Program-made: the position numbers and the translations under genes | Notes under the pieces: model-generated | What the model was told of the DNA's origin: nothing | Databases searched by the model: none | The model's input: the letters and a program-made list of their open reading frames with translations, nothing else | In this document: positions 1 to 64,000 of the stretch, in pieces | Position numbering within the stretch: position 1 is the first letter of the stretch | Layout: every line of letters begins with the position of its first letter | NCBI RefSeq assembly: GCF_014203395.1 | Contig: NZ_JACHIW010000002.1 | Coordinates: 744,001 to 808,000, forward strand | Direction: 5' to 3' | From: Saccharopolyspora phatthalungensis | GTDB taxonomy: Bacteria > Actinomycetota > Actinomycetes > Mycobacteriales > Pseudonocardiaceae | Length of the DNA: 64,000 nucleotides

Positions 1-728
1 CGGTACACGGCTGACGCGTGCGGTCCGCGGTAATCGATTTTCCGGGTCCAGTCCCGCCAGAAGTCTTCGCTGTCCTTCGTTTCCTGCAACGGATCCATCG
101 GCGCCGGCAACTCGTCCGGACTCGGCGACCACTGCATGACCCAGGCGTATTTTTCGCCGGCACGAACGGTGAATGCCAACTCGTGCGCGCGCCCCTTGGC
201 CGTGCGCTGCGGCAGCAGGTCCCCCCGGAGGACCACGGTATGCGGGCCGGCAACTGCCACGATGCAGCGGTCGGGCACCGGCTCCGAGCGCTCGTCTTGG
301 TACACCCACGGCACCGAATCGCCATAGGCGAACCGCACCACCCATCTCAGGTCGACCTCGACCGCACCCGAGACGCCCTCGACCACCCGTACCACGCACG
401 GCTCGTCGTCCTGATTCTTCTCGTGCGGCGGCATGCTGTCGATCAGTCGCACGACTCCGGACGCGGTGTGGAACTCGGTTTCCACGATCAAGGAGTTGCC
501 CCGGTAGCGCCGTTGCACCCGCTGCACCGGGCCGGACGGCGCGATCGTCCAATGACCGTCATCGTCGCCACCGAGAAGGCGGGCAAAGCAGGATGGCGAA
601 TCGAAGCGGGGCAGACACAGCCAGTCGATCGAGCCGTCCTTGCCGACCAGGGCGGCGGTGCGCAGGTCCGACAGCAACGCGTAATCCTCGATCGGCCCCG
701 GGCGGCCGTTTTCTCGATCACCAGCCAT
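1..728 (-). CDS. Glycoside hydrolase family 15 (glucoamylase/trehalase-like), N-terminal part, cut by window edge
   Basis: Reading the minus strand from the ATG at 726-728 gives 242 residues with no stop before the window edge, so only the N-terminal third of a roughly 600-residue family is present. The start of the protein carries the GH15 signature PIEDYALLSDLRTAALVG followed by GSIDWLCLPRFDSPSCFA, and then the beta-rich N-terminal domain (RRYRGNSLIVETEFHT, RLIDSMPPH). The family hydrolyses alpha-glucosidic bonds such as trehalose or starch-derived glucans in the cytoplasm; the catalytic (alpha/alpha)6 barrel lies outside the window, so the substrate cannot be assigned. No signal peptide is visible. 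Family assignment is firm, specificity is unknown. Confidence 0.85.
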   Translation of the reverse strand, partial: MAGDRENGRPGPIEDYALLSDLRTAALVGKDGSIDWLCLPRFDSPSCFARLLGGDDDGHWTIAPSGPVQRVQRRYRGNSLIVETEFHTASGVVRLIDSMPPHEKNQDDEPCVVRVVEGVSGAVEVDLRWVVRFAYGDSVPWVYQDERSEPVPDRCIVAVAGPHTVVLRGDLLPQRTAKGRAHELAFTVRAGEKYAWVMQWSPSPDELPAPMDPLQETKDSEDFWRDWTRKIDYRGPHASAVY

Positions 729-1130
729 GCTGATCGAGATTAGACCGTCGCCGCCCGGCTGACTACCGGGTGGGCGAGAGTGGCCGAGTGGCGTTTAACG
801 CGTCAGGGTGCGGCTTCCGCCCAGCCCACCAGCTGTCCAGCAGCCGGGACCATTCGCCGGCGACGTCCGCAAAGAGCAAGGCGCTGCGGTGCGAGTAGTG
901 GAAAATCAGACGCCGCCTGGACTCCCGGATCCCCGACTTATTGATGCGTAACTCAAATATTGGGGCCTGTCGCCGCAGAAGCCGAGAAAGTACAAAGCAT
1001 CAGCGAGCTCGGGACTTTCGGCCCGTCGCAAGGAAGCACACCGCGCGTGCACCGCTACTGCGCCGCAGCGGTACGAATGCCTCCTGGCGGCTGGCTGCGG
1101 CCGTGGTAGCCGCAAAGCCCACGGCACCGG
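729..1130. other. Intergenic stretch without a recognisable gene
   Basis: About 400 bases lie between the GH15 start and the 3' end of the HNH gene. Open frames here are short and resemble no family. The piece around 775-806 (GGCCGAGTGG) looks superficially like a tRNA D-arm, but no acceptor stem, anticodon arm or T-loop follows. The region should contain the promoter of the GH15 gene; I see no clear -10/-35 pair. Confidence 0.4.
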
Positions 1131-2513
1131 TCAGCTGAACGCCGCCTCCGAACGCGAGCGGCACGATTCGGCCGCCGGGTCCCGTTGGGTGGGGATGAGG
1201 TCCCGGAGGTGTTCGCGATGCTGGGCGGGCAGCGCCTTGCCGCCTGGTCGTGGTCTTCGGTTGATGTCCACGGTGGGTGGTGGGATGAAGACGGGTCTGC
1301 CGTCGCGTATCTGGATTTCCCATCGGTGGTTGTGCACGGTGCGGTGGTGGTGGCCGCATAGCATTGTCATGTTGGCCAGTTCGGTGGGGCCGCCGTCGAT
1401 CCAGCTCACGACGTGATGCGCGTCGGGGGTCCCCGGCGGCCGGTCGCAGCCGGGAAACGAACAGCTGCCGTCGCGCTGGAGTAGCGCGGCGCGAAGGTGC
1501 GCGGGTGCGGTTCGCCTGGCCCGGCCGAGGTCCAGGGGCAGGCCAGCTCCGTTGAGAACCATGGGCAGTACTTCGCTGTCGCAGGCGATGCGCCGCGCGT
1601 TCTCGGCGGTGATGGCACGCCCGGTGTTGAGCGTGCCGGGCATGCCCTGCTCATCGGGGAAACCCAGCCCGCGTTTGAGGTCTTCGAAGTCGATGGTGAT
1701 CGTCAGGTGCGGCCGTTGCCCACCGGCACGCGGCATCCCGTCGGAGTCGGTGGCCAGATCGAGCAGCGCGGCGAAGCCGTCGGCGTTGCGCTGCCCGGCG
1801 CTGCGAGGGTCCTTCTCCCCGCCGGTTTGCGGGCACGGGGCGGCCAGCGGCTCGATGAGCGCAACGAATTTCGCCCCGGTCTCGCGGTCCAGCCGGGCCT
1901 TGATGACCGTCATCCCGTCCCGGGCGGTCCCGTAATGCAGCTCCCGCGCCTCGTGCTGGCCCTCCTCGTCCTGGTAGGCCCCGTCCTGGTCGAGCAGATA
2001 CCTGATTCGTTCGGCGATTGTCTCCAGCTCACGCGGCGGCATCTGGCGGGCGTAGCCGGCCAGGGTCGCCTCGACCTCCCCCACCCGGTGACAACGGGCG
2101 TACTCCGGCAGCCGACGAATGCCCGCCACGATCACCCGCGCATGCTCAACACTGATCGCGCCTTGCGACAAGGCGGCGGCGGTCTGGGGAAGCTCGGCGG
2201 GCATCGTCTCGCCATACAGCGAGGCCCGGTCCTCGACGTTACGGGCGACCGTCACCCGGGTCGTGGCGTCCCGGTGGTCGATGTTGAACAGCTCCCGCAA
2301 CCACACCTGCATCGACCTCGCACCACGCTCGGCATGCAGCCCCCGCCGGTCGGCCTCGGCGATAACCTGCAACTGCTCCATCATCACCACCCGCATGCTC
2401 TGCTCACAGCGCTGAATCCGGGCGATGAGCTCGGCATCCGAGCACGACACCACAGACGACCGTGAAGACATCATCTCCACGCTCGCGTCCCGGGTGTCCG
2501 TCAACGGTGCCAT
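1131..2513 (-). CDS. DUF222 domain HNH endonuclease (13E12-repeat family)
   Basis: The 460-residue protein has the long helical DUF222 region (about residues 20-300) and a C-terminal HNH nuclease domain: CSFPGCDRPPGTPDAHHV with the Cys pair, the HHV catalytic stretch, then ANMTMLCGHHHRTVH. This is the multi-copy actinobacterial 13E12/REP-family protein, often linked to mobile DNA; a DNase role is inferred from the HNH motif. The frame stays open to 2816, but the ATG at 2513 is preceded by TGGAGG at good spacing and begins where family similarity begins, so I chose it. It stands alone, with no recombinase or phage gene beside it. Confidence 0.85.
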   Translation of the reverse strand: MAPLTDTRDASVEMMSSRSSVVSCSDAELIARIQRCEQSMRVVMMEQLQVIAEADRRGLHAERGARSMQVWLRELFNIDHRDATTRVTVARNVEDRASLYGETMPAELPQTAAALSQGAISVEHARVIVAGIRRLPEYARCHRVGEVEATLAGYARQMPPRELETIAERIRYLLDQDGAYQDEEGQHEARELHYGTARDGMTVIKARLDRETGAKFVALIEPLAAPCPQTGGEKDPRSAGQRNADGFAALLDLATDSDGMPRAGGQRPHLTITIDFEDLKRGLGFPDEQGMPGTLNTGRAITAENARRIACDSEVLPMVLNGAGLPLDLGRARRTAPAHLRAALLQRDGSCSFPGCDRPPGTPDAHHVVSWIDGGPTELANMTMLCGHHHRTVHNHRWEIQIRDGRPVFIPPPTVDINRRPRPGGKALPAQHREHLRDLIPTQRDPAAESCRSRSEAAFS

Positions 2514-2760
2514 GCCTCCATTCTCCCAGATTCGAACACCCATTCGCACGCATTCCAGCATCGCTTGATCAGGTGAAACCCCCACCAAAACCCCGAAAAC
2601 CCCCACCCAGCAACAAAAACCTCCACCACACGCCGAAGGCGCCCGCCAGCACGACCGATCAAAAACCCTTACGGAACAACCCCAAGCCGACCGGGCACCA
2701 GCCCCAGCCACGACCGAATCCGCCACCCCGGCAACGCAACCCGCCGGTTGCGCCAGCCCA

Positions 2761-2908
2761 CTCCGGGGCCATCCCCGCGATACAAAGCCGAACCGGGGCT
2801 GTGGGCCGGATGTCAAGCCTGAAACCTCGAAGAGGCGGCCGCCAGGCCGGGCTTGACCTCCGGAACACAGCCCCCGCGATCCACCGATCGCGGGGATGGC
2901 CCACCCAA
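2761..2908. repeat. Long imperfect inverted repeat, about 60-base arms, 28-base loop
   Basis: The left arm 2761-2820 and right arm 2849-2908 align in inverted orientation over their full 60 bases without a gap, matching at about three quarters of positions. The best blocks are the ends (GGCCATCCCCGCGAT against ATCGCGGGGATGGCC) and the core (GTCAAGCC against GGCTTGAC). The loop is 2821-2848. No transposase lies inside. It could be a MITE-like element or a structured RNA near the HNH gene. Confidence 0.6.
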
Positions 2909-3105
2909 CACCGAACCTCCCACAGCCCCAACCCCCTCGAAAGGCGCGCGAATCATGTCAAGGTAAGCCGCTCAGAATCCCTCAGGCCGCGGACTCCACA
3001 TCGTCCAACTTATTACTTATACGTATACCCAATACGCGGCGCTGGGCTGTCTTCGCCAGGCGACGCCTGAGAACCCGCAGCGGCACAAGCTGAGTCCCAC
3101 ACCGC

Positions 3106-3123
3106 AAGCGGCTTACGCCGCTT
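3106..3123. terminator. Compact hairpin beyond the SDR gene
   Basis: AAGCGGC-TTAC-GCCGCTT forms a perfect 7-bp stem with a 4-base loop about 120 bases past the SDR stop. There is no T-tract, as is common for GC-rich actinomycete terminators. Confidence 0.45.
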
Positions 3124-3242
3124 ATAAGACCGACCCTAGCGGTCAATCCGAAGAACACCGGAATCTCGATGGCGCCATGTCCCGCCCGATGAGCTGCGAG
3201 ACAGCGATGGAACCGCAGAACAGCAAATTCGCTGTCGTGCAG

Positions 3243-4070
3243 TCAGAGCGCGCCGCCGGCGTCGATGACCTGCATGGTGCCCGTGACGTACCTCGCGTCG
3301 TCGGACACGAGGTACAGGACCGCGTTGGAGACGTCGGACGGCTCCAACGCAGCGACCGGCATTCGGTTGAGCGTCCTGGCGGCCGCTTCGAAGTCGGCGC
3401 GGGAGGGGTTTTCGATGTCTGGTCGAAAGAGCCGGTAGGCGGCGTCGTTCAGGACCATTTTCGTGGCGACCGTAGTCGGGTGCACGGTGTTGACCCGGAT
3501 GCTGTGCGGGGCCAGCTCTTTGGCCATCACCTTCATCAGCATCACCAGACCGGCCTTCGCCGCGCTGTAATGCGCGATGTTCTGGTTCGCGTGGATCGCC
3601 GCGATCGAACTGGTGATCACGACGGCACCGCCACGGCCGCCATCGATGATGTGTGGCACGGATGCCTTCAGCGTCTTCCATACCCCGGTCAGGTTGATGT
3701 CGATCATGTCCTGCCAGGTTTCGTCGCTCATCTCCAACGTCGGCGCCGGGCTGGAGATGCCGGCGTTGGCCAGCACGATGTCGAGTCGCCCGAACGCTGC
3801 GATCCCGTCGTTGACCGCCTTGGCCAGCGCCACCGAATCCCGCACATCCGCGTCGCGTGCGACGATTCGCCGGTCGAGTGCTTCGACCAAGCGCACCGTC
3901 TCGGAAAGATCCTCCGCCGAGGACAAGGCGTAAGGGACGGTCTCGACCTTCGCGGTGGTGTCGATCGCGATGATGTCCGCGCCTTCCCGAGCGAGCCGGA
4001 CGGCATGGCTGCGTCCCTGGCCTCTGGCTGCTCCCGTGATGAACGCGACCTTGCCGGCCAGTTTGCCCAT
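3243..4070 (-). CDS. Mycofactocin-type SDR family oxidoreductase
   Basis: This 275-residue cytoplasmic short-chain dehydrogenase opens with GKVAFITGAARGQGRSHA, the TGxxxGxG cofactor motif, and has NAG (LANAGIS) and the catalytic Ser/YxxxK set (TSSIAAI and YSAAKAG). The GQGRSHAVRLAREGADIIA stretch and an extra loop after strand 2 are typical of SDRs coupled to the mycofactocin redox cofactor, which keep a non-exchanging NAD. That coupling is inferred from sequence type; no mft genes are in the window. ATG 4070 is chosen over 4091 because GGAG lies at good spacing and homologues start at MGKL. It is divergent from the XRE regulator at 4301. Confidence 0.85.
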   Translation of the reverse strand: MGKLAGKVAFITGAARGQGRSHAVRLAREGADIIAIDTTAKVETVPYALSSAEDLSETVRLVEALDRRIVARDADVRDSVALAKAVNDGIAAFGRLDIVLANAGISSPAPTLEMSDETWQDMIDINLTGVWKTLKASVPHIIDGGRGGAVVITSSIAAIHANQNIAHYSAAKAGLVMLMKVMAKELAPHSIRVNTVHPTTVATKMVLNDAAYRLFRPDIENPSRADFEAAARTLNRMPVAALEPSDVSNAVLYLVSDDARYVTGTMQVIDAGGAL

Positions 4071-4300
4071 GCCCAGTCTCCATATCCGCACTGACTTCAG
4101 GCGCCCCTCAGCAAGATCAGGCTATGGCACCGCCGAGTGATGAGTCGAATGAAAATCCCGGGCCACCCTGCGCCGCCTCCCACGGATTTCGGCACCAGCT
4201 CCCGAGCGGTCCGGTAGCGGAACCTCAGACGCCGCAGATTCACCCGCGCGGCCGGTTGCGCGTCACTCTCATAGCGTGATCATCTGGGTACGCTACGTGA

Positions 4301-5620
4301 ATGATCGACGACCTGACCGAACTATGGGGGCACCCGGACGCCCATGCGATCCTGGGACGTCGTGACATCTCCGCGCTCTACCGGTTGCTGAACTCGCGCG
4401 GCGTCTCGCAGAGCCGCATAGCGATGCGGACGGGCCAAAACCAGAGCGAAGTGCACGACATCATGCGGGGGCGGAAAGTCCTGTCGTATGCGCTCCTGGA
4501 ACGCATCGCGGAGGGGCTATCGATCCCCCGCGGGCTGATGGGACTGCCATACGCAGGGACGGACAGACAACCTCCAAGCGAGGAGGACGAAGACGTGAAG
4601 CGACGCGCGTTCATGACGCTGGTGAGCAGTCTCGCGCTGGGCGGAACCGTCAGCGACGAACAGCGGCAGATGTTCGCCCCAGCAACGGACTATGAGCCCG
4701 AACCGCTCACGACGATGGTCCGTCCAAGCGATGTCCAAGCCCTTACCGCGCTGGTGGACGCCTTTCGCGCCACAGACCGGCGGCACGGCGGATACGGCCA
4801 GTACCGGGCCGCGCTTTCCGCCGTCGAGTATGGAGAATCGCTGGATGCGGCCGAGGCCGACGAAAGGACGCGGCGGGCGATCTTCAGCGGACTCGCCTAC
4901 TGCCACAGTGCGGCCGGGTGGTTCGCGACCGAAGAAGGCCACACCGAGACCGCCCGCGCACACTACGGACGAGGTTTGTCCTTTGCTGGCAAGGCAAGAG
5001 ATGCGATGATGCGCGCTCGCCTGCTCTATTGCGCCGGTCGCACCGAACTCCACTTCGGAGACCCGGCAGCCGCGACGAAGCTCTTCCAGCTCGGCACCGT
5101 CGGTGTGGACCGTTCCCCACTGATGATGTCGATTCTCTGCGCCAACGCGGCGTGGTCCAGTGCGAAAGCCGGCTTCTCGGAATACGCAGCACGACAGATC
5201 AACGAGGCGCGAAGCCACCACGCCGACGTGGATTTCTCTCGCGATACCCCCACATTCCGGTGGTTTCGCGCTCCGGACCTCGCAGCCGTGACCGGCGCGG
5301 GACACATCGCACGTGGAGATTACGAAGCGGCTTTTGCGGATCTGGACGTTGCCGTTCGAGGGCGGCGGCCGTGGGAGCACCGATCCTTGGCCTTCGAAAC
5401 CGCCAACCTCGCACGGGTGCATCTGGCCTTGGGCGACCCCGATCAAGCCGTGACAGTGGGACAGCAGACCATCGGCCACGCCGAGCACGTTCGCAGCGCC
5501 CGGCTCGCGGGACGCCTGGCGCCGTTGATCAAGGAATCCGCGAAGCGGCAGGGCAGCGACGTTCGGCAGCTCGGGAAGGAACTACAGCAGAGTATCCCGG
5601 CCCTCAGCGTGCAGGCGTAG
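4301..5620 (+). CDS. XRE-family transcriptional regulator with TPR-like C-terminal region
   Basis: The 439-residue protein has an N-terminal helix-turn-helix (about residues 25-80; SQSRIAMRTGQNQSEVHDIM is the recognition region). A short hydrophobic stretch follows (FMTLVSSLALGG, about 105-117) that in this actinomycete family mimics a signal peptide, and then alpha-helical TPR-like repeats to the C-terminus. Such proteins are cytoplasmic regulators whose TPR part probably binds a ligand or peptide. The gene is divergent from the SDR gene, which is the likeliest nearby target. Its 3' end overlaps the convergent small gene at 5582 by 39 bases. Ligand and regulon are unknown. Confidence 0.85.
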   Translation: MIDDLTELWGHPDAHAILGRRDISALYRLLNSRGVSQSRIAMRTGQNQSEVHDIMRGRKVLSYALLERIAEGLSIPRGLMGLPYAGTDRQPPSEEDEDVKRRAFMTLVSSLALGGTVSDEQRQMFAPATDYEPEPLTTMVRPSDVQALTALVDAFRATDRRHGGYGQYRAALSAVEYGESLDAAEADERTRRAIFSGLAYCHSAAGWFATEEGHTETARAHYGRGLSFAGKARDAMMRARLLYCAGRTELHFGDPAAATKLFQLGTVGVDRSPLMMSILCANAAWSSAKAGFSEYAARQINEARSHHADVDFSRDTPTFRWFRAPDLAAVTGAGHIARGDYEAAFADLDVAVRGRRPWEHRSLAFETANLARVHLALGDPDQAVTVGQQTIGHAEHVRSARLAGRLAPLIKESAKRQGSDVRQLGKELQQSIPALSVQA

Positions 5621-5854
5621 GGCTTCCTCCGGGCTGATTTCGTCCCTGAGTACCGCGCGAGCGAGTGCGTGCGAGAATGGCCGATCGTCCCCTGTGCGCT
5701 CGCTCAGGACCGCTGCGGCGGCATCCAACATGGCGCGCACGTAGCCCTTGGCGCGCTGCTTGCCTCCTGGCGCGACGCCCAGCGCGTCACCGCCGATGGC
5801 CACGGTCCGCAACATGTGCGCGTTCAGCCGCTTGATCTCCTCCAAGGCGTCCAC
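5582..5854 (-). CDS. Small hypothetical protein, 90 residues
   Basis: From GTG 5854 the protein reads as a compact, probably helical soluble polypeptide (DALEEIKRLNAHMLRTVAIG at the start, RDEISPEEALRLHAEGRDTL at the end) with normal codon bias. The frame is open to 5977, but the upstream part (RSFVAS-like, Arg/Pro-rich) is not convincing. The gene overlaps the 3' end of the XRE regulator tail-to-tail. I do not recognise the family; small helical proteins of this kind next to XRE/TPR regulators are common in actinomycetes and may be regulated with them. Confidence 0.55.
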   Translation of the reverse strand: MDALEEIKRLNAHMLRTVAIGGDALGVAPGGKQRAKGYVRAMLDAAAAVLSERTGDDRPFSHALARAVLRDEISPEEALRLHAEGRDTLL

Positions 5855-5983
5855 GCCGCCGAGCGTAGTAGAAGGCGGAAAAACCCGACTGTCACGAAAT
5901 GGGGAAAGCGGAGCCGGAAGTGACTTGCCACGAACGAGCCCCGTTCTCCCATCTCGTTCGTCAGGCACGGCGACCATCCGCCG

Positions 5984-8900
5984 TCAGGGGCGTAGGTCCT
6001 GAACCGCCCCCGGCGGCTCCGCCTCACCTGACGCCCGCGCTGTTGCGCCTGGCAGCCTCTGGAGGCCGAACTGCTCCAGCCGGGATTCAGCCTGCTGGAC
6101 GTTCCACACGGCACCCAATTCGGCGTAGGTAGACAGCGATGCTCCCAGCGCGGCTCTGGCGTCATCCAAACGACTTCGCTCGGCGAACAGGATCGCGGCG
6201 TCCTCCTCCGCTCCGGCGAGTTCGATCCGGCGGCCGGCGGACCGGTAGTGGTCGGCCGCCGTGAGCACCGCACCGAGGTCGCGATTGACGAGTCCCCGGC
6301 AATGCGCGGCGGCGGCCTCCCGTGCCGCCGTCCGGTCACGCCTCATCTCGGACTCGCACACTTCCAACGCCAGCCGCATCGCTTCGGAATCGCCCAGTTG
6401 CGCCGCTATCCGGGCCACGCCGGGCAACCACCGGTAGCGATGCGTCATCGGCGCGAAGTCCGATGTGAGGATGGGGACGCGCCGTTCCAGCGCCGCCTCC
6501 AGTCGGCCCTGCCCCTCGGCCAGGAGCGACCGCGCCATGAGCAGGAAATCGCTACCGGCCAGGAAACCGGTGGGGTTGCGCCGTGACCATTGCCCCGCGG
6601 AGTGCAGGTGTGCTCTCGCCGTGGCCTGTTCGTTGCGGTGCCCGGCGATCAACGCGGCTACCCCATGCAGGATCGCGGAAGCACCCGGGCGACCCAGCAA
6701 GTAGGACTCGGTCAACGAGTCCGCCAAGGTCATCGCGCTGACCTTGCCGAGTGCGTCCGGCCAAAGCCCCAGCCAGTAGTAATGCACTACGCCGGCAACG
6801 GATATCTCCCCGGGCAAGGTGTGCGAGGTCGCGTAGTGCTCGGCCGCCCGCAAGGCTCCCAGGGCGTCGTCGACGTGGTCGAGGTCCTGCAGCGCGAGCA
6901 TGGTGTCGTCCAATGCAAGCATCCACAGGTCGGCCAGTTGGGGCACCGTCTCGAAGGCATCCGGTGCCCGGTCGGAGGTTTCGGGCGTCGAGCGGGAGTC
7001 GCGTCGTTGCGCTGTGACGGCCTGGCGGTTGCCTGGATCGCCGAATTCGGCCGACTCCAGGGCCGCCAGCAGGGGCGTGTACCGGCTCCGCCACGTCTCG
7101 GGAACGAGTTCGTCCCGCATCGCCGGACGAATCTCGTCGAGGGCTTTGCCGACACCACCCCTGCGGTAGTAGATGTAGGCGAGGATCAAGCGCATGTCCG
7201 CATCGAGCAGGCTGTCGGTGGTCCGCGCCACCACGAACTGCGCGGAGCTCGCCGGTTCCCGCCCCAGCCAGAACATCAGCCTGGCGAACGCCGCCGCGAA
7301 TTTCTCGCGCACGGCACTGGATATCGATCCTCGGTTGAGCGCAGCGCGCAGCAGCGCCGCTGCGGAATGCGGTGCGTTGCTGCTCAGCACCCCGACGTTA
7401 GCCAGCAACCAGTCGATCAGCCAGGAATCCACCGTGACGGGTGCCGCGGTCAGCTGCGCCGCCACCCGGTCGGCGGGTGCACCTGCCTTGGCCAGCGCTT
7501 CCGCCAACTGCCGGTGCATCGCGAGCCGTACGGCATTGGGCATTTTCGCGTAGAAGACCTTGTGCACCAGCGGATGCCGAAAGGCGAGCAGATCGTGGGA
7601 TTCCATCAGCAGCCCGGCCGCGCATGCTTCGTCGACCATCTCGATCAGATCCGATGCCGGCCTGTCCAGCGCGATAGCCGCCTCGGCCAGCGAGAACTGT
7701 TCGCCGAGCAAGGCGGCCCGGCGCAGGAGTTCGGTGGTCTGCCCGGACAGGAATCTGAGGTGGCCGGCAATCGCCGAGAGCGCGGCGTCCGGAACCGCGT
7801 CGTCCAACGATGGATCCGTGTCCGCGTAGCCCCCGGCGAAGACGATCGCGCCCTCTCGCAGCAGACCGTTGACGGTCTCCTCAACGTAGCGCGGGTTTCC
7901 GCGCGCGCCCTTGACCACCGCCCGTAACTTGGCGCTCACCGGCAAACCGACGATCGCGCTGACGAACTCGTGCACCGCTGACTCGGGCAGGGGGCCGAGC
8001 GGGAGCACCGTGGCATCGGCCTCGACGTTCGCGCGCACTTGATCCAGTTCGGCCCGGACGGGCACCGGTCGGCACGCCCCGATCAGCAACAACGGTAGCT
8101 CCCGGCGGAGCCGGCACAGGTGTTGCCAGACCAGCAGAGTCGCCGCATCCGCCCAGTGGAGGTCATCGATCACCAGTACCAGCGGTGCGTCCGCACACAG
8201 CTCGGCGACCAGGTTCAGGAGGTTGTGCACCACCGGCTGGACGTCTTCGTCGGAGGCGGAGGTGTCGGGCCTGTCGCGCAGGGCGGAGGCGAGTTCGGCA
8301 CGCCTGGGGTCCGCCGAATCCGGCTTTACGCCGAGGCATTCCAACAGGACCCGCAGTGTGAACCGCTGACCGAGTTCATCGCTCACCCCCCACGCCACCT
8401 GGCAACCCGATGCGATGGCCTCCGCGAGTCCTTCCGCCAACAGACAGGATTTCCCGATGCCGGGTTCGCCCTCGATCCACACGGCTCGGCCATTTCCGGC
8501 GGCCACGTCCGACACCGCATCCCGGAGGAAGGACACCTCGGCGGATCGGCCGACGAACCTGGCCGGGCGGCTCGGCTGCCGAGACTCGACGCCCAGCAGC
8601 TTGGGAGGCGCCGGCTTCACCGGAGCCGGCTGCGACGGAGTCGGGTCCACCGGAGCCGCCTTCGGTGCGGTCGACTCGGACCGGCGCACCGGGACGCGGG
8701 CAAGCGAGGGATCATTGGCCAACATCTGCTCGTGCAGGTTGCGCAGGGGCGAGGCCGGTTCGATCCCCAACTCTTCGATCAGGGTCTGGCGGGTTTCCCG
8801 GAACACCGCCAGCGCTTCGCCCTTCCGGTCGGACCGGTACAACGCCAGCATCAACAGCGCGCGCAGCGCCTCGCGCATCGGATGCTCACGCACCAGCGCC

Positions 8901-9664
8901 GAAAGTTCCGCGACGATCTCGGCATGTCCGCCCTCGGCGATGACGATCTCGGCGCGTTGTTCCAGTGTCGCCAGGCGCAGTTCGGTCAGGCGTGGCCGCT
9001 GGACGCTGGCGAACGGACCGGGGATACCGGAAAGCGCCTCGCCCTTCCACAGGCGCAGGGCCGAATCCAGCGCCTCGATGGCACCGGTCGCATCCTGCCT
9101 GGCCCAGCATTGCTGGGCGCGTGACCGGTACTCCTGGAAGCGGTGCACATCGCAGGCATCCGGCGGAAGCCGCAGGCAATAGCCGGAGCTCACCGTGGTC
9201 AGGATCTGCCCGGCGTTGCGTCGGGAACGTTCCGGCTCCAGGGCACGTCGGATGTCGGAGACATACGTGTAGATGCTGCCCTCGGCGCTGGACGGCGGAG
9301 ACTCACCCCACACCGCGTCGATGAGCTGCTGCCGCGAAACCGACTGGTTCGCCGACATCGCCAGCACGGCCAGGACCGTCCGGCGATGGGCGGAGCCCAA
9401 TGCGAGCTCCTCGTTGCCCCGCCAAGCCCGCACCGGGCCGAGCAACTCAAGTGTGAGCGAGGTATCCCCAGGCGCGCTCGCCGGGATCCCCCGGGGGCCA
9501 TCCTCGATTCCTTCAGCCGGGGGCGAGAAGGACAAAACAAACCCCCCTGTACAGCGGCCGACATACGAGTATGCATGCGTGACGAAGACGGCCGGGGCCA
9601 TCGCTGCCCGCGACCACATCCCGCTGATACTCGCGCGGCAGCCCGATTCAATGTAATGAAACAC
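5984..9664 (-). CDS. Large SARP-type regulator: winged helix, BTAD, AAA ATPase, helical repeats
   Basis: At up to 1226 residues this is a large SARP. Residues 69-165 form the OmpR-like winged helix (LELLGPVRAWRG to VSSGYCLRLP), 170-320 the BTAD domain (FRETRQTLIEELGIEPA), 330-357 a Pro/Ala linker, 370-700 a STAND-type AAA domain with Walker A GEPGIGKS (399-406) and Walker B LVLVIDDLHWAD. The rest is helical/TPR-like. Unlike LAL regulators it has no C-terminal LuxR domain. Such proteins activate antibiotic or development genes, but no biosynthetic cluster is adjacent. The start is uncertain: GTG 9664 is the longest frame, while TTG 9535 follows an AGGGGGG Shine-Dalgarno at ideal spacing and trims 43 atypical residues. 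Confidence 0.88.
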   Translation of the reverse strand: MFHYIESGCRASISGMWSRAAMAPAVFVTHAYSYVGRCTGGFVLSFSPPAEGIEDGPRGIPASAPGDTSLTLELLGPVRAWRGNEELALGSAHRRTVLAVLAMSANQSVSRQQLIDAVWGESPPSSAEGSIYTYVSDIRRALEPERSRRNAGQILTTVSSGYCLRLPPDACDVHRFQEYRSRAQQCWARQDATGAIEALDSALRLWKGEALSGIPGPFASVQRPRLTELRLATLEQRAEIVIAEGGHAEIVAELSALVREHPMREALRALLMLALYRSDRKGEALAVFRETRQTLIEELGIEPASPLRNLHEQMLANDPSLARVPVRRSESTAPKAAPVDPTPSQPAPVKPAPPKLLGVESRQPSRPARFVGRSAEVSFLRDAVSDVAAGNGRAVWIEGEPGIGKSCLLAEGLAEAIASGCQVAWGVSDELGQRFTLRVLLECLGVKPDSADPRRAELASALRDRPDTSASDEDVQPVVHNLLNLVAELCADAPLVLVIDDLHWADAATLLVWQHLCRLRRELPLLLIGACRPVPVRAELDQVRANVEADATVLPLGPLPESAVHEFVSAIVGLPVSAKLRAVVKGARGNPRYVEETVNGLLREGAIVFAGGYADTDPSLDDAVPDAALSAIAGHLRFLSGQTTELLRRAALLGEQFSLAEAAIALDRPASDLIEMVDEACAAGLLMESHDLLAFRHPLVHKVFYAKMPNAVRLAMHRQLAEALAKAGAPADRVAAQLTAAPVTVDSWLIDWLLANVGVLSSNAPHSAAALLRAALNRGSISSAVREKFAAAFARLMFWLGREPASSAQFVVARTTDSLLDADMRLILAYIYYRRGGVGKALDEIRPAMRDELVPETWRSRYTPLLAALESAEFGDPGNRQAVTAQRRDSRSTPETSDRAPDAFETVPQLADLWMLALDDTMLALQDLDHVDDALGALRAAEHYATSHTLPGEISVAGVVHYYWLGLWPDALGKVSAMTLADSLTESYLLGRPGASAILHGVAALIAGHRNEQATARAHLHSAGQWSRRNPTGFLAGSDFLLMARSLLAEGQGRLEAALERRVPILTSDFAPMTHRYRWLPGVARIAAQLGDSEAMRLALEVCESEMRRDRTAAREAAAAHCRGLVNRDLGAVLTAADHYRSAGRRIELAGAEEDAAILFAERSRLDDARAALGASLSTYAELGAVWNVQQAESRLEQFGLQRLPGATARASGEAEPPGAVQDLRP

Positions 9665-11054
9665 TTACTTCACGTTCATGCCATTTTCCGGCACCGATAC
9701 CACACCCAGTGAGAAGCACTTGCCGAGCCCGCGGCGTAGAATGCATTAGGGAAACCGCTGTTTCGGAAGTGTCATAGCCGAAGCTTAGGCCCAAGTCGGG
9801 TATGCGCGCAAGTGGCGGAATGTCGTTAGCCCGGACATCCGTGGACGGACGCCATCTTTTACCGGTAACGCGTCTTGCAAATGGAGTCGGCCGGATTTGC
9901 TGGAAACTTCAACAACCGGTGGCGTATTGTACCAAGTGTCCGGTTCTTTGCCTATCGTTCCGCCTTCACGCTGGACCAACGGGGCGCTGGCGACCTCGCC
10001 CCGGACACCCGCTCCGGCGCTGGGACAAATTCGCGTCAGCAAAGTCGACTTGGCGCCGGATTCGCATTTCCGGGTCGGCGCAACCAGGCCGCAACCTTTC
10101 GGACACCAGGCGTCGACCCGGAACCCCACGGGCCGGTATCGTTCGTCCACGTGGTGGACGAACAAAATCAACATCCGCTCATTGCCCGGAATGCGCGGCC
10201 ATCGGCGCGTGCAATTCGCACGCGAACAATGCCACATATCGCGGACCCACGGAGAATTGCGTTTGAATTCACGAGCAGGCGCCGATCAATTCCGACGAGA
10301 AGAGATCCATCGCAATAGGATCGGTGCGCCCTGGGCAAGATGACCACGTGCCGCATCTTCACCCGGAAAACTCCGTACGCCGATTCGCCGGAAAGCAACG
10401 AAGGAAATTGCCGTAGGCATTCTGGAAAGGTGCGAAGATCAACGGCGAGTTCCGCTCGCAGGCCCGGCCGCAGTAGTACCGGCCGAGCACATCGCACACG
10501 GACTTGGCCGCACTTCGGACCTCGCCGAGGCGGTGGAGACGTAGCCGTCCACCGCCTCGGCGATCCCCTGACAGCCGACGCACTCCTGGCCCTTCTGCCT
10601 GGCAAAGACGTCGCAGCCCGCCCGGAGGGACGGCGGACACCGCGGACCACATCGGGGTCCGCGACGGCTCGGGGCTCCCGGGAACCGGCCCCGCCCGGAC
10701 GGTCCGCGCATGCGCGGATGTCAAGATCGGCAACGAGTCGATGCAAACAGGGACGGTTGCCGAGTGCGCTATTTTCGGGCAACCGACGAGGGGCGACGCG
10801 GTCGGCAAGATTGATCCAGCGACGAGCAGAGGGCGGATAGCTCGTCCTGGCCGAGCAAATTTTCGTTTCCCATTCGGGGATGCACAAGACAAGGGCGGAT
10901 TGTCCTTCGTGGATCAAGCCAGCACCCACAGATCGGAACCTTCGGGCAGGAAATCATGCCCGAACGACTCGTTCGCATCCACACTCCTTGCGGAAACGCA
11001 CCGGGCAAAAACTCGATCGGTGCACAATGCGCAACACCGGCCGGGCAACTTCGC
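9665..11054. other. 1.4-kb stretch without an intact gene
   Basis: The long open frames here overlap on both strands and none resembles a family over its length. GC content is visibly lower than in neighbouring genes. Two minus-strand patches have coding-like third positions: 10060-10160, with a four-Cys stretch (WCPKGCGLVAPTRKCESG), and 10360-10640, listed separately. The area also holds the promoter of the SARP gene. It looks like decayed DNA between two expressed blocks. Confidence 0.4.
10359..10640 (-). pseudogene. Possible frameshifted Cys-rich gene remnant
   Basis: On the minus strand, G/C-rich third positions run through one frame (FARQKGQECVGCQGIAEAVD, then GYVSTASA) and then continue in another (SVCDVLGRYYCGRACERNSP, then LIFAPFQNAYGNFL). 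This is what a single indel near 10510 would give. The joined reading has three CxxC/Cys clusters. No family recognised. It may be a decayed remnant or simply chance; confidence is low. Confidence 0.3.
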
Positions 11055-11309
11055 TCAAGCCCGCTGGTCGTCAGGTCCGTCCGCGAACGGGTCGTCGACC
11101 GAGGCCGTGAGGCGGTAATCGATCCGCACGTCGCGGTAGGTCACCCCGGCCGCCACGCGACGGGGAAGGCCTACTCGGTCGGCGGACGACTCGCCCTGCG
11201 CCGTGCCGAGGAATTCCACCCGAACGTCAGGTTCCGCCTGGAAGCGCAGTCGCCGCGCTCGCACGGTCGCGTGGAAGCCGATGTCGTGCGCACCGTCCGA
11301 TGAGCTCAT
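11055..11309 (-). CDS. Small hypothetical protein, second gene of a two-gene operon
   Basis: The 84-residue product begins MSSSDGAHDIGFHATVRARR and reads as a small beta-rich protein (ATVRARRLRFQAEPDVRVEF, then GVTYRDVRIDYRLTA). Its ATG overlaps the stop of the upstream repeat-rich gene by four bases (11306-11309), so the two are translationally coupled. Family unknown. Alternating charged/hydrophobic strands suggest a structural or envelope-associated partner of the upstream protein, but that is inference only. Confidence 0.55.
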   Translation of the reverse strand: MSSSDGAHDIGFHATVRARRLRFQAEPDVRVEFLGTAQGESSADRVGLPRRVAAGVTYRDVRIDYRLTASVDDPFADGPDDQRA

Positions 11310-12220
11310 GACGACCGGCCCCTGTTGCCGCTCGGATCCGATCGGGGCGGCGGTTTGCGCCGGGGTTTGCCGTCGGCCGGACGTCGCCTCTCCTCCCGCT
11401 CGACGACGCGGCTGGGCCTCGGCCGTTCTTCCCCCGCGCCGCCGCGGTCCGCAGACTCGTCTTCGCCTTTGCGCCCGCCCACTGCTCTGCCCGCGCCATG
11501 TCCTACGTCCCGCGCTGCCTCGCCGACACCCCCCACGGCTCCGCCGGCACCCCGGCCGACTTCCTTCGCGGCTTCACCCGCACCACGCCCCACCTCGCCC
11601 ACGGCGTCGCCGGCACCCCGCCCAACGGATTCAACGGACTTCGCCGCGCCAGTACCGACTTCCTCGACCGCCTCACCGACCCCGCCGCCGAGGTCTTCGA
11701 CCGCCTCACGGGCTCCTCGCCCGACCTCGCTGACAGCCTCGCCGGCCCCCCGCAGGGCGGGCTCCACGCTGCGCACCGCCTGCTCGATGATCTGCGGGTT
11801 GCGGTCGATCGTGGTCAGCACGCGTTCCAGAATCCGGGCAACCGTGTCGAGCCGGACCTTGAGCAGCGCCTCGGCCTGCACGCCGGAAATGGTCAGCGAT
11901 ACCCGCCCCAGCGCAACGTCCGCCCCGACGTTGAGCTTGACCAGGTCCAGCACCTCGGCCTGCAACGACACCCGCGCCCGGAGATCTTCGACCTCGACCT
12001 TGATCTCTTCCACGGAAAGGTTCGGCACGTCCAGCAGCACATCGGGCTCGGCACCGGCCGCGGCTAGCTCTGCCTCGGAAATCTCGTCCTCAGCCACTTC
12101 TGCACTTTGAGGTGGCTCGTCGTCAGGCTCGCGCCGACCACCGACCTCGTCGCCGTCCGGTGCCCTCACACGATCACCTACTCCGTCCGGTGCGTGGCAG
12201 TCAGACCGTCTGGGGCTCAC
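11306..12220 (-). CDS. Hypothetical protein with conserved amphipathic core and Gly/Ala/Val tandem repeats
   Basis: The 304-residue protein has an acidic N-terminus, a conserved block at about residues 60-145 (LLDVPNLSVEEIKVEVEDL, then ARVSLQAEVLDLVKLNVGAD and LTISGVQAEALLKVRL), then about 100 residues of short repeats (EVGRGAGEA, EVGRGAREA and variants). A basic Arg/Pro-rich tail ends it. I recall similar blocks in uncharacterised actinomycete proteins sometimes found near gas-vesicle or stress genes, but the gvp cluster here is 9 kb away. The repeats should form an amphipathic helix that could coat a membrane or surface. GTG 12220 follows GGAGG at close spacing; GTG starts further in are possible. 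Confidence 0.65.
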   Translation of the reverse strand: MSPRRSDCHAPDGVGDRVRAPDGDEVGGRREPDDEPPQSAEVAEDEISEAELAAAGAEPDVLLDVPNLSVEEIKVEVEDLRARVSLQAEVLDLVKLNVGADVALGRVSLTISGVQAEALLKVRLDTVARILERVLTTIDRNPQIIEQAVRSVEPALRGAGEAVSEVGRGAREAVEDLGGGVGEAVEEVGTGAAKSVESVGRGAGDAVGEVGRGAGEAAKEVGRGAGGAVGGVGEAARDVGHGAGRAVGGRKGEDESADRGGAGEERPRPSRVVEREERRRPADGKPRRKPPPRSDPSGNRGRSS

Positions 12221-12331
12221 CCTCCGCCTCCGGCCGCGTCCCTGTCTTGGGCCTTTCGACTCCCCGACTTGCCGTTGAGCTGATCCGTGGGGGAGAAACC
12301 CGGTGCATGCAGCCGGCAGCGGAGACCAAGA

Positions 12332-13366
12332 TCAGCCGCCGATGTAGGACATCTCCACCTTGCGGGCCCGGTTGGCTTCGGTGGTGCGCAACTCGGAGTA
12401 CCTGTCGGTGCGGCGACCCCAGATCGCCTGGATGCGGCGTTCCAGTTCGGCGTCGTCGGCCCCGCCGCGCACCAATGCGCGCAGGTCGTGCCCGCGGGCG
12501 GCGAAAAGGCAGGTGAACAGCTCGCCCTGGGCGCTCAGCCGGGCCCGGGTGCAGGTCCGGCAGAACGGCTCGGTGACCGAGGCGATGATGCCGACCTCGC
12601 CGCGGCCGTCCCGGTAGCGGTAGCGCTGGGCCACCTCCCCGGGGTAGTCGGAGTCCACCGGTTCGACCGGCCATCTGGCGTGCAGACGGTCGACGATCTC
12701 GCGGGCGGGCACGACGTCGTCCATCCGCCATCCGTTGGTGGTGCCTACGTCCATGTACTCGATGAACCGCACCGTGTAGCCGTGCGCGCGACCGAACTCG
12801 GCCAGTTCGAGGAGGTCCGCACCGTCGTTCATGCCCCGCTTGACCACGGTGTTGATCTTGATCGGCGCCAGGCCCACTTCCTCGGCGGTGGCGATGCCCT
12901 GCAGGATCCGGGACAGCGGCACCCGCGTGTCGCTGATCCGCGCGAACCGGTCCGCATCCAGCGAGTCGAGGCTGACCGTCACCCGCGAAAGGCCCGCGTC
13001 GCGCAATGCCCGTGCCTGAGCGGCCAGCAGCGAGGCGTTCGTGGTGAGCGCGAGGTCGTCGATCCCGTCGACCTCCGTCAGCATCGCCACCAGCTTGTCG
13101 AGCTGGCGGCGCAGCAGGGGTTCCCCACCGGTCAGCCGGATCTTCCGCACGCCCTGGCGGGAAAAGGCCCGCACCAGCCTGGTGATCTCCTCGAAGGTCA
13201 GCAGCTCCGAGCGCGGCAGGAACACGTGATCCGGGCCGAAGACCTCCCTGGGCATGCAGTACCGGCAGCGGAAGTTGCACCGGTCGGTCACGGAGATCCG
13301 CAGATCCCGCAGCCACCGGCCGAATCGGTCCGGTGCTTGACTGTCGGCGTACCTGGCGTCGTGCAT
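12332..13366 (-). CDS. moaA: GTP 3',8-cyclase MoaA (molybdenum cofactor biosynthesis)
   Basis: MoaA uses radical SAM chemistry to convert GTP to 3',8-cyclo-GTP, the first committed step of molybdopterin synthesis. The 344-residue sequence has the N-terminal [4Fe-4S] motif CNFRCRYC (DLRISVTDRCNFRCRYCMP), RLTGGEPLLR, the second cluster in CRTCTRARLSAQGELFTC, and the C-terminal double glycine (MSYIGG) needed for activity. ATG 13366 is chosen because GGAGGCGGG precedes it; the frame extends to 13426 without similarity. No other moa gene is adjacent, so the pathway is scattered or this copy serves a specific molybdoenzyme elsewhere. Confidence 0.95.
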   Translation of the reverse strand: MHDARYADSQAPDRFGRWLRDLRISVTDRCNFRCRYCMPREVFGPDHVFLPRSELLTFEEITRLVRAFSRQGVRKIRLTGGEPLLRRQLDKLVAMLTEVDGIDDLALTTNASLLAAQARALRDAGLSRVTVSLDSLDADRFARISDTRVPLSRILQGIATAEEVGLAPIKINTVVKRGMNDGADLLELAEFGRAHGYTVRFIEYMDVGTTNGWRMDDVVPAREIVDRLHARWPVEPVDSDYPGEVAQRYRYRDGRGEVGIIASVTEPFCRTCTRARLSAQGELFTCLFAARGHDLRALVRGGADDAELERRIQAIWGRRTDRYSELRTTEANRARKVEMSYIGG

Positions 13367-13453
13367 CCCGCCTCCAGGATGGAAGCTCAACCTTTGATGG
13401 TGCTCCCGCCACGGGTTCCCGGGCAACAGCGCCGCGATCGCGGAAACGGTAGC

Positions 13454-13468
13454 CCCCGGCGGCCGGGG
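13454..13468. terminator. Hairpin at the 3' end of the serine protease gene
   Basis: CCCCGG-CGG-CCGGGG lies directly beyond the TAA stop (13469-13471) of the protease gene. It is a short, very stable stem without a strong T-tract, consistent with a GC-rich terminator. Confidence 0.5.
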
Positions 13469-14302
13469 TTACGAGAGTGTCAGCGGACCGCGGAAGGTCT
13501 GCGTGCCCGTTGTCAACGAAACGTTCTTAAGTGACGAGTGCGCACGGAGATAATTTAGTTCTCGGGCGAGGTCACCGGCATTGTTGCTGCCGGCGTTGGA
13601 CGAGATGTTCAAAGTGGACAGGACGCCCACCGCGCGGCCTGCGGAATCCAGCACGGCGCTCCCGGAATCACCCGGGATACCTGGTGTGACGGTGACGATG
13701 GTGTGACTCCACCCGCCGCCGGTGTCGCCGAGGGACGTGCCCTGCTTGGCGTTCAGGTCACTGGCTCCGGCTCGCAACTGCGAGCTGCCGTAAGACACGA
13801 CCACCTCGCCCTGCCGCAGCCCCTCGGTGTTCAGGCCGCTGGGACCGCCCCAGAACGCCAGGCTCGGGTTGACCTTCCCGACGTCGGCCGGATCGAGTTC
13901 GACCAGTGCGAAATCGTTGTAGGCGCAGGCGTTGGCGTCCTTCTCCTTGACCGCCTGCATGGTCAGCCACGAGCTGTAGGCCAGCACTCCCTGCTTGCTC
14001 GCCCCGGTGACCTTCACCTTGGTACCGATGGGCAGCGACGACGAGGTGCAACCGTTGACCTGATCGGCATTGGTGGCGGCGGCGGCGCAATGCGCGGCCT
14101 GCCCGAGATACACCTTCGACCCGCTCGTGAACACGAAGTTCGAGGTGCACTGCGCGGAGTTGGTCACGGTCTGCACACCGGGATGCACGGCCGCGCTGGA
14201 CGCAGCCGCCCAGTCCGGGCCCGCCGATGCAGACCCGGCAACCGCCAGAAAGGCGACGCAGACCAACGAAGTCACCGGGCCGAGGCGCGTTCTCACGATC
14301 AC
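13469..14302 (-). CDS. Secreted trypsin-like (S1) serine protease
   Basis: The 277-residue protein has a signal peptide (hydrophobic PVTSLVCVAFLAVAGSASA, cleavage after ASA) and the S1 triad: His in GQAAHCAA, Asp in YNDFALVEL and Ser in GIPGDSGSAVL. Four or more cysteines (QCTSNF, AHC, NGCTSS, NACAY) suggest disulfides in an extracellular enzyme. Length and motif order match small actinomycete chymotrypsin-fold exoproteases. Start: GTG 14302 has GGAGG five bases upstream; the frame runs to 14332. A substrate cannot be predicted. It is transcribed away from moaA's direction of start, with its own hairpin at 13454. Confidence 0.85.
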   Translation of the reverse strand: MIVRTRLGPVTSLVCVAFLAVAGSASAGPDWAAASSAAVHPGVQTVTNSAQCTSNFVFTSGSKVYLGQAAHCAAAATNADQVNGCTSSSLPIGTKVKVTGASKQGVLAYSSWLTMQAVKEKDANACAYNDFALVELDPADVGKVNPSLAFWGGPSGLNTEGLRQGEVVVSYGSSQLRAGASDLNAKQGTSLGDTGGGWSHTIVTVTPGIPGDSGSAVLDSAGRAVGVLSTLNISSNAGSNNAGDLARELNYLRAHSSLKNVSLTTGTQTFRGPLTLS

Positions 14303-14339
14303 GGCATCCTCCCGGAACAATTGAGAACCCATGCCGTAA

Positions 14340-14711
14340 CTAAGGCTGGCAGCGAGGCGCGAACACCCCGACCGATCCCTGATACCACAAGCCGCCGCCC
14401 GGGGCGATGCCGATCACGACGCCGTGCCCGTCGCCGCGCAGGAAGACCGGCTTCGAGGCCGTCATGCGGGGCCGCGCGTGGTTATTCGTCCGCCAGGGCA
14501 GCTTCACCGGCAACTGGTGCGGGTCGGGCATGGCGGCGCGGCCCCACGACTGCTGCGGGCCATCGCGCGTCTCACCGAGCACACGGGTCGTCGGCCGGAC
14601 CGCTCCTGCTGGTGCGGTCTTTTCGCTCCCCTGCAACGGAATCCGGCTTTTCCGGACATGCGGGGCGCGGGCGCCGCATGACCCCGCGCGCCTAAATGAG
14701 GCCGATGGCAC
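14340..14711 (-). CDS. Hypothetical protein upstream of the protease
   Basis: The C-terminal half of this 123-residue frame has strongly G/C-biased third positions through HQLPVKLPWRTNNHARPRMT and FLRGDGHGVVIGIAPGGGLW, which argues for genuine coding. The N-terminal third (MPSASFRRAGSCGARAP) is weaker, so the real start may be the GTG inside RPTTRVLGET. No family recognised, no membrane segment. It ends 38 bases before the protease start, on the same strand, so the two could be co-transcribed. Confidence 0.4.
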   Translation of the reverse strand: MPSASFRRAGSCGARAPHVRKSRIPLQGSEKTAPAGAVRPTTRVLGETRDGPQQSWGRAAMPDPHQLPVKLPWRTNNHARPRMTASKPVFLRGDGHGVVIGIAPGGGLWYQGSVGVFAPRCQP

Positions 14712-14998
14712 ACGGTGACCAACGATGCGAGAACGCGCGCATCACGACGCGATAACCAAACGCCGAAGGTGTCGTTGGTTGACTGAAAGCAACTTGACAA
14801 AGTCACTGACCGCCGCCCCTTTTCGACCGGAATTCATGTTTTCCGAAAGCTGGAGCGTGTCGGTTCTTCCGCGGATGCGGCGGATACACTCCCCGAGCCC
14901 TCAGCCCACCGGCGGGGTTTTGCACCGACAAGAACGAAAGACCGGACCATGCCGCCTTCCCGCGCCCAGGTGGTGTGCGCCGGTCAGATCGGAGCGAC

Positions 14999-15445
14999 GT
15001 GGGCTGCTCCCACACCGATGGATGTCCTCTCTTTCCACTGCTCAATGCGAGCCTGCGCAACTGGCGCGACTACTACTGCGACACCGAGGACCGCTGGCTC
15101 GACTGTGCTCGATACCAGCTGGCAGTGACCGGCCGACCGGTACCGATCTCGCTACTGCCGAACGGCCGCGACGCTCAGCACCTCAAAGACGTCGCCGCCA
15201 ACCGATCCGCCGCGGCCGCGAGCCGGACGCCGCGCCCGCCGCGGCCCGAGCCACCGCAGGCCACCGCCTGGTTCGATCCCGCACCGAAACCCGAACCGGC
15301 CCAGCCGTTCGCGCCGCCGCCCGCACCGGTTCCGAAGCCCCCGGGGAGCTCACCGGCCCGATCAACGCCGCTCGCGCGGCAAGCGCAGCGTTCGAGGCGC
15401 CGTTGGTGGAGGCGACTCGCCGATTGGATGAGAGGCCCCGCATGA
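14999..15445 (+). CDS. Small four-Cys protein coupled to YeeE/YedE transport genes
   Basis: From GTG 14999 (GGAG just upstream; GTG 14975 also possible) the protein starts CSHTDGCPLFPLLN and continues NWRDYYCDTEDRWLDCARYQ, then VPISLLPNG. This C-x5-C...YC...CARY pattern recurs in small actinobacterial proteins and could bind a metal or Fe-S centre. The second half is a Pro/Arg-rich low-complexity tail. Its TGA overlaps the ATG of the first transporter half (ATGA at 15442), so it is translationally coupled. A role in sulfur or thiosulfate handling beside the transporter is inferred from position. Confidence 0.65.
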   Translation: MGCSHTDGCPLFPLLNASLRNWRDYYCDTEDRWLDCARYQLAVTGRPVPISLLPNGRDAQHLKDVAANRSAAAASRTPRPPRPEPPQATAWFDPAPKPEPAQPFAPPPAPVPKPPGSSPARSTPLARQAQRSRRRWWRRLADWMRGPA

Positions 15446-16083
15446 GCGACTACTGGCCCTGGTGGCAAGGCGCCGTCGCGCTCGCCCTGGTCACCATCAA
15501 CTACACCCTCACCACTGACCGATCGTTAGGGGTGTCCTCGGCGTGGGATCGCGTCTTGCACTGGCGCACCGAACGACGCATAGAACGGCTGGACGCACAG
15601 TTCACCGATGACCGTGCCCTCGCCAGGGCTCTCGCGGCGGCCACCGCCGAAGAGTTCGGCGAGCACCCGGGAGTGCCGACGGAGCCCGACGACGCGCAGG
15701 CACCTGAAAACGTTGGGCCCACGGCACGTGCACAAGCCGAGACCGCCGGCCTGCGACCGGCGCCGCTGATCACCCAGGCCGCCCTGCTCCTGTCGATTTT
15801 CGTCGGCGGATGGGCCGCGGCGGTCACCGCCGGCCGGTTCGAGCTCCGGTTCGACATGGGCCAGGGCTTCCGCGAACTCGTCACCGCCGACCCGGCCGTC
15901 ATGATCGGCGTGTTGTTCGGGGGAGGCATACTCGTCGGTTTCGGCACCCGCCTCGCTGGCGGGTGCAGCTCCGGCCACGGCCTGAGCGGCTGCGGCCGAC
16001 TGCGGCCGGTCAGCATCGTCGCCACCGCCGTCTTCTTCGGTACTGCGGTCCTCGTTTCGTTCCTGCTGTGGAAGGTGATCTGA
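15442..16083 (+). CDS. YeeE/YedE-family sulfur transport protein, first half
   Basis: The 213-residue membrane protein starts MSDYWPWWQGAVALALVTIN. After a charged cytoplasmic region (about 35-110) it has membrane segments around AALLLSIFVGGWAAAVTAG, IGVLFGGGILVGFGTRLAGG and VATAVFFGTAVLVSFLLW. The signature GGCSSGHGLSGCG holds the conserved cysteine that carries thiosulfate through YeeE. The large insert between the first and second membrane segments is unusual. It overlaps the next gene by one base (TGATG), so both halves form an operon and probably one transporter, as in split YeeE/YedE pairs. Confidence 0.85.
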   Translation: MSDYWPWWQGAVALALVTINYTLTTDRSLGVSSAWDRVLHWRTERRIERLDAQFTDDRALARALAAATAEEFGEHPGVPTEPDDAQAPENVGPTARAQAETAGLRPAPLITQAALLLSIFVGGWAAAVTAGRFELRFDMGQGFRELVTADPAVMIGVLFGGGILVGFGTRLAGGCSSGHGLSGCGRLRPVSIVATAVFFGTAVLVSFLLWKVI

Positions 16084-16499
16084 TGCGTACCCGCGGCGCG
16101 GTTCTCGTCACCAACATCATCACCGGGCTGGCCCTCGGCTACACCGTCACCAACATCGGATTCGGCGACTACGGCGAGCTCAACCGCATGTTCACCTTCC
16201 GGGATCCGCGCATGCTCCTTGCCTTCGCCGCCGCGGTCGCGATCATCGTGGTGGTCTTCGCCCTGGTGGGCGTCCGCCGCACACCGGGGCGCATCCACGC
16301 CGGCGTGATCCCCGGCGCGGTGCTCTTCGGCACCGGCTGGGCGATCTCGGGTGGCTGCCCGGCGATCCCGATCATCCAGCTCGCCAGCGGATACCTCCCC
16401 GCCCTCGTCACGATCGCCGGCGTCGTCGTCGGCATCTGGCTCTGCCGCTGGGCCAACGCCAGGTACTTCCGCCTGGACCGCGGATCCTGTGGGCTGTAG
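16083..16499 (+). CDS. YeeE/YedE-family sulfur transport protein, second half
   Basis: This 138-residue protein starts at the ATG overlapping the previous stop. It has four to five hydrophobic segments (VLVTNIITGLALGYTVTN, LLAFAAAVAIIVVVFALVG, GVIPGAVLFGTGWAI, ALVTIAGVVVGIWLC) and the family cysteine motif SGGCPAIPIIQLASG. With the preceding gene it would supply the two pseudo-symmetric halves of a YeeE-type pore for uptake of thiosulfate or a related sulfur compound. The substrate is inferred from family. Confidence 0.85.
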   Translation: MRTRGAVLVTNIITGLALGYTVTNIGFGDYGELNRMFTFRDPRMLLAFAAAVAIIVVVFALVGVRRTPGRIHAGVIPGAVLFGTGWAISGGCPAIPIIQLASGYLPALVTIAGVVVGIWLCRWANARYFRLDRGSCGL

Positions 16500-16544
16500 C
16501 GGTCTCCCGCCGGCGCGCTTGGCGCGGTCGCGGACCTTTTCGCG

Positions 16545-17282
16545 CTATTTGGCGGGACGGGACCTCTGAGCCGCCAGACGGATGGCAAGCAGGAACGCGA
16601 TCCAGGCTCCGCCGAGGGCGTAGCCCGCCAGGACGTCGGTGAGCCAGTGAGCCCCGAGGTAGATCCGGGACACACCGACGACCAGCACGATGAGCGAGGC
16701 GGCGACGAGCGTGGCGGCGCGGGCGCGGGGTGGGTAAGTGCGCGTCAGCACGAGCGCCAGCATGCCCCAGGTCGCGATCGCCTGGGTGGCGTGGCCGGAT
16801 GGGTAGGCGGCTCCGCCGGCTTGGGTGATCAGCTCGGCCACCGGCGGGCGAGGCCGGTCGATGACGGCCTTGATGGTCGTGTACAGGGCAACGCCTCCGA
16901 GGTAGGCGGCCCAGATCTCGACGGCCGCCCGCACCGCGCCTCGTGTCGCCAGGAGGAACGCGGTGGCCACCAACAGGATCGGGACGAGGACGACGCCGGA
17001 TCCCAGCCAGGTCACGACCTGCATTCCCGCGGACAGCCAGTAGGTGCGGTGGGCCACCGCGAAACCCTCGACCACGGGGTCCAGCCGAGCGGTTCCCGCC
17101 CGTTCGACGACGTCGTCAGTCAGTCCGGCCAACAGCCATGCTCCGGTCCCGCCGAGCAGCACTGCGGCGCTGAACCCGGAGGAGGCATGCGGATCGGGCC
17201 GCCCCGTGCGCAAATCCACCTGAGCCGTGAGGTGTCGGCGGGGCGGCTGGGTCCAGCGGTGTCGTTCCGTCATCGTCTCCAT
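16545..17282 (-). CDS. PAP2-family membrane phosphatase
   Basis: The integral membrane protein (about 245 residues) has five to six hydrophobic helices and the acid-phosphatase signature in order: KAVIDRPRP, YPSGHATQ and SRIYLGAHWLTDV. It acts on lipid phosphates such as undecaprenyl pyrophosphate, phosphatidate or phosphatidylglycerophosphate, with the active site facing outside. ATG 17282 and ATG 17273 are both plausible (GGAG precedes the latter); the open frame to 17369 adds unlikely sequence. It is convergent with the sulfur transporter, 45 bases apart. The exact substrate cannot be told. Confidence 0.85.
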   Translation of the reverse strand: METMTERHRWTQPPRRHLTAQVDLRTGRPDPHASSGFSAAVLLGGTGAWLLAGLTDDVVERAGTARLDPVVEGFAVAHRTYWLSAGMQVVTWLGSGVVLVPILLVATAFLLATRGAVRAAVEIWAAYLGGVALYTTIKAVIDRPRPPVAELITQAGGAAYPSGHATQAIATWGMLALVLTRTYPPRARAATLVAASLIVLVVGVSRIYLGAHWLTDVLAGYALGGAWIAFLLAIRLAAQRSRPAK

Positions 17283-17395
17283 CCCCGCATCGGCGATCGC
17301 GAACGCGCACGCAGACTGATCTCGACCGCGCGGTGCGGACGGCAGCAGCCCGGGCCCAGGGCTCGACAATGGCGGCGGCCACGCGGGCGAGGTAG

Positions 17396-17521
17396 ATCAA
17401 CCGTATCGCGAGCGCCGACAAGGACGTGCTGCTGGTCGGCACGGGACGACGTGCCCCGACCGACACGGAGAAGGCCGAACTGGACGAGCTGGCCGCGAGA
17501 CTCCCGCTCGTCCTCGGGTGA
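17396..17521 (+). pseudogene. C-terminal fragment of a lost gene
   Basis: A start-less frame immediately after an in-frame TAG has near-perfect G/C third-position bias and reads ASADKDVLLVGTGRRAPTDT, then EKAELDELAARLPLVLG and TGA. It looks like the last 40 residues of a real protein whose 5' part is gone. I do not recognise the family. Confidence 0.4.
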
Positions 17522-17577
17522 TCGGCTGGCCGCACGGGGCCTTCGGCGCGGGCTGATCCCGCTGTCCTGCTTCGATG

Positions 17578-17940
17578 TCAGGAGCGCGTGCTGATCCAGT
17601 GCCAGGCATGGCGCAGCAGGGCGCGGAAACGGCCTTCTCCTGTTCGCCGGGAGGAGGCCCTGTTGCGCTTGGCGACGGCCGTTTCGCTGTACTCCCGGAG
17701 ATCTTCGCGGCCGACCGACAGCAGCGCGCCGCGTTCGTGCAACTCCGCGATCTGGTCCGCGTCGGCGAACAGGTGGCGACCGAAAAGTGGCATTTCTTGG
17801 ATGATCAAGCCCTCGAAGATGTCCATCGGCAGGTCGGCGACCACGCGTTCCACGACACCCACCCGTGCACCGGTGTGATCGAAGACCGGCGTGCCTTCGT
17901 CGAGGGCAAGGTATGCGATGGGACGGCCCAGGTCCTCCAC
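17578..17940 (-). CDS. PRC-barrel domain protein
   Basis: The 120-residue soluble protein begins with a PRC-barrel-like beta fold (AYLALDEGTPVFDHTGARVG, then VVERVVADLPMDIFEGLII) and ends in a basic helical tail. PRC-barrel proteins of this size in actinomycetes are often stress-associated or RNA/membrane-associated, but the function is not established. GTG 17940 is the only sensible start; the Shine-Dalgarno is weak (AAAGAG). It is divergent from the L,D-transpeptidase gene. Confidence 0.7.
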   Translation of the reverse strand: MEDLGRPIAYLALDEGTPVFDHTGARVGVVERVVADLPMDIFEGLIIQEMPLFGRHLFADADQIAELHERGALLSVGREDLREYSETAVAKRNRASSRRTGEGRFRALLRHAWHWISTRS

Positions 17941-18182
17941 GGCTCTTTAGGCTACGCCCGAATCGCTCGTGCGCCCGAGGAGCGTCCGCCACGCGCTCGC
18001 GGGCCGTCGAGGGGCCGCCATCGCCCGGGAAGGAAGCAGTGCGTGCAGGTTCGTGCGCTTCGCACGGCAACCTAGACTTCGCGCAGCTGCTCAACATGCC
18101 GCCGCCCAGCGGGAGCGCATGATCACCGACGCGGATAATCCCCTTGCGAAGCTGGACAATAAGCTGGCGGCGAGGTGAGCTG

Positions 18183-19388
18183 ATGAGATATCGGATGGAC
18201 CGAAAAATTGTACGGTTATTCCCGCGACGTCCGATTCATGCGGTGGTTGCATTGGGAATCGTGGTCGGACTGAGCGCGTGCAGCCCGTCCGGCTTGCCGG
18301 GTTCGGGGGAAGAAAGACCCTCCACCCCCTCCCCTGTGGTGGACATCACGCCGGCGGCGGGCGACCAGATCAACCCCACTGCGCCGATCGTGGTTTCGGT
18401 GCGGGACGGCAGCCTCACGTCGGTCACCGTGACGAGCCCGGCCGGCCAGCAGGTGAAGGGCGCGATGGCCGACGACAAGTTGAGCTGGCGCACCACCGAG
18501 GTTCTCGGTTACGGCTCGAACTACGAGGTCACTGCCACCGTGACCGGCAAGGACGGGAAGGCCACCACGCAGCACGGCACGGTCCGCACCCTCACCCCGA
18601 AGGCGCAGGCGTATCCCAGCCTCATTCCGGCGCCGAGGGCGGGTAACGATGTCGGCGTCGGTCAGCCGATCGTCGTCCGGTTCGACCACGAGATCAAAGA
18701 CCGCGCCGCCGCCGAGAAGGGGCTGCACGTCACCGCCACGCCGGACCAGCCCGGGATGTGGTCGTGGATCTCCGCCCAAGAGGTCCACTACCGGCCGCAG
18801 CAGTACTGGAAGCCCGGAACCAAGGTGTCCGTCAAGGTCAACCTCTACGGCGTCGACCTGGGCAACGGCGTGTACGGGAAGACCGATCGCACGCTCGACT
18901 TCCAGGTGCACGACTCGTGGGTGGCCAAGGCCGATGGCAACACGGAGCAGATGCAGATCTTCCACAACGACAAGCTGGTGAACACCATGCCGATCAGCAT
19001 GGGCAAGGACATCACGCCCACGCACGTCGGCACGCACGTGATCTCGGACAAGCAGCAGAAGTACACAATGGACTCCTGCACCTACGGCGTGTGTCCCGGC
19101 AACCCGGATTACTACCGGTCGGACGAGTTCTTCGCCGAACGCATCTCCAACGACGGCGAATTCGTCCACGAAAACCCGGCCAGCACGCCCCAGCAGGGAA
19201 ACTCGAACGTCTCGCACGGATGCATCAACCTCGACCAGGCCAATGCCGCGTGGTTCTTCCAGAACTTCGGACTCGGCGACGTCGTCGAAGTAACCAACTC
19301 GGGCGGGCCCGCGCTGCCGGTCTGGGACACCTACGGGGACTGGTCGTTGTCGTGGGACAAATGGAAGGCGGGTAGCGCGCTGTCTTGA
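18183..19388 (+). CDS. L,D-transpeptidase, lipoprotein with Ig-like domains
   Basis: The enzyme forms 3-3 cross-links in peptidoglycan at the outer face of the membrane. The 401-residue protein has a signal peptide ending in the lipobox LSAC (about residues 24-27). Two Ig-like domains follow (about 50-250, with TPAAGDQINPTAPIVVSV at the start), then the YkuD catalytic domain with SHGCINLD, where Cys is the nucleophile and His the base. This is the LdtMt2-like architecture of actinomycetes. ATG 18183 is preferred over 18144 because GAGGTGAGC precedes it. The first palindromic repeat (19401-19446) follows 13 bases after the stop. Confidence 0.92.
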   Translation: MRYRMDRKIVRLFPRRPIHAVVALGIVVGLSACSPSGLPGSGEERPSTPSPVVDITPAAGDQINPTAPIVVSVRDGSLTSVTVTSPAGQQVKGAMADDKLSWRTTEVLGYGSNYEVTATVTGKDGKATTQHGTVRTLTPKAQAYPSLIPAPRAGNDVGVGQPIVVRFDHEIKDRAAAEKGLHVTATPDQPGMWSWISAQEVHYRPQQYWKPGTKVSVKVNLYGVDLGNGVYGKTDRTLDFQVHDSWVAKADGNTEQMQIFHNDKLVNTMPISMGKDITPTHVGTHVISDKQQKYTMDSCTYGVCPGNPDYYRSDEFFAERISNDGEFVHENPASTPQQGNSNVSHGCINLDQANAAWFFQNFGLGDVVEVTNSGGPALPVWDTYGDWSLSWDKWKAGSALS

Positions 19389-19400
19389 CGCCCGGACGGT

Positions 19401-19446
19401 GGTGATTTCAGTGGAAATCGACGTGGCGATTTCCACTGAAATCGCC
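19401..19446. repeat. Palindrome-of-palindromes repeat, copy 1 (likely terminator)
   Basis: Two copies of GATTTCAGTGGAAATC-type sequence, each itself an inverted repeat, face each other across ACGTGG to give a larger stem of about 20 bp. It lies just past the L,D-transpeptidase stop. Related copies are at 45008, 50677 and 63083, all at gene 3' ends. Confidence 0.8.
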
Positions 19447-19673
19447 ACTGGTCAAGCCAGGCCGGGTAGCGGGGCAGCTGGTGCACCGCCTGGTCAAGGC
19501 CCGAGGAAAGCTGCCCGGAGCCGTCGCCAAGCCGGGTGTTTCGGCGGATGGCGCTGAGGGAATACCTCCACCGCAAGGCAGCCCAAGTTCAAAAGCTCCT
19601 CCTCGCCTCTGTTTGACCGGCTTGCGAGCCGGGTAATAACGATCTTGAGGGCCGATGCGAGGAGGACACCACA

Positions 19674-21038
19674 ATGGGACGAAACCGAGTGGTGATCGTC
19701 GGCGGCGGATTCGCCGGCTATCACGCAGCGAAGCTCCTGTCGAGGCAAATGCTCCCGGAGGAAGCCGAAATCGTCCTGGTCAACCCCACGGACTACTTCC
19801 TGTACCTGCCGCTGCTGCCGGAGGTCGCCGCCGGGATACTGGACCCCCGCGCGATCTCGATCTCGCTGCCGGCGACTCTGCCGAGGGCCCACTTGGTGCT
19901 CGGCGAGGTCACCGCGATCGACTCGGACCGTCAGGAGCTGGTCTACGTCGACCCGGAGAACAACACCCGGGAACTGGGTTTCGACCGGCTCGTGCTGGCG
20001 GCGGGCAGCGTCAACAAGTTGCTTCCCATCCCGGGACTGGCCAGCCACGGGCACGGATTCCGCGGCATACCCGAGGCGCTGTACTTCCGCGACCACGTGA
20101 CCCGCCAGGTGGAGCTCGCCGGGGCGACCGATGACCAGGACGAACGCGACGCGCGCTGCACCTTCGTCGTGGTCGGCGCGGGTTACACCGGCACCGAGGT
20201 CGCCGCGCAAGGACCCGGGTTCACCCGCATACTCGCCGAGCGCCACCCGGAGCTGGGTGAGCAGCCAATGCGCTGGATGCTGCTGGACATCGCGCCCCGC
20301 GTGCTGCCCAGCCTCGATCGGCGGCTGTCCCGTACGGCAGACCGGGTCCTGCGGGAGCGCGGTGTCGAAGTCTGCACCAAGACGTCGATCGACGAAGCGA
20401 CGGAGGACGGCGTCACCCTGAGCACCGGGCGGTTCGTGCCCACCCGCTCGCTGATCTGGTGCGTAGGTGTGCGACCCGATCCGCTCGTCGACTCCCTAGG
20501 TCTGCGCACGGAGCAGGGCAGGCTGGCCGTCGACGAGACGCTCCAGGTCCCCGGCAAACCGCACGTGTTCGCGTGCGGGGACGCAGCCGCCGTCCCCGAT
20601 CGCAGCCGTCCCGGGCAGCTCACGCCGATGACCGCACAGCACGCCGTCCGGCAGGGCAAGCTCGCCGCACACAACGTCGCCGCGTCGCTGCGGCACGGCC
20701 GGCTGTCCCGATACCGGCACCACGATCTCGGGTTCCTCGTCGACCTCGGTGCGGGCAAGGCGGCGGCCAACCCCTTGCACATTTCGCTGTCGGGTCTGCT
20801 CGCCAAGGTCGTCACCCGCGGGTATCACCTGTTCGCGATGCCTGCCAACCGGGTGCGAACCGCGCTCGATTGGGCGTTGGAAGCGCTCATGACCCGGCAA
20901 ACCGTGCAGCTCGGCCTCGTCCGATCCGGCGCCGTGCCGCTGGACACGGCATCTCCCGAAGTCCCGCACATGCGCACGGACGGGCGCCGGAGCGAGGACC
21001 GTTCGCCCGCTCGCACGCCTATCGCCGAAAGGAGCTGA
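19674..21038 (+). CDS. Type II NADH dehydrogenase-like FAD oxidoreductase
   Basis: The 454-residue flavoprotein has the N-terminal FAD Rossmann motif VVIVGGGFAGYHAA, the second nucleotide motif FVVVGAGYTGTEVAAQ for NAD(P)H, and the FAD-contacting VFACGDAAAVPD. It matches single-subunit NDH-2 enzymes, which pass electrons from NADH to quinone at the membrane surface without pumping protons. The C-terminal region (LLAKVVTRGYHLFAMPANRV) provides the amphipathic membrane contact. The start has a strong GAGGAGG. It is convergent with gvpK, separated by a hairpin at 21074. Confidence 0.88.
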   Translation: MGRNRVVIVGGGFAGYHAAKLLSRQMLPEEAEIVLVNPTDYFLYLPLLPEVAAGILDPRAISISLPATLPRAHLVLGEVTAIDSDRQELVYVDPENNTRELGFDRLVLAAGSVNKLLPIPGLASHGHGFRGIPEALYFRDHVTRQVELAGATDDQDERDARCTFVVVGAGYTGTEVAAQGPGFTRILAERHPELGEQPMRWMLLDIAPRVLPSLDRRLSRTADRVLRERGVEVCTKTSIDEATEDGVTLSTGRFVPTRSLIWCVGVRPDPLVDSLGLRTEQGRLAVDETLQVPGKPHVFACGDAAAVPDRSRPGQLTPMTAQHAVRQGKLAAHNVAASLRHGRLSRYRHHDLGFLVDLGAGKAAANPLHISLSGLLAKVVTRGYHLFAMPANRVRTALDWALEALMTRQTVQLGLVRSGAVPLDTASPEVPHMRTDGRRSEDRSPARTPIAERS

Positions 21039-21073
21039 CCGCGCCCGGCGCGCGGCCGAGTCCGGGTTCCCTA

Positions 21074-21097
21074 GATTTCCCAATATTAGGCAAAATC
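21074..21097. terminator. Palindromic hairpin between NDH-2 and gvpK; inverted copy at 40125
   Basis: The 24-base element begins GATTTCCCAAT and ends TTAGGCAAAATC, an imperfect palindrome placed between two convergent genes, so probably a bidirectional terminator. The reverse complement of 40125-40148 matches it at 23 of 24 positions. Confidence 0.65.
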
Positions 21098-21130
21098 GGA
21101 ATCGACGCCTTCCCGGTCCCGGCATATCGC

Positions 21131-21454
21131 TCATCGATCGCGAGGCAGCAGCGGGCCGAGCGGGCCGAGGTCGAGGTTGAGATCGTCGGGCGAAAACCCG
21201 AACCGATCGCGCAGTTCGGTCATCGCCTCTTCGAGCTTCATCAGGGCAAGTCCCAGTTCCTCGACCTGGTCGTCGCCGAGCGTGCCTTGGTCGACTCGGC
21301 GCAGCGCCTGACGTTCCATGAGCTGGCGCAGCAGCTCGACGATGGTCAGCACGAGCCGGACCAGATCGCGTTGCACCGAATCGGCATCGGTCTCGATCCG
21401 ATGTTGCAGTCTCCCCGATCTGTCGATCCGGCGGTGCTCCGGCTGTTCACTCAT
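21131..21454 (-). CDS. gvpK: Gas vesicle protein GvpK
   Basis: GvpK is a small accessory protein required for gas-vesicle assembly. The 107-residue sequence shows the family features: DLVRLVLTIVELLRQLMERQ, then ALRRVDQGTLGDDQVEELG and LMKLEEAMTELRDRFGFSPD. ATG 21454 overlaps the 3' end of the preceding gene by eight bases and is preceded by GGAGCGGGGCGG. It is the last gene of the ten-gene minus-strand gvp operon. Confidence 0.93.
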   Translation of the reverse strand: MSEQPEHRRIDRSGRLQHRIETDADSVQRDLVRLVLTIVELLRQLMERQALRRVDQGTLGDDQVEELGLALMKLEEAMTELRDRFGFSPDDLNLDLGPLGPLLPRDR

Positions 21455-21683
21455 CGCCGCCCCGCTCCCAAGAGTCGACGTCCGCCGTGCTCTCCTGGAT
21501 CGATGTGATGATCGCACGCAACGACACCCGCACCAGGTCCACTCCGGCCAGCGAGATGGTCACATCCCCGGTGAGCACCACGCCCCCGGCCAACAACCGG
21601 TCCAGCAAGTCGACGAGCGCGATTTCACGCGTATCCCGAACGCTTCGCGGGCTCACGTCGTATCCTGCGGTCATCGTGCTCAC
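21447..21683 (-). CDS. gvpS: Gas vesicle GvpA-like protein (GvpS/GvpJ type)
   Basis: The 78-residue protein is a member of the GvpA/J/M superfamily, with the core ALVDLLDRLLAGGVVLTGDV and SLAGVDLVRVSLRAIITSI. By position between gvpL and gvpK it corresponds to GvpS of Streptomyces-type clusters, a minor shell protein possibly placed at vesicle tips. GTG 21683 overlaps the gvpL stop (GTGA) with GGAG upstream, so it is translationally coupled; the frame to 21725 is an over-extension. Confidence 0.85.
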   Translation of the reverse strand: MSTMTAGYDVSPRSVRDTREIALVDLLDRLLAGGVVLTGDVTISLAGVDLVRVSLRAIITSIQESTADVDSWERGGDE

Positions 21684-22453
21684 GTTCGCTCCGTAGCCAC
21701 CACGGCGAACGAGTACGGGGCCCACGGGCCGGTCAGCTCGGTCCGCAGCGGGCTTGTCCTCGCGATGTTGTCCACTGCGGAGGCGAATTCCGCGGATCGC
21801 TCGTCGTCCACCAGATAGGCACCGTTGAGCACCATCAAGCCGCGGTAGGCCGCGAGCTCGCGATTCTGCGGCGGGTGCAGTCGGCTCGCCTGGGCGAGCT
21901 CGCTCAGTGCATCGTGGATCTCGCCTGCCTGTTCCAACGCTTCTTGCTCCGCCTCGGCCTGTCCTTCCCGTCGTTCCCGGATCTTGCCGAGGTAAGCCTT
22001 CCCGGGGCGCTCGGCCGTGTCGGCCTCCGATTCAGCGGGTTGCGCTGCGCTCTTGCTGAGGTCGGCGTATGCCTTGACTCCCCACTCGGTGCGGCCAGTC
22101 ATCAGCTCCAGGACATCGAGGAACGCGGGCTCTTGCTCGGCCAAAGCGGTCTGAACGCGGGCGTCGTTGTAGTAGACCGTGGCCAACGCCAGTGGCGCGA
22201 CGGTCGAGTCGGCGGCTGCCGTATCGACGACGCGATTGTGCTCGCGCACCGTTGTTTCCAACCACCGCATGTCTTCCAGGTTCTTCCGGAGTCCGAGTTC
22301 GTCGAATTCGTCCGCCGGCACCGTGCTGACCAGCGCCGCGAGCGCACCAGAGGTCACCAGTCGAACCTCCGCACCGGCGATCCCCGCCACCTCCGGCCGC
22401 AGGTCGGCGTCCGCCCGCGAGATCGCGTACACATAGGACAGCGTCTCAGCCAC
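21680..22453 (-). CDS. gvpL: Gas vesicle protein GvpL/GvpF family
   Basis: The 257-residue protein has the GvpL/GvpF fold: an N-terminal ferredoxin-like half (LSYVYAISRADADLRPEV), the conserved middle REHNRVVDTAAADSTVAPL, and a C-terminal domain ending TGPWAPYSFAVV. These proteins chaperone GvpA and may join the shell. Charged helices at about 140-190 (RERREGQAEAEQEALEQAG) form a coiled-coil insertion typical of actinomycete GvpL. It overlaps both neighbours by a few bases, showing translational coupling. Confidence 0.92.
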   Translation of the reverse strand: MAETLSYVYAISRADADLRPEVAGIAGAEVRLVTSGALAALVSTVPADEFDELGLRKNLEDMRWLETTVREHNRVVDTAAADSTVAPLALATVYYNDARVQTALAEQEPAFLDVLELMTGRTEWGVKAYADLSKSAAQPAESEADTAERPGKAYLGKIRERREGQAEAEQEALEQAGEIHDALSELAQASRLHPPQNRELAAYRGLMVLNGAYLVDDERSAEFASAVDNIARTSPLRTELTGPWAPYSFAVVATERT

Positions 22454-22910
22454 GATCCCGCTCCTCGGCGGAACGACTTGGCGTGCTTCGACGAGCGCGT
22501 TGTTCTTCGTTGCTTTGCTCTATCGCGCCCCGAGACGGTTCGCGTTCGGATTCGAGCTCGCGGACCTGCGATCGCAGCTGTCGGTTCTCTTCGACCAGGT
22601 CGCGGTGTCCCGACGACAAGGTGGGGTCGTGTTCCCACCAATCGATCCCCATCTCGCGGGCGCGCTCGACGGAGGCGACCACGAGCCGGAGTTTGATGGT
22701 GAGCAGTTCGATGTCGAGCAAGTTCACCTGGATATCGCCTGCGATGACGATTCCCTTGTCCAGGACGCGCTCAAGGATGTCGGCGAGGTTGGCGGACTCC
22801 TGTCTGGCCGGGGCCGCCGCGCGTTGTCCATACCAGACCGGTGCGCGCGCGCCACCGCCTCCGGCCGCTGCGGAGGTCATCGGGCGCCCCTCGGCGTCGT
22901 GCTCGGTCAT
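22446..22910 (-). CDS. gvpJ: Gas vesicle GvpJ-type protein with long C-terminal coiled coil
   Basis: The GvpA-like core is at about residues 38-95 (NLADILERVLDKGIVIAGDI, then LLDIELLTIKLRLVVASVER) followed by MGIDWW, which is characteristic of GvpJ. A charged, heptad-like tail (ENRQLRSQVRELESEREPS) follows and roughly doubles the size of the domain. GvpJ is a minor structural protein needed for nucleation. The start overlaps the gvpO stop (ATGA) and the 3' end overlaps gvpL by eight bases. Confidence 0.88.
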   Translation of the reverse strand: MTEHDAEGRPMTSAAAGGGGARAPVWYGQRAAAPARQESANLADILERVLDKGIVIAGDIQVNLLDIELLTIKLRLVVASVERAREMGIDWWEHDPTLSSGHRDLVEENRQLRSQVRELESEREPSRGAIEQSNEEQRARRSTPSRSAEERDRG

Positions 22911-23362
22911 CGTTCGTCGCCTCGCCCCCTGGAATAGCGGTCGACCCGGCGGTAGGAAAGGAGGTCGCCGTCCTGGTCCAACTCCGCCTCGTACACGGCC
23001 AGGATGTCCGTGGTGTCCGGGACCCGATGGCTCTCGACCACCTCGATGCCCACGAGCCAGCCGGCACCCACGCGCTCGATGGAGGTGACGGTCTCCGGCT
23101 CCTTTCCCGTCAGTTCGTGCACCTGGCGAACGGCCAACTGGGCGGCCTGGGTCGCACTGAGCGACCGCTCCCTTTCCTGCCTGGCTCGCCCGTCCGCATC
23201 GCTGTCCGGTTCCGGTCGCGCTCGCTGCGGCTTGCGGTCCTTCTCCACTCGGCCACCGGCGGTGCCCGCGGGACCCGATCCCGTTTGCTGCGGCCGGATT
23301 CTGCGGGGCCGCTGCGCCGAAGGCTCGCGGTCCCTGGCATCGTCGCTGCGCGCGGTTGCCAC
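22907..23362 (-). CDS. gvpO: Gas vesicle protein GvpO
   Basis: The 151-residue protein has a long basic, disordered N-terminus (about 1-65) and the GvpO domain: ATQAAQLAVRQVHELTGKEP, ERVGAGWLVGIEVVE and ILAVYEAELDQDGDLLSYRR. In haloarchaea GvpO influences gvp expression and is needed for vesicle formation. Here it sits between gvpG and gvpJ rather than at the head of the operon, as in Streptomyces. GTG 23362 lies four bases from the gvpG stop. Confidence 0.9.
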   Translation of the reverse strand: MATARSDDARDREPSAQRPRRIRPQQTGSGPAGTAGGRVEKDRKPQRARPEPDSDADGRARQERERSLSATQAAQLAVRQVHELTGKEPETVTSIERVGAGWLVGIEVVESHRVPDTTDILAVYEAELDQDGDLLSYRRVDRYSRGRGDER

Positions 23363-23366
23363 CTAA

Positions 23367-23618
23367 TCACATCTCCCCTGCTTGGCGTCGGCGCTGCGCT
23401 TCGAACAGTCGGGCCAGCAAGTCCTCGTGCAGTTCGTCGCGCTGCTGATCGGTCAACTCGCCGGCCGCATGCGCGTCATCGACGTCGGCGATCTGTCGCT
23501 GGATGAGCGCGGGGTCGTAGTATTGCCCCTCCGCCTGCCGCTTTATCTGCTCGGCGATCCATACGGCACTTCGGACCGGTGCCAGCGGGAGCGTGAACAG
23601 CCCAGAGAGAAGACCCAT
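23367..23618 (-). CDS. gvpG: Gas vesicle protein GvpG
   Basis: The 83-residue helical protein starts MGLLSGLFTLPLAPVRSAVW and carries the family pattern WIAEQIKRQAEGQYYDP. GvpG is an assembly factor that interacts with GvpF and GvpA in the cytoplasm. It begins one base after the gvpF stop, consistent with the operon. Confidence 0.92.
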   Translation of the reverse strand: MGLLSGLFTLPLAPVRSAVWIAEQIKRQAEGQYYDPALIQRQIADVDDAHAAGELTDQQRDELHEDLLARLFEAQRRRQAGEM

Positions 23619-23619
23619 G

Positions 23620-24417
23620 TCAGACCTCCGGCAGGAAATCGTAGGGCGCGAGCGGACCGATCAAGCGCAGGTTGATCCGCCGGTCCCACCGCTCCCCCAG
23701 CTCGTCCACTGCTTGCTCGAATTGCGGCACCTGGTCCCGATCAACGAGGAAGGCGACGTCCACCGCATCGTCCTCGGCGGGGACCTGATGTGGATTGGTC
23801 GCCAGGACCGTGGATGAGACCGACGTGATCAGCTCTTCGGTGTCCGCTTCGCGCTTTCTCACCACCGCCTGGTTGACCAGCTCACCCAGCCTCAGGCGTT
23901 CGGCGTAGCCCGCTTCCTCAGGCACGCCGCGCAGCGTTTCGCGCAGTTCCTGGACCGCCGGCTCCTCGGCCACGACCTCACGAATGTGCGCGCTATCGGC
24001 GTAGCGGCCCCGAATGGTGTACTGCACCGACCCCGCGAGTTCGGACAGCATCGCCTCGAAATGGTCGTGGTGCGGCGCCAAAAGCTCGTCCACGACCGCA
24101 TCGACGCTGCTCACGACGGCGCCGAAGCGCATCGGAATCACGGCCGTATCGGCTGCCAACGTGTCGAGCACACGCTCATGCGCGAGCAAGTCCTCACGGA
24201 TACCGAGCGGACGAACGAGCTCGACCTCGCTGACCAATGCGGAGAGCTCGCCGTGCGACACCAGCTTCACCGCAGCCTCCTGGTCCCCGACCGAAGGCAG
24301 TTCTTCCGGCAGCCGCTGCCTCTGGTTGAGGATCCCGTAGACGTACACACCGTGATCGACCGGACCCGACCGTCCAGCTTGGACGTCGTTGTCCTTTTCC
24401 GCACGCGTGGTCATCAT
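23620..24417 (-). CDS. gvpF: Gas vesicle protein GvpF
   Basis: The 265-residue GvpF/L-family protein reads [17 protein letters not shown] at the N-terminus, then [39 protein letters not shown] and the C-terminal [16 protein letters not shown]. GvpF is the only GvpF/L member known to sit in the gas-facing shell region and helps bring GvpA to the growing vesicle. Its ATG overlaps the gvpA stop (ATGA), so its translation depends on gvpA. Confidence 0.93.
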
Positions 24418-24845
24418 TCACGCCCCCGACCATCCGATTCCCGGCGCGGTGGACGACGGCGAACGGGTTGCTTCTCGCGCTTCTCTTCGCCCGCACCGCG
24501 AAACTCGTCGAACTTGTCCTTGGCGGCGTCGATCACCCCTTTGGTCTTGCCTTCGACGGCGCTTTTCGACATGCCCTCCATTAGTTCCGGGAGGTCCTTG
24601 CCGCCCTTCTGGTCCAAGTCGAGCCTGTTGGTGGCCTCGGCGAACCGCAGATACGTGTCCACGCTGGCGACGACGACGCGCGCATCGACCGTCAGCAACT
24701 CGATCCCCACGAGCGAAACTCGCACGAACGCATCGATGACCAAACCCTTGTCCAGAATGAGCTCGACAACATCCGCGAGGCTGCTCGCCGACCCCCGCTG
24801 CACGGGGGAGCCACCACCGCCGCCTTGCGTGCTCGCCACCGTCAT
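24414..24845 (-). CDS. gvpA: Major gas vesicle structural protein GvpA
   Basis: The GvpA core at residues 21-80 reads [20 protein letters not shown], then [20 protein letters not shown] and YLRFAEA, the classic helix-strand-strand-helix of the shell subunit. At 143 residues it is about twice the length of cyanobacterial GvpA because of a charged C-terminal tail (about 85-143), seen in actinomycetes. It is the first shell gene of the operon. Whether the cell forms visible vesicles is unknown, as for many streptomycetes. Confidence 0.92.
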
Positions 24846-24849
24846 GCGA

Positions 24850-26031
24850 TCACCTTCTCCGACTGGATGTCACGGATTCACGGCGACTCCGGCTGCTCTC
24901 TTCCTCGTCGCCACGGCCCTCGTCTTCCTCGTAGTCCTCGCCGTCACGTTCCGCATAGCCCTCGTCTTCGTCGCCGTGGTCGTCCGCTTCCTCGTACTCT
25001 TCGTCGGATTCGGGGTAATCTTCGGCCCGCCCGGCCTCGTCTTCCTCGCCGTAATCCTCCTCGTCGCCGTATTCTTCGTCGTACTCTTCTTCCTCTTCGG
25101 CTTCCCCGCGCTCGCCCTCGTATTCCTCCTCTTCGGCAGGGGCTTCGCGGAGGCCGCCTTCCTCTTCCTCCTCGCGCATGGCTTCCTCGTGCGTCCTGAC
25201 GACCTCCCGGTCGCGGATCTCGCCACGCCAGCCTTCGACCTGGTCCGGTTCCAAGATCGTCTGCGTCATCATGTGCCGCTTGATGTACTTGAAGTCCGCA
25301 CGAACCCGGCGTCCCTGCGCCCGCCACAAGTTGGCGGTCTTCTCGAAGAAGCCCTGGGGGTAGTATTCGATGACGAGCAGGATTCTCGTCATGTCCGGCG
25401 CGAGTTCGTGGAACGTGACCGAACCGTCCACCGATCCTTTCGCGGCCTTCGAAGTCCAGATGATGCGGTCATCCGGAACCTGTTCGATGATCGAGGCTTC
25501 CCAGCTCCGCTTCGACAGGAAGATCTGCGCCTGCCAATTGACCTTCTCGTCGGCCTCCTGGTCCACGCTGAGGACTTTCTTCGTCATGCTCGGATAATCC
25601 TCGAACCTGGTCCACTGGTCGTACACGACCCGAAGCGGCAGTCCCACATCGTTGTGCTCGATGATGTTGACGACCTTGGCCTTGCCCTTCTTCCCCCCTT
25701 TGGCTCCGCCGCCTCCGCCCAGCCCTATTGCCTCCTTGGCCTTTACCGTCATGCCGGTCAAACCTGCCTTCAACGCCGACTTGACCGGCGAGCCTCCCGC
25801 GGCCAATTCCTTGCCCCCCGTCACTGCTGCCATCAGGCCGGCCCCGCCATTGGCTGCCGACGCCGTCAGTCGTTGGGTCATATCTTCGACTTTGTCGCTG
25901 ACGTAACCCGCTGCCCGTTCCCCAACGGCGGTCAGCAGATCCTGGAAGCCGGCCTTCAAGGGCTCCAGTGGCAGCTCACTCAGAAACCCACCCGACCCGG
26001 CGGAACGACCCTCTTTGGACGGCTCTGCCAT
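24850..26031 (-). CDS. SRPBCC (START-like) protein with very acidic tail, gas vesicle cluster
   Basis: The 393-residue protein has an N-terminal helical region ([20 protein letters not shown]), a Gly-rich linker (about 105-120), an SRPBCC/polyketide-cyclase-like domain at about 120-270 ([50 protein letters not shown]), and a C-terminal tail of about 110 residues dominated by Glu, Asp and Tyr. Related SRPBCC proteins recur in actinomycete gvp clusters, but their role is unproven. A hydrophobic-ligand pocket plus polyanionic tail could serve as a chaperone for GvpA. The start follows GAGGTGA; gvpA begins four bases later. Confidence 0.82.
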
Positions 26032-26051
26032 GGTCAATCACCTCAGCTCGC

Positions 26052-26915
26052 TCAGGACGACTTCCTCGTGGCGGAAGACTCAGAACTCTCACCCGACTTG
26101 CGCTGCCCCGCAGTTGCGGACCTGCTTTGACTCGGTGTCCGGCCAGTTGACCGACCTTCGGTTGCACCGTGGGACTGTCTGGGGGACCGTCTGGCCGTCT
26201 TGGACTCGTCCCGCCCGGCCGTCGCCGAGCCCGACTCGGAATGCTGCTTCGGGGCGGGACCGCCTTGCCGATCACTCGGCACAGAGTGACGTGTGCCGGT
26301 GCGGCGTGACGTTGGCCGTCCGGACGATCGAACGCGGGCACGGTCGGCGCCTCGCGATGATCGCTCCGGAGCCGCTTGTTCGGCGCTCTCCTCGGCTGCG
26401 GTTGCGTCCTCGTCCGGGAACTCCTCCGGCCCTTCCTCGGAGGTCCGCTGGGCCAGACCGGAGGCGCGCTTGACCCCACCGGAGGCCCGCTTGCCCAGGC
26501 CAGATGCCTGCTTCCCGGCACCGGCGGCCTGCTGCCCGACGACGGCGACTTGTTCCCCGGCACCGGCGGCCTGCTGCCCGAGCGCGGCGGCTTGTTCCCC
26601 GACCCCGCCGGCCCGCAAACCGGCCGCCCGCTTGGTCAAACTGTCACCGAGAGAATCGATCTTGCTCGACGCCGCCGCGATCGCCGCGGATTTAGCCGCA
26701 TTAATCAGCTGCTCACGCGCCTCATTCGTCAACTTCTTCAACTCAGGTGACGCTTGCACCAACTTGCTCCCTTGCGCGAGCAGTTCCTTGGGCCCCCCGG
26801 CGTAACGCCGCCCTGCCACCATTCCGGCGGCGGCGATCGCGAGCTTCATCTTCCGGCTGCGCCCGAGGACGTAGCCGACAGCAACCGCCAAAGCGATTTG
26901 AGGTCCCGATTTCAT
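26052..26915 (-). CDS. Membrane-anchored helical-repeat protein at the head of the gas vesicle operon
   Basis: From ATG 26915 (GAGGGG upstream; the frame to 26996 is an over-extension) the 287-residue protein has two short hydrophobic segments (GPQIALAVAVGYVLG and MKLAIAAAGMVAG), a basic stretch, then repeats of ALGQQAAGAGEQVA type (about 105-160) that should form an amphipathic helix. A Ser/Arg/Thr-rich disordered tail ends it. Proteins with the same N-terminus head Streptomyces gvp operons. Function is unknown; it may localise vesicle assembly. The repeats are encoded by near-identical DNA at 26515-26600. Confidence 0.75.
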   Translation of the reverse strand: MKSGPQIALAVAVGYVLGRSRKMKLAIAAAGMVAGRRYAGGPKELLAQGSKLVQASPELKKLTNEAREQLINAAKSAAIAAASSKIDSLGDSLTKRAAGLRAGGVGEQAAALGQQAAGAGEQVAVVGQQAAGAGKQASGLGKRASGGVKRASGLAQRTSEEGPEEFPDEDATAAEESAEQAAPERSSRGADRARVRSSGRPTSRRTGTRHSVPSDRQGGPAPKQHSESGSATAGRDESKTARRSPRQSHGATEGRSTGRTPSQSRSATAGQRKSGESSESSATRKSS

Positions 26916-27271
26916 GATCAACCCCTCAGCACGAGTCCCGGGCGGCCCGTTGCGCGAAAGCGCAAAACCCCACCGATCCCAATGTCGCCCTATCATCCAG
27001 CCGCCGCGGCGACCATCTGTAGGAGGGCTACCCTGCCGCTAGCGACACAACACACATCGCCGTGCGCAGCGCCATGATCAAACCCTGAAGATCTCGACAA
27101 GCACATGTCCTTCGGGGTACCTCGCTCACCTGGTCCCAAACATCTGTTCACCAGCGGGCGCGGAACGCCCCAAAAATCAGTTGTTGCGACCGCGCTCCGG
27201 CGGGCGTGCGGTTTTCGGTCGCCGGGACGGGGAAACCAACGGTTGTCGGTCCTGGTAGGCGATGGAGGGAC
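26916..27271. promoter_or_regulatory. Divergent regulatory region between the gas vesicle operon and the FAD/Rieske gene
   Basis: About 350 bases without a gene separate the two divergent transcription units, so both promoters must be here. The Shine-Dalgarno sequences are clear: GAGGGG for the minus-strand operon and GGAGGG for the plus-strand gene at 27272. I cannot place -10/-35 elements with confidence. Confidence 0.5.
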
Positions 27272-28786
27272 ATGACCACGCACAGCCACACGGCGCGGAA
27301 TTCGCCGTGGACACAGGCTCAGCGGCCGGAATACCCCGTACTGCGCGGTCGGCGGTCTTTCGACGTCGCCGTCATCGGCGGCGGGATCACGGGGCTGACC
27401 ACGGCTCTGCTGCTGAAACGGCAAGGTGCCCGGGTCGCGGTGGTGGAAGCCGACCGGGTCGCCTCGGGGGCGACCGGCAACAACACGGCGAAGGCCACCG
27501 CGTTGCAATCGACCATGTACACCACGATCCGCGAGCACCGCAGCAGGGATGCGGCGCAGGTGTACGCGGCGGCAAGCACCGCCGCGGTGGAGAAGATCGC
27601 GGAACTGGCCACTGAGGAGTCCATCGCCTGCGGGTTAGGGCGGCAGCCCGCGTACACCTATGCCGTGGACGATGCCGGGATGCGTGCCGTGGAGACCGAG
27701 GCCGAGGCGGCCAGGGAAGCGGGGCTTCCGGTCCTGGCGGACGAGACTCCGGATCTCCCGTTCCCGGTCATGGGCGCGCTGCGGCTGGACGGCCAGATCG
27801 AATTCGACCCGGTACGCTACGCGCTGGGTTTGGCGGAACTCGTGCACGGTGACGAGTCCGCGATCTTCGAGCAGAGCAGGGCGTTGCGGCTGACCGACGG
27901 TTCGCCATGCCGGATCAATACGGCCTTCGGGTCGCTCACGGCCGATCAGGTGGTCGTCGCGACCCACTCCCCGGTTTTGGACAGGGGACTGCACTTCGCG
28001 CGGTTGAAAGTCGAACGGTCCTATTGCATCGCCGCGCGGTTGCGCGGAGTTCCCCCACGGGGACTGTCGATCAACGCCGGGAGGCCGGTTCGGTCGCTGC
28101 GCTCCCACGGCAGTGAGCTGATCGTCTGCGGCGAGGGACACCCCACCGGTGCACGCGGAATCGCCGCCGCACAATACGGGCGTCTGGAGGAGTTCGCCCG
28201 AACCCATTGGGATGTCGAAGAAATCACCCACCGCTGGTCGGCGCAGGACCCCACCTCGTACGACCACTTCCCGATGGTGGGCGCCGCCGTCCCGTTCTCC
28301 TCCCGGCTCTTCGTGGCCACCGGGTTCATGAAGTGGGGGCTGACCGGCGGGACCTTCGCCGCGATGGTGCTGACGGACCTCCTCGACTCACGGGACAACC
28401 CGTGGGCGGCTTCGCTTTCGCCGAACCGGTTCTCGCCTGCTTCGTGGTGGGAGCTGGCCCAGATCAACTTCGGCGCGGGTGTGGACTTCGTCAGCGATCG
28501 GCTGACGACGGGAAACCACATCGCGACCAAGGACGTGGTTCCGGGCGTGGCGCGGGTGATTCGTCATGGGACCGATTTCACCGGCGTCTACCGCGACGAG
28601 GACGGCTTGCTGCACTGCGTCTCGCTGCGCTGCACCCATCTTGGTTGCCTGCTGCGCTTCAACGGTGCCGAACGGAGTTGGGACTGCCCCTGCCACGGTT
28701 CCCGGTTCGATGTCGACGGCGCCGTCCTGGAGGGCCCGGCCGTGCAGCCGTTGGAGGTCAAAACTCCACCGGAGTCGGAACATTGA
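27272..28786 (+). CDS. FAD-dependent oxidoreductase (DAO type) with C-terminal Rieske [2Fe-2S] domain
   Basis: The 504-residue protein joins a D-amino-acid-oxidase-type FAD domain (VAVIGGGITGLTTALLLK; RVASGATGNNTAK) to a Rieske ferredoxin domain at about 415-500, with ligands in CTHLGC and CPCHGS. This fusion is widespread in bacteria; substrates are poorly known. A soluble redox enzyme feeding electrons through the Rieske centre is the simple reading. ATG 27272 has GGAGGG at good spacing. It is divergent from the gas vesicle operon, and a GYD-domain gene follows. Confidence 0.88.
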   Translation: MTTHSHTARNSPWTQAQRPEYPVLRGRRSFDVAVIGGGITGLTTALLLKRQGARVAVVEADRVASGATGNNTAKATALQSTMYTTIREHRSRDAAQVYAAASTAAVEKIAELATEESIACGLGRQPAYTYAVDDAGMRAVETEAEAAREAGLPVLADETPDLPFPVMGALRLDGQIEFDPVRYALGLAELVHGDESAIFEQSRALRLTDGSPCRINTAFGSLTADQVVVATHSPVLDRGLHFARLKVERSYCIAARLRGVPPRGLSINAGRPVRSLRSHGSELIVCGEGHPTGARGIAAAQYGRLEEFARTHWDVEEITHRWSAQDPTSYDHFPMVGAAVPFSSRLFVATGFMKWGLTGGTFAAMVLTDLLDSRDNPWAASLSPNRFSPASWWELAQINFGAGVDFVSDRLTTGNHIATKDVVPGVARVIRHGTDFTGVYRDEDGLLHCVSLRCTHLGCLLRFNGAERSWDCPCHGSRFDVDGAVLEGPAVQPLEVKTPPESEH

Positions 28787-28978
28787 GCCCAATACGCCGC
28801 GCCGGGGTGTCCTTACAAGACAGACCCCTGGACGCCATCGCCGAATCCGGCCACTACTTGGCCTCCGGAGGCCTTTGGACTCTTTCGTCAACGCCAGCCG
28901 GGGGTGACCGTTCAGTCCTGGCCGTGCAGTGCGTTCGGCGCGCACGGCCGTGCAGGACCAGCGGGGGGAGTGATGGAA

Positions 28979-29299
28979 GTGCCCAAGTACCTGGTGCAAG
29001 CGACCTACACCGACGAGGGTGTCAAGGGACTGCGCGAAAAAGGCGGCACGGCCCGGGTGGAGGCCGTGCGGGAGGCGGTTGCCCAGCTCGGTGGCGGGGT
29101 GGAATCGTTTTACTTCGCCTTCGGCGAGGTCGACACGTATGTCGTCGTCGATCTGCCGGACAACGCTTCGGCAGCATCGCTTGGGCTGGCTGTCAGCGGA
29201 TCCGGGCGGGCACGCACCAAGACCGTCGTCCTGCTGAGTCCCGCCGAGGTCGACGATGCGGCGTCGAAGGAGTTCGACTACCGGCCGCCGGGCGGATGA
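28979..29299 (+). CDS. GYD-domain protein
   Basis: The 106-residue protein PKYLVQATYTDEGVKGLREK, then GGTARVEAVREAVAQLGGGV and FYFAFGEVDTYVVVDLPD, matches the GYD family of small ferredoxin-fold (alpha/beta) proteins. GYD proteins are uncharacterised and often described as stress- or degradation-linked. GTG 28979 is preferred because GGGGGGAG ends eight bases upstream; the ATG at 28973 is too close to it. It follows the FAD/Rieske gene by about 190 bases in the same direction. Confidence 0.85.
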   Translation: MPKYLVQATYTDEGVKGLREKGGTARVEAVREAVAQLGGGVESFYFAFGEVDTYVVVDLPDNASAASLGLAVSGSGRARTKTVVLLSPAEVDDAASKEFDYRPPGG

Positions 29300-29324
29300 C
29301 GCCAAGAGACAACGTCGCTGCGGT

Positions 29325-29346
29325 CGCCGGGCGAGGACACCCGGCG
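29325..29346. terminator. Hairpin between convergent GYD and membrane-protein genes
   Basis: CGCCGGG-(8 bases)-CCCGGCG lies midway between the stops at 29299 and 29361, a likely bidirectional terminator. Confidence 0.5.
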
Positions 29347-29360
29347 GCGCGATGGCGTGT

Positions 29361-30470
29361 TCACGCCCGGCCGTAGAGGGGTGCCCGCGACGGGGGCGCC
29401 GCCGCAGCGGTCGCGGGTTGCGGGCTTGGCACGGCCTCCATGACTTCCCGGCCTCGGGCGTCGACGGCCTTGGTGAACAGGTGCTGTGCGGCTCCGAAGA
29501 TGACGGCCCAGCCGACGATCTGCGCCGACGAATCGAGGGATGACAATCCTGGTACGAAATCGGCGCGCATGAGCAGGATGCCAAGCACGGCCGTCACCGC
29601 CCCGGCCGGAAGCTTGAGGCACGCGAGTGCAAGCGGCACATTGGACGGGGTCGGGCTGCCCTTGAGCTGGCGCAGCGCGGCAGCGGCGGTAACCGCTGCC
29701 GCGACGAATCCGGCCGCTTCGATGACGGCGTAGTCGAATGACGAAGCGGCGGCCTCGAAGCTTGCGTCCCGATTCTGCTTGAACGGAGCTTCGCCAAGGG
29801 GGCACACGACTATTTGTTCCGTTAGCGGTAGCGCGTTCGGGGTGGGACCGAAGCACATCGGCAGCAGTTTCTGATTGAGGAAGGAGACGACCGCGATCGC
29901 AACGGCCATGCACAGCAGGCCGCTGGTCCAATACCACACGAGATGCGAAAAGCTGCGCTCACGAACGATTTCGCGCTCCTGGACCCAGTAGGCCTCGCGT
30001 ACGGCATCGATCACGGTCTGCTGCTGGGACGCGATAAGCCTCCCGTCCGCAGAACTCTTGAAGATCCTCTCCACGGACAACCGACGCCTGTCCTCGGGCG
30101 GCAGGGCATCCTCGATCAGCATGAGAAGGTCGGGCAGCATGCCGCGGAGATCTTCGAGCGAAACCATCCGAAGCACGAGGACGTGGGCGGCGTGGATGTG
30201 GGCGAGTGCACTGTCCACCCCGTGCGCCCGACGCGGCCACCACGTCCGGCGGAGAACTCGTTGAGCGCACTTGAGGTGCATGCGGGCACTTGCCGCCATC
30301 TTCTCGGTGCACAGCTCGTGCGGTGCGGAGCAATTCTCCGCCCATTCCACGACTGCCATCAGTTCGTCGATGCGGGCGAATGCCCTGTTCCCCCAAGGCC
30401 ATCGTCGACCGTGGACTTTTCGTGACACGGCGTCCTGATCGCTTTCCCGCGCGGCGTTCACGTCGCTCAC
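29361..30470 (-). CDS. Four-helix membrane protein coupled to a serine hydrolase
   Basis: The 369-residue protein has a charged, mostly helical cytoplasmic N-terminal half (about 1-170). Four hydrophobic segments follow: LVWYWTSGLLCMAVAIAVVS, IEAAGFVAAAVTAAAALR, VPLALACLKLPAGAVTAVLG and IVGWAVIFGAAQHLF. It has no recognised domain. GTG 30470 overlaps the upstream hydrolase stop (GTGA), so translation is coupled and the two products should act together. The frame is open to 30794 but that part is the hydrolase shadow. The pair may be a membrane-associated effector or lipid-handling unit. Confidence 0.7.
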   Translation of the reverse strand: MSDVNAARESDQDAVSRKVHGRRWPWGNRAFARIDELMAVVEWAENCSAPHELCTEKMAASARMHLKCAQRVLRRTWWPRRAHGVDSALAHIHAAHVLVLRMVSLEDLRGMLPDLLMLIEDALPPEDRRRLSVERIFKSSADGRLIASQQQTVIDAVREAYWVQEREIVRERSFSHLVWYWTSGLLCMAVAIAVVSFLNQKLLPMCFGPTPNALPLTEQIVVCPLGEAPFKQNRDASFEAAASSFDYAVIEAAGFVAAAVTAAAALRQLKGSPTPSNVPLALACLKLPAGAVTAVLGILLMRADFVPGLSSLDSSAQIVGWAVIFGAAQHLFTKAVDARGREVMEAVPSPQPATAAAAPPSRAPLYGRA

Positions 30471-31786
30471 CCGCGCGGCGATCGAGCGGCCGAGACCGCG
30501 GCCCACGCCACCTCCGGATGCCGGATGTCGCTGTGTGCCTGGGCGAACCAGGACAGGTTCCGGTTGATGACGCCGTTTGCGTCGAGGCGGTAGAACACGC
30601 CCGGCTGGAACCCGTAGTCCGTGCCCTGCTCGGCCATCGTGGCGCTCCGGACGCCGGTCTGCTGGTAGCCGTCGTGGCCCATCGCTCCCCAGCGGTAGTT
30701 GATCTGGGCCACCAACTCGGCGTCCTGCCAGGCGAGTCTGCTGGCGTTGGGATACCACCAGCCGACCGCGCGGTCGGCGTCGCTGAACGTGCACACGAGT
30801 GGGCCGTCGACCCGGTCGGCGTACTCGGCCAACACGCCGGCGCCCTCCCGCACCGGGGCTCGCGGTGCGAAGGCGAAGTGGCTGAAAGCGCCCTGCATCA
30901 GGTACAGCGACTTGACCGGACTGTTCGTACCACGCCTCTCGGGCGCGAGACCTTCGAGGGCGAACGAGACGAGTCGGGCCCCGAAGCTGTGGCCGAGCAG
31001 GTGCACACGCGCGTCATGGACGGACTGCCCGCACTGTTCGAGCAGGGGGCCGAGACCATTGCGGCCGATCACCCCGGCGCGTTCCTTCATCTCGTAGTAG
31101 CTGAGCACCCGCAATGCCTCGCGTGCCCCCTGCCACATTCGTCCGAACGGATTGAGCTCCTGCTCGCTTCCACCATTCCCGGGTGAGAGTGCGGCCATCG
31201 CGTCGAACACCCGCCCCGGCGGTGCGTTCATCACCTCCACCTCTCCCGCGTCTTCCGGGGCGTTGCTGGGTGTGGTCACGAGTCCTTTCGCCAGGCGAAA
31301 AAACTCCACGAGCCGGTCCGGGTCCTGCGGCCGCCGGTCGAGCAGGTCGCCGATCCGCTTCAGCTGCGCTTGCTGGTCCGGGAAGGCGGGGGCGAGCGCT
31401 TCCGCGAGCTCTGCGCCTGTCGACACCTCTGCGGTGGCCTGTGGGGACGCCAACGCCCCCAGAGCCCGGGGCACCGATGCCTCCGGGACCTGCGGGCCGC
31501 TGGCGGCGGGGGCGTCTTCCGGAAACAGCAACGCAGGCCACAGCACTCCGACGAACCCGGTATTCGCCCGCTGCTCCGCGGGGAGCATCCCCGCGACGAG
31601 CCCGAACATCTCCGAGTACAGGTCACGCGCGCCGGCGAAGGAACTGTTCCAGCCGTGGCTGAGCACGAAGAGCTCCCGTGCCCCCGCACTCGCGATGATC
31701 TCGGGCAGTTTTCCGCCTTGGCGGAGCATGCCCGCCTCGTCGAACTCGACTTCCCAGTACGGCACACCACCGATCTGTTGCGTCAT
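30467..31786 (-). CDS. Alpha/beta-fold serine hydrolase (lipase-like)
   Basis: The 439-residue protein has the hydrolase pattern: an early strand LFVLSHGWNSSF that supplies the oxyanion loop, and the nucleophile elbow LLGHSFGARLVSFAL, with Ser as nucleophile. Candidate Asp and His lie in the C-terminal third (TFSDADRAVGWWYP; GAMGHDGYQ). There is no signal peptide from ATG 31786, which GGAGGGGGAG precedes; the frame to 31993 is an over-extension. Cytoplasmic lipase-like proteins coupled to a membrane partner resemble effector-type phospholipase systems, but this is inference. Confidence 0.75.
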   Translation of the reverse strand: MTQQIGGVPYWEVEFDEAGMLRQGGKLPEIIASAGARELFVLSHGWNSSFAGARDLYSEMFGLVAGMLPAEQRANTGFVGVLWPALLFPEDAPAASGPQVPEASVPRALGALASPQATAEVSTGAELAEALAPAFPDQQAQLKRIGDLLDRRPQDPDRLVEFFRLAKGLVTTPSNAPEDAGEVEVMNAPPGRVFDAMAALSPGNGGSEQELNPFGRMWQGAREALRVLSYYEMKERAGVIGRNGLGPLLEQCGQSVHDARVHLLGHSFGARLVSFALEGLAPERRGTNSPVKSLYLMQGAFSHFAFAPRAPVREGAGVLAEYADRVDGPLVCTFSDADRAVGWWYPNASRLAWQDAELVAQINYRWGAMGHDGYQQTGVRSATMAEQGTDYGFQPGVFYRLDANGVINRNLSWFAQAHSDIRHPEVAWAAVSAARSPRG

Positions 31787-32144
31787 CTCTCCCCCTCCGA
31801 GTCGACGAGAAGCGGTCCGGCCGGCCACCGCCTGCTCGTGACCTTTCCCCAACGCTGCCCCGCGTCCCCTCGTTGGCCGGGAGGCTGGTAGACACGACCA
31901 GTAAGCCAAAGGTGCGCAGCCGGCGGCAATGAGCACACCGATCCATGCGGGATCCACATGTGCCCAATCCCCGCCACTCGTGTCCTGTTGCACGCGGGGA
32001 TTCCTGCGCTTCGGTCGGACCGGTCAGTCGCTCGCAGGCGGCGTGCGCGTTGGATTGACTATGAACCCACTTTGGCCCCGCCGGGATCATTCTGCCGCCT
32101 GGACGGCAAAGCCATGATGTCCGGGAGGCGAGGAGGTTCTTATC
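31787..32144. promoter_or_regulatory. Divergent intergenic region between hydrolase and receiver-like gene
   Basis: No gene is supported. The region must hold both promoters. A strong GAGGAGG at about 32128 serves the plus-strand gene. No clear operators seen. Confidence 0.4.
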
Positions 32145-32486
32145 ATGAATGCCAGGATCTTCCTCATCGACATGCCACGCATGATGCGTGAGATCATTCA
32201 GGTCGTTGTCACGCAACGGCGCGGGATCGACATCGTTGGCAGTGCCGGAAACGCGGATAGCGCCCGACAGGTTGTACTGAGCATCAACAGCACACGAGCC
32301 GACCTGGTGGTCCTGACCACCGGGTACCACCAGCTTCCCGACCTGCTGATGCAGCTGCTCGTACAAGGTTCGCCCGTGCACCTCCTGATCATGACGGGCG
32401 ACGGCCGCGAGGCGTTCCACTGCCGCCCGCTCGGAGAGATCTCGCCGGAAGCGCTGCTCAACATCGTGGACGGGATCATGCGCTGA
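32145..32486 (+). CDS. Stand-alone receiver-like protein without an obvious phosphorylation site
   Basis: The 113-residue protein folds like a CheY receiver by pattern: IFLIDMPRMMREIIQVVVTQ for strand 1 and helix 1, ADLVVLTTG for strand 3, VHLLIMTGDG for strand 4. The position after strand 3, where the phospho-acceptor Asp belongs, reads LTT, so phosphorylation is doubtful. There is no output domain. GAGGAGG ahead of ATG 32145 is strong. It may bind and sequester another regulator such as the LuxR protein at 33848. Convergent with the nuclease gene. Confidence 0.6.
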   Translation: MNARIFLIDMPRMMREIIQVVVTQRRGIDIVGSAGNADSARQVVLSINSTRADLVVLTTGYHQLPDLLMQLLVQGSPVHLLIMTGDGREAFHCRPLGEISPEALLNIVDGIMR

Positions 32487-32507
32487 GCGCACATCCGGCA
32501 TGTCGAG

Positions 32508-33473
32508 CTAGAGCACCAGGTTGGAGAAGTCGCTGTGTAACGGCACCCTGCCGACACGCGCTTCGAGTCCATCCGACGTCAACGGGGTTTCGTGCGTCTC
32601 CAGGTACCGGAAATCAAGGCCCGTTTGTGCTCGCAGGTGCGCCAGCGAAATGCGGTAGGTACCGGCTTCGAAGACCGCCGCGAAGGGGAGCATGTCGTCG
32701 ATCAGTCTCGTTTGGTCAAGCAGGTATGCCGAGACGCGAAGCGCACCACCGGGATCGCGGTAGCCGATGACTTTCCAGTACGCCAGGGGAAGCCGGACGC
32801 CCTTGTACAGCGGGTCGTCATCGGTCATGACCGGGCCCGTGAACACGGTTATCTTCTTGTCCGTGAGGTCGGCGTTCTCCAGGATGAAGTTCTCCAGCCC
32901 CAGCCAGAGCTCTGTTCCCTGGTTGAACTTCTCATGCTGCGGCGAACAGTTCGTGAAGTGAAACGTATCGTCGTTCGCTCGCGCCGGGTCGGCTCCCCAA
33001 ACCGGATCCAGCCGCCGCACGAGGTGCCCCCGGTCCAGCGCGTTGCGCCGGTAAAGCGACTCGCCGATCTGCTCCGATTCCGCGATGCGCGGGTCGAAGT
33101 ACCACTTGTCCGCCTGCCGGTCGAATTCGACGGTCTTAGCCCCGTCGATGTTCACCGCCGTGTAGTAGGCCAGTTGACGGCGCCGATTGACAACGATGCT
33201 GAAGTGCGTGTACGGCAGGACGGTGGGATCCTTGCCGGCGGGCGCATCATTGTTCTTCGCCGCATTGCGACGCTGTTCGTCGGAGAGTTCCGGTAACGAC
33301 AAGTCGGTCCCGAGGAATCCCGGTTCGTATCCCGTGTAACCGTCGTAATAAGAGTGCGGGCGGGCGATTTCGGCCGGCGTGTAGGCAACCTGAGCGAGCT
33401 CCGCCGTCGCCGATTCTCCTATCTCTATTGCGATGTTGAGTGGAACAGTCAGCCTGGGCTGCGGACTTTGCAT
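32508..33473 (-). CDS. DNA/RNA non-specific endonuclease (DRGH, NucA/EndoG type)
   Basis: The 321-residue protein has the beta-beta-alpha-Me signature DRGHLVRRLDPVWG with catalytic His. Further family features follow: FHFTNCSPQHEKFNQ, where Asn and Gln/Glu place the metal, and KITVFTGPV. The family cleaves DNA and RNA with little sequence preference. No signal peptide is visible from ATG 33473, so a self-toxic cytoplasmic nuclease would need control or another export route. Proximity to a NACHT NTPase and a hydrolase/membrane pair makes a defence or toxin role possible. No inhibitor gene is recognised. Confidence 0.85.
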   Translation of the reverse strand: MQSPQPRLTVPLNIAIEIGESATAELAQVAYTPAEIARPHSYYDGYTGYEPGFLGTDLSLPELSDEQRRNAAKNNDAPAGKDPTVLPYTHFSIVVNRRRQLAYYTAVNIDGAKTVEFDRQADKWYFDPRIAESEQIGESLYRRNALDRGHLVRRLDPVWGADPARANDDTFHFTNCSPQHEKFNQGTELWLGLENFILENADLTDKKITVFTGPVMTDDDPLYKGVRLPLAYWKVIGYRDPGGALRVSAYLLDQTRLIDDMLPFAAVFEAGTYRISLAHLRAQTGLDFRYLETHETPLTSDGLEARVGRVPLHSDFSNLVL

Positions 33474-33720
33474 GATCGTGCCTTTCGTTTGGTCGAGGTC
33501 GACTCGTCGAGAGCTGCCAGGCGAATTCCACCCCGGCCTGCTGGAGGACCTGGTCACCGGCAAGCCGCCACGGCGGCACGGCCTCGTTGCCCTGGAGGTA
33601 GCTACCACATCGTCGGATGGCTTCGACGGCCTCGGTATGGGCCCGACGGTTCAAATGAGGCTCAACCCAGTCGCGGACCGGGTTCACGCGCCCATCCGGT
33701 TTCACCACGAACCAACGCAC
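33247..33720 (-). other. Candidate ORF or decayed gene upstream of the nuclease
   Basis: Minus-strand codons from about 33800 to 33480 show strong G/C third-position bias and read VRWFVVKPDGRVNPVRDWVE, then AHTEAVEAIRRCGSYLQGNE and GDQVLQQAGVEFAWQLS. Yet the only start is GTG 33720 without a Shine-Dalgarno, coding-like sequence extends upstream of it, and the frame ends only inside the nuclease gene. A frameshifted or truncated gene is likelier than an intact one. No family recognised. Confidence 0.35.
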
Positions 33721-33847
33721 ATTTGGTTGCAGCGGCCCAACTTCGAACCGCCCATCGGGCCATCGTGGCCGAGCGGCACGTTGAAGCCGGTGGGCCGAAG
33801 TGGATTCGGCTCCGCACGCCTGGCCCGCGTGAGCTATTCCGGGAGAG

Positions 33848-34549
33848 TCACGAGTGCGGGCGGTTACTCGGTGGAAGAGCCTGATGCAGCGTCGAACGAA
33901 TGAGGACGGAGTGGTCCAAGCGTTGCTGCCGGGCCCAAGCGGCGGCCGCGGCCCGCCCCTGCAATCCGAGTTTGTCCAGGATGTTGTGCACGTGGTTCTT
34001 CACGGTAGCCAAGGCGATGCACAGCTGCCGGGAGATCTCCTGATTGGACAGACCCTGCTCCAGCAGCACGGCGACCTCCGCTTCCCGACGGCTCAAGAGC
34101 CCCGCGTTCGGACCGGGCTGCACCTCTGCGGACAGCTCGGCCACCCGGCGACTCAAGGCGGCCGCCACCCTCGGCGAGCAGCGCAACTCCCCGTGGGCAA
34201 CGCTCTCGATCGTCCGAACCAGTTCAGAAATCGAATGATCCCGGGTCAGGTACCCGGCCGCGCCCAACTCGGCATATGCAATGATGTCATATTCCTGCGC
34301 AGACACCCCTAACGCGATGAGCCGCAGACCGGGATTTCTCGCGCGCAACGCGAGCACGACACTGGGACCGTCCGACAAGTCCGAAATATCAAGCAGGACC
34401 ACTCCGTGAGTGCGCGCGGCGAGATCCGGTTCGAGTTCCTCCGGCCGCGCCAGGGTCGCGATGACTTCGAAGCCGTCGGCGTTCTGGAGGGCAAGGGCCA
34501 ACCCCTCCCGATAGAACCTCGTCGCGGCAACGATAATGATCTCGATCAT
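33848..34549 (-). CDS. NarL/LuxR-family response regulator
   Basis: The 233-residue protein has an N-terminal receiver domain (IIIVAATRFYREGLALALQ; candidate phospho-acceptor Asp in VVLLDISDLSDG) and a C-terminal LuxR helix-turn-helix (LLSRREAEVAVLLEQGLSNQ, then EISRQLCIALATVKNHVHNI). The first acidic pair of the receiver is replaced by Ala-Ala (VAATRF), so it may be an atypical receiver that does not depend on a kinase; no histidine kinase is nearby. ATG 34549 has AGGGTGA upstream. Targets may include the adjacent nuclease or LysM genes. Confidence 0.85.
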   Translation of the reverse strand: MIEIIIVAATRFYREGLALALQNADGFEVIATLARPEELEPDLAARTHGVVLLDISDLSDGPSVVLALRARNPGLRLIALGVSAQEYDIIAYAELGAAGYLTRDHSISELVRTIESVAHGELRCSPRVAAALSRRVAELSAEVQPGPNAGLLSRREAEVAVLLEQGLSNQEISRQLCIALATVKNHVHNILDKLGLQGRAAAAAWARQQRLDHSVLIRSTLHQALPPSNRPHS

Positions 34550-34782
34550 GCTGAATCACCCTGGCACCGCCCCAGCGGCGCTTCGCCAAGATCCCGTTTC
34601 ACCGTCATCTGGAAGCGTCCTCCAGTTGCCAGGCGTCGCGTCGCACGGCCAGTTCAATGCCGACCCTATCAAGGCGTGACGGTGGCGGGTATGGCAAATG
34701 GTCCCGACTCTCCTGCGACTTCGCCTTTGCGAATCGCAGCAGCCCCGTGACCCCCGCGCCGAGAGGTGCCACGGACCGCTGG

Positions 34783-35006
34783 AAGGTTCAATATGGATCC
34801 GAAGGATCTAACTTGGGTTCAGTTTTTCCGCGTGGTTTCAGCAGGTTCAGCACGCTGCCGTGCTCGACCAGCAGTACGGCGGCATCGACGATGAACCCTC
34901 AATGAAGCGGACTGTTCATTGTCGCCGCACGGGCGTCGCGCATTCCATGGAAGGGGCGCTCCGAGCGATCCGGCGGGAGCGCAACCGAACAACCCGAGGA
35001 GTCTCC
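34783..35006. repeat. Leader of LysM gene 1, duplicated upstream of LysM gene 2
   Basis: This stretch and 35628-35854 are near-identical over about 220 bases, including TATGGATCCGAAGGAT, CCTCAATGAAGCGGACTG and the CGAGGAGTCTCC ribosome-binding site. On the minus strand both copies read as the C-terminal tail of some protein (SVLNLLKP followed by a stop), with coding-like third positions in the first copy. So the duplicated unit may also include the 3' end of another lost gene. Confidence 0.7.
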
Positions 35007-35348
35007 ATGACTACTGCCCCCACTAATCAATGCAACGTCTACGAGGTGCAAAGCGGCGACACGCTCTCGGAGATCGCCGAATGGTTCCACGTTAAGCAGA
35101 AGGACCTCCAGCGGATCAACCACATCAAGAATCCGGACCTCATTTACCCCGGTGACAACCTAACCCTGTCGGAGGATCACAACGTGTGCATGGTCTACAC
35201 GGTCCAGCCTGATGACAATCTCACGAAGATCTGCAGGGATCATGGCCTGAATCCTGATACGGATCCGCTGACCTTGGCGCGCTACAATCACATCAAAAAT
35301 CCGAATCTCATCCACCCGGGCGAAAAGATCTGCATTCCGCAATCGTGA
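35007..35348 (+). CDS. Double-LysM protein 1 of 3
   Basis: The 113-residue protein consists almost wholly of two LysM domains: residues 8-58 (YEVQSGDTLSEIAEWFHVKQ, then LQRINHIKNPDLIYPGDNL) and 63-112 (YTVQPDDNLTKICRDHGL, then ARYNHIKNPNLIHPGEKI). LysM binds N-acetylglucosamine-containing glycans such as peptidoglycan. No signal peptide precedes the domains, which is odd for a wall binder. ATG 35007 follows GAGGAG; the frame to 34860 is duplicated leader. First of three tandem paralogues convergent with the NACHT gene. Confidence 0.85.
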   Translation: MTTAPTNQCNVYEVQSGDTLSEIAEWFHVKQKDLQRINHIKNPDLIYPGDNLTLSEDHNVCMVYTVQPDDNLTKICRDHGLNPDTDPLTLARYNHIKNPNLIHPGEKICIPQS

Positions 35349-35423
35349 CGCACGGCAGCGGAAGGAGCGGAGTGAGTCTCCGCCCTGTGGCGCTCGGGCA
35401 CTCCGGGCATCCGCCGCACGCCG

Positions 35424-35460
35424 GAGTCGCCCTCGACGAGCCGCCCGTCGAGGGCGACTC
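35424..35460. terminator. 15-bp stem hairpin after LysM gene 1
   Basis: GAGTCGCCCTCGACG faces CGTCGAGGGCGACTC across a 7-base loop about 75 bases after the stop. The same hairpin recurs after LysM gene 2. A strong intrinsic terminator without a long T-tract. Confidence 0.75.
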
Positions 35461-35511
35461 TCGCTGAAATCCATCCTGCGGTAACCCGGTTCGGCCCTGA
35501 CGGCCCGGTCG

Positions 35512-35625
35512 ACCTCGCCGACTTCGCCCGGTCCGCGTGCTGTTTGCCCGGGGCTGAGCCAGGTCCCCGGCTTGGACGATCGTGTCGGTCTCGCGGCGGC
35601 CGAAGATCCAGGTTCGGGAGACGGC
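35512..35625 (-). pseudogene. Copy of the NACHT gene 3' end in the LysM1-LysM2 spacer (remnant 1)
   Basis: The spacer aligns with 36774-36890, the last codons of the NACHT-LRR gene, in the same orientation: GTCCGCGTGCT, TTGCCCGGGGCTGAGCCA and GGCCGAAGATCCA are shared. It has diverged by substitutions and small indels, so the reading frame is lost. It is too short to be functional and marks the boundary of a tandem duplication. Confidence 0.75.
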
Positions 35626-35854
35626 TGGAAGATTTCAATATGGATCCGAAGGATTTAATGGGGGTTCAGTGTTCTCCGTGTGGCTTCAGAAGATTCAGCA
35701 CGCTGTCACGCTCGTTCAGCCGTAGCACGGCATCGGCGATGAACCCTCAATGAAGCGGACTGTTCATTGTCGCCGCACGGGTGTCGTGCTTTTCATGGAA
35801 GGGGCGCTCCGAGCGATCCGGCGGGAGCGCGACCGAACAACCCGAGGAGTCTCC

Positions 35855-36184
35855 ATGACTACTGCCCCCACTAATCAATGCAACGTCTACGTGGTGCAAG
35901 AGGGCGACACGCTCTCGGAGATCGGCGAATGGTTCCACGTTCCGTGGCGGGAGCTGCAGCGGATCAACCACATCCAGAATCCGGACCTCATTCACCCCGG
36001 TGACAGGCTGCTCCTGTCCGAGGATCACAACGTATGCACGGTCTACACCGTGGTGAGGGGCGACACGCTCTCGGAGATCGGCGAGAAGTTCCACGTGGAT
36101 TGGCGCCCGTTGGCGCGCTACAACCACATCCGCAATCCGGATCACATCGAGGTGGGGCAAAAGATCTGCATTCCGCAATCGTGA
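35855..36184 (+). CDS. Double-LysM protein 2 of 3
   Basis: The 109-residue paralogue is nearly identical to the first in its N-terminal domain (MTTAPTNQCNVYVVQEGDTL; INHIQNPDLIHPGDRLLL). Its second domain differs: YTVVRGDTLSEIGEKFHVDW, then RYNHIRNPDHIEVGQKICIP. So the second domain here resembles the first-domain type more than that of copies 1 and 3. Same GAGGAG ribosome-binding site, same duplicated leader, no signal peptide. Binding to GlcNAc polymers is inferred from LysM. Confidence 0.85.
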   Translation: MTTAPTNQCNVYVVQEGDTLSEIGEWFHVPWRELQRINHIQNPDLIHPGDRLLLSEDHNVCTVYTVVRGDTLSEIGEKFHVDWRPLARYNHIRNPDHIEVGQKICIPQS

Positions 36185-36243
36185 CGCACCGCAACGGCGG
36201 AAACGGAGTGAGCCTGCGGCACTCGGGCACTCGCCGCAGGCCG

Positions 36244-36280
36244 GAGTCGCCCTTGACGAGCCGCCCGTCGAGGGCGACTC
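36244..36280. terminator. Hairpin after LysM gene 2
   Basis: It has the same 15-bp stem as at 35424, with one G-T pair (GAGTCGCCCTTGACG against CGTCGAGGGCGACTC) and the same 7-base loop. Likely terminator, duplicated with the gene. Confidence 0.7.
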
Positions 36281-36354
36281 CTTGTCCAGCTTGGGAGAGC
36301 GCGGCCGGTCTTGCAGCGGCTGAAGATCCAGGCCGGGAGACAGACCGCGCATGT
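36280..36354 (-). pseudogene. Copy of the NACHT gene 3' end in the LysM2-LysM3 spacer (remnant 2)
   Basis: Seventy-five bases match 36823-36898 of the NACHT gene almost exactly (CGCGGCCGGTCTTGCAGCGG, GGGAGACAGACCGCGCATGT) and run straight into the ribosome-binding site of LysM gene 3. On the minus strand it still encodes MRGLSPGLDLQPLQDRPRSP, against MRGLSPDLDLRPLQDRPRSP in the intact NACHT protein. High identity means this duplication is younger than, or corrected more recently than, remnant 1. Confidence 0.85.
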
Positions 36355-36368
36355 CGCTAGGAGTTTCC

Positions 36369-36728
36369 ATGACTACCGCCCCGACTAATGAATGCAACAC
36401 CTACGTTGTGCAAGAGGGCGACACGCTCTCGGAGATCGGCGAATGGTTCCACGTTCCGTGGCAGGAGCTCCAGCGGATCAACCACATCCAGAATCCGGAC
36501 CTCATTCACCCCGGTGACAGGCTGCTCCTGTCCGAGGATCACAACGTATGCATGGTCTATCAGGTGCAGCAAGGTGACACTCTCACGAAGATCTGTAGGG
36601 ATCACGGCCTGAATGACAAGGACGATCCGGGGAAGCTGGCCCGCTACAACCACATGCTCGACCCGAGCGTCGATCAATTAGCGGACAAGCTCTGCATTCC
36701 ACAAGAACAACCCCCAGCGGCGACATGA
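36369..36728 (+). CDS. Double-LysM protein 3 of 3
   Basis: The 119-residue protein has LysM 1 (TYVVQEGDTLSEIGEWFHVP, then INHIQNPDLIHPGDRLLL) and LysM 2 (YQVQQGDTLTKICRDHGLND, then ARYNHMLDPSVDQLADKL), plus a short C-terminal extension (EQPPAAT). ATG 36369 follows AGGAG, which here derives from the junction with the NACHT-tail copy, so its promoter region differs from copies 1 and 2. Its stop lies 23 bases from the NACHT stop, tail to tail. No signal peptide. Confidence 0.85.
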   Translation: MTTAPTNECNTYVVQEGDTLSEIGEWFHVPWQELQRINHIQNPDLIHPGDRLLLSEDHNVCMVYQVQQGDTLTKICRDHGLNDKDDPGKLARYNHMLDPSVDQLADKLCIPQEQPPAAT

Positions 36729-36750
36729 ACGGAGGGAACCTCCGCAGGAC

Positions 36751-39700
36751 TCACACCCGCTTGATCCGCACCCCCTCACCGAGCCCGCCCAGTCCGCGTG
36801 CTCGTTGCCCGGGGCTGAGCCAAATTTCCAGCTTGGGAGATCGCGGCCGGTCTTGCAGCGGCCGAAGATCCAAATCGGGAGACAGACCGCGCATGTCGAT
36901 GCGTCGCAGTCGCGGGAGACCGACGACGGGGCTGATGTCGGTGACCTCGGTCCAGTCGATGGCGAGGTCCCGCAGCTCGTTTGCCTCCCCGAGGGGCGCG
37001 AGATCGGTGACCGGGCAGTGTGCGAGCCACAGCGTGGAAATCCTTGTTCCGCGAAGCGGATTGAGGTCCGTCACCGTGGGACAGGCCGAGAGGGTGAGGA
37101 ACTCCAGTCCGGAAATGAGCGTTTCCAACGCCCCGGCACCGCCATAGAGCGGGGCGGCGTGAATGCCGAGCGTCGTCAGCCGGGACGAGCCGGTCCAACC
37201 GGACAGGTCGTTCAATGCCTCGCATCCCCAAAGCTTGACCGACGCGGCCGGCAGGCCGTTCAGCGGCGATACGTCCCGGATGTTCCGGCAGTCGCCGAAA
37301 AAGAAGTGCTCGACCTGGGCAAGGTTGCTCGCGAACTCCAGATCGCTCACCTGCCGGGAAAGCCTGATGTGGAGGCCGACCAGGTGTCGCAGCTCCCCCA
37401 GCACATCCAGACCCCGGCACGGGCTGTTCACGATCTGGAGGTACTCCAGGTTCGGGTACCGGCGCAGCGGGCTCAGGTCGAGTGCTGGGCCCTCGGGATA
37501 GATCCGCAGTTCGGTGAGGTTCGGTACCTCGCTGAGGGCGCCGAGGTCTTCGGTCCGGTCGACCCGCAGATCAAGCTTTGTTGCCCGCAGCGCCCGGAGC
37601 TTCCCGAGGTGCGGCAGGTGTTCCGATCGCTCTACGGTGATACTGCCGTACCGCAGCGGTGCGTGGGCGAGCACCTTCTTCGCGAATTCCTCGGGGTTGA
37701 AGTACTTCCATGCCTGCGCAAGTTCGAGCTGGACCTGCTCCCGTGGATCGCTCGCGTACCGCGCCAGCGTGGACAACGCCTCCGGCCCGCTGATCAGCGT
37801 AGCCGCGTGCACGCATGCCGCAGCGGCCGATTCGCTGAGGTCGTCCAGCCGGCGCGGAAGGTGGCGAAGGAGTCGTTCTCCGACGAGCGCGAGGGAGCGC
37901 GCCTCCTGCTTCCGCCGAGGCGGAAGCAGTGCGTTGAGGGCGGCTGTAGTCCGTGCGGCAACCTCCGGCGAGACCGTGTGCGCGGTGTCGAGGCAGGAGG
38001 CGCTGATCAGGCGGAGCCGACGAGCGCGCCGGGGCTCCTCGTCTGCTCTGTCGAGCATTCCGGTCAGCAACTCGTCGCGGAGCCGCGCAGTCGCATGCCC
38101 GGCGGCCATCACCACGGTCTCGCGCCACTGGTCCAGATGAGCATTGCGAATCAAGACGTCGATGAGGTGTTCCTCGGCGGCTTGTTTGGCCGCAAGGTAT
38201 TCCTGGAAGGTGCGGTGCACGAAATCGACGCGGCCGAGCCTGGGCTGGCGGAGGACACCGCTGCGCTCGACCAGGTAGCGCACGGCCGACTTGGCGTCGA
38301 GATCCAGGTTGGGCATGCGAGTGAGCGCGTAGTCGACCCGCTGGACGGCATCCTCGATCCCCAGCTCTGCCCGGCCGCACTGGGTCAGCCACCACGCGAG
38401 GTACTGGAGGAGCGCCACCTTCGACGCGACCTCCAATGCCGGATCGGTTGGTACCGCACGTTCGGCGTCACGGCGTTCGATGAGCATTTCCAGCGCGGCC
38501 GCGTAGAGCTGCATCCGGTCCGCCGGCAGATACTTGCGGCGGTCGAGGTTAAGCGCGCAGAGCATGGCGCACATCAGCGGGTTCGTGGCCAACGCCCGCA
38601 GGTGGCGCCTGGAATCCAGCTGCTGGGCCAGGCTTGCCTCGTACTCGGTCAGTTCCGCGATGGTGCACGGAAGTTCCGCGCCGTTTCGGGCGGTTTCCCG
38701 GACGGCGTCGTGCCACCTGCGGCAGAAGGCGTCGACGTCCGCCGGCGTCATCGGTTCCAGCAGCAGTGACTGGAATCCCTGGCCGTCGAGCCATCGCGCT
38801 TCCGCCGCTGCCGGGCGGGAGGTGATCACGATCTCGATCTCGGGGAAGGCCGCGACCAGTCGGGAAAGCCATCTGCGGACGGCCGCGCGGCGGCGACTCG
38901 TCAGCTCGTCCACGCCGTCGACCAACAACAGCGCCGCACCTGAGGAGAACTGCCGGTGCGCCCAGCCCGGGGGCATCTGGGCGGCGAACGGCCCCGCGCC
39001 GGCGGCGACCATGTCCTCCGGCCACGGAAGTTCCCCGTCGGCGTGCCCGCGCAGCCAGACGACGAACGGAATGGCACCGTTGCACCTGGCAAGCGAGCCG
39101 GTGAAGCCGTGCCGGGCGGCGTTGATGGCGATCCACTGAAGCAAGGTCGTCTTCCCGGATCCGGCGTCACCGCGCAGCAGCGTTCGCTTTCCCTCCCCGA
39201 GGGCCTCTTCGACCCGCAGACCGCGTTCGGACGGGATATCCCATTCCCCGCCGCGCCTGCCAGGCGGTACGTCGCGACGAGAACCGGTGACCGACAGGCT
39301 CAGGTACGCCAAGCTGACCGAAGTCCGGGGCCGAAACCGGTGGACGTCGACGCCGTAGAGCTCCAGCACGTCGAGCGTCTCGCTCAGATAGGCCAGATAG
39401 CGGTGGGTGAACTCGGCATCATGGTCGGTTCCTCGCGGCGCGTCGAGCGTGGCGCGAGGAAGACGCTCCAGCACCCGGCCGATCTGGTCCGCGGCATCGG
39501 AGACCCGGCGCAGCAGTTCGGTCAGCGCACGAGGTTCGAACGCCGGGAGCTGCTGGACGACGCTGACGATGCAGACGCAGCTCTCGTCGAGGACCCGCCG
39601 GTAGAGCAGTTCCCCGGCTTCGCTCAACCCGGCTCGGCGAGGAGCTTGGCTCATCCGCCGGCGGATGCTCCGCGCCAGCGTCATCGGGTCGACATCAGCG

Positions 39701-40065
39701 TCGAACAGCGCGTAATCGGACAGGTCGGCTTCGATCAGCGTTTCCACGACCGCGCCGAGGGCCGCCCGGCACTCGGCATCGGGTAACTTCGCTTCCCGTT
39801 CCAGCACCGGGAGCAGGCGCTGCGCCACTTGGTCACCGATCTCCTCCCACTGCCGGGCGAGCTTGCGGCGGTGGAACTGGTCCACCACGCCGACCGCGAC
39901 CAAGTCGATCAATTCCGCGTTCCGGACCTCGACGGTAGTGCGATGCCCCACCCAGGCGCGTGCCGCGTACTTGACGATCTCCTGGCCGATCCGCAGCCCC
40001 GCTTCGCTAAGCACAATCCGATCTTCTCGAACCGCCCTTCGCTTAAACAGCGCGGATCGGACCAT
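36751..40065 (-). CDS. NACHT NTPase with leucine-rich repeats (STAND, NLR-like)
   Basis: The 1104-residue protein has a helical N-terminal region (1-270) and a NACHT ATPase with Walker A GDAGSGKT (299-306) and Walker B LLLVDGVDELTS (379-390). A helical region follows with the NACHT-type motif VHRTFQEYLAAKQAAE. About ten irregular LRRs (about 800-1080; DLSPLRRYPNLEYLQIVNS, TDISPVVGLPRLRRIDM) end it. Bacterial NACHT proteins are immune sensors against phage, with LRR or other repeats as sensor. No classical effector domain is visible at the N-terminus, so the effector may be separate or new. No Shine-Dalgarno precedes ATG 40065; a leaderless mRNA is possible. Faces the three LysM genes. Confidence 0.88.
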   Translation of the reverse strand: MVRSALFKRRAVREDRIVLSEAGLRIGQEIVKYAARAWVGHRTTVEVRNAELIDLVAVGVVDQFHRRKLARQWEEIGDQVAQRLLPVLEREAKLPDAECRAALGAVVETLIEADLSDYALFDADVDPMTLARSIRRRMSQAPRRAGLSEAGELLYRRVLDESCVCIVSVVQQLPAFEPRALTELLRRVSDAADQIGRVLERLPRATLDAPRGTDHDAEFTHRYLAYLSETLDVLELYGVDVHRFRPRTSVSLAYLSLSVTGSRRDVPPGRRGGEWDIPSERGLRVEEALGEGKRTLLRGDAGSGKTTLLQWIAINAARHGFTGSLARCNGAIPFVVWLRGHADGELPWPEDMVAAGAGPFAAQMPPGWAHRQFSSGAALLLVDGVDELTSRRRAAVRRWLSRLVAAFPEIEIVITSRPAAAEARWLDGQGFQSLLLEPMTPADVDAFCRRWHDAVRETARNGAELPCTIAELTEYEASLAQQLDSRRHLRALATNPLMCAMLCALNLDRRKYLPADRMQLYAAALEMLIERRDAERAVPTDPALEVASKVALLQYLAWWLTQCGRAELGIEDAVQRVDYALTRMPNLDLDAKSAVRYLVERSGVLRQPRLGRVDFVHRTFQEYLAAKQAAEEHLIDVLIRNAHLDQWRETVVMAAGHATARLRDELLTGMLDRADEEPRRARRLRLISASCLDTAHTVSPEVAARTTAALNALLPPRRKQEARSLALVGERLLRHLPRRLDDLSESAAAACVHAATLISGPEALSTLARYASDPREQVQLELAQAWKYFNPEEFAKKVLAHAPLRYGSITVERSEHLPHLGKLRALRATKLDLRVDRTEDLGALSEVPNLTELRIYPEGPALDLSPLRRYPNLEYLQIVNSPCRGLDVLGELRHLVGLHIRLSRQVSDLEFASNLAQVEHFFFGDCRNIRDVSPLNGLPAASVKLWGCEALNDLSGWTGSSRLTTLGIHAAPLYGGAGALETLISGLEFLTLSACPTVTDLNPLRGTRISTLWLAHCPVTDLAPLGEANELRDLAIDWTEVTDISPVVGLPRLRRIDMRGLSPDLDLRPLQDRPRSPKLEIWLSPGQRARGLGGLGEGVRIKRV

Positions 40066-40361
40066 CGCGCGCTAGCGCGATTTCCGCACCGAACTTTCTC
40101 GCCGCCCTGCGGATGCGCGGACCCGATTTTGCCTAAAATTGGGAAATCCCGGCACCCGACCAACCCGCCCCAGCCGGTCATGACACCCAGCAAAAGAACA
40201 GAAACAGAAATTTTCTCGCCCTTGGCGATGAATCATCGGAATAGCGGAAACCGATCACCTCGGCGGCGGACGCGGCCATCCCCGTTCTTTTCCTTGCCAC
40301 GTTAACCCGTTCGGGCTAGATGTCTGTCCGTCTCGTTGATCGGAAGCTAGCGTCCTAGCCC
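40066..40361. promoter_or_regulatory. Divergent region upstream of the NACHT gene
   Basis: About 300 bases, AT-richer than the genes, hold the promoters of the NACHT gene and of the gene at 40362, and the palindrome at 40125. GCGCTAGCGCG directly upstream of the NACHT start is a short palindrome that could be an operator. Confidence 0.45.
40125..40148. repeat. Palindromic element, inverted copy of 21074-21097
   Basis: It begins GATTTTGCCTAAAA and ends GGGAAATC. Its reverse complement matches 21074-21097 at 23 of 24 positions. Unlike that copy it is between two divergent gene starts. The pair brackets 19 kb that includes the gas vesicle, hydrolase, LysM and NACHT genes. Confidence 0.6.
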
Positions 40362-40814
40362 ATGTTCGATCTGGCGTTGCTGACCGAAGAGAACGAGCGG
40401 TCAGTTCTCGGATTCGCCCAGGCCGCAGTGGACGCCTACGTGGGCGGCACACCATCAGCCGCGCGCGGACACCTGATGGACCTCAGGGACACCCACGGAG
40501 AATCCGGCCTGTACCTGGCCGCCGTCGTGCTGGCCTCGAACCTCGACCGCAAGCAGATCGAGGTCGACGATCCGAATGGGCACCGCGGGCCCCGGCAGGC
40601 CCTGTCCCACGACGAGCTCGATGCCTTGCGCTTCGCCGCCGCCGTCCAGGAGAAGGACCGCCCGGCGGCAGACGAGATCTGGAACAGGCTGGTTGCCGAG
40701 CAACGCCAGGAAGATCTCGCAATGTCGATGTTGAGCCTGTTCGCCACGATCTACGCGAAAGGCAAGCGAAGCGTCCAGACACCCTTCTACAAGAGGCGCC
40801 TGCGGGGTCGATGA
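40362..40814 (+). CDS. Hypothetical helical protein, 150 residues
   Basis: The sequence is soluble and mostly helical, with repeat-like hairpins (NERSVLGFAQAAVDAYVGGT; ALRFAAAVQEKDRPAADEIW; MSMLSLFATIYAKGKRS), suggestive of a TPR/HEAT-like mini-repeat protein. Family not recognised. No clear Shine-Dalgarno before ATG 40362. It precedes the IclR gene by 70 bases but the IclR gene has its own promoter, so co-transcription is not required. Confidence 0.6.
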   Translation: MFDLALLTEENERSVLGFAQAAVDAYVGGTPSAARGHLMDLRDTHGESGLYLAAVVLASNLDRKQIEVDDPNGHRGPRQALSHDELDALRFAAAVQEKDRPAADEIWNRLVAEQRQEDLAMSMLSLFATIYAKGKRSVQTPFYKRRLRGR

Positions 40815-40858
40815 CCGCGCAGGCACTGCAACGCGCTCCGGATTGCCCACGACATTAT

Positions 40859-40880
40859 GGAATGCCGTTCTATATAATGG
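40859..40880. promoter_or_regulatory. Candidate IclR operator and -10 element of the IclR gene
   Basis: The sequence GTTCTATATAATG, preceded by GGAATGCC, contains a perfect -10 TATAAT (40873-40878) six bases before the ATG at 40885, so the transcript is probably leaderless. The same block in inverse orientation (GTTCTATATAACG preceded by GGAACAGC) lies at 42134-42154 before the CoA-transferase remnant, as expected for the operator shared by an autoregulated IclR protein and its target operon. Confidence 0.65.
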
Positions 40881-40884
40881 GATG

Positions 40885-41664
40885 ATGGACAGTACGTTGC
40901 TGAAAGGGCTCCGGGTGCTGGAGACACTCGCGCTGAGCCCCACCCCGCGCGGGGTTAGCGAACTGGCCCGCGAGCTGGGCCTTGCCCGGAGCAACGCGCA
41001 CCGGACCCTGCAGACCCTTGCCGCGGCCGGCTACGTCCGAGCCGCCGACACGGCCGGAACCTACGAATGCACGCTCAAGTTGTTCGAGCTGTCGAGCGCG
41101 ATCATGGACCGGGTGGACGTGCGCAGGCTGGCGACTCCGCACACCCAGCGGCTTGCTGACGTGACCCAGGAGACCGTGCACCTCGCCGCTCTTGAGGGGG
41201 CAGCCGTCGTTTACCTCGACAAGATCGAGAGCCCGCAGCCCGTACGGGCATACTCCTCCATCGGCGGACGCGCCCCCGCCCACTGCGTGGCCTCCGGGAA
41301 AGCCCTCCTGGCTCGGCTTTCCCACGACGACCTGGCTGCCGTCGTAGGTGAAGCCCTAGTCTCCTACACCGACCGCACGATCACCGACCCCGCGGCGCTC
41401 CGGCAGGAACTCGCGGAGGTTCGCGAACGCGGGTGGGCGGTCAACCGCGGCGAGTGGCGGAGCTCGGTCTCCGGGCTGGCCGCGGTCATCTTCAACGCAC
41501 AGGACGAGCCCGAGGCCGCGGTCGGCGTGTCGGGGCCGACGGACCGGCTCCTGCCGAAGATCGAGTCGAGTTTCCGCGACGAGGTGCTGAAGGCGGCCGA
41601 AGGCATATCGCGGGAGCTAGGCTGCCGCGACTACTGGCGTGCGGCAGCCCGAGCGACCGACTAG
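40885..41664 (+). CDS. IclR-family transcriptional regulator
   Basis: The protein (about 259 residues) has the N-terminal winged helix (GVSELARELGLARSNAHRTL, then QTLAAAGYVRA) and the C-terminal effector-binding domain (VYLDKIESPQPVRAYSSIGG, APAHCVASGKALLA, RGWAVNRGEW). IclR proteins sense acids or acyl compounds and control catabolic operons. Here the likely target is the acyl-CoA cluster starting at 42217, most of which is now broken. The start is ATG 40882 or 40885, directly after a TATAAT box, so leaderless expression is likely. Confidence 0.9.
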   Translation: MDSTLLKGLRVLETLALSPTPRGVSELARELGLARSNAHRTLQTLAAAGYVRAADTAGTYECTLKLFELSSAIMDRVDVRRLATPHTQRLADVTQETVHLAALEGAAVVYLDKIESPQPVRAYSSIGGRAPAHCVASGKALLARLSHDDLAAVVGEALVSYTDRTITDPAALRQELAEVRERGWAVNRGEWRSSVSGLAAVIFNAQDEPEAAVGVSGPTDRLLPKIESSFRDEVLKAAEGISRELGCRDYWRAAARATD

Positions 41665-41747
41665 TAATCGAGGGGCCTGCGCCGCAGGGGCGTTTCCCCA
41701 GGGCGATCCGGACCCACCCGCGAGGAGGCTCGTGCTGCCGTGCTCGA

Positions 41748-42059
41748 CTACGCGCGGCGGATTTCCGTGGCCGGGGCCGGATCTCCCACGGGTCCGGGCG
41801 TCGCGGTGGCCGGGGCCGGATCTCCCACGAGTCCGGGTGTCGCGATGGTGCTGATCGCGAAACCGGTGGCACGCACGGTTTCCGGCATGATCTCGGGAGG
41901 GTGACGAGCCGCGAAGACCACGCTGATCTGCCGACTGGCCGACTGCCAGCTCACGTAAAGCCCGCGGTGGCCCGGTTTGGCGATCTCCGCGAGGTAAACC
42001 GACACCCCGCCGGACTCGGCGCCCGCCGAAAAAGCCTGCAAAAGCGGACTGATCACCAC
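41748..42059 (-). pseudogene. MFS (metabolite:H+ symporter type) transporter remnant with internal deletion
   Basis: On the minus strand, residues such as [20 protein letters not shown] and [20 protein letters not shown] match the loop and helices around the fifth segment of the MHS family. After VFAARHPP the sequence jumps to [15 protein letters not shown], which belongs several helices later. So the middle is deleted and both ends are missing. The C-terminal part is replaced by a translated 39-base tandem repeat ([11 protein letters not shown]). Confidence 0.7.
41767..41844. repeat. Tandem repeat, two copies of a 39-base unit
   Basis: 41767-41805 and 41806-41844 differ at three positions. 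The unit starts GTGGCCGGGGCCGGATCTCC. It lies inside the MFS transporter remnant. Confidence 0.8.
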
Positions 42060-42133
42060 GAGTATCGGCGGCCATTGTGAGCGGCCTCTCCGTGCCTGTC
42101 AACGGATTGACGCAACGCGCGTCGGCGGCATAT

Positions 42134-42154
42134 CGTTATATAGAACGCTGTTCC
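42134..42154. promoter_or_regulatory. Second candidate IclR operator
   Basis: CGTTATATAGAACGCTGTTCC is the inverse of the block before the IclR gene and contains the perfect half-site pair GAAC-GCT-GTTC. It lies about 60 bases before the CoA-transferase start, where an IclR activator or repressor would bind. Confidence 0.6.
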
Positions 42155-42216
42155 GCATAGTAGAACACAACTGGGACTCGACCCTGGTGAAACGGAAAAG
42201 CGAAGGTGATTGGTTG

Positions 42217-42864
42217 ATGGTTACACCGTTGCGCGACATCAGTGTCGTCGAATTCTGCACAGTGGCGTCGGGGCCCTACTGCGGCATGCGGCACCTACAT
42301 CGACGTGTCGATGTTCGGATCCTCGCTGCCATCGCCGCGTTGCAGACCAGCGAATATTTCGGAAAGGGTGCGGATCCGGGCAGGCTCGGTTCCGCTCATC
42401 CGCGCAACGCGCCGTACCAGGCTTTCCGCGCCGCGGACGGACATTTCGCCCTGGCCGCAGGAAACGACCGGCTGTGGCAGGCGACGTGCACCGCCCTCGG
42501 GCGGCCGGATCTGGCCGCCGACGAACGGTTCGTCTCCACGACCACACGCGCACGGCACCAGGACGAACTCAGGTGCTTGCTGGAGGAGGAGTTCGCCAAC
42601 TACCCGACGGCCGAACTGCTCGACCTCTTCACACGTGCCGGTGTACCGTGCTCGCCGCTGAACAGCTACTCGCAAGCGCTCGCCGATCCGCAGGTCGAGC
42701 ACATGCAATGGGTGGCCGATATAGAGCTGCCCGGCGGCAGGACCACGCGGACGTTCATTTCACCGCTGCGTTTCAACGGCGAGTCCCCCAAGGTATGGCG
42801 CCGTCCGCCGGCTCTCGGCGAGCACAACGCCGAAATCGTCGACGAGATGAGGAAGAGCCGATGA
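42217..42864 (+). pseudogene. Type III (family III) CoA-transferase remnant: central deletion and frameshift
   Basis: The frame begins normally (PLRDISVVEFCTVASGPYCG) and ends normally (GSAHPRNAPYQAFRAADGHF, AAGNDRLWQATCTALGRPDL, RTFISPLRFNGESPKVW), but the family has about 400 residues and here only 215 remain. The region with the catalytic Asp is missing. Just after the deletion the expected GTYIDVSMF is encoded in another frame (about 42288-42315), so an additional indel pair is present. ATG 42217 has AAGGTGA upstream. It overlaps the hydratase by four bases and may survive only as a leader. Confidence 0.75.
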
Positions 42865-43586
42865 TCGAGCTCGTGGCCGAGCGCACCGACCGCGCGCTCG
42901 TGCTGACGCTGAACCGGCCGGCCAAGCGCAATGCCCTCGCGGAATCCATTGTGGAGGATTTGATCGAATGCTTGCGGGATGCGCACCAGGAGCCCACCGA
43001 TCTCGTGGTGCTGCGCGGCGAGGGAAAGACCTTCAGCGCGGGCTTCGACTTCGGCGGGTTGGCCGAGGCCAGCGACGGCGATCTGCTGCGGCGTTTCGTG
43101 CGCGTCGAGCAATTGCTCCAACTGGTCTTCCACGCACCGTTCGAGACGCTCGCGCTGGCGCACGGTCGGGTGTTCGGAGCGGCCGCCGACCTGGTCTGCG
43201 CCTGCACGCACCGGGTAGGGACGCCTGATTCCGCGTTCAGATTTCCCGGGCTGGCCTTCGGGATCGTGCTCGGCACGCGCAGACTCGCAGGCCGGATCGG
43301 GGAAACGGCCGCCCGAGACGTGCAGGGCCGGGGCTTGACGATGGACGCCGACCACGCATTGCGCACCGGTCTGCTGACCGAGGTCGCCGATACCAGCGAG
43401 TGGGACGAACTGCTGGCCCGCGTGGCCGAGGGGGCCGGCCGAGTCGAAGCGGACGCCCGCTCGGTGTTCCACCGAGCTCTCGCGGCCGATTCGGCAGATG
43501 CCGATCTCGCCGATCTCGTTCGCTCGGCCTCGGTTCCCGGGCTCCGGGACCGCCTCCAACGTTTCCGAGAAGAACAGAAACAATGA
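42861..43586 (+). CDS. Enoyl-CoA hydratase/isomerase family protein
   Basis: The 241-residue crotonase-fold protein reads ALVLTLNRPAKRNALAESI, the oxyanion-hole segment GEGKTFSAGFDFGGLA, and the second oxyanion loop LALAHGRVFGAAADLVCACT. The usual catalytic Glu positions are not clearly conserved (GIVLGTRRLAGRIGE), so the exact reaction (hydration, isomerisation or other) is open. It is the only gene in the decayed 41.7-45 kb island that looks intact. ATG overlaps the CoA-transferase remnant stop, so translation was or is coupled to it. Confidence 0.82.
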   Translation: MIELVAERTDRALVLTLNRPAKRNALAESIVEDLIECLRDAHQEPTDLVVLRGEGKTFSAGFDFGGLAEASDGDLLRRFVRVEQLLQLVFHAPFETLALAHGRVFGAAADLVCACTHRVGTPDSAFRFPGLAFGIVLGTRRLAGRIGETAARDVQGRGLTMDADHALRTGLLTEVADTSEWDELLARVAEGAGRVEADARSVFHRALAADSADADLADLVRSASVPGLRDRLQRFREEQKQ

Positions 43587-43732
43587 CCCCAACCGACAAA
43601 ATCGTATCCCTGGCGGAGCTCACCGACTACATCGGCGACGGCGACTCGGTCGCCCTCGGCGGGAGCTTCCTGCATCGCGGCTGCTGCACATCATGCCGGT
43701 TTATCACACGAACGGACTCAACAATCAGCTGA
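43583..43732 (+). pseudogene. N-terminal fragment of a CoA-transferase subunit A
   Basis: From the ATG overlapping the hydratase stop the first 33 residues (DKIVSLAELTDYIGDGDSVA, LGGSFLHRG) match the start of glutaconate/3-oxoacid CoA-transferase alpha subunits, normally about 270-300 residues. The match then ends abruptly at a junction with an AMP-ligase fragment, and the frame stops at 43732. Confidence 0.7.
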
Positions 43733-44045
43733 TCGCCCCGCTGCTCGCAGGCGCGAGCATCGCGCTCGTCGAGCGCTTCGACGCGACCGCATTGGACCGG
43801 CAGATCACCGAGCACGACCCCACGATCGTGACCGGCGTGCCGACGATGTACTTGAGAGCACTGGAGCACCTGGCACCGGAACGCGGGCGAGGCAGGCTGC
43901 ACCGGCACCCTCGGCACTGTCCTCAGCGGACAAGAAGTCGGGATCTAACGTCCCGGATCGGATTCACTACCTCGCCCGGCTGTCGATCAACCGGGGGGTC
44001 GGCAAGATCGACCGCAACGCTCCAGATCCCTCGCGGCGCAACACT
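43685..44045 (+). pseudogene. Acyl-CoA synthetase (AMP-forming) fragments
   Basis: From about 43685 the translation reads MPVYHTNGLNNQLIAPLLAG, ASIALVERFDA and PTIVTGVPTMYLRALEHLAP, the mid-portion of class I adenylate-forming enzymes. After about 43880 the frame is lost. A short piece in another frame (SINRGVGKIDRNA, about 43985-44020) resembles the C-terminal catalytic-Lys region. N-terminus, P-loop and most of the C-terminal domain are absent. Confidence 0.65.
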
Positions 44046-44109
44046 GAGGCTGCACAGCGCGCCGCCCACGACCTATACCCGGCGCAGCCTCGGCCAACGA
44101 GCCGGCCGC

Positions 44110-44667
44110 TCAGGAGAGGTGGTGCACTTCTGGCACGCCGTACACCGGAGTCGGAATCCTCTCGTAGCGGGCCTTGAGCTGCAAGGCGAGATAGAGCGAG
44201 TAGTGCCGGGACTGATGCAGGTTCCCGCCGTGGAACCACAACCCTTGCTGCTGCGTGGGTTTCCACATGTTGCGCTGCTCGCCCTCCCACGGCCCGGGAT
44301 CCTTCGTCGTGCCCGAACCCAGACCCCAGCACTTGCCCACCTTGTCGGCCATTTCCTGACCGGCCAGGTCCGCCACCCAGCCGTTCATCGAGCCGTACCC
44401 GGTCGCATAGACGACGAGATCGGCTGGCAATTCGGTGCCGTCGGCCAGCACCACGCTGTTCCTGGTGAGGTGGTCGACTTGGCCGTGGGCTAGCTTGATC
44501 TCGCCGTCGGCGACCAGTTCGGCGGCGCCGACGTCGATGTAGTAGCCAGAGCCGCGGCGGAGGTACTTCATGAACAGCCCGGACTCGTCGTCGCCCCACA
44601 GGTCCTCGCGGTGCCCGGTCTGGGCTCCTGCCTTCCCGAGCGGCTGGCCGATGGCTGGCTCATCCAA
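44110..44667 (-). pseudogene. C-terminal fragment of a flavoprotein monooxygenase
   Basis: The residues SGLFMKYLRRGSGYYIDVGA, VVLADGTELPADLVVYATGY and NLHQSRHYSLYLALQLKARY match the C-terminal third of flavin-containing monooxygenase-like proteins (about 600 residues). The FAD-binding N-terminal Rossmann motif is missing, and at about 44600 the sequence joins an unrelated plus-strand fragment. It therefore cannot bind FAD and is a remnant. Confidence 0.75.
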
Positions 44668-45003
44668 CCGTCGAGCCGCGGCCGGACGTTGCGGCTCGAT
44701 CTCGACCTGTCCCGCCCACCCGTGCTCCGGCTACGAGCCGGTGACACCGAATGGCACCATGCCCTCACCAAGCGACATGCTGAGATCTTCGCGCTGCTGC
44801 ATTCCGCCGACCCCGACGGCCTCTCCGCCAAAGCGCTGAGTCTGGCCTTGTTCGGCGATGCCGAGCACCTCGTCACGGTGCGCGCGGAGGTGTCGAGGCT
44901 CCGCCGCTTGCACGGGGCCCTCGTGGACACCCAGCCCTACCGATTGGCCGACGTCGTCGAGCTGACCGTTCACCCCGCACCCGGGCGACCGAGCGAGGCG
45001 TAG
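44611..45003 (+). pseudogene. C-terminal winged-helix fragment of a GAF-type regulator
   Basis: Residues from about 44665 on (LTKRHAEIFALLHSADPDGL, SAKALSLALFGDAEHLVTV, RAEVSRLRRLHGALVDTQPY) match the C-terminal HTH region of actinomycete GAF-domain regulators of about 400 residues. The GAF part is missing and the 5' end is fused to the monooxygenase fragment. The last genic piece of the decayed island; the palindromic repeat copy 2 follows five bases after its stop. Confidence 0.65.
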
Positions 45004-45007
45004 CGGG

Positions 45008-45049
45008 GCGATTTCAATGGAAATCGACGTGCCGATTTCCATTGAAACC
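45008..45049. repeat. Palindrome-of-palindromes repeat, copy 2
   Basis: GCGATTTCAATGGAAATCG and CGATTTCCATTGAAA face each other across ACGTGC. It lies between the stop of the HTH fragment and the convergent argG stop at 45105, as expected of a bidirectional terminator. Confidence 0.8.
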
Positions 45050-45104
45050 ACCGCTATCCGGCCAACGTCCACTATGGACATTTGGTCCCCGGCCCACGAG
45101 CCGG

Positions 45105-46620
<1,516 letters not shown>

Positions 46621-46682
46621 CGCTCCACGGGAGCGCCGGGCTTGATCGCGTGGCCGTCCGCACCAAACGATCAGATCCGGGG

Positions 46683-49325
46683 TCAGGACGCAAGCGGGTC
46701 GGACGGGTGCGGGTGCGAAGAGTGCGCTTGCGCTTCGATTCGGGTGTGGGTGAGGCGGTCGAACAGGCCGGTCAGGCGGGTGGCCAGTGGCCGGGCGAGA
46801 CGGAGTATGAGGCGCTGCTCGTGTTCGCGCGCGTGGCGGTCCAGGGCCAGCAGTGCGCGGGGGTCGAGGATCTCCAGTCCTCGGTCGTTGATGAGCAGCT
46901 CTTCCTGCCGGTTGTGCCGCAGGGCGTGCACGAGCAGGTCAGCGCAGGGCAGGTCGACGCTCCCGGCGAGGCCGAGGTAGCGGCCGCCGGTGCCGTCGGG
47001 TGGTTCGCTGTACAACCGGAACGGGCTCGCGTGCGGGCTGGTCAACGGATGCAGGCAGGCGAGTTCGGCGATGGCCGAACTGCCGAGCTGCGTGACGTCG
47101 TAGGCGCACAGCCCGGTCACCGGCTGGGCGCTCATCGCATGATCGAAAAGATACTCGGAACGGGCGAACGCCTCGCGATGGGCGGGCGTGCGCACCATCG
47201 GGGTGCCGTCGCCGATCACGCGGTACCCGCTGTATCCGGCCGCAAGTGCCTCCTCGGCGGCGGCCAGGAAAGTGGCCGTCGTGGCCTCCGGCATGACGGC
47301 TCCGCTGTGGTCGACAGGATAGGAATCCGTCACCGAGGACACCGAGAGAGCGCCCGTTTCCAGCGCGGCGGCGAGCCTGTCGTCCAGGGCCAACTGCGTT
47401 CGCAGGTGCGAAGCAGGGGCGTTGCCGAGGTAGAGGACCTGCTGTCCCAGGCGGATACCGTCAAGGACGTACTCACGGGCACGGGTCTGGAATTCCTCGG
47501 GGTACTGGTATGCCCAGCACAGGTGTTCGCCGGGCACCATGCCGGTGGTTCCGGTCACCTTGCCCTGCCGGCGGGCGACCACAGGCGAGCAGCGGCTGCG
47601 GGGCGGCGGGACTTCGGTGCGTTCGGACCGAACGCGGACCGCGACCGGCGACCTTCGCTGCACGGAACCGTTGAGGGCGGGCGAGCAGTTGATGAGGGTG
47701 CGCAGTTCGGCCCCCGGTACAGCTGCGGAGAACAGAAAGCCTTGGTGCGTGTCGTAGCCGAGGGCCGCTAGCCGGTAGAGCTGGTCGGTGTTTTCCACGC
47801 CTTCGGCGATGCAGGAGATCCCGCGGGCCTGAGCGATGCTGAGGGCGGCGCCGGCGATGGCGGTGTCAACGGGATCGTCTCCGACCCCGGAGACGAATTT
47901 GCGGTCGAGTTTGATGACTTGCACGGGCAGGTCTTTGAGGCGTTCCAGGGAGGAATAGCCCGTGCCGAAGTCGTCCACGGCGAAACGCACCCCACGGGCG
48001 ACCAGGTCGGTCATGGCCGCGAGGGTGCCCGGGGTGAGGTCGAGCAGGTCGGTTTCGGTGATTTCCAGGGTCACCCGGTCCCAGGCGATGCCGCAGTCGG
48101 TGACGATTCCGGCGAGATCATCCGCAAATTTCGGACTGTGCAGCAACTGGCTACCGAGATTGACCGCGATACCAACCGGTCGGCCGGCCTCGGTGTGCGG
48201 CCACTGCACGGCCTCGTGCAGCGCGGTGCGCAACACCCACCGGTCAAGCTCGGCCAGCAGGCCGGCGCGGCGGGCGGCGGGCAGGATCGCCTCTGCCGAC
48301 AACAGGCCGTGCTCAGGGTGCGGCCAACGCAGCAACGCCTCGGCGCCGATCACGCGGCCGGCCTGGTCCACGATCGGCTGGTAGTGCAGGACGAGTTCGT
48401 CGCGGATGATCGCCAGGCGGAGCTGTCCCTCCAACTGCATCTCCTGCTCTAGTGAGTTGGTCAGATCGGGATCCGCGCGGACCACCCGCGCCCCACCCTG
48501 GTTCTTGGCGTGATACATCGCCGAATCGGCGAATCGCAGCAGATCTTGCGGGGTGTGCGACGGATCGCTGACCGTGGCCGCGCCGATCGAGGCGGACACC
48601 GCGATTTCGTATCCGCGGGGAACGATGGTCGTGGTCAGCAGCTCCGAGACGATGTCGGTGAGCGCGTCCAGGCCGCCGGCGGCGGCCAGATCGGCGCAGA
48701 CGACGAGGAATTCATCTCCGGAATGCCGGGCCGGTGTGCAGCCCGGCGGCAGGCCATGCCGCAGGCGGGTCGCCAGCACCGACAGCAATTCGTCGCCCAC
48801 CTCGTGGCCCAGCGAGTCGTTGATGCGTTTGAAGTTGTCGAGGTCGCAGAAGAGCACGGCCAGCTGCCCATCGGTATTCTCCGCCAACAACCGGCTCAGC
48901 AGTTGCCAGATGCCCCTGCGGTTGAGCAGCCCGGTCAGCTCGTCATAGATCAGTTCGTCGTGCAACTGGCCGATGTATCGACGCCGCTGACCGACATCCA
49001 GGACCGCGGTCAGCCATACCGACTCATCAGCGTGCTCGCTGCGGGTGGAATGCACATCGCAGAACACGCGCTGCCCGTGGGCGCCGACCAGGCTGCGCTG
49101 ATGGCGCATGAGCTCGTGCCGCGCCGCCGGCTCGCCGTTCTGCGAGTCGAGCAAATCTGCCCAGGTCATCGTGGTGATCTCGGCGCGGGCGTAGCCCAGG
49201 AGCTCGCAAAGAGCCTCGTTGACCGCCAGGAGGTTTCCCTGGTCATCGTGCACGGCCATCGCCACCGGCAGGGCGTTGAACAATTCACCGTGATCGGCGT
49301 ATGAAGCCGCGTTCTTGTTGTTCAC
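46683..49325 (-). CDS. Cyclic-di-GMP turnover protein: PAS-GGDEF-EAL with MEDS and STAS domains
   Basis: Domain order over 880 residues: PAS (about 15-125, LFNALPVAMAVHDDQGNLL), GGDEF (130-290, active-site variant HSGDEFLVV) and EAL (300-545), whose motifs are all present: AEALLRW, EITETDLL, DDFGTGYSSL, IKLDRKFV, AEGVEN. Then a MEDS/DcmR-like sensory domain (about 615-780, EHLCWAYQYPEEFQTRA) and a STAS-like domain at the end (LLINDRGLEILDPRALLAL). The EAL half should hydrolyse c-di-GMP; the cyclase may be inactive or allosteric. GTG 49325 has GAGG at eight bases; longer starts to 49520 are less likely. No membrane segment. Confidence 0.87.
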   Translation of the reverse strand: MNNKNAASYADHGELFNALPVAMAVHDDQGNLLAVNEALCELLGYARAEITTMTWADLLDSQNGEPAARHELMRHQRSLVGAHGQRVFCDVHSTRSEHADESVWLTAVLDVGQRRRYIGQLHDELIYDELTGLLNRRGIWQLLSRLLAENTDGQLAVLFCDLDNFKRINDSLGHEVGDELLSVLATRLRHGLPPGCTPARHSGDEFLVVCADLAAAGGLDALTDIVSELLTTTIVPRGYEIAVSASIGAATVSDPSHTPQDLLRFADSAMYHAKNQGGARVVRADPDLTNSLEQEMQLEGQLRLAIIRDELVLHYQPIVDQAGRVIGAEALLRWPHPEHGLLSAEAILPAARRAGLLAELDRWVLRTALHEAVQWPHTEAGRPVGIAVNLGSQLLHSPKFADDLAGIVTDCGIAWDRVTLEITETDLLDLTPGTLAAMTDLVARGVRFAVDDFGTGYSSLERLKDLPVQVIKLDRKFVSGVGDDPVDTAIAGAALSIAQARGISCIAEGVENTDQLYRLAALGYDTHQGFLFSAAVPGAELRTLINCSPALNGSVQRRSPVAVRVRSERTEVPPPRSRCSPVVARRQGKVTGTTGMVPGEHLCWAYQYPEEFQTRAREYVLDGIRLGQQVLYLGNAPASHLRTQLALDDRLAAALETGALSVSSVTDSYPVDHSGAVMPEATTATFLAAAEEALAAGYSGYRVIGDGTPMVRTPAHREAFARSEYLFDHAMSAQPVTGLCAYDVTQLGSSAIAELACLHPLTSPHASPFRLYSEPPDGTGGRYLGLAGSVDLPCADLLVHALRHNRQEELLINDRGLEILDPRALLALDRHAREHEQRLILRLARPLATRLTGLFDRLTHTRIEAQAHSSHPHPSDPLAS

Positions 49326-49866
49326 TGCGGGTACCTCTGCAAGCCCGGAGCCACTCCAGGAGAGCACGTTCCGTAGTTTTGCCGTTACTGTCCGCATATT
49401 TGGGGCGAGAGACCTGCCCCGCATGGGCAGGTAACGAGCATTTATCGGTACGCTACCCCAAATTCTGATCGTTACCAATGCGGCGCCGAGACCGCCTTGG
49501 CATTGCGGTGGCGTATCCATTCGCTGAAATAGTGGATCAGCATGCGCACCGAAGCGCGCAACCGCCGCCGATGCGCCTTGGTGGCCAGCGCGGTCCTAAG
49601 CGTACGGAAGCGGCCACGGCCGGCGCGAGGCATTCCTATATTGAAATGGGCACGGGATCCGGCACAGAGGCACCCGGAAAGCAGGTGGCGACCGGCCACC
49701 GTGATTTTTTCACTAGCCAAGCAGAAATGCGCAAGAAAGCACCGTCCGTCGCAAGAGCTGACGGCCACCCCCTCGGCCCCAGGGTCAGTTGACCAGTCCG
49801 CGTGGTGAACGCTCAACGACGAACCCGGGCTCGCCCCATGCCGTTTCCTCGCGGATCTGTAGTCTT
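49326..49866. other. 540-base intergenic region
   Basis: No gene is supported; the open frames are Arg-rich or lack codon bias. It holds the promoters of the c-di-GMP gene (minus) and the thioesterase gene (plus). The 34-base palindrome directly downstream is annotated separately. Confidence 0.4.
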
Positions 49867-49900
49867 GGGCCTCCGGGCCGCCGCGGCGGCCCGGAGGCCC
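49867..49900. repeat. Perfect 34-base palindrome upstream of the thioesterase gene
   Basis: GGGCCTCCGGGCCGCCG is followed immediately by its exact reverse complement, with no spacer. It ends 28 bases before ATG 49929. It could be an upstream terminator/attenuator or a dimeric-repressor operator. Confidence 0.7.
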
Positions 49901-49928
49901 GCCAGCAACCAGAAAGGCTGCCCGCGCA

Positions 49929-50714
49929 ATGCCCCTCGACAGCGACCTGTGGTTCCGCCGCTACCACAACGGACCCGACGCCGAGATCGGCTTGGTGTGC
50001 TTCCCGCACGCCGGAGGTGCGGCGAACTTCTACCTACCGATGTCGACCGCGCTGTCCACGACGACGCAGGTCCTGTCGGTGCAGTACCCCGGTCGGCAAG
50101 ACCGCCACACCGAGCCGCTGATCGACGACATCCATCGTCTCGCCGACGAAGTCTTCGAGGCGTTCCGCCCGCTGGCCGACCGCAGGTGGGCGTTCTTCGG
50201 CCACAGCATGGGCGCCACCGTCGCGTTCGAGGTCGCCCGCCGGCTGGACGACGCGGGAATACCGCCGGTCATGCTGTTCGCTTCCGGCCGGCGCGCGCCG
50301 TCCAGCCACCGCGAGGAGCGCGTGCATCTGCTCGACGACCGCGGTGTGATCTCCGAGCTCAAGGCCCTGTCCGGCACCGATACCCGGGTGTTCGACAACC
50401 CGGAGCTGGTGGAACTGATCCTTCCCCTGGTGCGCAGCGACTACCGTGCGATCGAGACCTACCGCCCGCGGTCGAGCGTCCCGCTGTCGTGCCCGATCGT
50501 CACGCTGGTCGGGGACACCGACCCGCTGGCCACCCGCCAGGAGGCCGAGGCGTGGGAACAGCACACCACCGGGAAATTCGAACTCCACACCTACTCCGGC
50601 GGGCACTTCTACATCAACGATCACCGGCCTAAGGTGATCGAGGTGGTGTCGTCTGCGCTCGCGGCGCACACCAACGGCGATTTCAATGGAAATCAGCGCG
50701 TCGATTCCCATTGA
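49929..50714 (+). CDS. Type II thioesterase (alpha/beta hydrolase)
   Basis: The 261-residue protein has the type II thioesterase signatures: IGLVCFPHAGGAANFYLP, GRQDRHTEPL, nucleophile elbow FFGHSMGATVAFEVAR, Asp in VTLVGDTDPLA and His in YSGGHFYIND. Such enzymes remove wrong acyl groups from carrier proteins of polyketide or peptide synthetases. No synthase is in the window, so it is either an orphan or works in trans. Its last dozen codons (NGDFNGNQRVDSH) and its stop are encoded by the palindromic repeat copy 3, so the original stop was probably displaced by the repeat. AGAAAGG precedes the start. Confidence 0.88.
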   Translation: MPLDSDLWFRRYHNGPDAEIGLVCFPHAGGAANFYLPMSTALSTTTQVLSVQYPGRQDRHTEPLIDDIHRLADEVFEAFRPLADRRWAFFGHSMGATVAFEVARRLDDAGIPPVMLFASGRRAPSSHREERVHLLDDRGVISELKALSGTDTRVFDNPELVELILPLVRSDYRAIETYRPRSSVPLSCPIVTLVGDTDPLATRQEAEAWEQHTTGKFELHTYSGGHFYINDHRPKVIEVVSSALAAHTNGDFNGNQRVDSH

Positions 50715-50720
50715 AATCGC
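50677..50720. repeat. Palindrome-of-palindromes repeat, copy 3, overlapping the thioesterase 3' end
   Basis: GCGATTTCAATGGAAATC and GATTCCCATTGAAATCGC face each other across AGCGCGTC. The thioesterase stop (TGA, 50712-50714) lies inside the right arm. It separates the convergent thioesterase and radical SAM genes. Confidence 0.8.
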
Positions 50721-50748
50721 GACGTTGCGGTTAGCCGAGGCGCCTGCG

Positions 50749-51753
50749 CTATAGGGCGAGCTCGACGAGCACGTCGTCCGGGCACAGCTCCTGGATGCCC
50801 CCGGGCAATGAGCCGGGATTGAAGAAGTCCATCTGCGTCGCGGCCGAGCGCACGTGGCCGACCGGGGCGAGCTCGTCTTTGGGATGCGACAGCGAACCGG
50901 TCCACACGTAGCCGTTGCACATGTCGGTGATCCGGGAAACGTTGCCGTAGACGAACTTCGGGTCGAGCCGGGTGTTCGCGACCAGGTGCGCATCCGGGAA
51001 GGCCAGCCGCAGGTGGGCGCAGATTTCCAGATACCGGGACTCGGTCACCAGCAGCGGCGGATTGACATCGAAGTCCGCCGGAACCTCCGAGCCCTCCAGC
51101 AGCGTCAACGTCTGCTGGACCGGGGTGGCGACGAAGTCGAACCCGCCGACCTCACGGGACCACTCGACGAACTGCTCCAGCTCGGCCTTCCAATCGGCGG
51201 CCAGGCCCCACAGCAGCGCGTTGCCGACTTCGAGCCCCGCGTCCCGCATCCGTTGCGGCGCCTCAAGCCGCTGCTCGCGGTCGGCCTTCAGGCCGGACCG
51301 GTGCTTGGCGGCATAGATCTCCGGTGTCATCACCTCCATGAAGGTCCACACCGCGTCCGCCCCGGCGTCCTTGAGCCGCCGGTATCCGGCGGGTTGCAGG
51401 GTGTCGCAGTTGACGATGAGGTAACCGTCGGGATCGATCTCGCGTGCCCGCGAGACCCAGCGCGCGACCCTGGTAGCCAGCAGTTCCTGATCCTCGGCGA
51501 CCGTGCCGAAGACCAGTTCGTGCACCCGGTAGCCGACATCGACCAGTTCGGTCAGCAGCCGCTTGAACGTCTCCGGCGGCATTCCGCCACGAATCCCATG
51601 CGCATTCTTGAGTAGCGTGCTCAGGCCGCAATAGGTGCATCCCGAGGTGCAGAAATCGAGCGGATAGATCACCGAGTGCAGGCGGAGCGCACTCCCAAAG
51701 TTCTTTCGTCTAACGGATTCGGCTTCCAGTAACATTTCGTCAGTGGCGTTCAT
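50749..51753 (-). CDS. Radical SAM enzyme of the BioB/ThiH-like class
   Basis: The 334-residue protein has the radical SAM cluster motif CTSGCTYC in YPLDFCTSGCTYCGLS, an N-terminal helix (LLEAESVRRKNFGSALRLHS), and a C-terminal biotin/thiamin-synthesis-associated region (VTESRYLEICAHLRLAFPD). It resembles ThiH/NosL/HydG-type lyases. Without thiazole or thiopeptide genes nearby its substrate is unknown. ATG 51753 follows GAGGAAG. It is convergent with the thioesterase; both might belong to a dispersed secondary-metabolite pathway. Confidence 0.82.
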   Translation of the reverse strand: MNATDEMLLEAESVRRKNFGSALRLHSVIYPLDFCTSGCTYCGLSTLLKNAHGIRGGMPPETFKRLLTELVDVGYRVHELVFGTVAEDQELLATRVARWVSRAREIDPDGYLIVNCDTLQPAGYRRLKDAGADAVWTFMEVMTPEIYAAKHRSGLKADREQRLEAPQRMRDAGLEVGNALLWGLAADWKAELEQFVEWSREVGGFDFVATPVQQTLTLLEGSEVPADFDVNPPLLVTESRYLEICAHLRLAFPDAHLVANTRLDPKFVYGNVSRITDMCNGYVWTGSLSHPKDELAPVGHVRSAATQMDFFNPGSLPGGIQELCPDDVLVELAL

Positions 51754-52689
51754 CGCTTCCTCATCGTCATCCGACCTCCTGCGGTGCGCGGCGCATCTAG
51801 GAGCGGTCGGCCTGGGCACGGATCGTTAGCGAATTCCCGGACAAAACCCGGACTTTTGCAATGCAGAGCGCAGCATAGCGCTCCGTTCCGCTGCGGCGAG
51901 CCGATTTCCTTGATCAAGCCCGAACGGGAACGTTGAATGCCCGTTCACCCAAATCACTTTCAGTGTGCGCATCGGCGAACAAGCCGATGCCGCAATCTCC
52001 GGCAATGCCGATCTCGACCGGCGCGCGTCACGTGCCGATGCCAGCGATGATGCCGATGTGATTTCGATCCCGGATGTGCTGTCAACCCTGGGTCACCACG
52101 TGCATTCGGCGACGCCGGTATTTCGGCCCGCACGCGACACATCCCGAATCGGCATCCTTCGATCCGGCTTTGCCGCCACCGCCCGCAAAACCAGTGTGGG
52201 CAGCGCAGACCATGCGAGCCAGCACCGCGGCCGGAAGACGGTCGGCTGGACAGGTTACCGCCGCGCCAACTTCGCGTATCCGTCCTCACTGCGCCTTGAC
52301 TCCCTCATCTCTACTGACGAAAATTCGACCATGCGGAGGAGCACAGTAGGCCGTCCGCATAAGCGACCAGAGGAGGCCCGTGAACCCGAGTGCTCCCGGG
52401 CGTACGGGCGCCGGGCGACGTACCGGAGCCGCCGGACCGCTCGGTTCGGCGAGCCAAGCGCACCGGTCACACGGTTTGCGCTGCTCCTGGGCTGAAGTCG
52501 CCCCGAAGGGAGGCCAACGGGGTCCTCGACCGTGCACGACCTAACGCATGCCGGCTTGCGGCGGTTCAAGCGGGTCGCCGATCAGCACGGCAAGCCCGCC
52601 GGTAGCGACGGCTCCTTGTCTTCGCTGCGGCCAAGGACAAACCCGCGCCTGATCAGCCGCCGACTAATACATCACACGGGGGAATCAAC
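51754..52689. other. 0.9-kb region without a supported gene
   Basis: Open frames on both strands have mixed third-position composition and no family resemblance. The plus-strand frame from 51965 (VISIPDVLSTLGHHVHSA) is the least bad and could be a decayed piece. The area should contain the promoters of the radical SAM gene and of the LuxR gene at 52690. Confidence 0.4.
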
Positions 52690-53319
52690 GTGCACGACAC
52701 GGCCGTGGCGACAGTCCGCGTGGCCCTCCACGCCCCGGACCACCTCACCCGAGCCGGCCTGGCCAGCTGCATCGACCAGGATCGGCGACTCACCCAGACC
52801 GGGACGGCCGACGCCGATGTCGTCGTTTTAGCCCAGGAAACCGCTGACTCATACGTAATAAGGACATTATGCGAGCTGGCTTCCGAGACGGCCAAGAGCT
52901 TTCTGCTCATCGCCGACGGCGACTTACGACCATATATCTCCAAGGCCGTCGAGTGCGGCGTCCGCGCCATACTCTGGCGCTCCCGCTTCTCCCCCGCTTC
53001 CTTCCTGCACACCATCCACACCGTCGGCAACGGCGGCGGGGTCCTCCCACCGTCGCTCCTGGGCACGCTGATGGACGAACTCCAGCGCATCCAACGCGAA
53101 GTACTCGCTCCCCGCGACCTGACCATGTACGGGCTCGCCAGCCGCGAGGTCGATGTTCTCCGGCTTATCTCCGAGGGCTTCGACCTCAAGGAGATCGCGC
53201 AGAAACTGGCCTATTCGGAACGCAACATCAAAAACATCCTGCACCAGGTCACCAAGCGCCACGGACTCCGCAACCGCACACACGCCGTTTCCTTCGCGAT
53301 TCGTTCGGGTCTCATCTGA
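52690..53319 (+). CDS. LuxR-family regulator with degenerate receiver domain
   Basis: The 209-residue protein has an N-terminal receiver-like fold (VRVALHAPDHLTRAGLASCI; ADVVVLAQETADSY), but the acidic pocket and phospho-acceptor Asp are not evident (LAQET in place of the D motif). The LuxR helix-turn-helix is complete: LASREVDVLRLISEGFDLKE, then IAQKLAYSERNIKNILHQVT. It is probably a phosphorylation-independent regulator. GTG 52690 follows GGGGGAA. Its target is not evident. Confidence 0.82.
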   Translation: MHDTAVATVRVALHAPDHLTRAGLASCIDQDRRLTQTGTADADVVVLAQETADSYVIRTLCELASETAKSFLLIADGDLRPYISKAVECGVRAILWRSRFSPASFLHTIHTVGNGGGVLPPSLLGTLMDELQRIQREVLAPRDLTMYGLASREVDVLRLISEGFDLKEIAQKLAYSERNIKNILHQVTKRHGLRNRTHAVSFAIRSGLI

Positions 53320-53840
53320 AACCCACGATCGACCGCTGCCACGGTTCGGCGTTCCTCGACGCTCATCGTTGCCATTCAGGTAACCGTTTTGGCAACCGGA
53401 CGCAGTAAAAGCGACCCCGGCGAGACGGGGGCACGCTACTCTGTGCCTGAGGGCAGTCCGCCGGCTGTGTTCAGGGGATAAGTCTTCCCTTGGCAGGCGC
53501 TCATTGGGCTCGTGTTCCGGATACCGTCGCCGGACGCCAGCGGGTTGCCCTTTCGTTCATATCCGGCTTGTGCAAACAGGCTACGGCTACTGACAAGCAC
53601 CGTCCGAACTGCTACCCCTTCCCTTGCGGCGGCAGCACATCCATCGGCCACCCGGTTGCAGATCTCCCGGCTGGTGCTCGCGCCCGGCGCCGTGGCGATC
53701 GACAACTAGTCAGCCCGAGCCAGGACGTGCGGTTTCTGGTTTTGCCTTAACTTGGGAGAAACACCCAAGCGCATCCATTGCGCACATGACGGGACTCGAT
53801 CCGTCCTGATTGATCTTGCATATCGCGCCGAGCCAGGAAC
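53320..53840. other. Intergenic region, nothing recognised
   Basis: About 520 bases without gene-like codon use on either strand and without an obvious structured element. Confidence 0.4.
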
Positions 53841-54226
53841 ATGATCGGTTGGTCGCGGGGTGTCCGGCTGCCCACCCGGTCTAGCTCGCGGTTTGCCTGT
53901 TCAGTCCCCCTCGGACCGTACGAATGGGCAGCGGATGCTGACAAACCCGGACGTGTGCGGCATATTTCAGACGTCCTGAACAACAAGCGAAAACCTCTGC
54001 GAGCTATAGCGCGTGAGGATACCAACCGTGACGACCGGTGGACACCGCTGTTCGACCAAGAAAGCAACGAGTCCGCCGGTGGAAAGCGGTGCGCGAATAC
54101 GTCCCCGCTGCCGAGCACTGCTACGGCATCAAGCAAGAAGAGCTGGAGCAGTTCACCGCTGCCACGGAGCTGATGGTCCCGTCCCAGACCCAGCCGAGCC
54201 CAGCGTACACGCTCAGCCAGAACTAG
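53841..54226 (+). pseudogene. Possible frameshifted small gene
   Basis: Coding-like third positions run in one frame through DTNRDDRWTPLFDQESNESA and then, from about 54090, in another frame through VREYVPAAEHCYGIKQEELE and QFTAATELMVPSQTQPSPAY to a TAG at 54226. A one-base change near 54090 would join them. No family recognised. It ends 80 bases before the dehydrogenase start. Confidence 0.3.
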
Positions 54227-54306
54227 TGCCGTGTCCAGGACCGTTGGCCGGTAATCGGGTGATGATCTACGGCAACGATCAGCTGACGAGAGCAATCGAG
54301 GGAAAC

Positions 54307-55356
54307 ATGAGCATCATTCGCGATATGGCCGAGCGTGATTTCGAGCAGCTGGTCGTTTGCCGGGACAGGGCTCGTGGACTCCGCAGCGTGATCGCAGTGC
54401 ACAACACCGCGTTGGGGCCGGCTCTCGGTGGCATCCGCATCAAGCGATACCGCACCGATGTTGAAGCCGCGCAGGATGCGATGAACCTGGCGGAAGCCAT
54501 GACCTACAAGGCCGCGCTGGCGGGCCTGCGCCTGGGTGGCGGCAAGAGCGTGATCAATGCGGATCCGGCTTCCCAGAAGACCCGTGACTTGCTCATCGCG
54601 CATGCCGAGTACATCAATACGCTGGGTGGGCGATACATCCCTGCCGTCGATTCCGGCACGACCGTCGCGGATCTCGCGCTCATCGCGGACCACGTGCCGC
54701 TGGTGTCAAGCCAGCAACGCGATCCGTCGTACTTCACGGCCATCGGCGTATTCAGCAGCATGCAGGCCGCGGTGCAGCAGGCGAACCTCGGCGAGCTGCG
54801 CGGAGCTCGCGTGGGGGTGCAAGGGGCCGGGCACGTGGGCATGTACCTCGTCGAGTTGCTCGCCGACGCCGGCGCGAAAGTCGTCGTCGCGGATCTGGAT
54901 GCCGACCGAGTTCGCATGGCCTGCGAGAAGTACGGGGCGACAGCGGAAGATCCAGCCGAGATCTTGGCAGCCGACCTGGACATCGCGGCGCCCTGCGGGC
55001 TGGGCGGGACGGTCGACGAGCAGGCCGCCGAGACGATGAAAGCTCCCGTTATCGTCGGCGCGGCCAACAACATCCTCGCCGATGCGGGAGTTGCAGACGT
55101 GTTGACGCGACGCGGCATCGTCTACGTTCCGGACTTCATCGCCAACGCCGGCGGGCTGATGGCGTGCGAAGCCGAACTCCGTTGTGACGACGACGGTCTT
55201 GAGGACCGGGTCCGGCGCATCGGCGACACCGCCGCCCAGGTATTGCGCGAGGCGGCATCGACTCAATGCGACACCGTGTCCGTCGCCTTGCGCTTCGCCC
55301 GCGAACGAATCGCAGCCGCACCCGCACCCGCACCGGGACCGTACTTCCCACGCTAA
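54307..55356 (+). CDS. Leucine/phenylalanine/valine dehydrogenase (Glu/Leu/Phe/Val family)
   Basis: The 349-residue enzyme oxidatively deaminates a branched or aromatic amino acid with NAD+. It has the catalytic region ALGGIRIKRY, then AMTYKAALAGLRLGGGKSVI with the catalytic Lys, the hinge AVDSGTTVADLALIADHV, and the dinucleotide motif GVQGAGHVGMYLVELLADAG. FIANAGGLMACEAEL closes the active site. Length matches leucine/phenylalanine dehydrogenases (about 350) rather than glutamate dehydrogenase. ATG 54307 follows GAGGG; the frame to 54013 is an over-extension. It may feed branched-chain acyl-CoA supply. Confidence 0.92.
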   Translation: MSIIRDMAERDFEQLVVCRDRARGLRSVIAVHNTALGPALGGIRIKRYRTDVEAAQDAMNLAEAMTYKAALAGLRLGGGKSVINADPASQKTRDLLIAHAEYINTLGGRYIPAVDSGTTVADLALIADHVPLVSSQQRDPSYFTAIGVFSSMQAAVQQANLGELRGARVGVQGAGHVGMYLVELLADAGAKVVVADLDADRVRMACEKYGATAEDPAEILAADLDIAAPCGLGGTVDEQAAETMKAPVIVGAANNILADAGVADVLTRRGIVYVPDFIANAGGLMACEAELRCDDDGLEDRVRRIGDTAAQVLREAASTQCDTVSVALRFARERIAAAPAPAPGPYFPR

Positions 55357-55865
55357 GGCGCTCCTTAACCCGCCGGCGGCATCGAGGTGTCGGTCGCCGT
55401 GTTCGGCCTGCCAGCCACCGGCCGAGACGCTCCCTGACGTTCCAGCTCCACCGGACATCCCGCTGTGTCGCTGAGAAACGGCGCTTGATTGCACCCTCGT
55501 GCTTGCGCACGGTAATCGCCCGCTGGGTCTCCAAGACGTTCCATGTGGACGGTCCGCAGGGGCTAGGGGAAGCGACCTTTCCGTAGCTGATCATGCACGG
55601 GCATCGGGATGACTCGTAGCTGCCCGGCCAGTTCAGGAGAAGTTCACGGATCGCTACCGAGACCGCTACTGAGCCAGAAACTAAGCGTACCTAGGCTTTC
55701 CGCCGTCACGGATGGACCCGAAACCACAAAAACGCCGTATTTCGCGGTGGTCTTCACGGTGAGGTTCGCCGTGTGCCGTCGCCGGCTTGTCCGCGATCGA
55801 CCGACGAAGAATTGTCGCGGACCGGTTCGACAGAAAATGCTTACAAGTAAAAAGGAAGCACCAGG
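55357..55865. other. Intergenic region upstream of the phosphoesterase gene
   Basis: About 500 bases without a convincing gene. AT-richer sequence near 55840-55860 (GCTTACAAGTAAAAAGGAAG) carries the ribosome-binding site of the next gene. Confidence 0.4.
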
Positions 55866-58049
55866 ATGCAGTTAACTCGCCGGAGCATCCGAGGTCTGAT
55901 GGCCTCGGCCCTACTAGCATGCGCCGCCCTTGCGGGTACGGTCCCCTCGGCTGCGGCATCTCCGGATGCCGGAGCTTCGGATGCCGGGGCTTCAGTTGCC
56001 GGGTCTTCGGTTGTCACGGGATCCACCGCAGTTCCCCGGCCGGACCATGTGGTCATGGTGATGATGGAGAACAAGGGCTACGACGACGTCCTCCGAAACT
56101 CGTCCACCAGACCTCAGGACCAAGCGCCGTACATCAAGTCTCTCGTCAGCCAGGGTGTGTCGTTCACCAACTCGTATGGTGTTACGCACCCGAGCCTGCC
56201 GAATTACTACGCACTGCTGTCCGCATCGGACATCGTCAAGACCAGTGACTGGCCCGCCCCGGAGTCCGTCGACACCGACAACCTCCCCAATCAGCTCACC
56301 ACCCACGGGTACAGCTTCGCCGACTACGCCGACCAGGGCCGCCCCACCCAGTGGCTCCGCTACAAGAACATTCCGGGCACCCCGGACAACCTGAACCCGA
56401 TGGACAAGAGGCTGGCGGACTTCCCAAGCACTCCGGCCGGTTTCGACAAACTTCCCACCGTCTCCTTCGTCGTGGGCAACGGCGACCAGAGCATGCACGA
56501 CGGCACCATCGCGCAGGGCGATGCCTGGGTCAAAGCCAAGTTCGACTCCTACATCACCTGGGCCAAGACGCACAACAGCCTCTTCGTGCTGACCTGGGAC
56601 GAGGACGACTTCACGCCGGTCAACCGGATCCCGACGATCGTCGTGGGGCCGATGGCCAGGGCCGGCGAGGACGACCAGAAGATCAACCACTACAACGTGC
56701 TGCGCACGATCTTGGACATGTACGGCCTGCAGCACATCAACCACACGGCCGATGCCGACGTCTCGACGATCACCGGGCCGTGGGATCTGTCGAAGACGGA
56801 GCGCCTGCAGGGAATGGCCGGGCGATGCCTGGAGAACCACGAGACGAATCCGGCGGTTGGGGGCGCGCTCGGCCTGTGGCACTGCGAAGCCGCCGCCAAC
56901 CAACAATGGATCAGGCATGCCGACGGCACGATCCGCCAGTCCGGCAAGTGCCTGGCCGCCACCCCGGATGAGAAGGCGACCGAACTCGCCGACTGCGACG
57001 GCACCCCGGCGCAAAACTGGCAGCCCAAGGACGACGGTTCCCTGCTCAATCCGGTATCCGGCCGCTGCCTGACCGTCCCCGGCGCCGACATCGCCATCGC
57101 AACCCCGGCGGAACTCCGGGATTGCGATGCCACGATCAACCAGAAATGGGAAGTGCCCAGCTACAACGCGCACCACTCGCTCACGGTCGACACGCCGTTG
57201 GTCAAGCCCGGCACCACCGCCACCGTGACGACCACCTACACCAACGACACCAGTCCGGAAGCGCTCTCGGACGCCTCCATCAAACTCACCGCGCCCGAGG
57301 GCTGGACGGCTGAAGCCACCTCGCCCACCGGGTTCACCACGGTCAACCCTGGCCAGTCGGTGAAGACCACCTGGGCGGTCACCGCCCCTGCGGACGCAAA
57401 GCCCGGTGCCTACGCACTGTCCGCTCGGGCCACCTACAAGAATGCGAAGAGCAGCGACGAGGGTACCGGCTCGGCCGACGTTCCGTATGCGTCGCTGTCG
57501 TCGGCGTTCAACAACGTTGGTATCAGCGACGATCAGAACGCGTCCACAGGAGCCTTCGACGTCAGTGGCCACAGCTACTCCGCGCAGGCGCTCGCGGCGC
57601 AGCACCTGAGCCCGGGAGCCACCGTCACGGCAGAGGGGGCCACGTTCACCTGGCCGAACGTGCCAGCCGGTGTCGCGGACAACGTCGTCTCCACCGGGCA
57701 GCACGTCGAGTTCTCCGGCAAGGGTTCGAAGCTCACATTTCTGGGTTCGGCCGTCTACGGGCCCCTGACCGGCACGGGCACTGTCACTTACACCGACGGC
57801 ACGACGCAGGCATTCTCGGTGGAGTTCGGCGACTGGACGCTGAACGGCGGCGGCCGTTCCGTGCTGCCGACCAACAGCGTCGTGGCGAAGATGCCCTACC
57901 GCAACAGGGCATCGGGTCCGGAAAACGTCAACACCTACGTCTTCTCGACTTCGGTGCCCATCGACCCGAGCAAGACCGTCGGCATGGTCCAGCTGCCCAA
58001 GCCGAGCACGGGCTATCTCCATCTCTTCGGAATGGCAACGTCCGTCTGA
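55866..58049 (+). CDS. Secreted phosphoesterase/acid phosphatase with ricin-type lectin and NPCBM-associated domains
   Basis: The 727-residue exoprotein has a signal peptide (RRSIRGLMASALLACAALAG; AAAS), then a short Ala/Ser/Gly repeat (DAGASDAGASVAG). The phosphoesterase domain (about 60-310) opens HVVMVMMENKGYDDVL and includes GVTHPSLPNYYALLS and FVLTWDEDD, related to phospholipase C/acid phosphatase. A ricin B-like lectin (about 315-440; QQWIRHADGTIRQSGKCLAA), a NEW3/Ig-like domain (about 445-540) and an NPCBM-like beta domain follow. It probably hydrolyses extracellular phosphate esters while bound to glycans. Start follows GGAAG. Confidence 0.87.
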   Translation: MQLTRRSIRGLMASALLACAALAGTVPSAAASPDAGASDAGASVAGSSVVTGSTAVPRPDHVVMVMMENKGYDDVLRNSSTRPQDQAPYIKSLVSQGVSFTNSYGVTHPSLPNYYALLSASDIVKTSDWPAPESVDTDNLPNQLTTHGYSFADYADQGRPTQWLRYKNIPGTPDNLNPMDKRLADFPSTPAGFDKLPTVSFVVGNGDQSMHDGTIAQGDAWVKAKFDSYITWAKTHNSLFVLTWDEDDFTPVNRIPTIVVGPMARAGEDDQKINHYNVLRTILDMYGLQHINHTADADVSTITGPWDLSKTERLQGMAGRCLENHETNPAVGGALGLWHCEAAANQQWIRHADGTIRQSGKCLAATPDEKATELADCDGTPAQNWQPKDDGSLLNPVSGRCLTVPGADIAIATPAELRDCDATINQKWEVPSYNAHHSLTVDTPLVKPGTTATVTTTYTNDTSPEALSDASIKLTAPEGWTAEATSPTGFTTVNPGQSVKTTWAVTAPADAKPGAYALSARATYKNAKSSDEGTGSADVPYASLSSAFNNVGISDDQNASTGAFDVSGHSYSAQALAAQHLSPGATVTAEGATFTWPNVPAGVADNVVSTGQHVEFSGKGSKLTFLGSAVYGPLTGTGTVTYTDGTTQAFSVEFGDWTLNGGGRSVLPTNSVVAKMPYRNRASGPENVNTYVFSTSVPIDPSKTVGMVQLPKPSTGYLHLFGMATSV

Positions 58050-58307
58050 GAATCGGGTCGCGGACGCTCAACGCGGAGACGCCGCACGAAAAGCCACGCC
58101 GACCGGGGGGCAACCGCGATCCCCTGGTCGGCGCTTCATACGCGGGGAGAGCGCCGGTGAGATGACGGGCGAGTCGGAGTTGGGTGTAGGCGGCCACTAT
58201 GGGCCAGGTCCAGCGATCGGCGGCCCCGGCCGTACGGATCCGGGGCCGTGTCCAGCCGACAGTCTGTTTGGGGGAAGGGAAAATGTGCGCGAAATCGCTC
58301 GTTACCC

Positions 58308-58791
58308 CTACCCACACGGCGGCTCGTCGTGCGGGGCCCGTGGCGTGGCGATGGGCTGCAACGTCTTGATCCAGGCGTCCAGTTCTTTCGGCCGCGCGAG
58401 TCGACGGACGTTCGGTCCCGAGGGGTTCACGGCCCAGCCCCGCATGCGTCGGCGCTTGCGCCGGAATGACTTGAAGTGCCACACGATGATCGAGTCGCGG
58501 GCGAACATCGTCCGGAACGATTCCTGGTTGCCGTTGCAGATAAGGCGTTTGTCGATCGCGCGCCACGGTGCGCCGGTGCGGTGTCCAGGATCCACTCGTC
58601 GCGGTTGCAGATCGTCGTGATGCGGCGGCGTTGTTCTTCCGGCGGCACCTCGACCCAGCCCGGCTCCCAGGTGAGGTCGTCCACGGAGTACCACGGCAGG
58701 CCCGTCGCCCGGCTAATCCCTGCGCAGCGGCCGACTTGCCCGAACCCGTGACGCCGTACACCACGATCCGCCGGGCGGCGCCGTCAGTCAT
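58308..58791 (-). pseudogene. Adenylate-kinase-like P-loop gene with two frameshifts
   Basis: Frame 1 from ATG 58791 reads RRIVVYGVTGSGKSAAAQ with an intact Walker A. Frame 2 continues SRATGLPWYSVDDLTWEPGW, then VEVPPEEQRRRITTICNRDE and WILDTAP. Frame 3 continues RAIDKRLICNGNQESFRTMF, ARDSIIVWHFKSFRRKRR and stops at 58308. Together they give one topoisomerase/adenylate-kinase-like small kinase. About 40 residues around the lid are also missing between frames 2 and 3. Either a recent pseudogene or sequencing errors at two places. Confidence 0.7.
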
Positions 58792-58820
58792 GGCGCACGA
58801 CCTTAGCGCAGCGGTCGCGT

Positions 58821-59615
58821 TCAGGGCGTGGCGAGCAGTTCGTTGAGCGTTGCCGGGGTGAGGTTGCGCTGCCTGATCAGCTCGGTGATCTGGTCGAACA
58901 GGCCGAGGATCGCGGGGTGGTTGGCGTGGCCGAGCATGATGGTGCCGGGGCGCAGGTACTTGCGGGCCTGGGTCATCAGGTATGCCGGGGTGATCGGCTC
59001 GGAGTCGCCGTAGGTGCCGTTCCACAGCACGGTGTTGCGATAGCCGATCTCGTTCGCGACCCCGTCGATGTGCTCGTTGTGGAAACCGAAGGGCGGCCGG
59101 TAGTAGGGCTTGGTGCTGGTGCGGAAGGTTCTGGTGACCCAGTCCTCGTTGCGTTCGAGTTCGGCCCGGATCTGCGCGTCGGTCATCCGGCGCAGGTCGA
59201 GGTGGCTGAAGGTGTGGTTGATGATCTGCACCTGGCGTCGTTCGACGAGCGGCCTGAGCTGATCCGCGTGTGGTGCCCAGGCGTGCGCGTAGGTGCCGTT
59301 CGGGCCGAACGTCAGGTGGATTCCGGTACGCACCGCGAAGTCGACGTAGCCGGTGACGACCATGTCGTTATAGCCGTCGTCGACGGTGAGAGCGATCTTG
59401 TCGGTGCCGGGGGGACCGTGGCTGAGCACTCTGGTCGGCCCGCCTTCCGGCGCGGGTGGCACGGGGGTGTCCCAATTGTGCGGCGGGGCAGCGGCGGGTG
59501 TTTGGGGTGGTTGGTTGCCGGCGGGATTCGCGCAGCCCGCCACCACGCTCGCCAGGCCAATGGCGAGCAGGCCGAAGAACGTCCGGCGGTCGACCGGGTC
59601 GTGGATGCCGCCCAT
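58821..59615 (-). CDS. Polysaccharide deacetylase (NodB domain), predicted lipoprotein
   Basis: The 264-residue protein has an N-terminal signal RRTFFGLLAIGLASVVAGC with lipobox VAGC, so it should be anchored outside the membrane. The NodB homology domain has motif 1 ALTVDDGYND (catalytic/metal Asp), motif 2 NHTFSHLDL (metal His pair) and motif 3 YRPPFGFHNE. It deacetylates GlcNAc in peptidoglycan or related polysaccharide. ATG 59615 is chosen; the frame to 59864 lacks similarity. It follows the toxin operon in the same direction but is separated by about 180 bases. Confidence 0.87.
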   Translation of the reverse strand: MGGIHDPVDRRTFFGLLAIGLASVVAGCANPAGNQPPQTPAAAPPHNWDTPVPPAPEGGPTRVLSHGPPGTDKIALTVDDGYNDMVVTGYVDFAVRTGIHLTFGPNGTYAHAWAPHADQLRPLVERRQVQIINHTFSHLDLRRMTDAQIRAELERNEDWVTRTFRTSTKPYYRPPFGFHNEHIDGVANEIGYRNTVLWNGTYGDSEPITPAYLMTQARKYLRPGTIMLGHANHPAILGLFDQITELIRQRNLTPATLNELLATP

Positions 59616-59793
59616 GCCGACGACAATGGCTGCTGAGCCGGCTTCGGTCAACCAGTACGGGGTAGTGCAGGCGGCCGCACGAGGCAGGCCAGGCGCGGAA
59701 GTTGCTGCCGGAGCAAGCGCGGTGCGTGGGAGAGCGCGGCCTTGGTCACCAGCGGCCCATGTCACAGGAACGGCGGCCGTATTTGGCGCGGGC

Positions 59794-60531
59794 TTAGCCG
59801 TGTGTGGGGCGGAATGTCGCATGGACGAGTTCGGGAACTGATCGTCGGATGCTGAGGGTGACATCGCCGTCTGGAAGGATGCCTTCTTGCTTGACCGCCG
59901 CCTCGGTGGCCTCTAGCCAGGGTGGCAGGCTTGATTCGAGAATGTCGCAGCGGGTCAGCAGTGGCGAGTAGTTGACGTTCGTGATGAAGCGGTCGTCGGC
60001 AACCTCGACTGCTACTTCCTGCCAGGCAGCCGGCCTGGGTTCGCTCGCGCTAATCGTGATCCCCCGGGCAAGCTGGTCCAGCATGCGACTAGTGATATCG
60101 GCAATCTGTTGTTGTGCGTGGGTGGTTGTGAAGACGAATGTGTTCGCAATTTGCGGCCCGGCTGCAAGGTAATCACCGAGATCATCTGCTTCGCTGGCCT
60201 GTGCGAGATCGACATCCCGGATCCATTCGGAACGCCGGATACACAGCCGCCGGGCATCCGCAGACGGCGCTTCCTCGTCGTCCTCAGCGCTGACGGGTTC
60301 GGTGCGGTAGACCCCTGCGAAGCGCATGGCGGTACCGTAGTCGATCAGTGTGGTTAGCCACGGCGCGAAAACGAAGCTCTCGCCGCCAAACGACGCGCTG
60401 AAGAACTCCACCGAGGACAGTTTGGCGAGCGCGACTCGCTTCAGCGTGGCGGGTGTGGGTCGCAGCGGAGCCGGATCGCGGACCCGGAACCCGGGGTATC
60501 CCTTCGGGACATTGTTGGCTTCGCTGCTCAC
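59794..60531 (-). CDS. Candidate immunity protein for the upstream Hint/Ntox33 toxin
   Basis: The 245-residue soluble protein has no recognised domain. It has a beta-rich N-terminal half (LSSVEFFSASFGGESFVFAP) and an acidic character (EDDEEAPSADARR), typical of immunity proteins. Position is the main argument: it directly follows the toxin gene on the same strand, starting 24 bases after the toxin's inferred original stop at 60556. GTG 60531 has GGGAGG at six bases. In the present sequence the frameshifted toxin frame ends at 60528, overlapping this start. Confidence 0.6.
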   Translation of the reverse strand: MSSEANNVPKGYPGFRVRDPAPLRPTPATLKRVALAKLSSVEFFSASFGGESFVFAPWLTTLIDYGTAMRFAGVYRTEPVSAEDDEEAPSADARRLCIRRSEWIRDVDLAQASEADDLGDYLAAGPQIANTFVFTTTHAQQQIADITSRMLDQLARGITISASEPRPAAWQEVAVEVADDRFITNVNYSPLLTRCDILESSLPPWLEATEAAVKQEGILPDGDVTLSIRRSVPELVHATFRPTHG

Positions 60532-62048
60532 CACGATCCTCCCTTGGTATTCATGCTACCCATCGTAATCCAACACGTTTCCGACGTACTGACCTGAGCG
60601 CGGATCCGCGCCCTTGCGGACCGCGAAGATGTTGCCCCCCGGTCCACATGGAGATCGAACCAACTCATCGGGCCGGGCAGGTCCGCCTTGACGTCATGCG
60701 GATCGATCCCCTGGCGCTTCAACCATTTCTCGTCCCGCTTCTTGGGAACTCCCTCCGGTTCAGGCGTCGACATGGCCTTGTTGTGCACCAGGATCGACAA
60801 GCCCGAGACGTGGTAGGTGTGCAGCTCAGCAATCTCAAGGTTGTAGACGGCGAACGTGCCTTGTCTTGCCGAGACGGCCTCGACCTTGCGCTCCATGCCA
60901 TCGGCATCGAGCAGAACATCCCCGACAGTGAGGTCGCCTGCCTGCGTCCAGCCCATTCCACAGACCCAGAACGGGTGCTCCGGAGAACACGCGATCGCCT
61001 CGTCGGCGATGGTGAGATCGACAAGTCGGGTGACGTCGTGGCGTACCCATTCCTGAACGGAGCACCAGCGTCGTTCTCCAGTGCGCGGATCGACCGAGTA
61101 CACCAGTTCGCCCACGGCCACGTTCTGGATCGGGGTGTTCCCTTGCTCGGTGAGTAACGCGGTTCCTTCGACAAAGCACCCCTTACGGCCGGTTGGGGTT
61201 TTCCGCAGGACGCCGAGGATTTTCTTACCTGTTCCCACACCTCCGGCAAGGCTCAGCAGCGCGTCGGGGAGAACGTGGCCTACCGCCCGGGCGGGGTTGG
61301 TGTGGAACTGTTCCCAGTTGACGACGCTCTTGGCGAACTCAACCGGTTGGGCAAAGGCTTGCACAACGTTGGCCGGGATGTCATCGAGATGGGAGAAAAT
61401 CTCACCGAGATCGCCTACCCATTCTCCCACACCCGCGCCGAATTCCCACAAAGTAGAGCTTACTTGGCCCCAAAACCGAGGCCTGTTGGGAGCCCCCTGC
61501 GCGATCGCGTCGATGGCCGCGGCTGTCCGATCGCCGGCTGCTACCAGTTGCATTCGCGCGCGGTGCAGCATGTCCTGTGCGAGGGCACGCTTTTCCGCAC
61601 CGGCATCAAAGAACGGCACCGCCGCCGGTACCGCGCCGGGTAGACCCGTCGCGGCGCGCTGGCGTTCGCGAGCGACCGCATCGGCGTGCTCGGCTTTGGC
61701 CCTTGCTGTCGCCGCTTGAGCTTCGTTCCACAATGCAATCGATTCGGCGGCCTGACCTTGCGCCCATTCCAGCATTTCAGCGAACGGAGTCACCGCATCA
61801 GCGGTGTCGGAGAAGGCATCACCGGCTTTGATCCACTCGATCGGATGTCCGTCGAAAGCCTCGTGGAAGGCGTCAGCCGCTTCGCCTTTCCACTGCCCTG
61901 TGTCAAGTTTCTTCAGCGCCTCACCGGCTGTCGTAAGATTTTCCGCGAATCGGTAGCACAGGGCGATCTCGCCGAACAACGCCTCGGGGTTGCCTGGGAC
62001 CAGGGCCCTCGGGTCACCCGTGGCCCCTAGCTCGGCCATGCCAGTCAC
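60528..62048 (-). CDS. Secreted polymorphic toxin: ESX/WXG-like N-terminus, Hint pretoxin, Ntox33-like C-terminus (frameshifted)
   Basis: In the 506-residue frame, residues 1-110 are helical and WXG-like (LKKLDTGQWKGEAADAFHEA), 110-230 a helical linker, and about 290-430 a Hint domain: start CFVEGTALLTEQGNTPIQNV, block SPEHPFWVCGMGW, end YHVSGLSILVHN. It should cut itself and release the C-terminal toxin. The toxin reads KKRDEKWLKRQGIDPHDVKA, then SWFDLHVDRG, a polymorphic toxin type 33-like start. At the G6 run 60635-60640 the frame is lost; one more G would give GNIFAVRKGADPRSGQYVGN and a stop at 60556. As given, the last 33 residues are out of frame. The start GTG overlaps the upstream stop. 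Confidence 0.8.
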   Translation of the reverse strand: MTGMAELGATGDPRALVPGNPEALFGEIALCYRFAENLTTAGEALKKLDTGQWKGEAADAFHEAFDGHPIEWIKAGDAFSDTADAVTPFAEMLEWAQGQAAESIALWNEAQAATARAKAEHADAVARERQRAATGLPGAVPAAVPFFDAGAEKRALAQDMLHRARMQLVAAGDRTAAAIDAIAQGAPNRPRFWGQVSSTLWEFGAGVGEWVGDLGEIFSHLDDIPANVVQAFAQPVEFAKSVVNWEQFHTNPARAVGHVLPDALLSLAGGVGTGKKILGVLRKTPTGRKGCFVEGTALLTEQGNTPIQNVAVGELVYSVDPRTGERRWCSVQEWVRHDVTRLVDLTIADEAIACSPEHPFWVCGMGWTQAGDLTVGDVLLDADGMERKVEAVSARQGTFAVYNLEIAELHTYHVSGLSILVHNKAMSTPEPEGVPKKRDEKWLKRQGIDPHDVKADLPGPMSWFDLHVDRGATSSRSARARIRAQVSTSETCWITMGSMNTKGGSW

Positions 62049-62353
62049 CGCCGCTTCATGAACTCTTCAACGCTGATGTGTTCGGCTTCGGCATAGGTTT
62101 CCGCCGACTCAGCAAGGGATTCGCTCAGACCGGTCGCGTCCCGAACCAGCACCGACAGGCCGTATGACCACCCTTCCGCGAACCCCCGTACTGCACCTGC
62201 TAACCGATCGTGCCCGTACGCGGCACTGTCGGAACCGAGGTCGTCCACGCCCTGGAGACCGTGATCCGACATGTCATCGATCACCGCGTTGAGCCCCTTA
62301 GCGGCATCGATCAACGCCTGCATCGTGACCTCGACCTGCTCGCGATCACTCAT
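62045..62353 (-). CDS. Small ESX-associated (EspC/WXG100-like) helical protein
   Basis: The 102-residue helical protein (QVEVTMQALIDAAKGLNAVI; GFAEGWSYGLSVLVRDATGL) resembles the small helical partners (EspC/DUF2580-type) encoded just before large ESX-exported toxins. It would pair with the toxin's N-terminal helical domain for type VII secretion. It ends with EHISVEEFMKRR. GGAAACGG precedes ATG 62353, and its stop overlaps the toxin start (GTGA). No ESX machinery genes are in the window, so secretion would use an apparatus encoded elsewhere. Confidence 0.75.
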   Translation of the reverse strand: MSDREQVEVTMQALIDAAKGLNAVIDDMSDHGLQGVDDLGSDSAAYGHDRLAGAVRGFAEGWSYGLSVLVRDATGLSESLAESAETYAEAEHISVEEFMKRR

Positions 62354-62726
62354 GCCGTTTCCTTCGCGTCCGGACCGTCGCGGCAGCGGGTGCGAGGATA
62401 TCTGCCCTCAACGCCAGCGCGTAGCCCTCCCCAGGGTCGAATACCAGCCCTACCCCGCCAGGAGTCAACTCAAGAAAGTCTGCACCGGGCATGCCGATGT
62501 AGTCACACTCACCGACCGCGTTGGCCAGTCGCTGCGGCGAGCTGAATACACATGCCCACCGCCCGCGCATTCCCAAATCTGCAACGAAAAGCCGCGGCGC
62601 ATCAGCAGGAGTCTTCGTGTAGAAGTAGCCACGGTCGAACCACTCAGCCACATCACTAAGCCTCGCCTGACCACCACGCAAACGAGACGCGGCCGACACA
62701 ATTCGCGACTCTTCAGCCATGTCCAC
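62346..62726 (-). CDS. Hypothetical protein at the head of the toxin operon (SseB-like or ESX accessory)
   Basis: The 126-residue protein is alpha/beta by pattern (LSDVAEWFDRGYFYTKTPAD; LFVADLGMRGRWACVFSSPQ; ADFLELTPGGVGLVFDPGEG). It resembles SseB N-terminal-type domains that accompany ESX-like toxin operons in actinomycetes; the match is from memory and tentative. GTG 62726 follows GGAGGTGA at six bases; it overlaps the next gene by eight bases. A chaperone or specific adaptor role is inferred from position. Confidence 0.6.
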   Translation of the reverse strand: MDMAEESRIVSAASRLRGGQARLSDVAEWFDRGYFYTKTPADAPRLFVADLGMRGRWACVFSSPQRLANAVGECDYIGMPGADFLELTPGGVGLVFDPGEGYALALRADILAPAAATVRTRRKRHE

Positions 62727-63082
62727 GTGATCTCACCTCCGGCCAGCGGCACCGAACCGAGATCACGCCGATCCGCGGCCAGGTGAGTAATTTCTCGATC
62801 CCAGCGCGGACGGGGGTCCGCCACGGCGGTAGTGAGGGCATCATGTCCAAAGCGTCGCAGGTGGTCAATGCCGCTAACTCGCTTCGTCGGCATCGCCTCG
62901 ATGTCTCGTTCGCACCCCCCGGATGCTTGTGTCAAGGTGTGCAAGTCGACGGGAAACCGTCCGTCATACGGCTCCGTATCGTCTCGGCTCCAGTGCACGT
63001 CACATCCTAGGCAGGCCACCTGACCCGTTGGGCAGGACCCGAACACATCACCCAGATGGCCCTCTCCGAGCGCTCCCGCCGA
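62727..63082. other. Intergenic region upstream of the toxin operon
   Basis: No gene with believable codon use. The promoter of the toxin operon should lie in the first 150 bases. The palindromic repeat copy 4 follows at 63083. Confidence 0.4.
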
Positions 63083-63125
63083 CGATTTCAATGGGAATCA
63101 ACCCGGCGATTTCCATTGAAATCGC
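63083..63125. repeat. Palindrome-of-palindromes repeat, copy 4
   Basis: CGATTTCAATGGGAATC and GATTTCCATTGAAATCG face each other across AACCCGGC. It lies about 60 bases past the stop of the SLOG-fold gene (63187), consistent with a terminator for that minus-strand gene. Confidence 0.8.
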
Positions 63126-63186
63126 GCGTTGTCCAGCGCCGCCGGGCCCGACCCCATAGGTTCAACGGGTCCGGTGGTGACGGTGG

Positions 63187-63660
63187 CTAGTCTCGTTCGG
63201 CCCCGTCTGGCCAGATGACGGTGACCGGCACAGCACGGTCGCGGGCGGCGTTGACGACATCGGCCGTGCCGCCGTAGCCCCGAGCCGGCTTACCGTCCCA
63301 CACCGCTACAAGCTTGTCCGCCATCTCGACCATCTTCACGCTGGCCACCATGTGCGACTCCGACGTGGAATCCGGAAAATCGAGCCGAACGACATCCGAG
63401 GCCCGGCCAAGCAGATCGTCGTACTCGGCATGGTGCTCTTCGGGCAGCTTGTCGCGGTAGTTGACGGCCGGAACGATGACCACCAGCGAACCACCCTGAT
63501 CCAGAACTGCTCGCGCAAAAAGCGCATCCGCACCGTCGGCGATACAGCTCAACCCGACCAGGGAACCTTCGTACTGCCCCAGCTCCGTACGGAGTGCGGC
63601 CTGCACCAGCTCCACCGTCCGCTGCGCCAGCCCCCGATGTCCTGTCACCGCAAGTCGCAT
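63187..63660 (-). CDS. SLOG-superfamily (Rossmann-like nucleotide-binding) protein
   Basis: The 157-residue protein begins MRLAVTGHRGL and contains LVGLSCIADGADALFARAVL, LVVIVPAVNYRDKLPEEHHA and ADKLVAVWDGKPARGYGGTA, matching the DprA/YpsA-like SLOG fold that binds nucleotide-derived ligands. Many SLOG proteins act in nucleotide signalling or in defence systems (sensor of NAD or ADP-ribose signals), but this stand-alone member is uncharacterised. ATG 63660 has GGAG at eight bases. It is on the same strand as, and 115 bases after, the XRE gene. Confidence 0.75.
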   Translation of the reverse strand: MRLAVTGHRGLAQRTVELVQAALRTELGQYEGSLVGLSCIADGADALFARAVLDQGGSLVVIVPAVNYRDKLPEEHHAEYDDLLGRASDVVRLDFPDSTSESHMVASVKMVEMADKLVAVWDGKPARGYGGTADVVNAARDRAVPVTVIWPDGAERD

Positions 63661-63775
63661 TACCACCGCTCCTTGGTATAGAGACCGATCAACATATGGT
63701 CCAGAAATTCGGCATCACGGCACGCTGCCGACATCCGAGAACGCAAGTCACGTACGGCAGTTACAGCAACCTACG

Positions 63776-64000
63776 TCACCCTGCGACTCCGACAAACTCC
63801 GAGAGCTCCCGCAGGTCATGCTTGATCGACCGGCGTTCCCGGCGGAGCATGCCGCTCAGCATCGTGTGCACGCGACCAGTAAAGATCAACTGCTCCGGTG
63901 CCGCCATCCGCGCCTCGGTCAGCGCGTCCAGCGCCTCTCTGTACCTCCGACGTAGGTAGTATGCCCACGCCACCGTGATCAGATGTGACACCCTGCGCTC
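63776..64000 (-). CDS. XRE-family regulator, C-terminal end only
   Basis: The frame enters from the window edge and reads VSHLITVAWAYYLRRRYREA, LDALTEARMAAPEQL and SIKHDLRELSEFVGVAG. This is the typical C-terminal TPR-like end of actinomycete XRE regulators of about 400 residues; the helix-turn-helix lies outside the window. It is cut by the edge, not truncated in the genome as far as can be seen. It precedes the SLOG gene and could control it. Confidence 0.65.
   Translation of the reverse strand, partial: ERRVSHLITVAWAYYLRRRYREALDALTEARMAAPEQLIFTGRVHTMLSGMLRRERRSIKHDLRELSEFVGVAG

Follow-up and report, generated by a model that had tools for sequence, protein, structure and literature searches.

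Tandem LysM genes copied together with the end of a NACHT-LRR gene go with a conserved F01 cassette rather than with NACHT

Three double-LysM genes of Saccharopolyspora phatthalungensis on the forward strand face an NNH1-NACHT-LRR gene on the reverse strand, downstream of LysM3, and pieces of the NACHT gene recur between the LysM genes. Do the LysM proteins and this putative immune sensor work together, or do the LysM genes belong with other neighbors? We addressed this question in a window of 64,000 nucleotides (contig NZ_JACHIW010000002.1, positions 744,001 to 808,000), whose features are collected in Table 1, numbered from the first letter of the window.

Table 1. Positions of the LysM array, the NACHT-LRR gene and the genes left of the array.
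Feature	Position	Strand	Basis and remarks
F01, membrane protein	29361..30350	-	homology places start near 30350
F03, alpha/beta hydrolase	30467..31786	-	ORF open to 31993; DUF900-like through L033 orthologue (8.9e-5)
F07, 113-aa protein	32145..32486	+	relatives in L035, L036; no Pfam match
F04, NucA-type DNA/RNA non-specific endonuclease	32508..33608	-	PF01223, 4.8e-44; homology start nearer 33473
F06 remnant, last 40 aa of trypsin-like peptidase	33520..33639	-	tblastn 60%, 1.8e-9
F02, LuxR-type response regulator, divergent from LysM1	33848..34549	-	Pfam; locus clustering
Upstream region, unit 1, ~220 bp	34787..35006	+	repeat finding
LysM1, double LysM, 113 aa	35007..35348	+	PF01476, 2 stretches, 1.1e-26; hydropathy; alignment
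Hairpin after LysM1, likely transcription terminator	35423..35460	+	fold -36.4 kcal/mol
NACHT 3'-end copy, spacer 1	35513..35622	-	matches 36774-36883, 111 columns, 80%, E 2.5e-22 vs whole window
Upstream region, unit 2	35634..35854	+	repeat finding; ~88-89% identity to that of unit 1
LysM2, double LysM, 109 aa	35855..36184	+	PF01476, 4.7e-29; alignment; tree
Hairpin after LysM2, likely transcription terminator	36244..36281	+	fold -36.4 kcal/mol
NACHT 3'-end copy, spacer 2	36285..36356	-	matches 36827-36898, 72 bp, 93%, E 1.5e-26
LysM3, double LysM, 119 aa	36369..36728	+	Pfam; alignment; tree
NNH1-NACHT-LRR protein, 1104 aa, bacterial NLR-like STAND NTPase	36751..40065	-	Pfam: NNH1 8.3e-51, NACHT 1e-20, LRR_4 1.8e-8

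Self-comparison of positions 34500-37300, together with repeat finding, aligned unit 1 with unit 2 at 81% over 691 columns and a spacing of ~848 bp; in the same self-comparison, unit 2 aligned with unit 3 at 75% over 551 columns. Both spacers carry copies of the NACHT 3' end, as the original prediction held, and the similarity is significant in each (80%, E = 2.5e-22; 93%, E = 1.5e-26). The spacers also match one another (79% over 57 columns), and in the NACHT frame spacer 2 reads LQPLQDRPRSPKLD, to be compared with LRPLQDRPRSPKLE. The repeated unit is indeed a LysM gene plus a NACHT tail, at coordinates predicted correctly to within a few bases; units 1 and 2 additionally share the upstream region and the hairpin, so that what was duplicated comprises upstream region, LysM gene, hairpin and NACHT tail. 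The sequence shows the array to repeat in tandem a segment that begins ~220 bp ahead of a LysM gene and reaches into the last ~125 bp of the convergent NACHT-LRR gene. Unit 3 has neither upstream region nor hairpin, both of which were probably lost later. The earlier description of all three LysM genes as tail-to-tail with the NACHT gene holds for LysM3, but LysM1 and LysM2 are not directly tail-to-tail with the intact gene. Because the repeated unit contains the NACHT 3' end, the NACHT gene most likely adjoined a LysM gene at the time of duplication.

Each of the three LysM proteins has two LysM stretches (Pfam), and the N-terminus of LysM1 is without a hydrophobic stretch (hydropathy). The window's copies form one clade in the tree (99/99), from which the array appears to have a single origin. 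LysM2, for which an ATG is present in the sequence at the start, 35855, has the shortest branch of the three and a second domain resembling that of relatives, and LysM3 is a mosaic with a first half near LysM2 and a second half of the LysM1 type. Whole-gene dN/dS for the copies was 0.84, 0.53 and 0.56, and half-gene values ranged from 0.27 to 1.02 on few changes per half; in sequence this short, dN/dS gives no clear sign of diversifying selection. Close relatives are scarce: of 18 candidates scored, 12 reached E 1e-15 or better, three of which are the window's own proteins. The window proteins resemble stand-alone LysM proteins known from spores and the cell wall (SafA type, LysM_OapA among others) in having LysM domains, two per protein, but differ from them in the scarcity of close relatives, in linkage to the F01 gene described below and in their NCBIfam matches, of which LysM3 has 11, all under the family cut-offs.

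The NACHT protein matches the layout of bNACHT (bacterial NLR-like) proteins, with an N-terminal helical NNH1, a central NACHT and C-terminal LRR (Pfam); Pfam also gave a weak NPHP3_N match and no trypsin. In contrast to bNACHT, it has no match among the PADLOC families at E 0.001, and its pairing with the LysM genes is not conserved. No NACHT relative was found by six-frame search in ~19.5 kb at any of nine LysM loci from eight other genomes, including L041, where one of these genomes has a tandem LysM pair. Viewed from the other side, 39 of the 46 other NACHT places listed were inspected, and LysM was absent from the DNA read at every one of them. Among 22 genomes of the genus, NACHT occurs in three of the eight that have LysM at E 1e-20 (Fisher p = 1) and in four of the twelve that have it at a looser cut-off (p = 0.67); within the genus, the two are distributed independently. 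An order-wide search of 397 genomes, in which the two best NACHT candidates per genome were scored, found LysM in 7 and NACHT in 32, and both together only in G000 and G033, ~4.2 Mb apart in the latter. On the order-wide and genus searches, with the loci viewed from both sides (39 of 46 NACHT places, nine LysM loci), we reject LysM-NACHT as a conserved system. At 11 of the 21 wide loci with NACHT called, the NACHT gene sits amid a common set of flanking families, at a site unlike that of the window (this neighbor listing omits L199, L201, L204, L211 and L046, which the six-frame search includes). With NACHT at none of nine LysM loci and no clear sign in dN/dS, the proposed selection for LysM variants in a NACHT context is left without support, and the existence of relatives' LysM genes, the tandem pair included, without a NACHT neighbor runs against the prediction. 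The NACHT gene seems to be a strain-specific neighbor of the LysM array whose tail hitchhiked, and its fragments are most likely mere passengers, copied along with LysM by accident. A tandem duplication can thus carry a fragment of a neighboring immune gene and mimic functional linkage.

Attention shifts from this striking, probably accidental neighbor to a repeatable association of LysM with F01, the farthest of a set of genes to the left of the array. F02, F04, F03 and F01 lie beside LysM in four related genomes (G006, G005, G015 and G018) as they do in the window, and parts of this cassette are kept in three more (G011, G013 and G003); the cassette is a conserved block in related species. 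F01 is present in eight of the 22 genus genomes, exactly those matching LysM3 at E 1e-20 or better, and lies less than 8 kb from LysM in all eight. The chance of such identical sets is 3.1e-6, a statistic that ignores phylogeny and depends on a cut-off picked after viewing the list. At the search's own cut-off of 1e-10, twelve genomes match, all eight F01 genomes included (p = 0.0015); the four that the stricter count omits (G014, G016, G019 and G020) match at ~1e-11 to 8e-11 within longer frames (278-315 aa), the match spanning residues 7-87 in G016 and one LysM domain or slightly more in the other three. It is F01, and not NACHT, that accompanies the LysM gene. F02 is near LysM at six of the nine LysM loci of relatives, and F03, found in five of the 22 genomes, is inside the cassette every time; the window copy of F03 had no Pfam match at E 0.001. 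The DRGH motif of F04 is invariant in all six alignment rows, and F07 reads like a lone receiver domain. F06 is longer in three of the four fullest relatives (L033, L034 and L036), and Pfam run on the L033 copy gave Trypsin_2 at 4.2e-16. Relatives also have F05, which by its motif looks to us like a papain-like peptidase; F05 had no match in the window, nor did it match Pfam (L033 and L036 copies) or NCBIfam (L033 copy). Since the trypsin-like gene is reduced to a 40-aa remnant and F05 has no match, the window's copy of the cassette may be decaying. F01 itself has a helical N-terminal half followed by three to four hydrophobic helices; no clear structural relative was found, so its role is guesswork.

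The F01 family comprises at least 920 proteins; the 120 listed carry no Pfam domain or other domain entry, and nearly all are named hypothetical. By record names it is also found in Streptomyces and myxobacteria, and in one large genus 28 of 199 genomes carry it. We fetched 40 of 49 F01 loci listed from other genera (20 of 24 from the first listing and 20 of 25 further ones). A six-frame search of all 40 detected LysM at eight, in each case no more than 1 kb from F01. At the 36 where F01 was called (a simple gene caller missed it at the other four, which the adjacency test omits), LysM was found in six of 71 directly adjacent genes vs none of 392 others (p = 1.1e-5). The positive loci include several close relatives that share flanking genes. 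LysM and F01 co-occur and adjoin in independent genomes. A PG_binding/CHAP-type protein adjoins F01 at five further loci (L143 and L145-L148); the profile for these was built from those very proteins and is circular, so that support for the count comes from Pfam at L143 and L148 and from similarity at the other three. The remaining 27 loci have neither LysM nearby nor an adjacent PG_binding/CHAP-type gene; the pairing of F01 with wall-binding proteins is thus not universal. At L138, a papain-like protein distinct from F05 lies upstream of F01, with Peptidase_C1 below the curated cut-off (19.1 vs 20.7 bits).

F01 is linked to NucA as well. At L129, trypsin (697 aa), NucA (627 aa) and F01 genes are consecutive. 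Among the 199 genomes, taken to be the same set in the F01 and NucA searches, eight have a long NucA match (61-100% identity); F01 is present in five of these (p = 0.0016), with both genes within ~13 kb in four, and missing from three. This count omits 16 of the 24 genomes matching NucA at E 1e-25, whose matches are of lower identity or short pieces; over all 24, F01 is present in six (p = 0.097, not significant). Linkage to wall-binding proteins and to the NucA-trypsin pair gives F01 a first testable role.

These genes recall System 3, which Kaur et al. (2020, eLife, PMC7159879) describe as a NucA-peptidase conflict system, mostly of alphaproteobacteria, and tie to multicellular hosts; some of the systems include an EAD1 adaptor, and in certain operons a STAND NTPase is fused to trypsin and a Death-like domain. 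System 3 and the cassette are alike in that a single operon joins a NucA-type (Endonuclease_NS) gene to a trypsin-like gene and other peptidase genes, and peptidoglycan-directed domains are common to both. They differ in that LysM, absent from the paper's main text (PMC7159879), forms separate proteins here, and in that the cassette adds a conserved F01, a LuxR-type regulator and an alpha/beta hydrolase. The window has the NucA-domain gene (PF01223, 4.8e-44, at 32511-33608); its trypsin-like gene is down to 40 aa, and the full gene is found in cassette relatives (L033, L034 and L036; L129). By Pfam, the window NACHT protein lacks the trypsin of that STAND fusion; no separate profile covered the Death-like domain.

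The reading that we favor, and hold to be probable, is that the LysM array is part of an actinobacterial form of the published NucA-peptidase conflict systems, with the NACHT tail as a hitchhiker; as a step of this best reading we infer that the cassette is a System 3 variant. The LysM proteins would be the wall-binding part of the hydrolase cassette left of the array, made up of the LuxR-type regulator, the NucA-type nuclease, the alpha/beta hydrolase and F01, to which relatives add the trypsin-like protease and other peptidases. A stress or infection signal would act through the regulator to raise cassette expression, and a protease step might then activate or release the enzymes, so that nuclease and hydrolases would destroy DNA and membrane, either of the cell itself or of an intruder. 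The LysM proteins, which are without a recognizable signal peptide, could dock these products to peptidoglycan once the envelope opens, with F01 as their putative membrane-side partner. It is also conceivable, though doubtful, that multicellular bacteria possess a membrane-wall module not yet described, in which F01 teams with a small peptidoglycan-binding protein, either LysM or PG_binding/CHAP and lacking a recognizable signal peptide, to detect breaches. A phage or neighbor opening the wall would let the binding protein meet peptidoglycan, upon which F01 might release or activate locally encoded nuclease, protease and lipase effectors.

How do other explanations compare with a NucA-peptidase variant? 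That LysM and NACHT form a strain-specific defense pair, with LysM or bound muropeptides as trigger, target or effector and amplification broadening what is sensed, would fit their direct convergent adjacency, the probable presence of NACHT before the LysM duplication and the tripartite NLR layout. STAND NTPases occur in some published System 3 operons (PMC7159879), and a NACHT relative adjoins a NucA gene in three genomes of one other genus (L194-L196), keeping some room open for a tie between NACHT and the cassette. However, the two genes are convergent and not co-transcribed, and the absence of either gene from the other's loci (0 of 39 NACHT places examined among 46 and 0 of 9 LysM loci), the independent distribution in the genus at both cut-offs, the dissimilar site shared by 11 of 21 wide NACHT loci and the lack of a clear sign of diversifying selection make such a pair very unlikely.

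The cassette might instead be a saprophytic or predatory set of enzymes and wall-binding proteins freed at hyphal lysis and unrelated to conflict or defense, given that a nuclease, a lipase-like hydrolase and peptidases can all serve scavenging, that LysM is a domain of general use in wall binding, with two cysteines invariant or almost so here (alignment), and that F01 is found, by record names, in myxobacteria too. Yet no N-terminal 15-residue stretch exceeded 1.37 in 11 cassette proteins by a crude hydropathy measure, which is low for a signal peptide and unusual for scavenging enzymes, and presence in eight of 22 species of one genus is patchy; we regard this explanation as possible but rather unlikely. 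Finally, a role for LysM and F01 as accessory components or cargo in contractile injection systems is highly improbable. The baseplate and spike profiles from L037 had no match within four genes of F01 at 36 loci of other genera, and eight of the nine LysM loci outside the window show no clustered relatives of the baseplate genes, but at the ninth (L037, in G003) LysM and F01 lie directly downstream of gp25, Baseplate_J, Tail_P2_I and a spike OB domain.

The three repeat units of the LysM array differ in how much each retains. In units 1 and 2, which hold LysM1 and LysM2, the order is the same: an upstream region, the LysM gene, a strong hairpin (fold energy −36.4 kcal/mol in each) and a copy of the 3′ end of the neighbouring NNH1-NACHT-LRR gene, hereafter NACHT. 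Unit 3 begins roughly 12 bases 5′ of LysM3, immediately past the second NACHT fragment, and contains no hairpin like that of units 1 and 2. Loss of both promoter region and terminator thus seems likely for this unit.

Layout of the LysM array and of the NACHT fragments in its spacers
Feature	Coordinates	Strand	Match in NACHT
LysM1, double-LysM gene	35007-35348	+	
LysM2, double-LysM gene	35855-36184	+	
LysM3, double-LysM gene	36369-36728	+	
NNH1-NACHT-LRR gene, 1104 aa, convergent with the LysM genes, next after LysM3	36751-40065	-	
Spacer 1 (after LysM1), copy of NACHT 3′ end	35513-35622		36774-36883, 80%, E 2.5e-22
Spacer 2 (after LysM2), copy of NACHT 3′ end	36285-36356		36827-36898, 93%, E 1.5e-26

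The ends of both NACHT fragments nearly coincide in NACHT (about 36883-36890 and 36898), which fits one original tandem duplication whose breakpoint lay within the NACHT 3′ end and a later second one through homologous recombination. In a tree with 19 other sequences, the three window copies form one clade (support 99/99), so the LysM gene was most likely duplicated within this lineage. LysM3 is a mosaic, with a first half near that of LysM2 (dN 0.029, dS 0.107) and a second half in the insertion-bearing form found in LysM1. Over the whole genes, dN/dS among the window copies is 0.53-0.84. The NACHT fragments in the spacers are best seen as passengers.

The original prediction held that the repeat keeps LysM genes beside a putative immune sensor and suggests selection for LysM variants in a NACHT context; the distribution of the two genes did not bear out such a functional link. 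Among 22 Saccharopolyspora genomes, 8 carry the LysM family at E 1e-20 or better and 9 carry NACHT relatives (3 of them partial matches), with both together in 3 genomes, as expected by chance (p = 1). A looser LysM cut-off gave 12 genomes, 4 of which also have NACHT (p = 0.67). Across 397 genomes of the order, LysM matched in 7 and NACHT in 32; besides the window's own genome, only G033, from another genus, has both, separated by ~4.2 Mb. The genus and order searches listed 46 NACHT places outside the window, 39 of which were fetched, and six-frame searches found no LysM around NACHT at any of these 39 (37 loci with mostly 1.5 kb flanks, plus 2 further places added by 26 wide loci of 12 to 19 kb). 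Conversely, no NACHT relative occurs in 9 LysM loci of ~19.5 kb from 8 other genomes. One and the same set of flanking gene families recurs at 11 of the 21 wide loci where the NACHT gene was called, and thus NACHT often occupies a chromosomal site of its own. In three genomes of one genus (L194-L196, about 7300-11200), a NACHT relative is convergent with a NucA-type nuclease gene. A 350-aa gene in the window (18336-19388) is 78% identical to the neighbour of a NACHT relative in another genome (G006; L047 7631-8746).

The conserved partner of the LysM genes is therefore not NACHT; it is the set of genes across the array, on the opposite side. When genes from the window and from the 9 LysM loci were clustered, a recurring block emerged: a LuxR-type response regulator (F02), a trypsin-like peptidase (F06), a NucA-type nuclease (F04), F05 (papain-like on our own reading), a DUF900-like alpha/beta hydrolase (F03), a membrane protein (F01) and then LysM. 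Four loci (L033, L034, L036, L038) keep most of the block in order, and L035, L037 and L039 keep portions; a leishmanolysin-like peptidase (F11) is added in L034 and L038, and an M4 peptidase (F12) in L035 and L040. L040, the locus of G033 and so from another genus, has a LysM gene, the M4 peptidase and an F03 relative at 32% identity; L041, the second locus of its genome (G015), has two LysM genes and no other block members. In the window, only the last 40 residues of F06 are present (33520-33639) and F05 has no match; therefore, the window's copy of the block was eroded as its LysM gene gained copies.

Several of these loci hold other genes of interest. In L035, genes for an emfourin-type inhibitor and a protealysin-like M4 peptidase (6542-6874 and 8146-9216) lie near each other and near LysM and F01. 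In L037 (G003, 400-8958), contractile-injection or phage-tail-like genes (spike OB domain, gp25, Baseplate_J, Tail_P2_I) lie directly 5′ of a double-LysM gene and F01. A second LysM type occurs in L041 (9181-9945) and L040 (9503-9835). In the tree, one of the tandem L041 genes (9580-9945) is very similar to a LysM gene in another genus, and the short branches (0.041 and 0.017) point to recent transfer.

Within the block, F01 is the tightest link of LysM. Of the 22 genus genomes, 8 gave a match to its profile, and exactly these 8 reach E 1e-20 or better with LysM3; 4 more have a LysM match at about 1e-11 to 8e-11 and no F01. With a cut-off of E 1e-20, the family counts at least 920 proteins. 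Of these, the 120 best matches have no Pfam domain, are nearly all named hypothetical protein, and come from Saccharopolyspora, Streptomyces, Embleya, Kitasatospora and the myxobacteria Archangium, Hyalangium and Stigmatella. F01 is found in 25 of 394 genomes of the class, counting the window's own, and in 28 of 199 genomes of the genus of G578. In the F01 model, the N-terminal half is helical, one long helix enters the membrane, two invariant cysteines sit in a loop, and more hydrophobic helices are present; the model had no clear match among solved structures.

The link also occurs at some loci outside Saccharopolyspora. From the class set and the genus of G578, 40 F01 loci were fetched of 49 matches listed; since some of these loci are closely related, the counts do not represent independent events. 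LysM lies less than 1 kb from F01 at 8 of the 40 (L134, L139-L141, L144, L181-L183). In the 36 loci where F01 was called, LysM accounts for 6 of 71 adjacent genes vs. 0 of 392 others (p = 1.1e-5). At 5 more loci (L143, L145-L148) a PG_binding/CHAP-type protein comes next after F01 (Pfam run on L143 and L148), and the remaining 27 have neither. As evidence, the adjacency of LysM and F01 does not hinge on the match cut-offs behind the genome counts. Trypsin (697 aa), NucA (627 aa) and F01 are consecutive in L129, and relatives of all three are present in L187. A long NucA match occurs in 8 of the 199 genomes, 5 of them with F01 (p = 0.0016), and in four (G578, G893, G905, G936) NucA and F01 are about 13 kb apart or less; when all NucA matches are counted (24 genomes), 6 of the genomes also have F01 (p = 0.097). 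Further F01 neighbours are an M14 carboxypeptidase (L134), a patatin (L143) and a weakly papain-like protein (L138). L188 and L189 have two consecutive PG_binding/CHAP-like genes (about 8700-10100) three to four genes from F01, and in both genomes a NucA gene lies 8-12 kb from F01. The F01-adjacent LysM proteins of L134, L140, L141 and L181-L183 share a C-terminal stretch, WQRKLGF...DADG.PG..SW, which we take to be of peptidoglycan-binding type; a Pfam scan of those from L134 and L140 returned LysM families and no other domain.

No LysM-F01 or LysM-NACHT system is described in the titles and abstract openings listed from the literature surveyed, mostly papers available without subscription, and the term LysM does not occur in the main text of PMC8195603 or PMC10907252. 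Observed directly are the associations between genes and the structure of the repeat. The protease-nuclease core, the regulator and enzymes lacking recognisable signal peptides (crude hydropathy, 11 cassette proteins) suggest a cassette for cell death or conflict that resembles the NucA-peptidase System 3 (Kaur et al., 2020; PMC7159879), whose authors propose deployment of NucA through a proteolytic cascade. In such a cassette, the LysM proteins would meet peptidoglycan only once released or once the envelope is breached. The main rival is a role in scavenging after lysis. In the alignment of the LysM proteins, one cysteine is invariant and a second nearly so.
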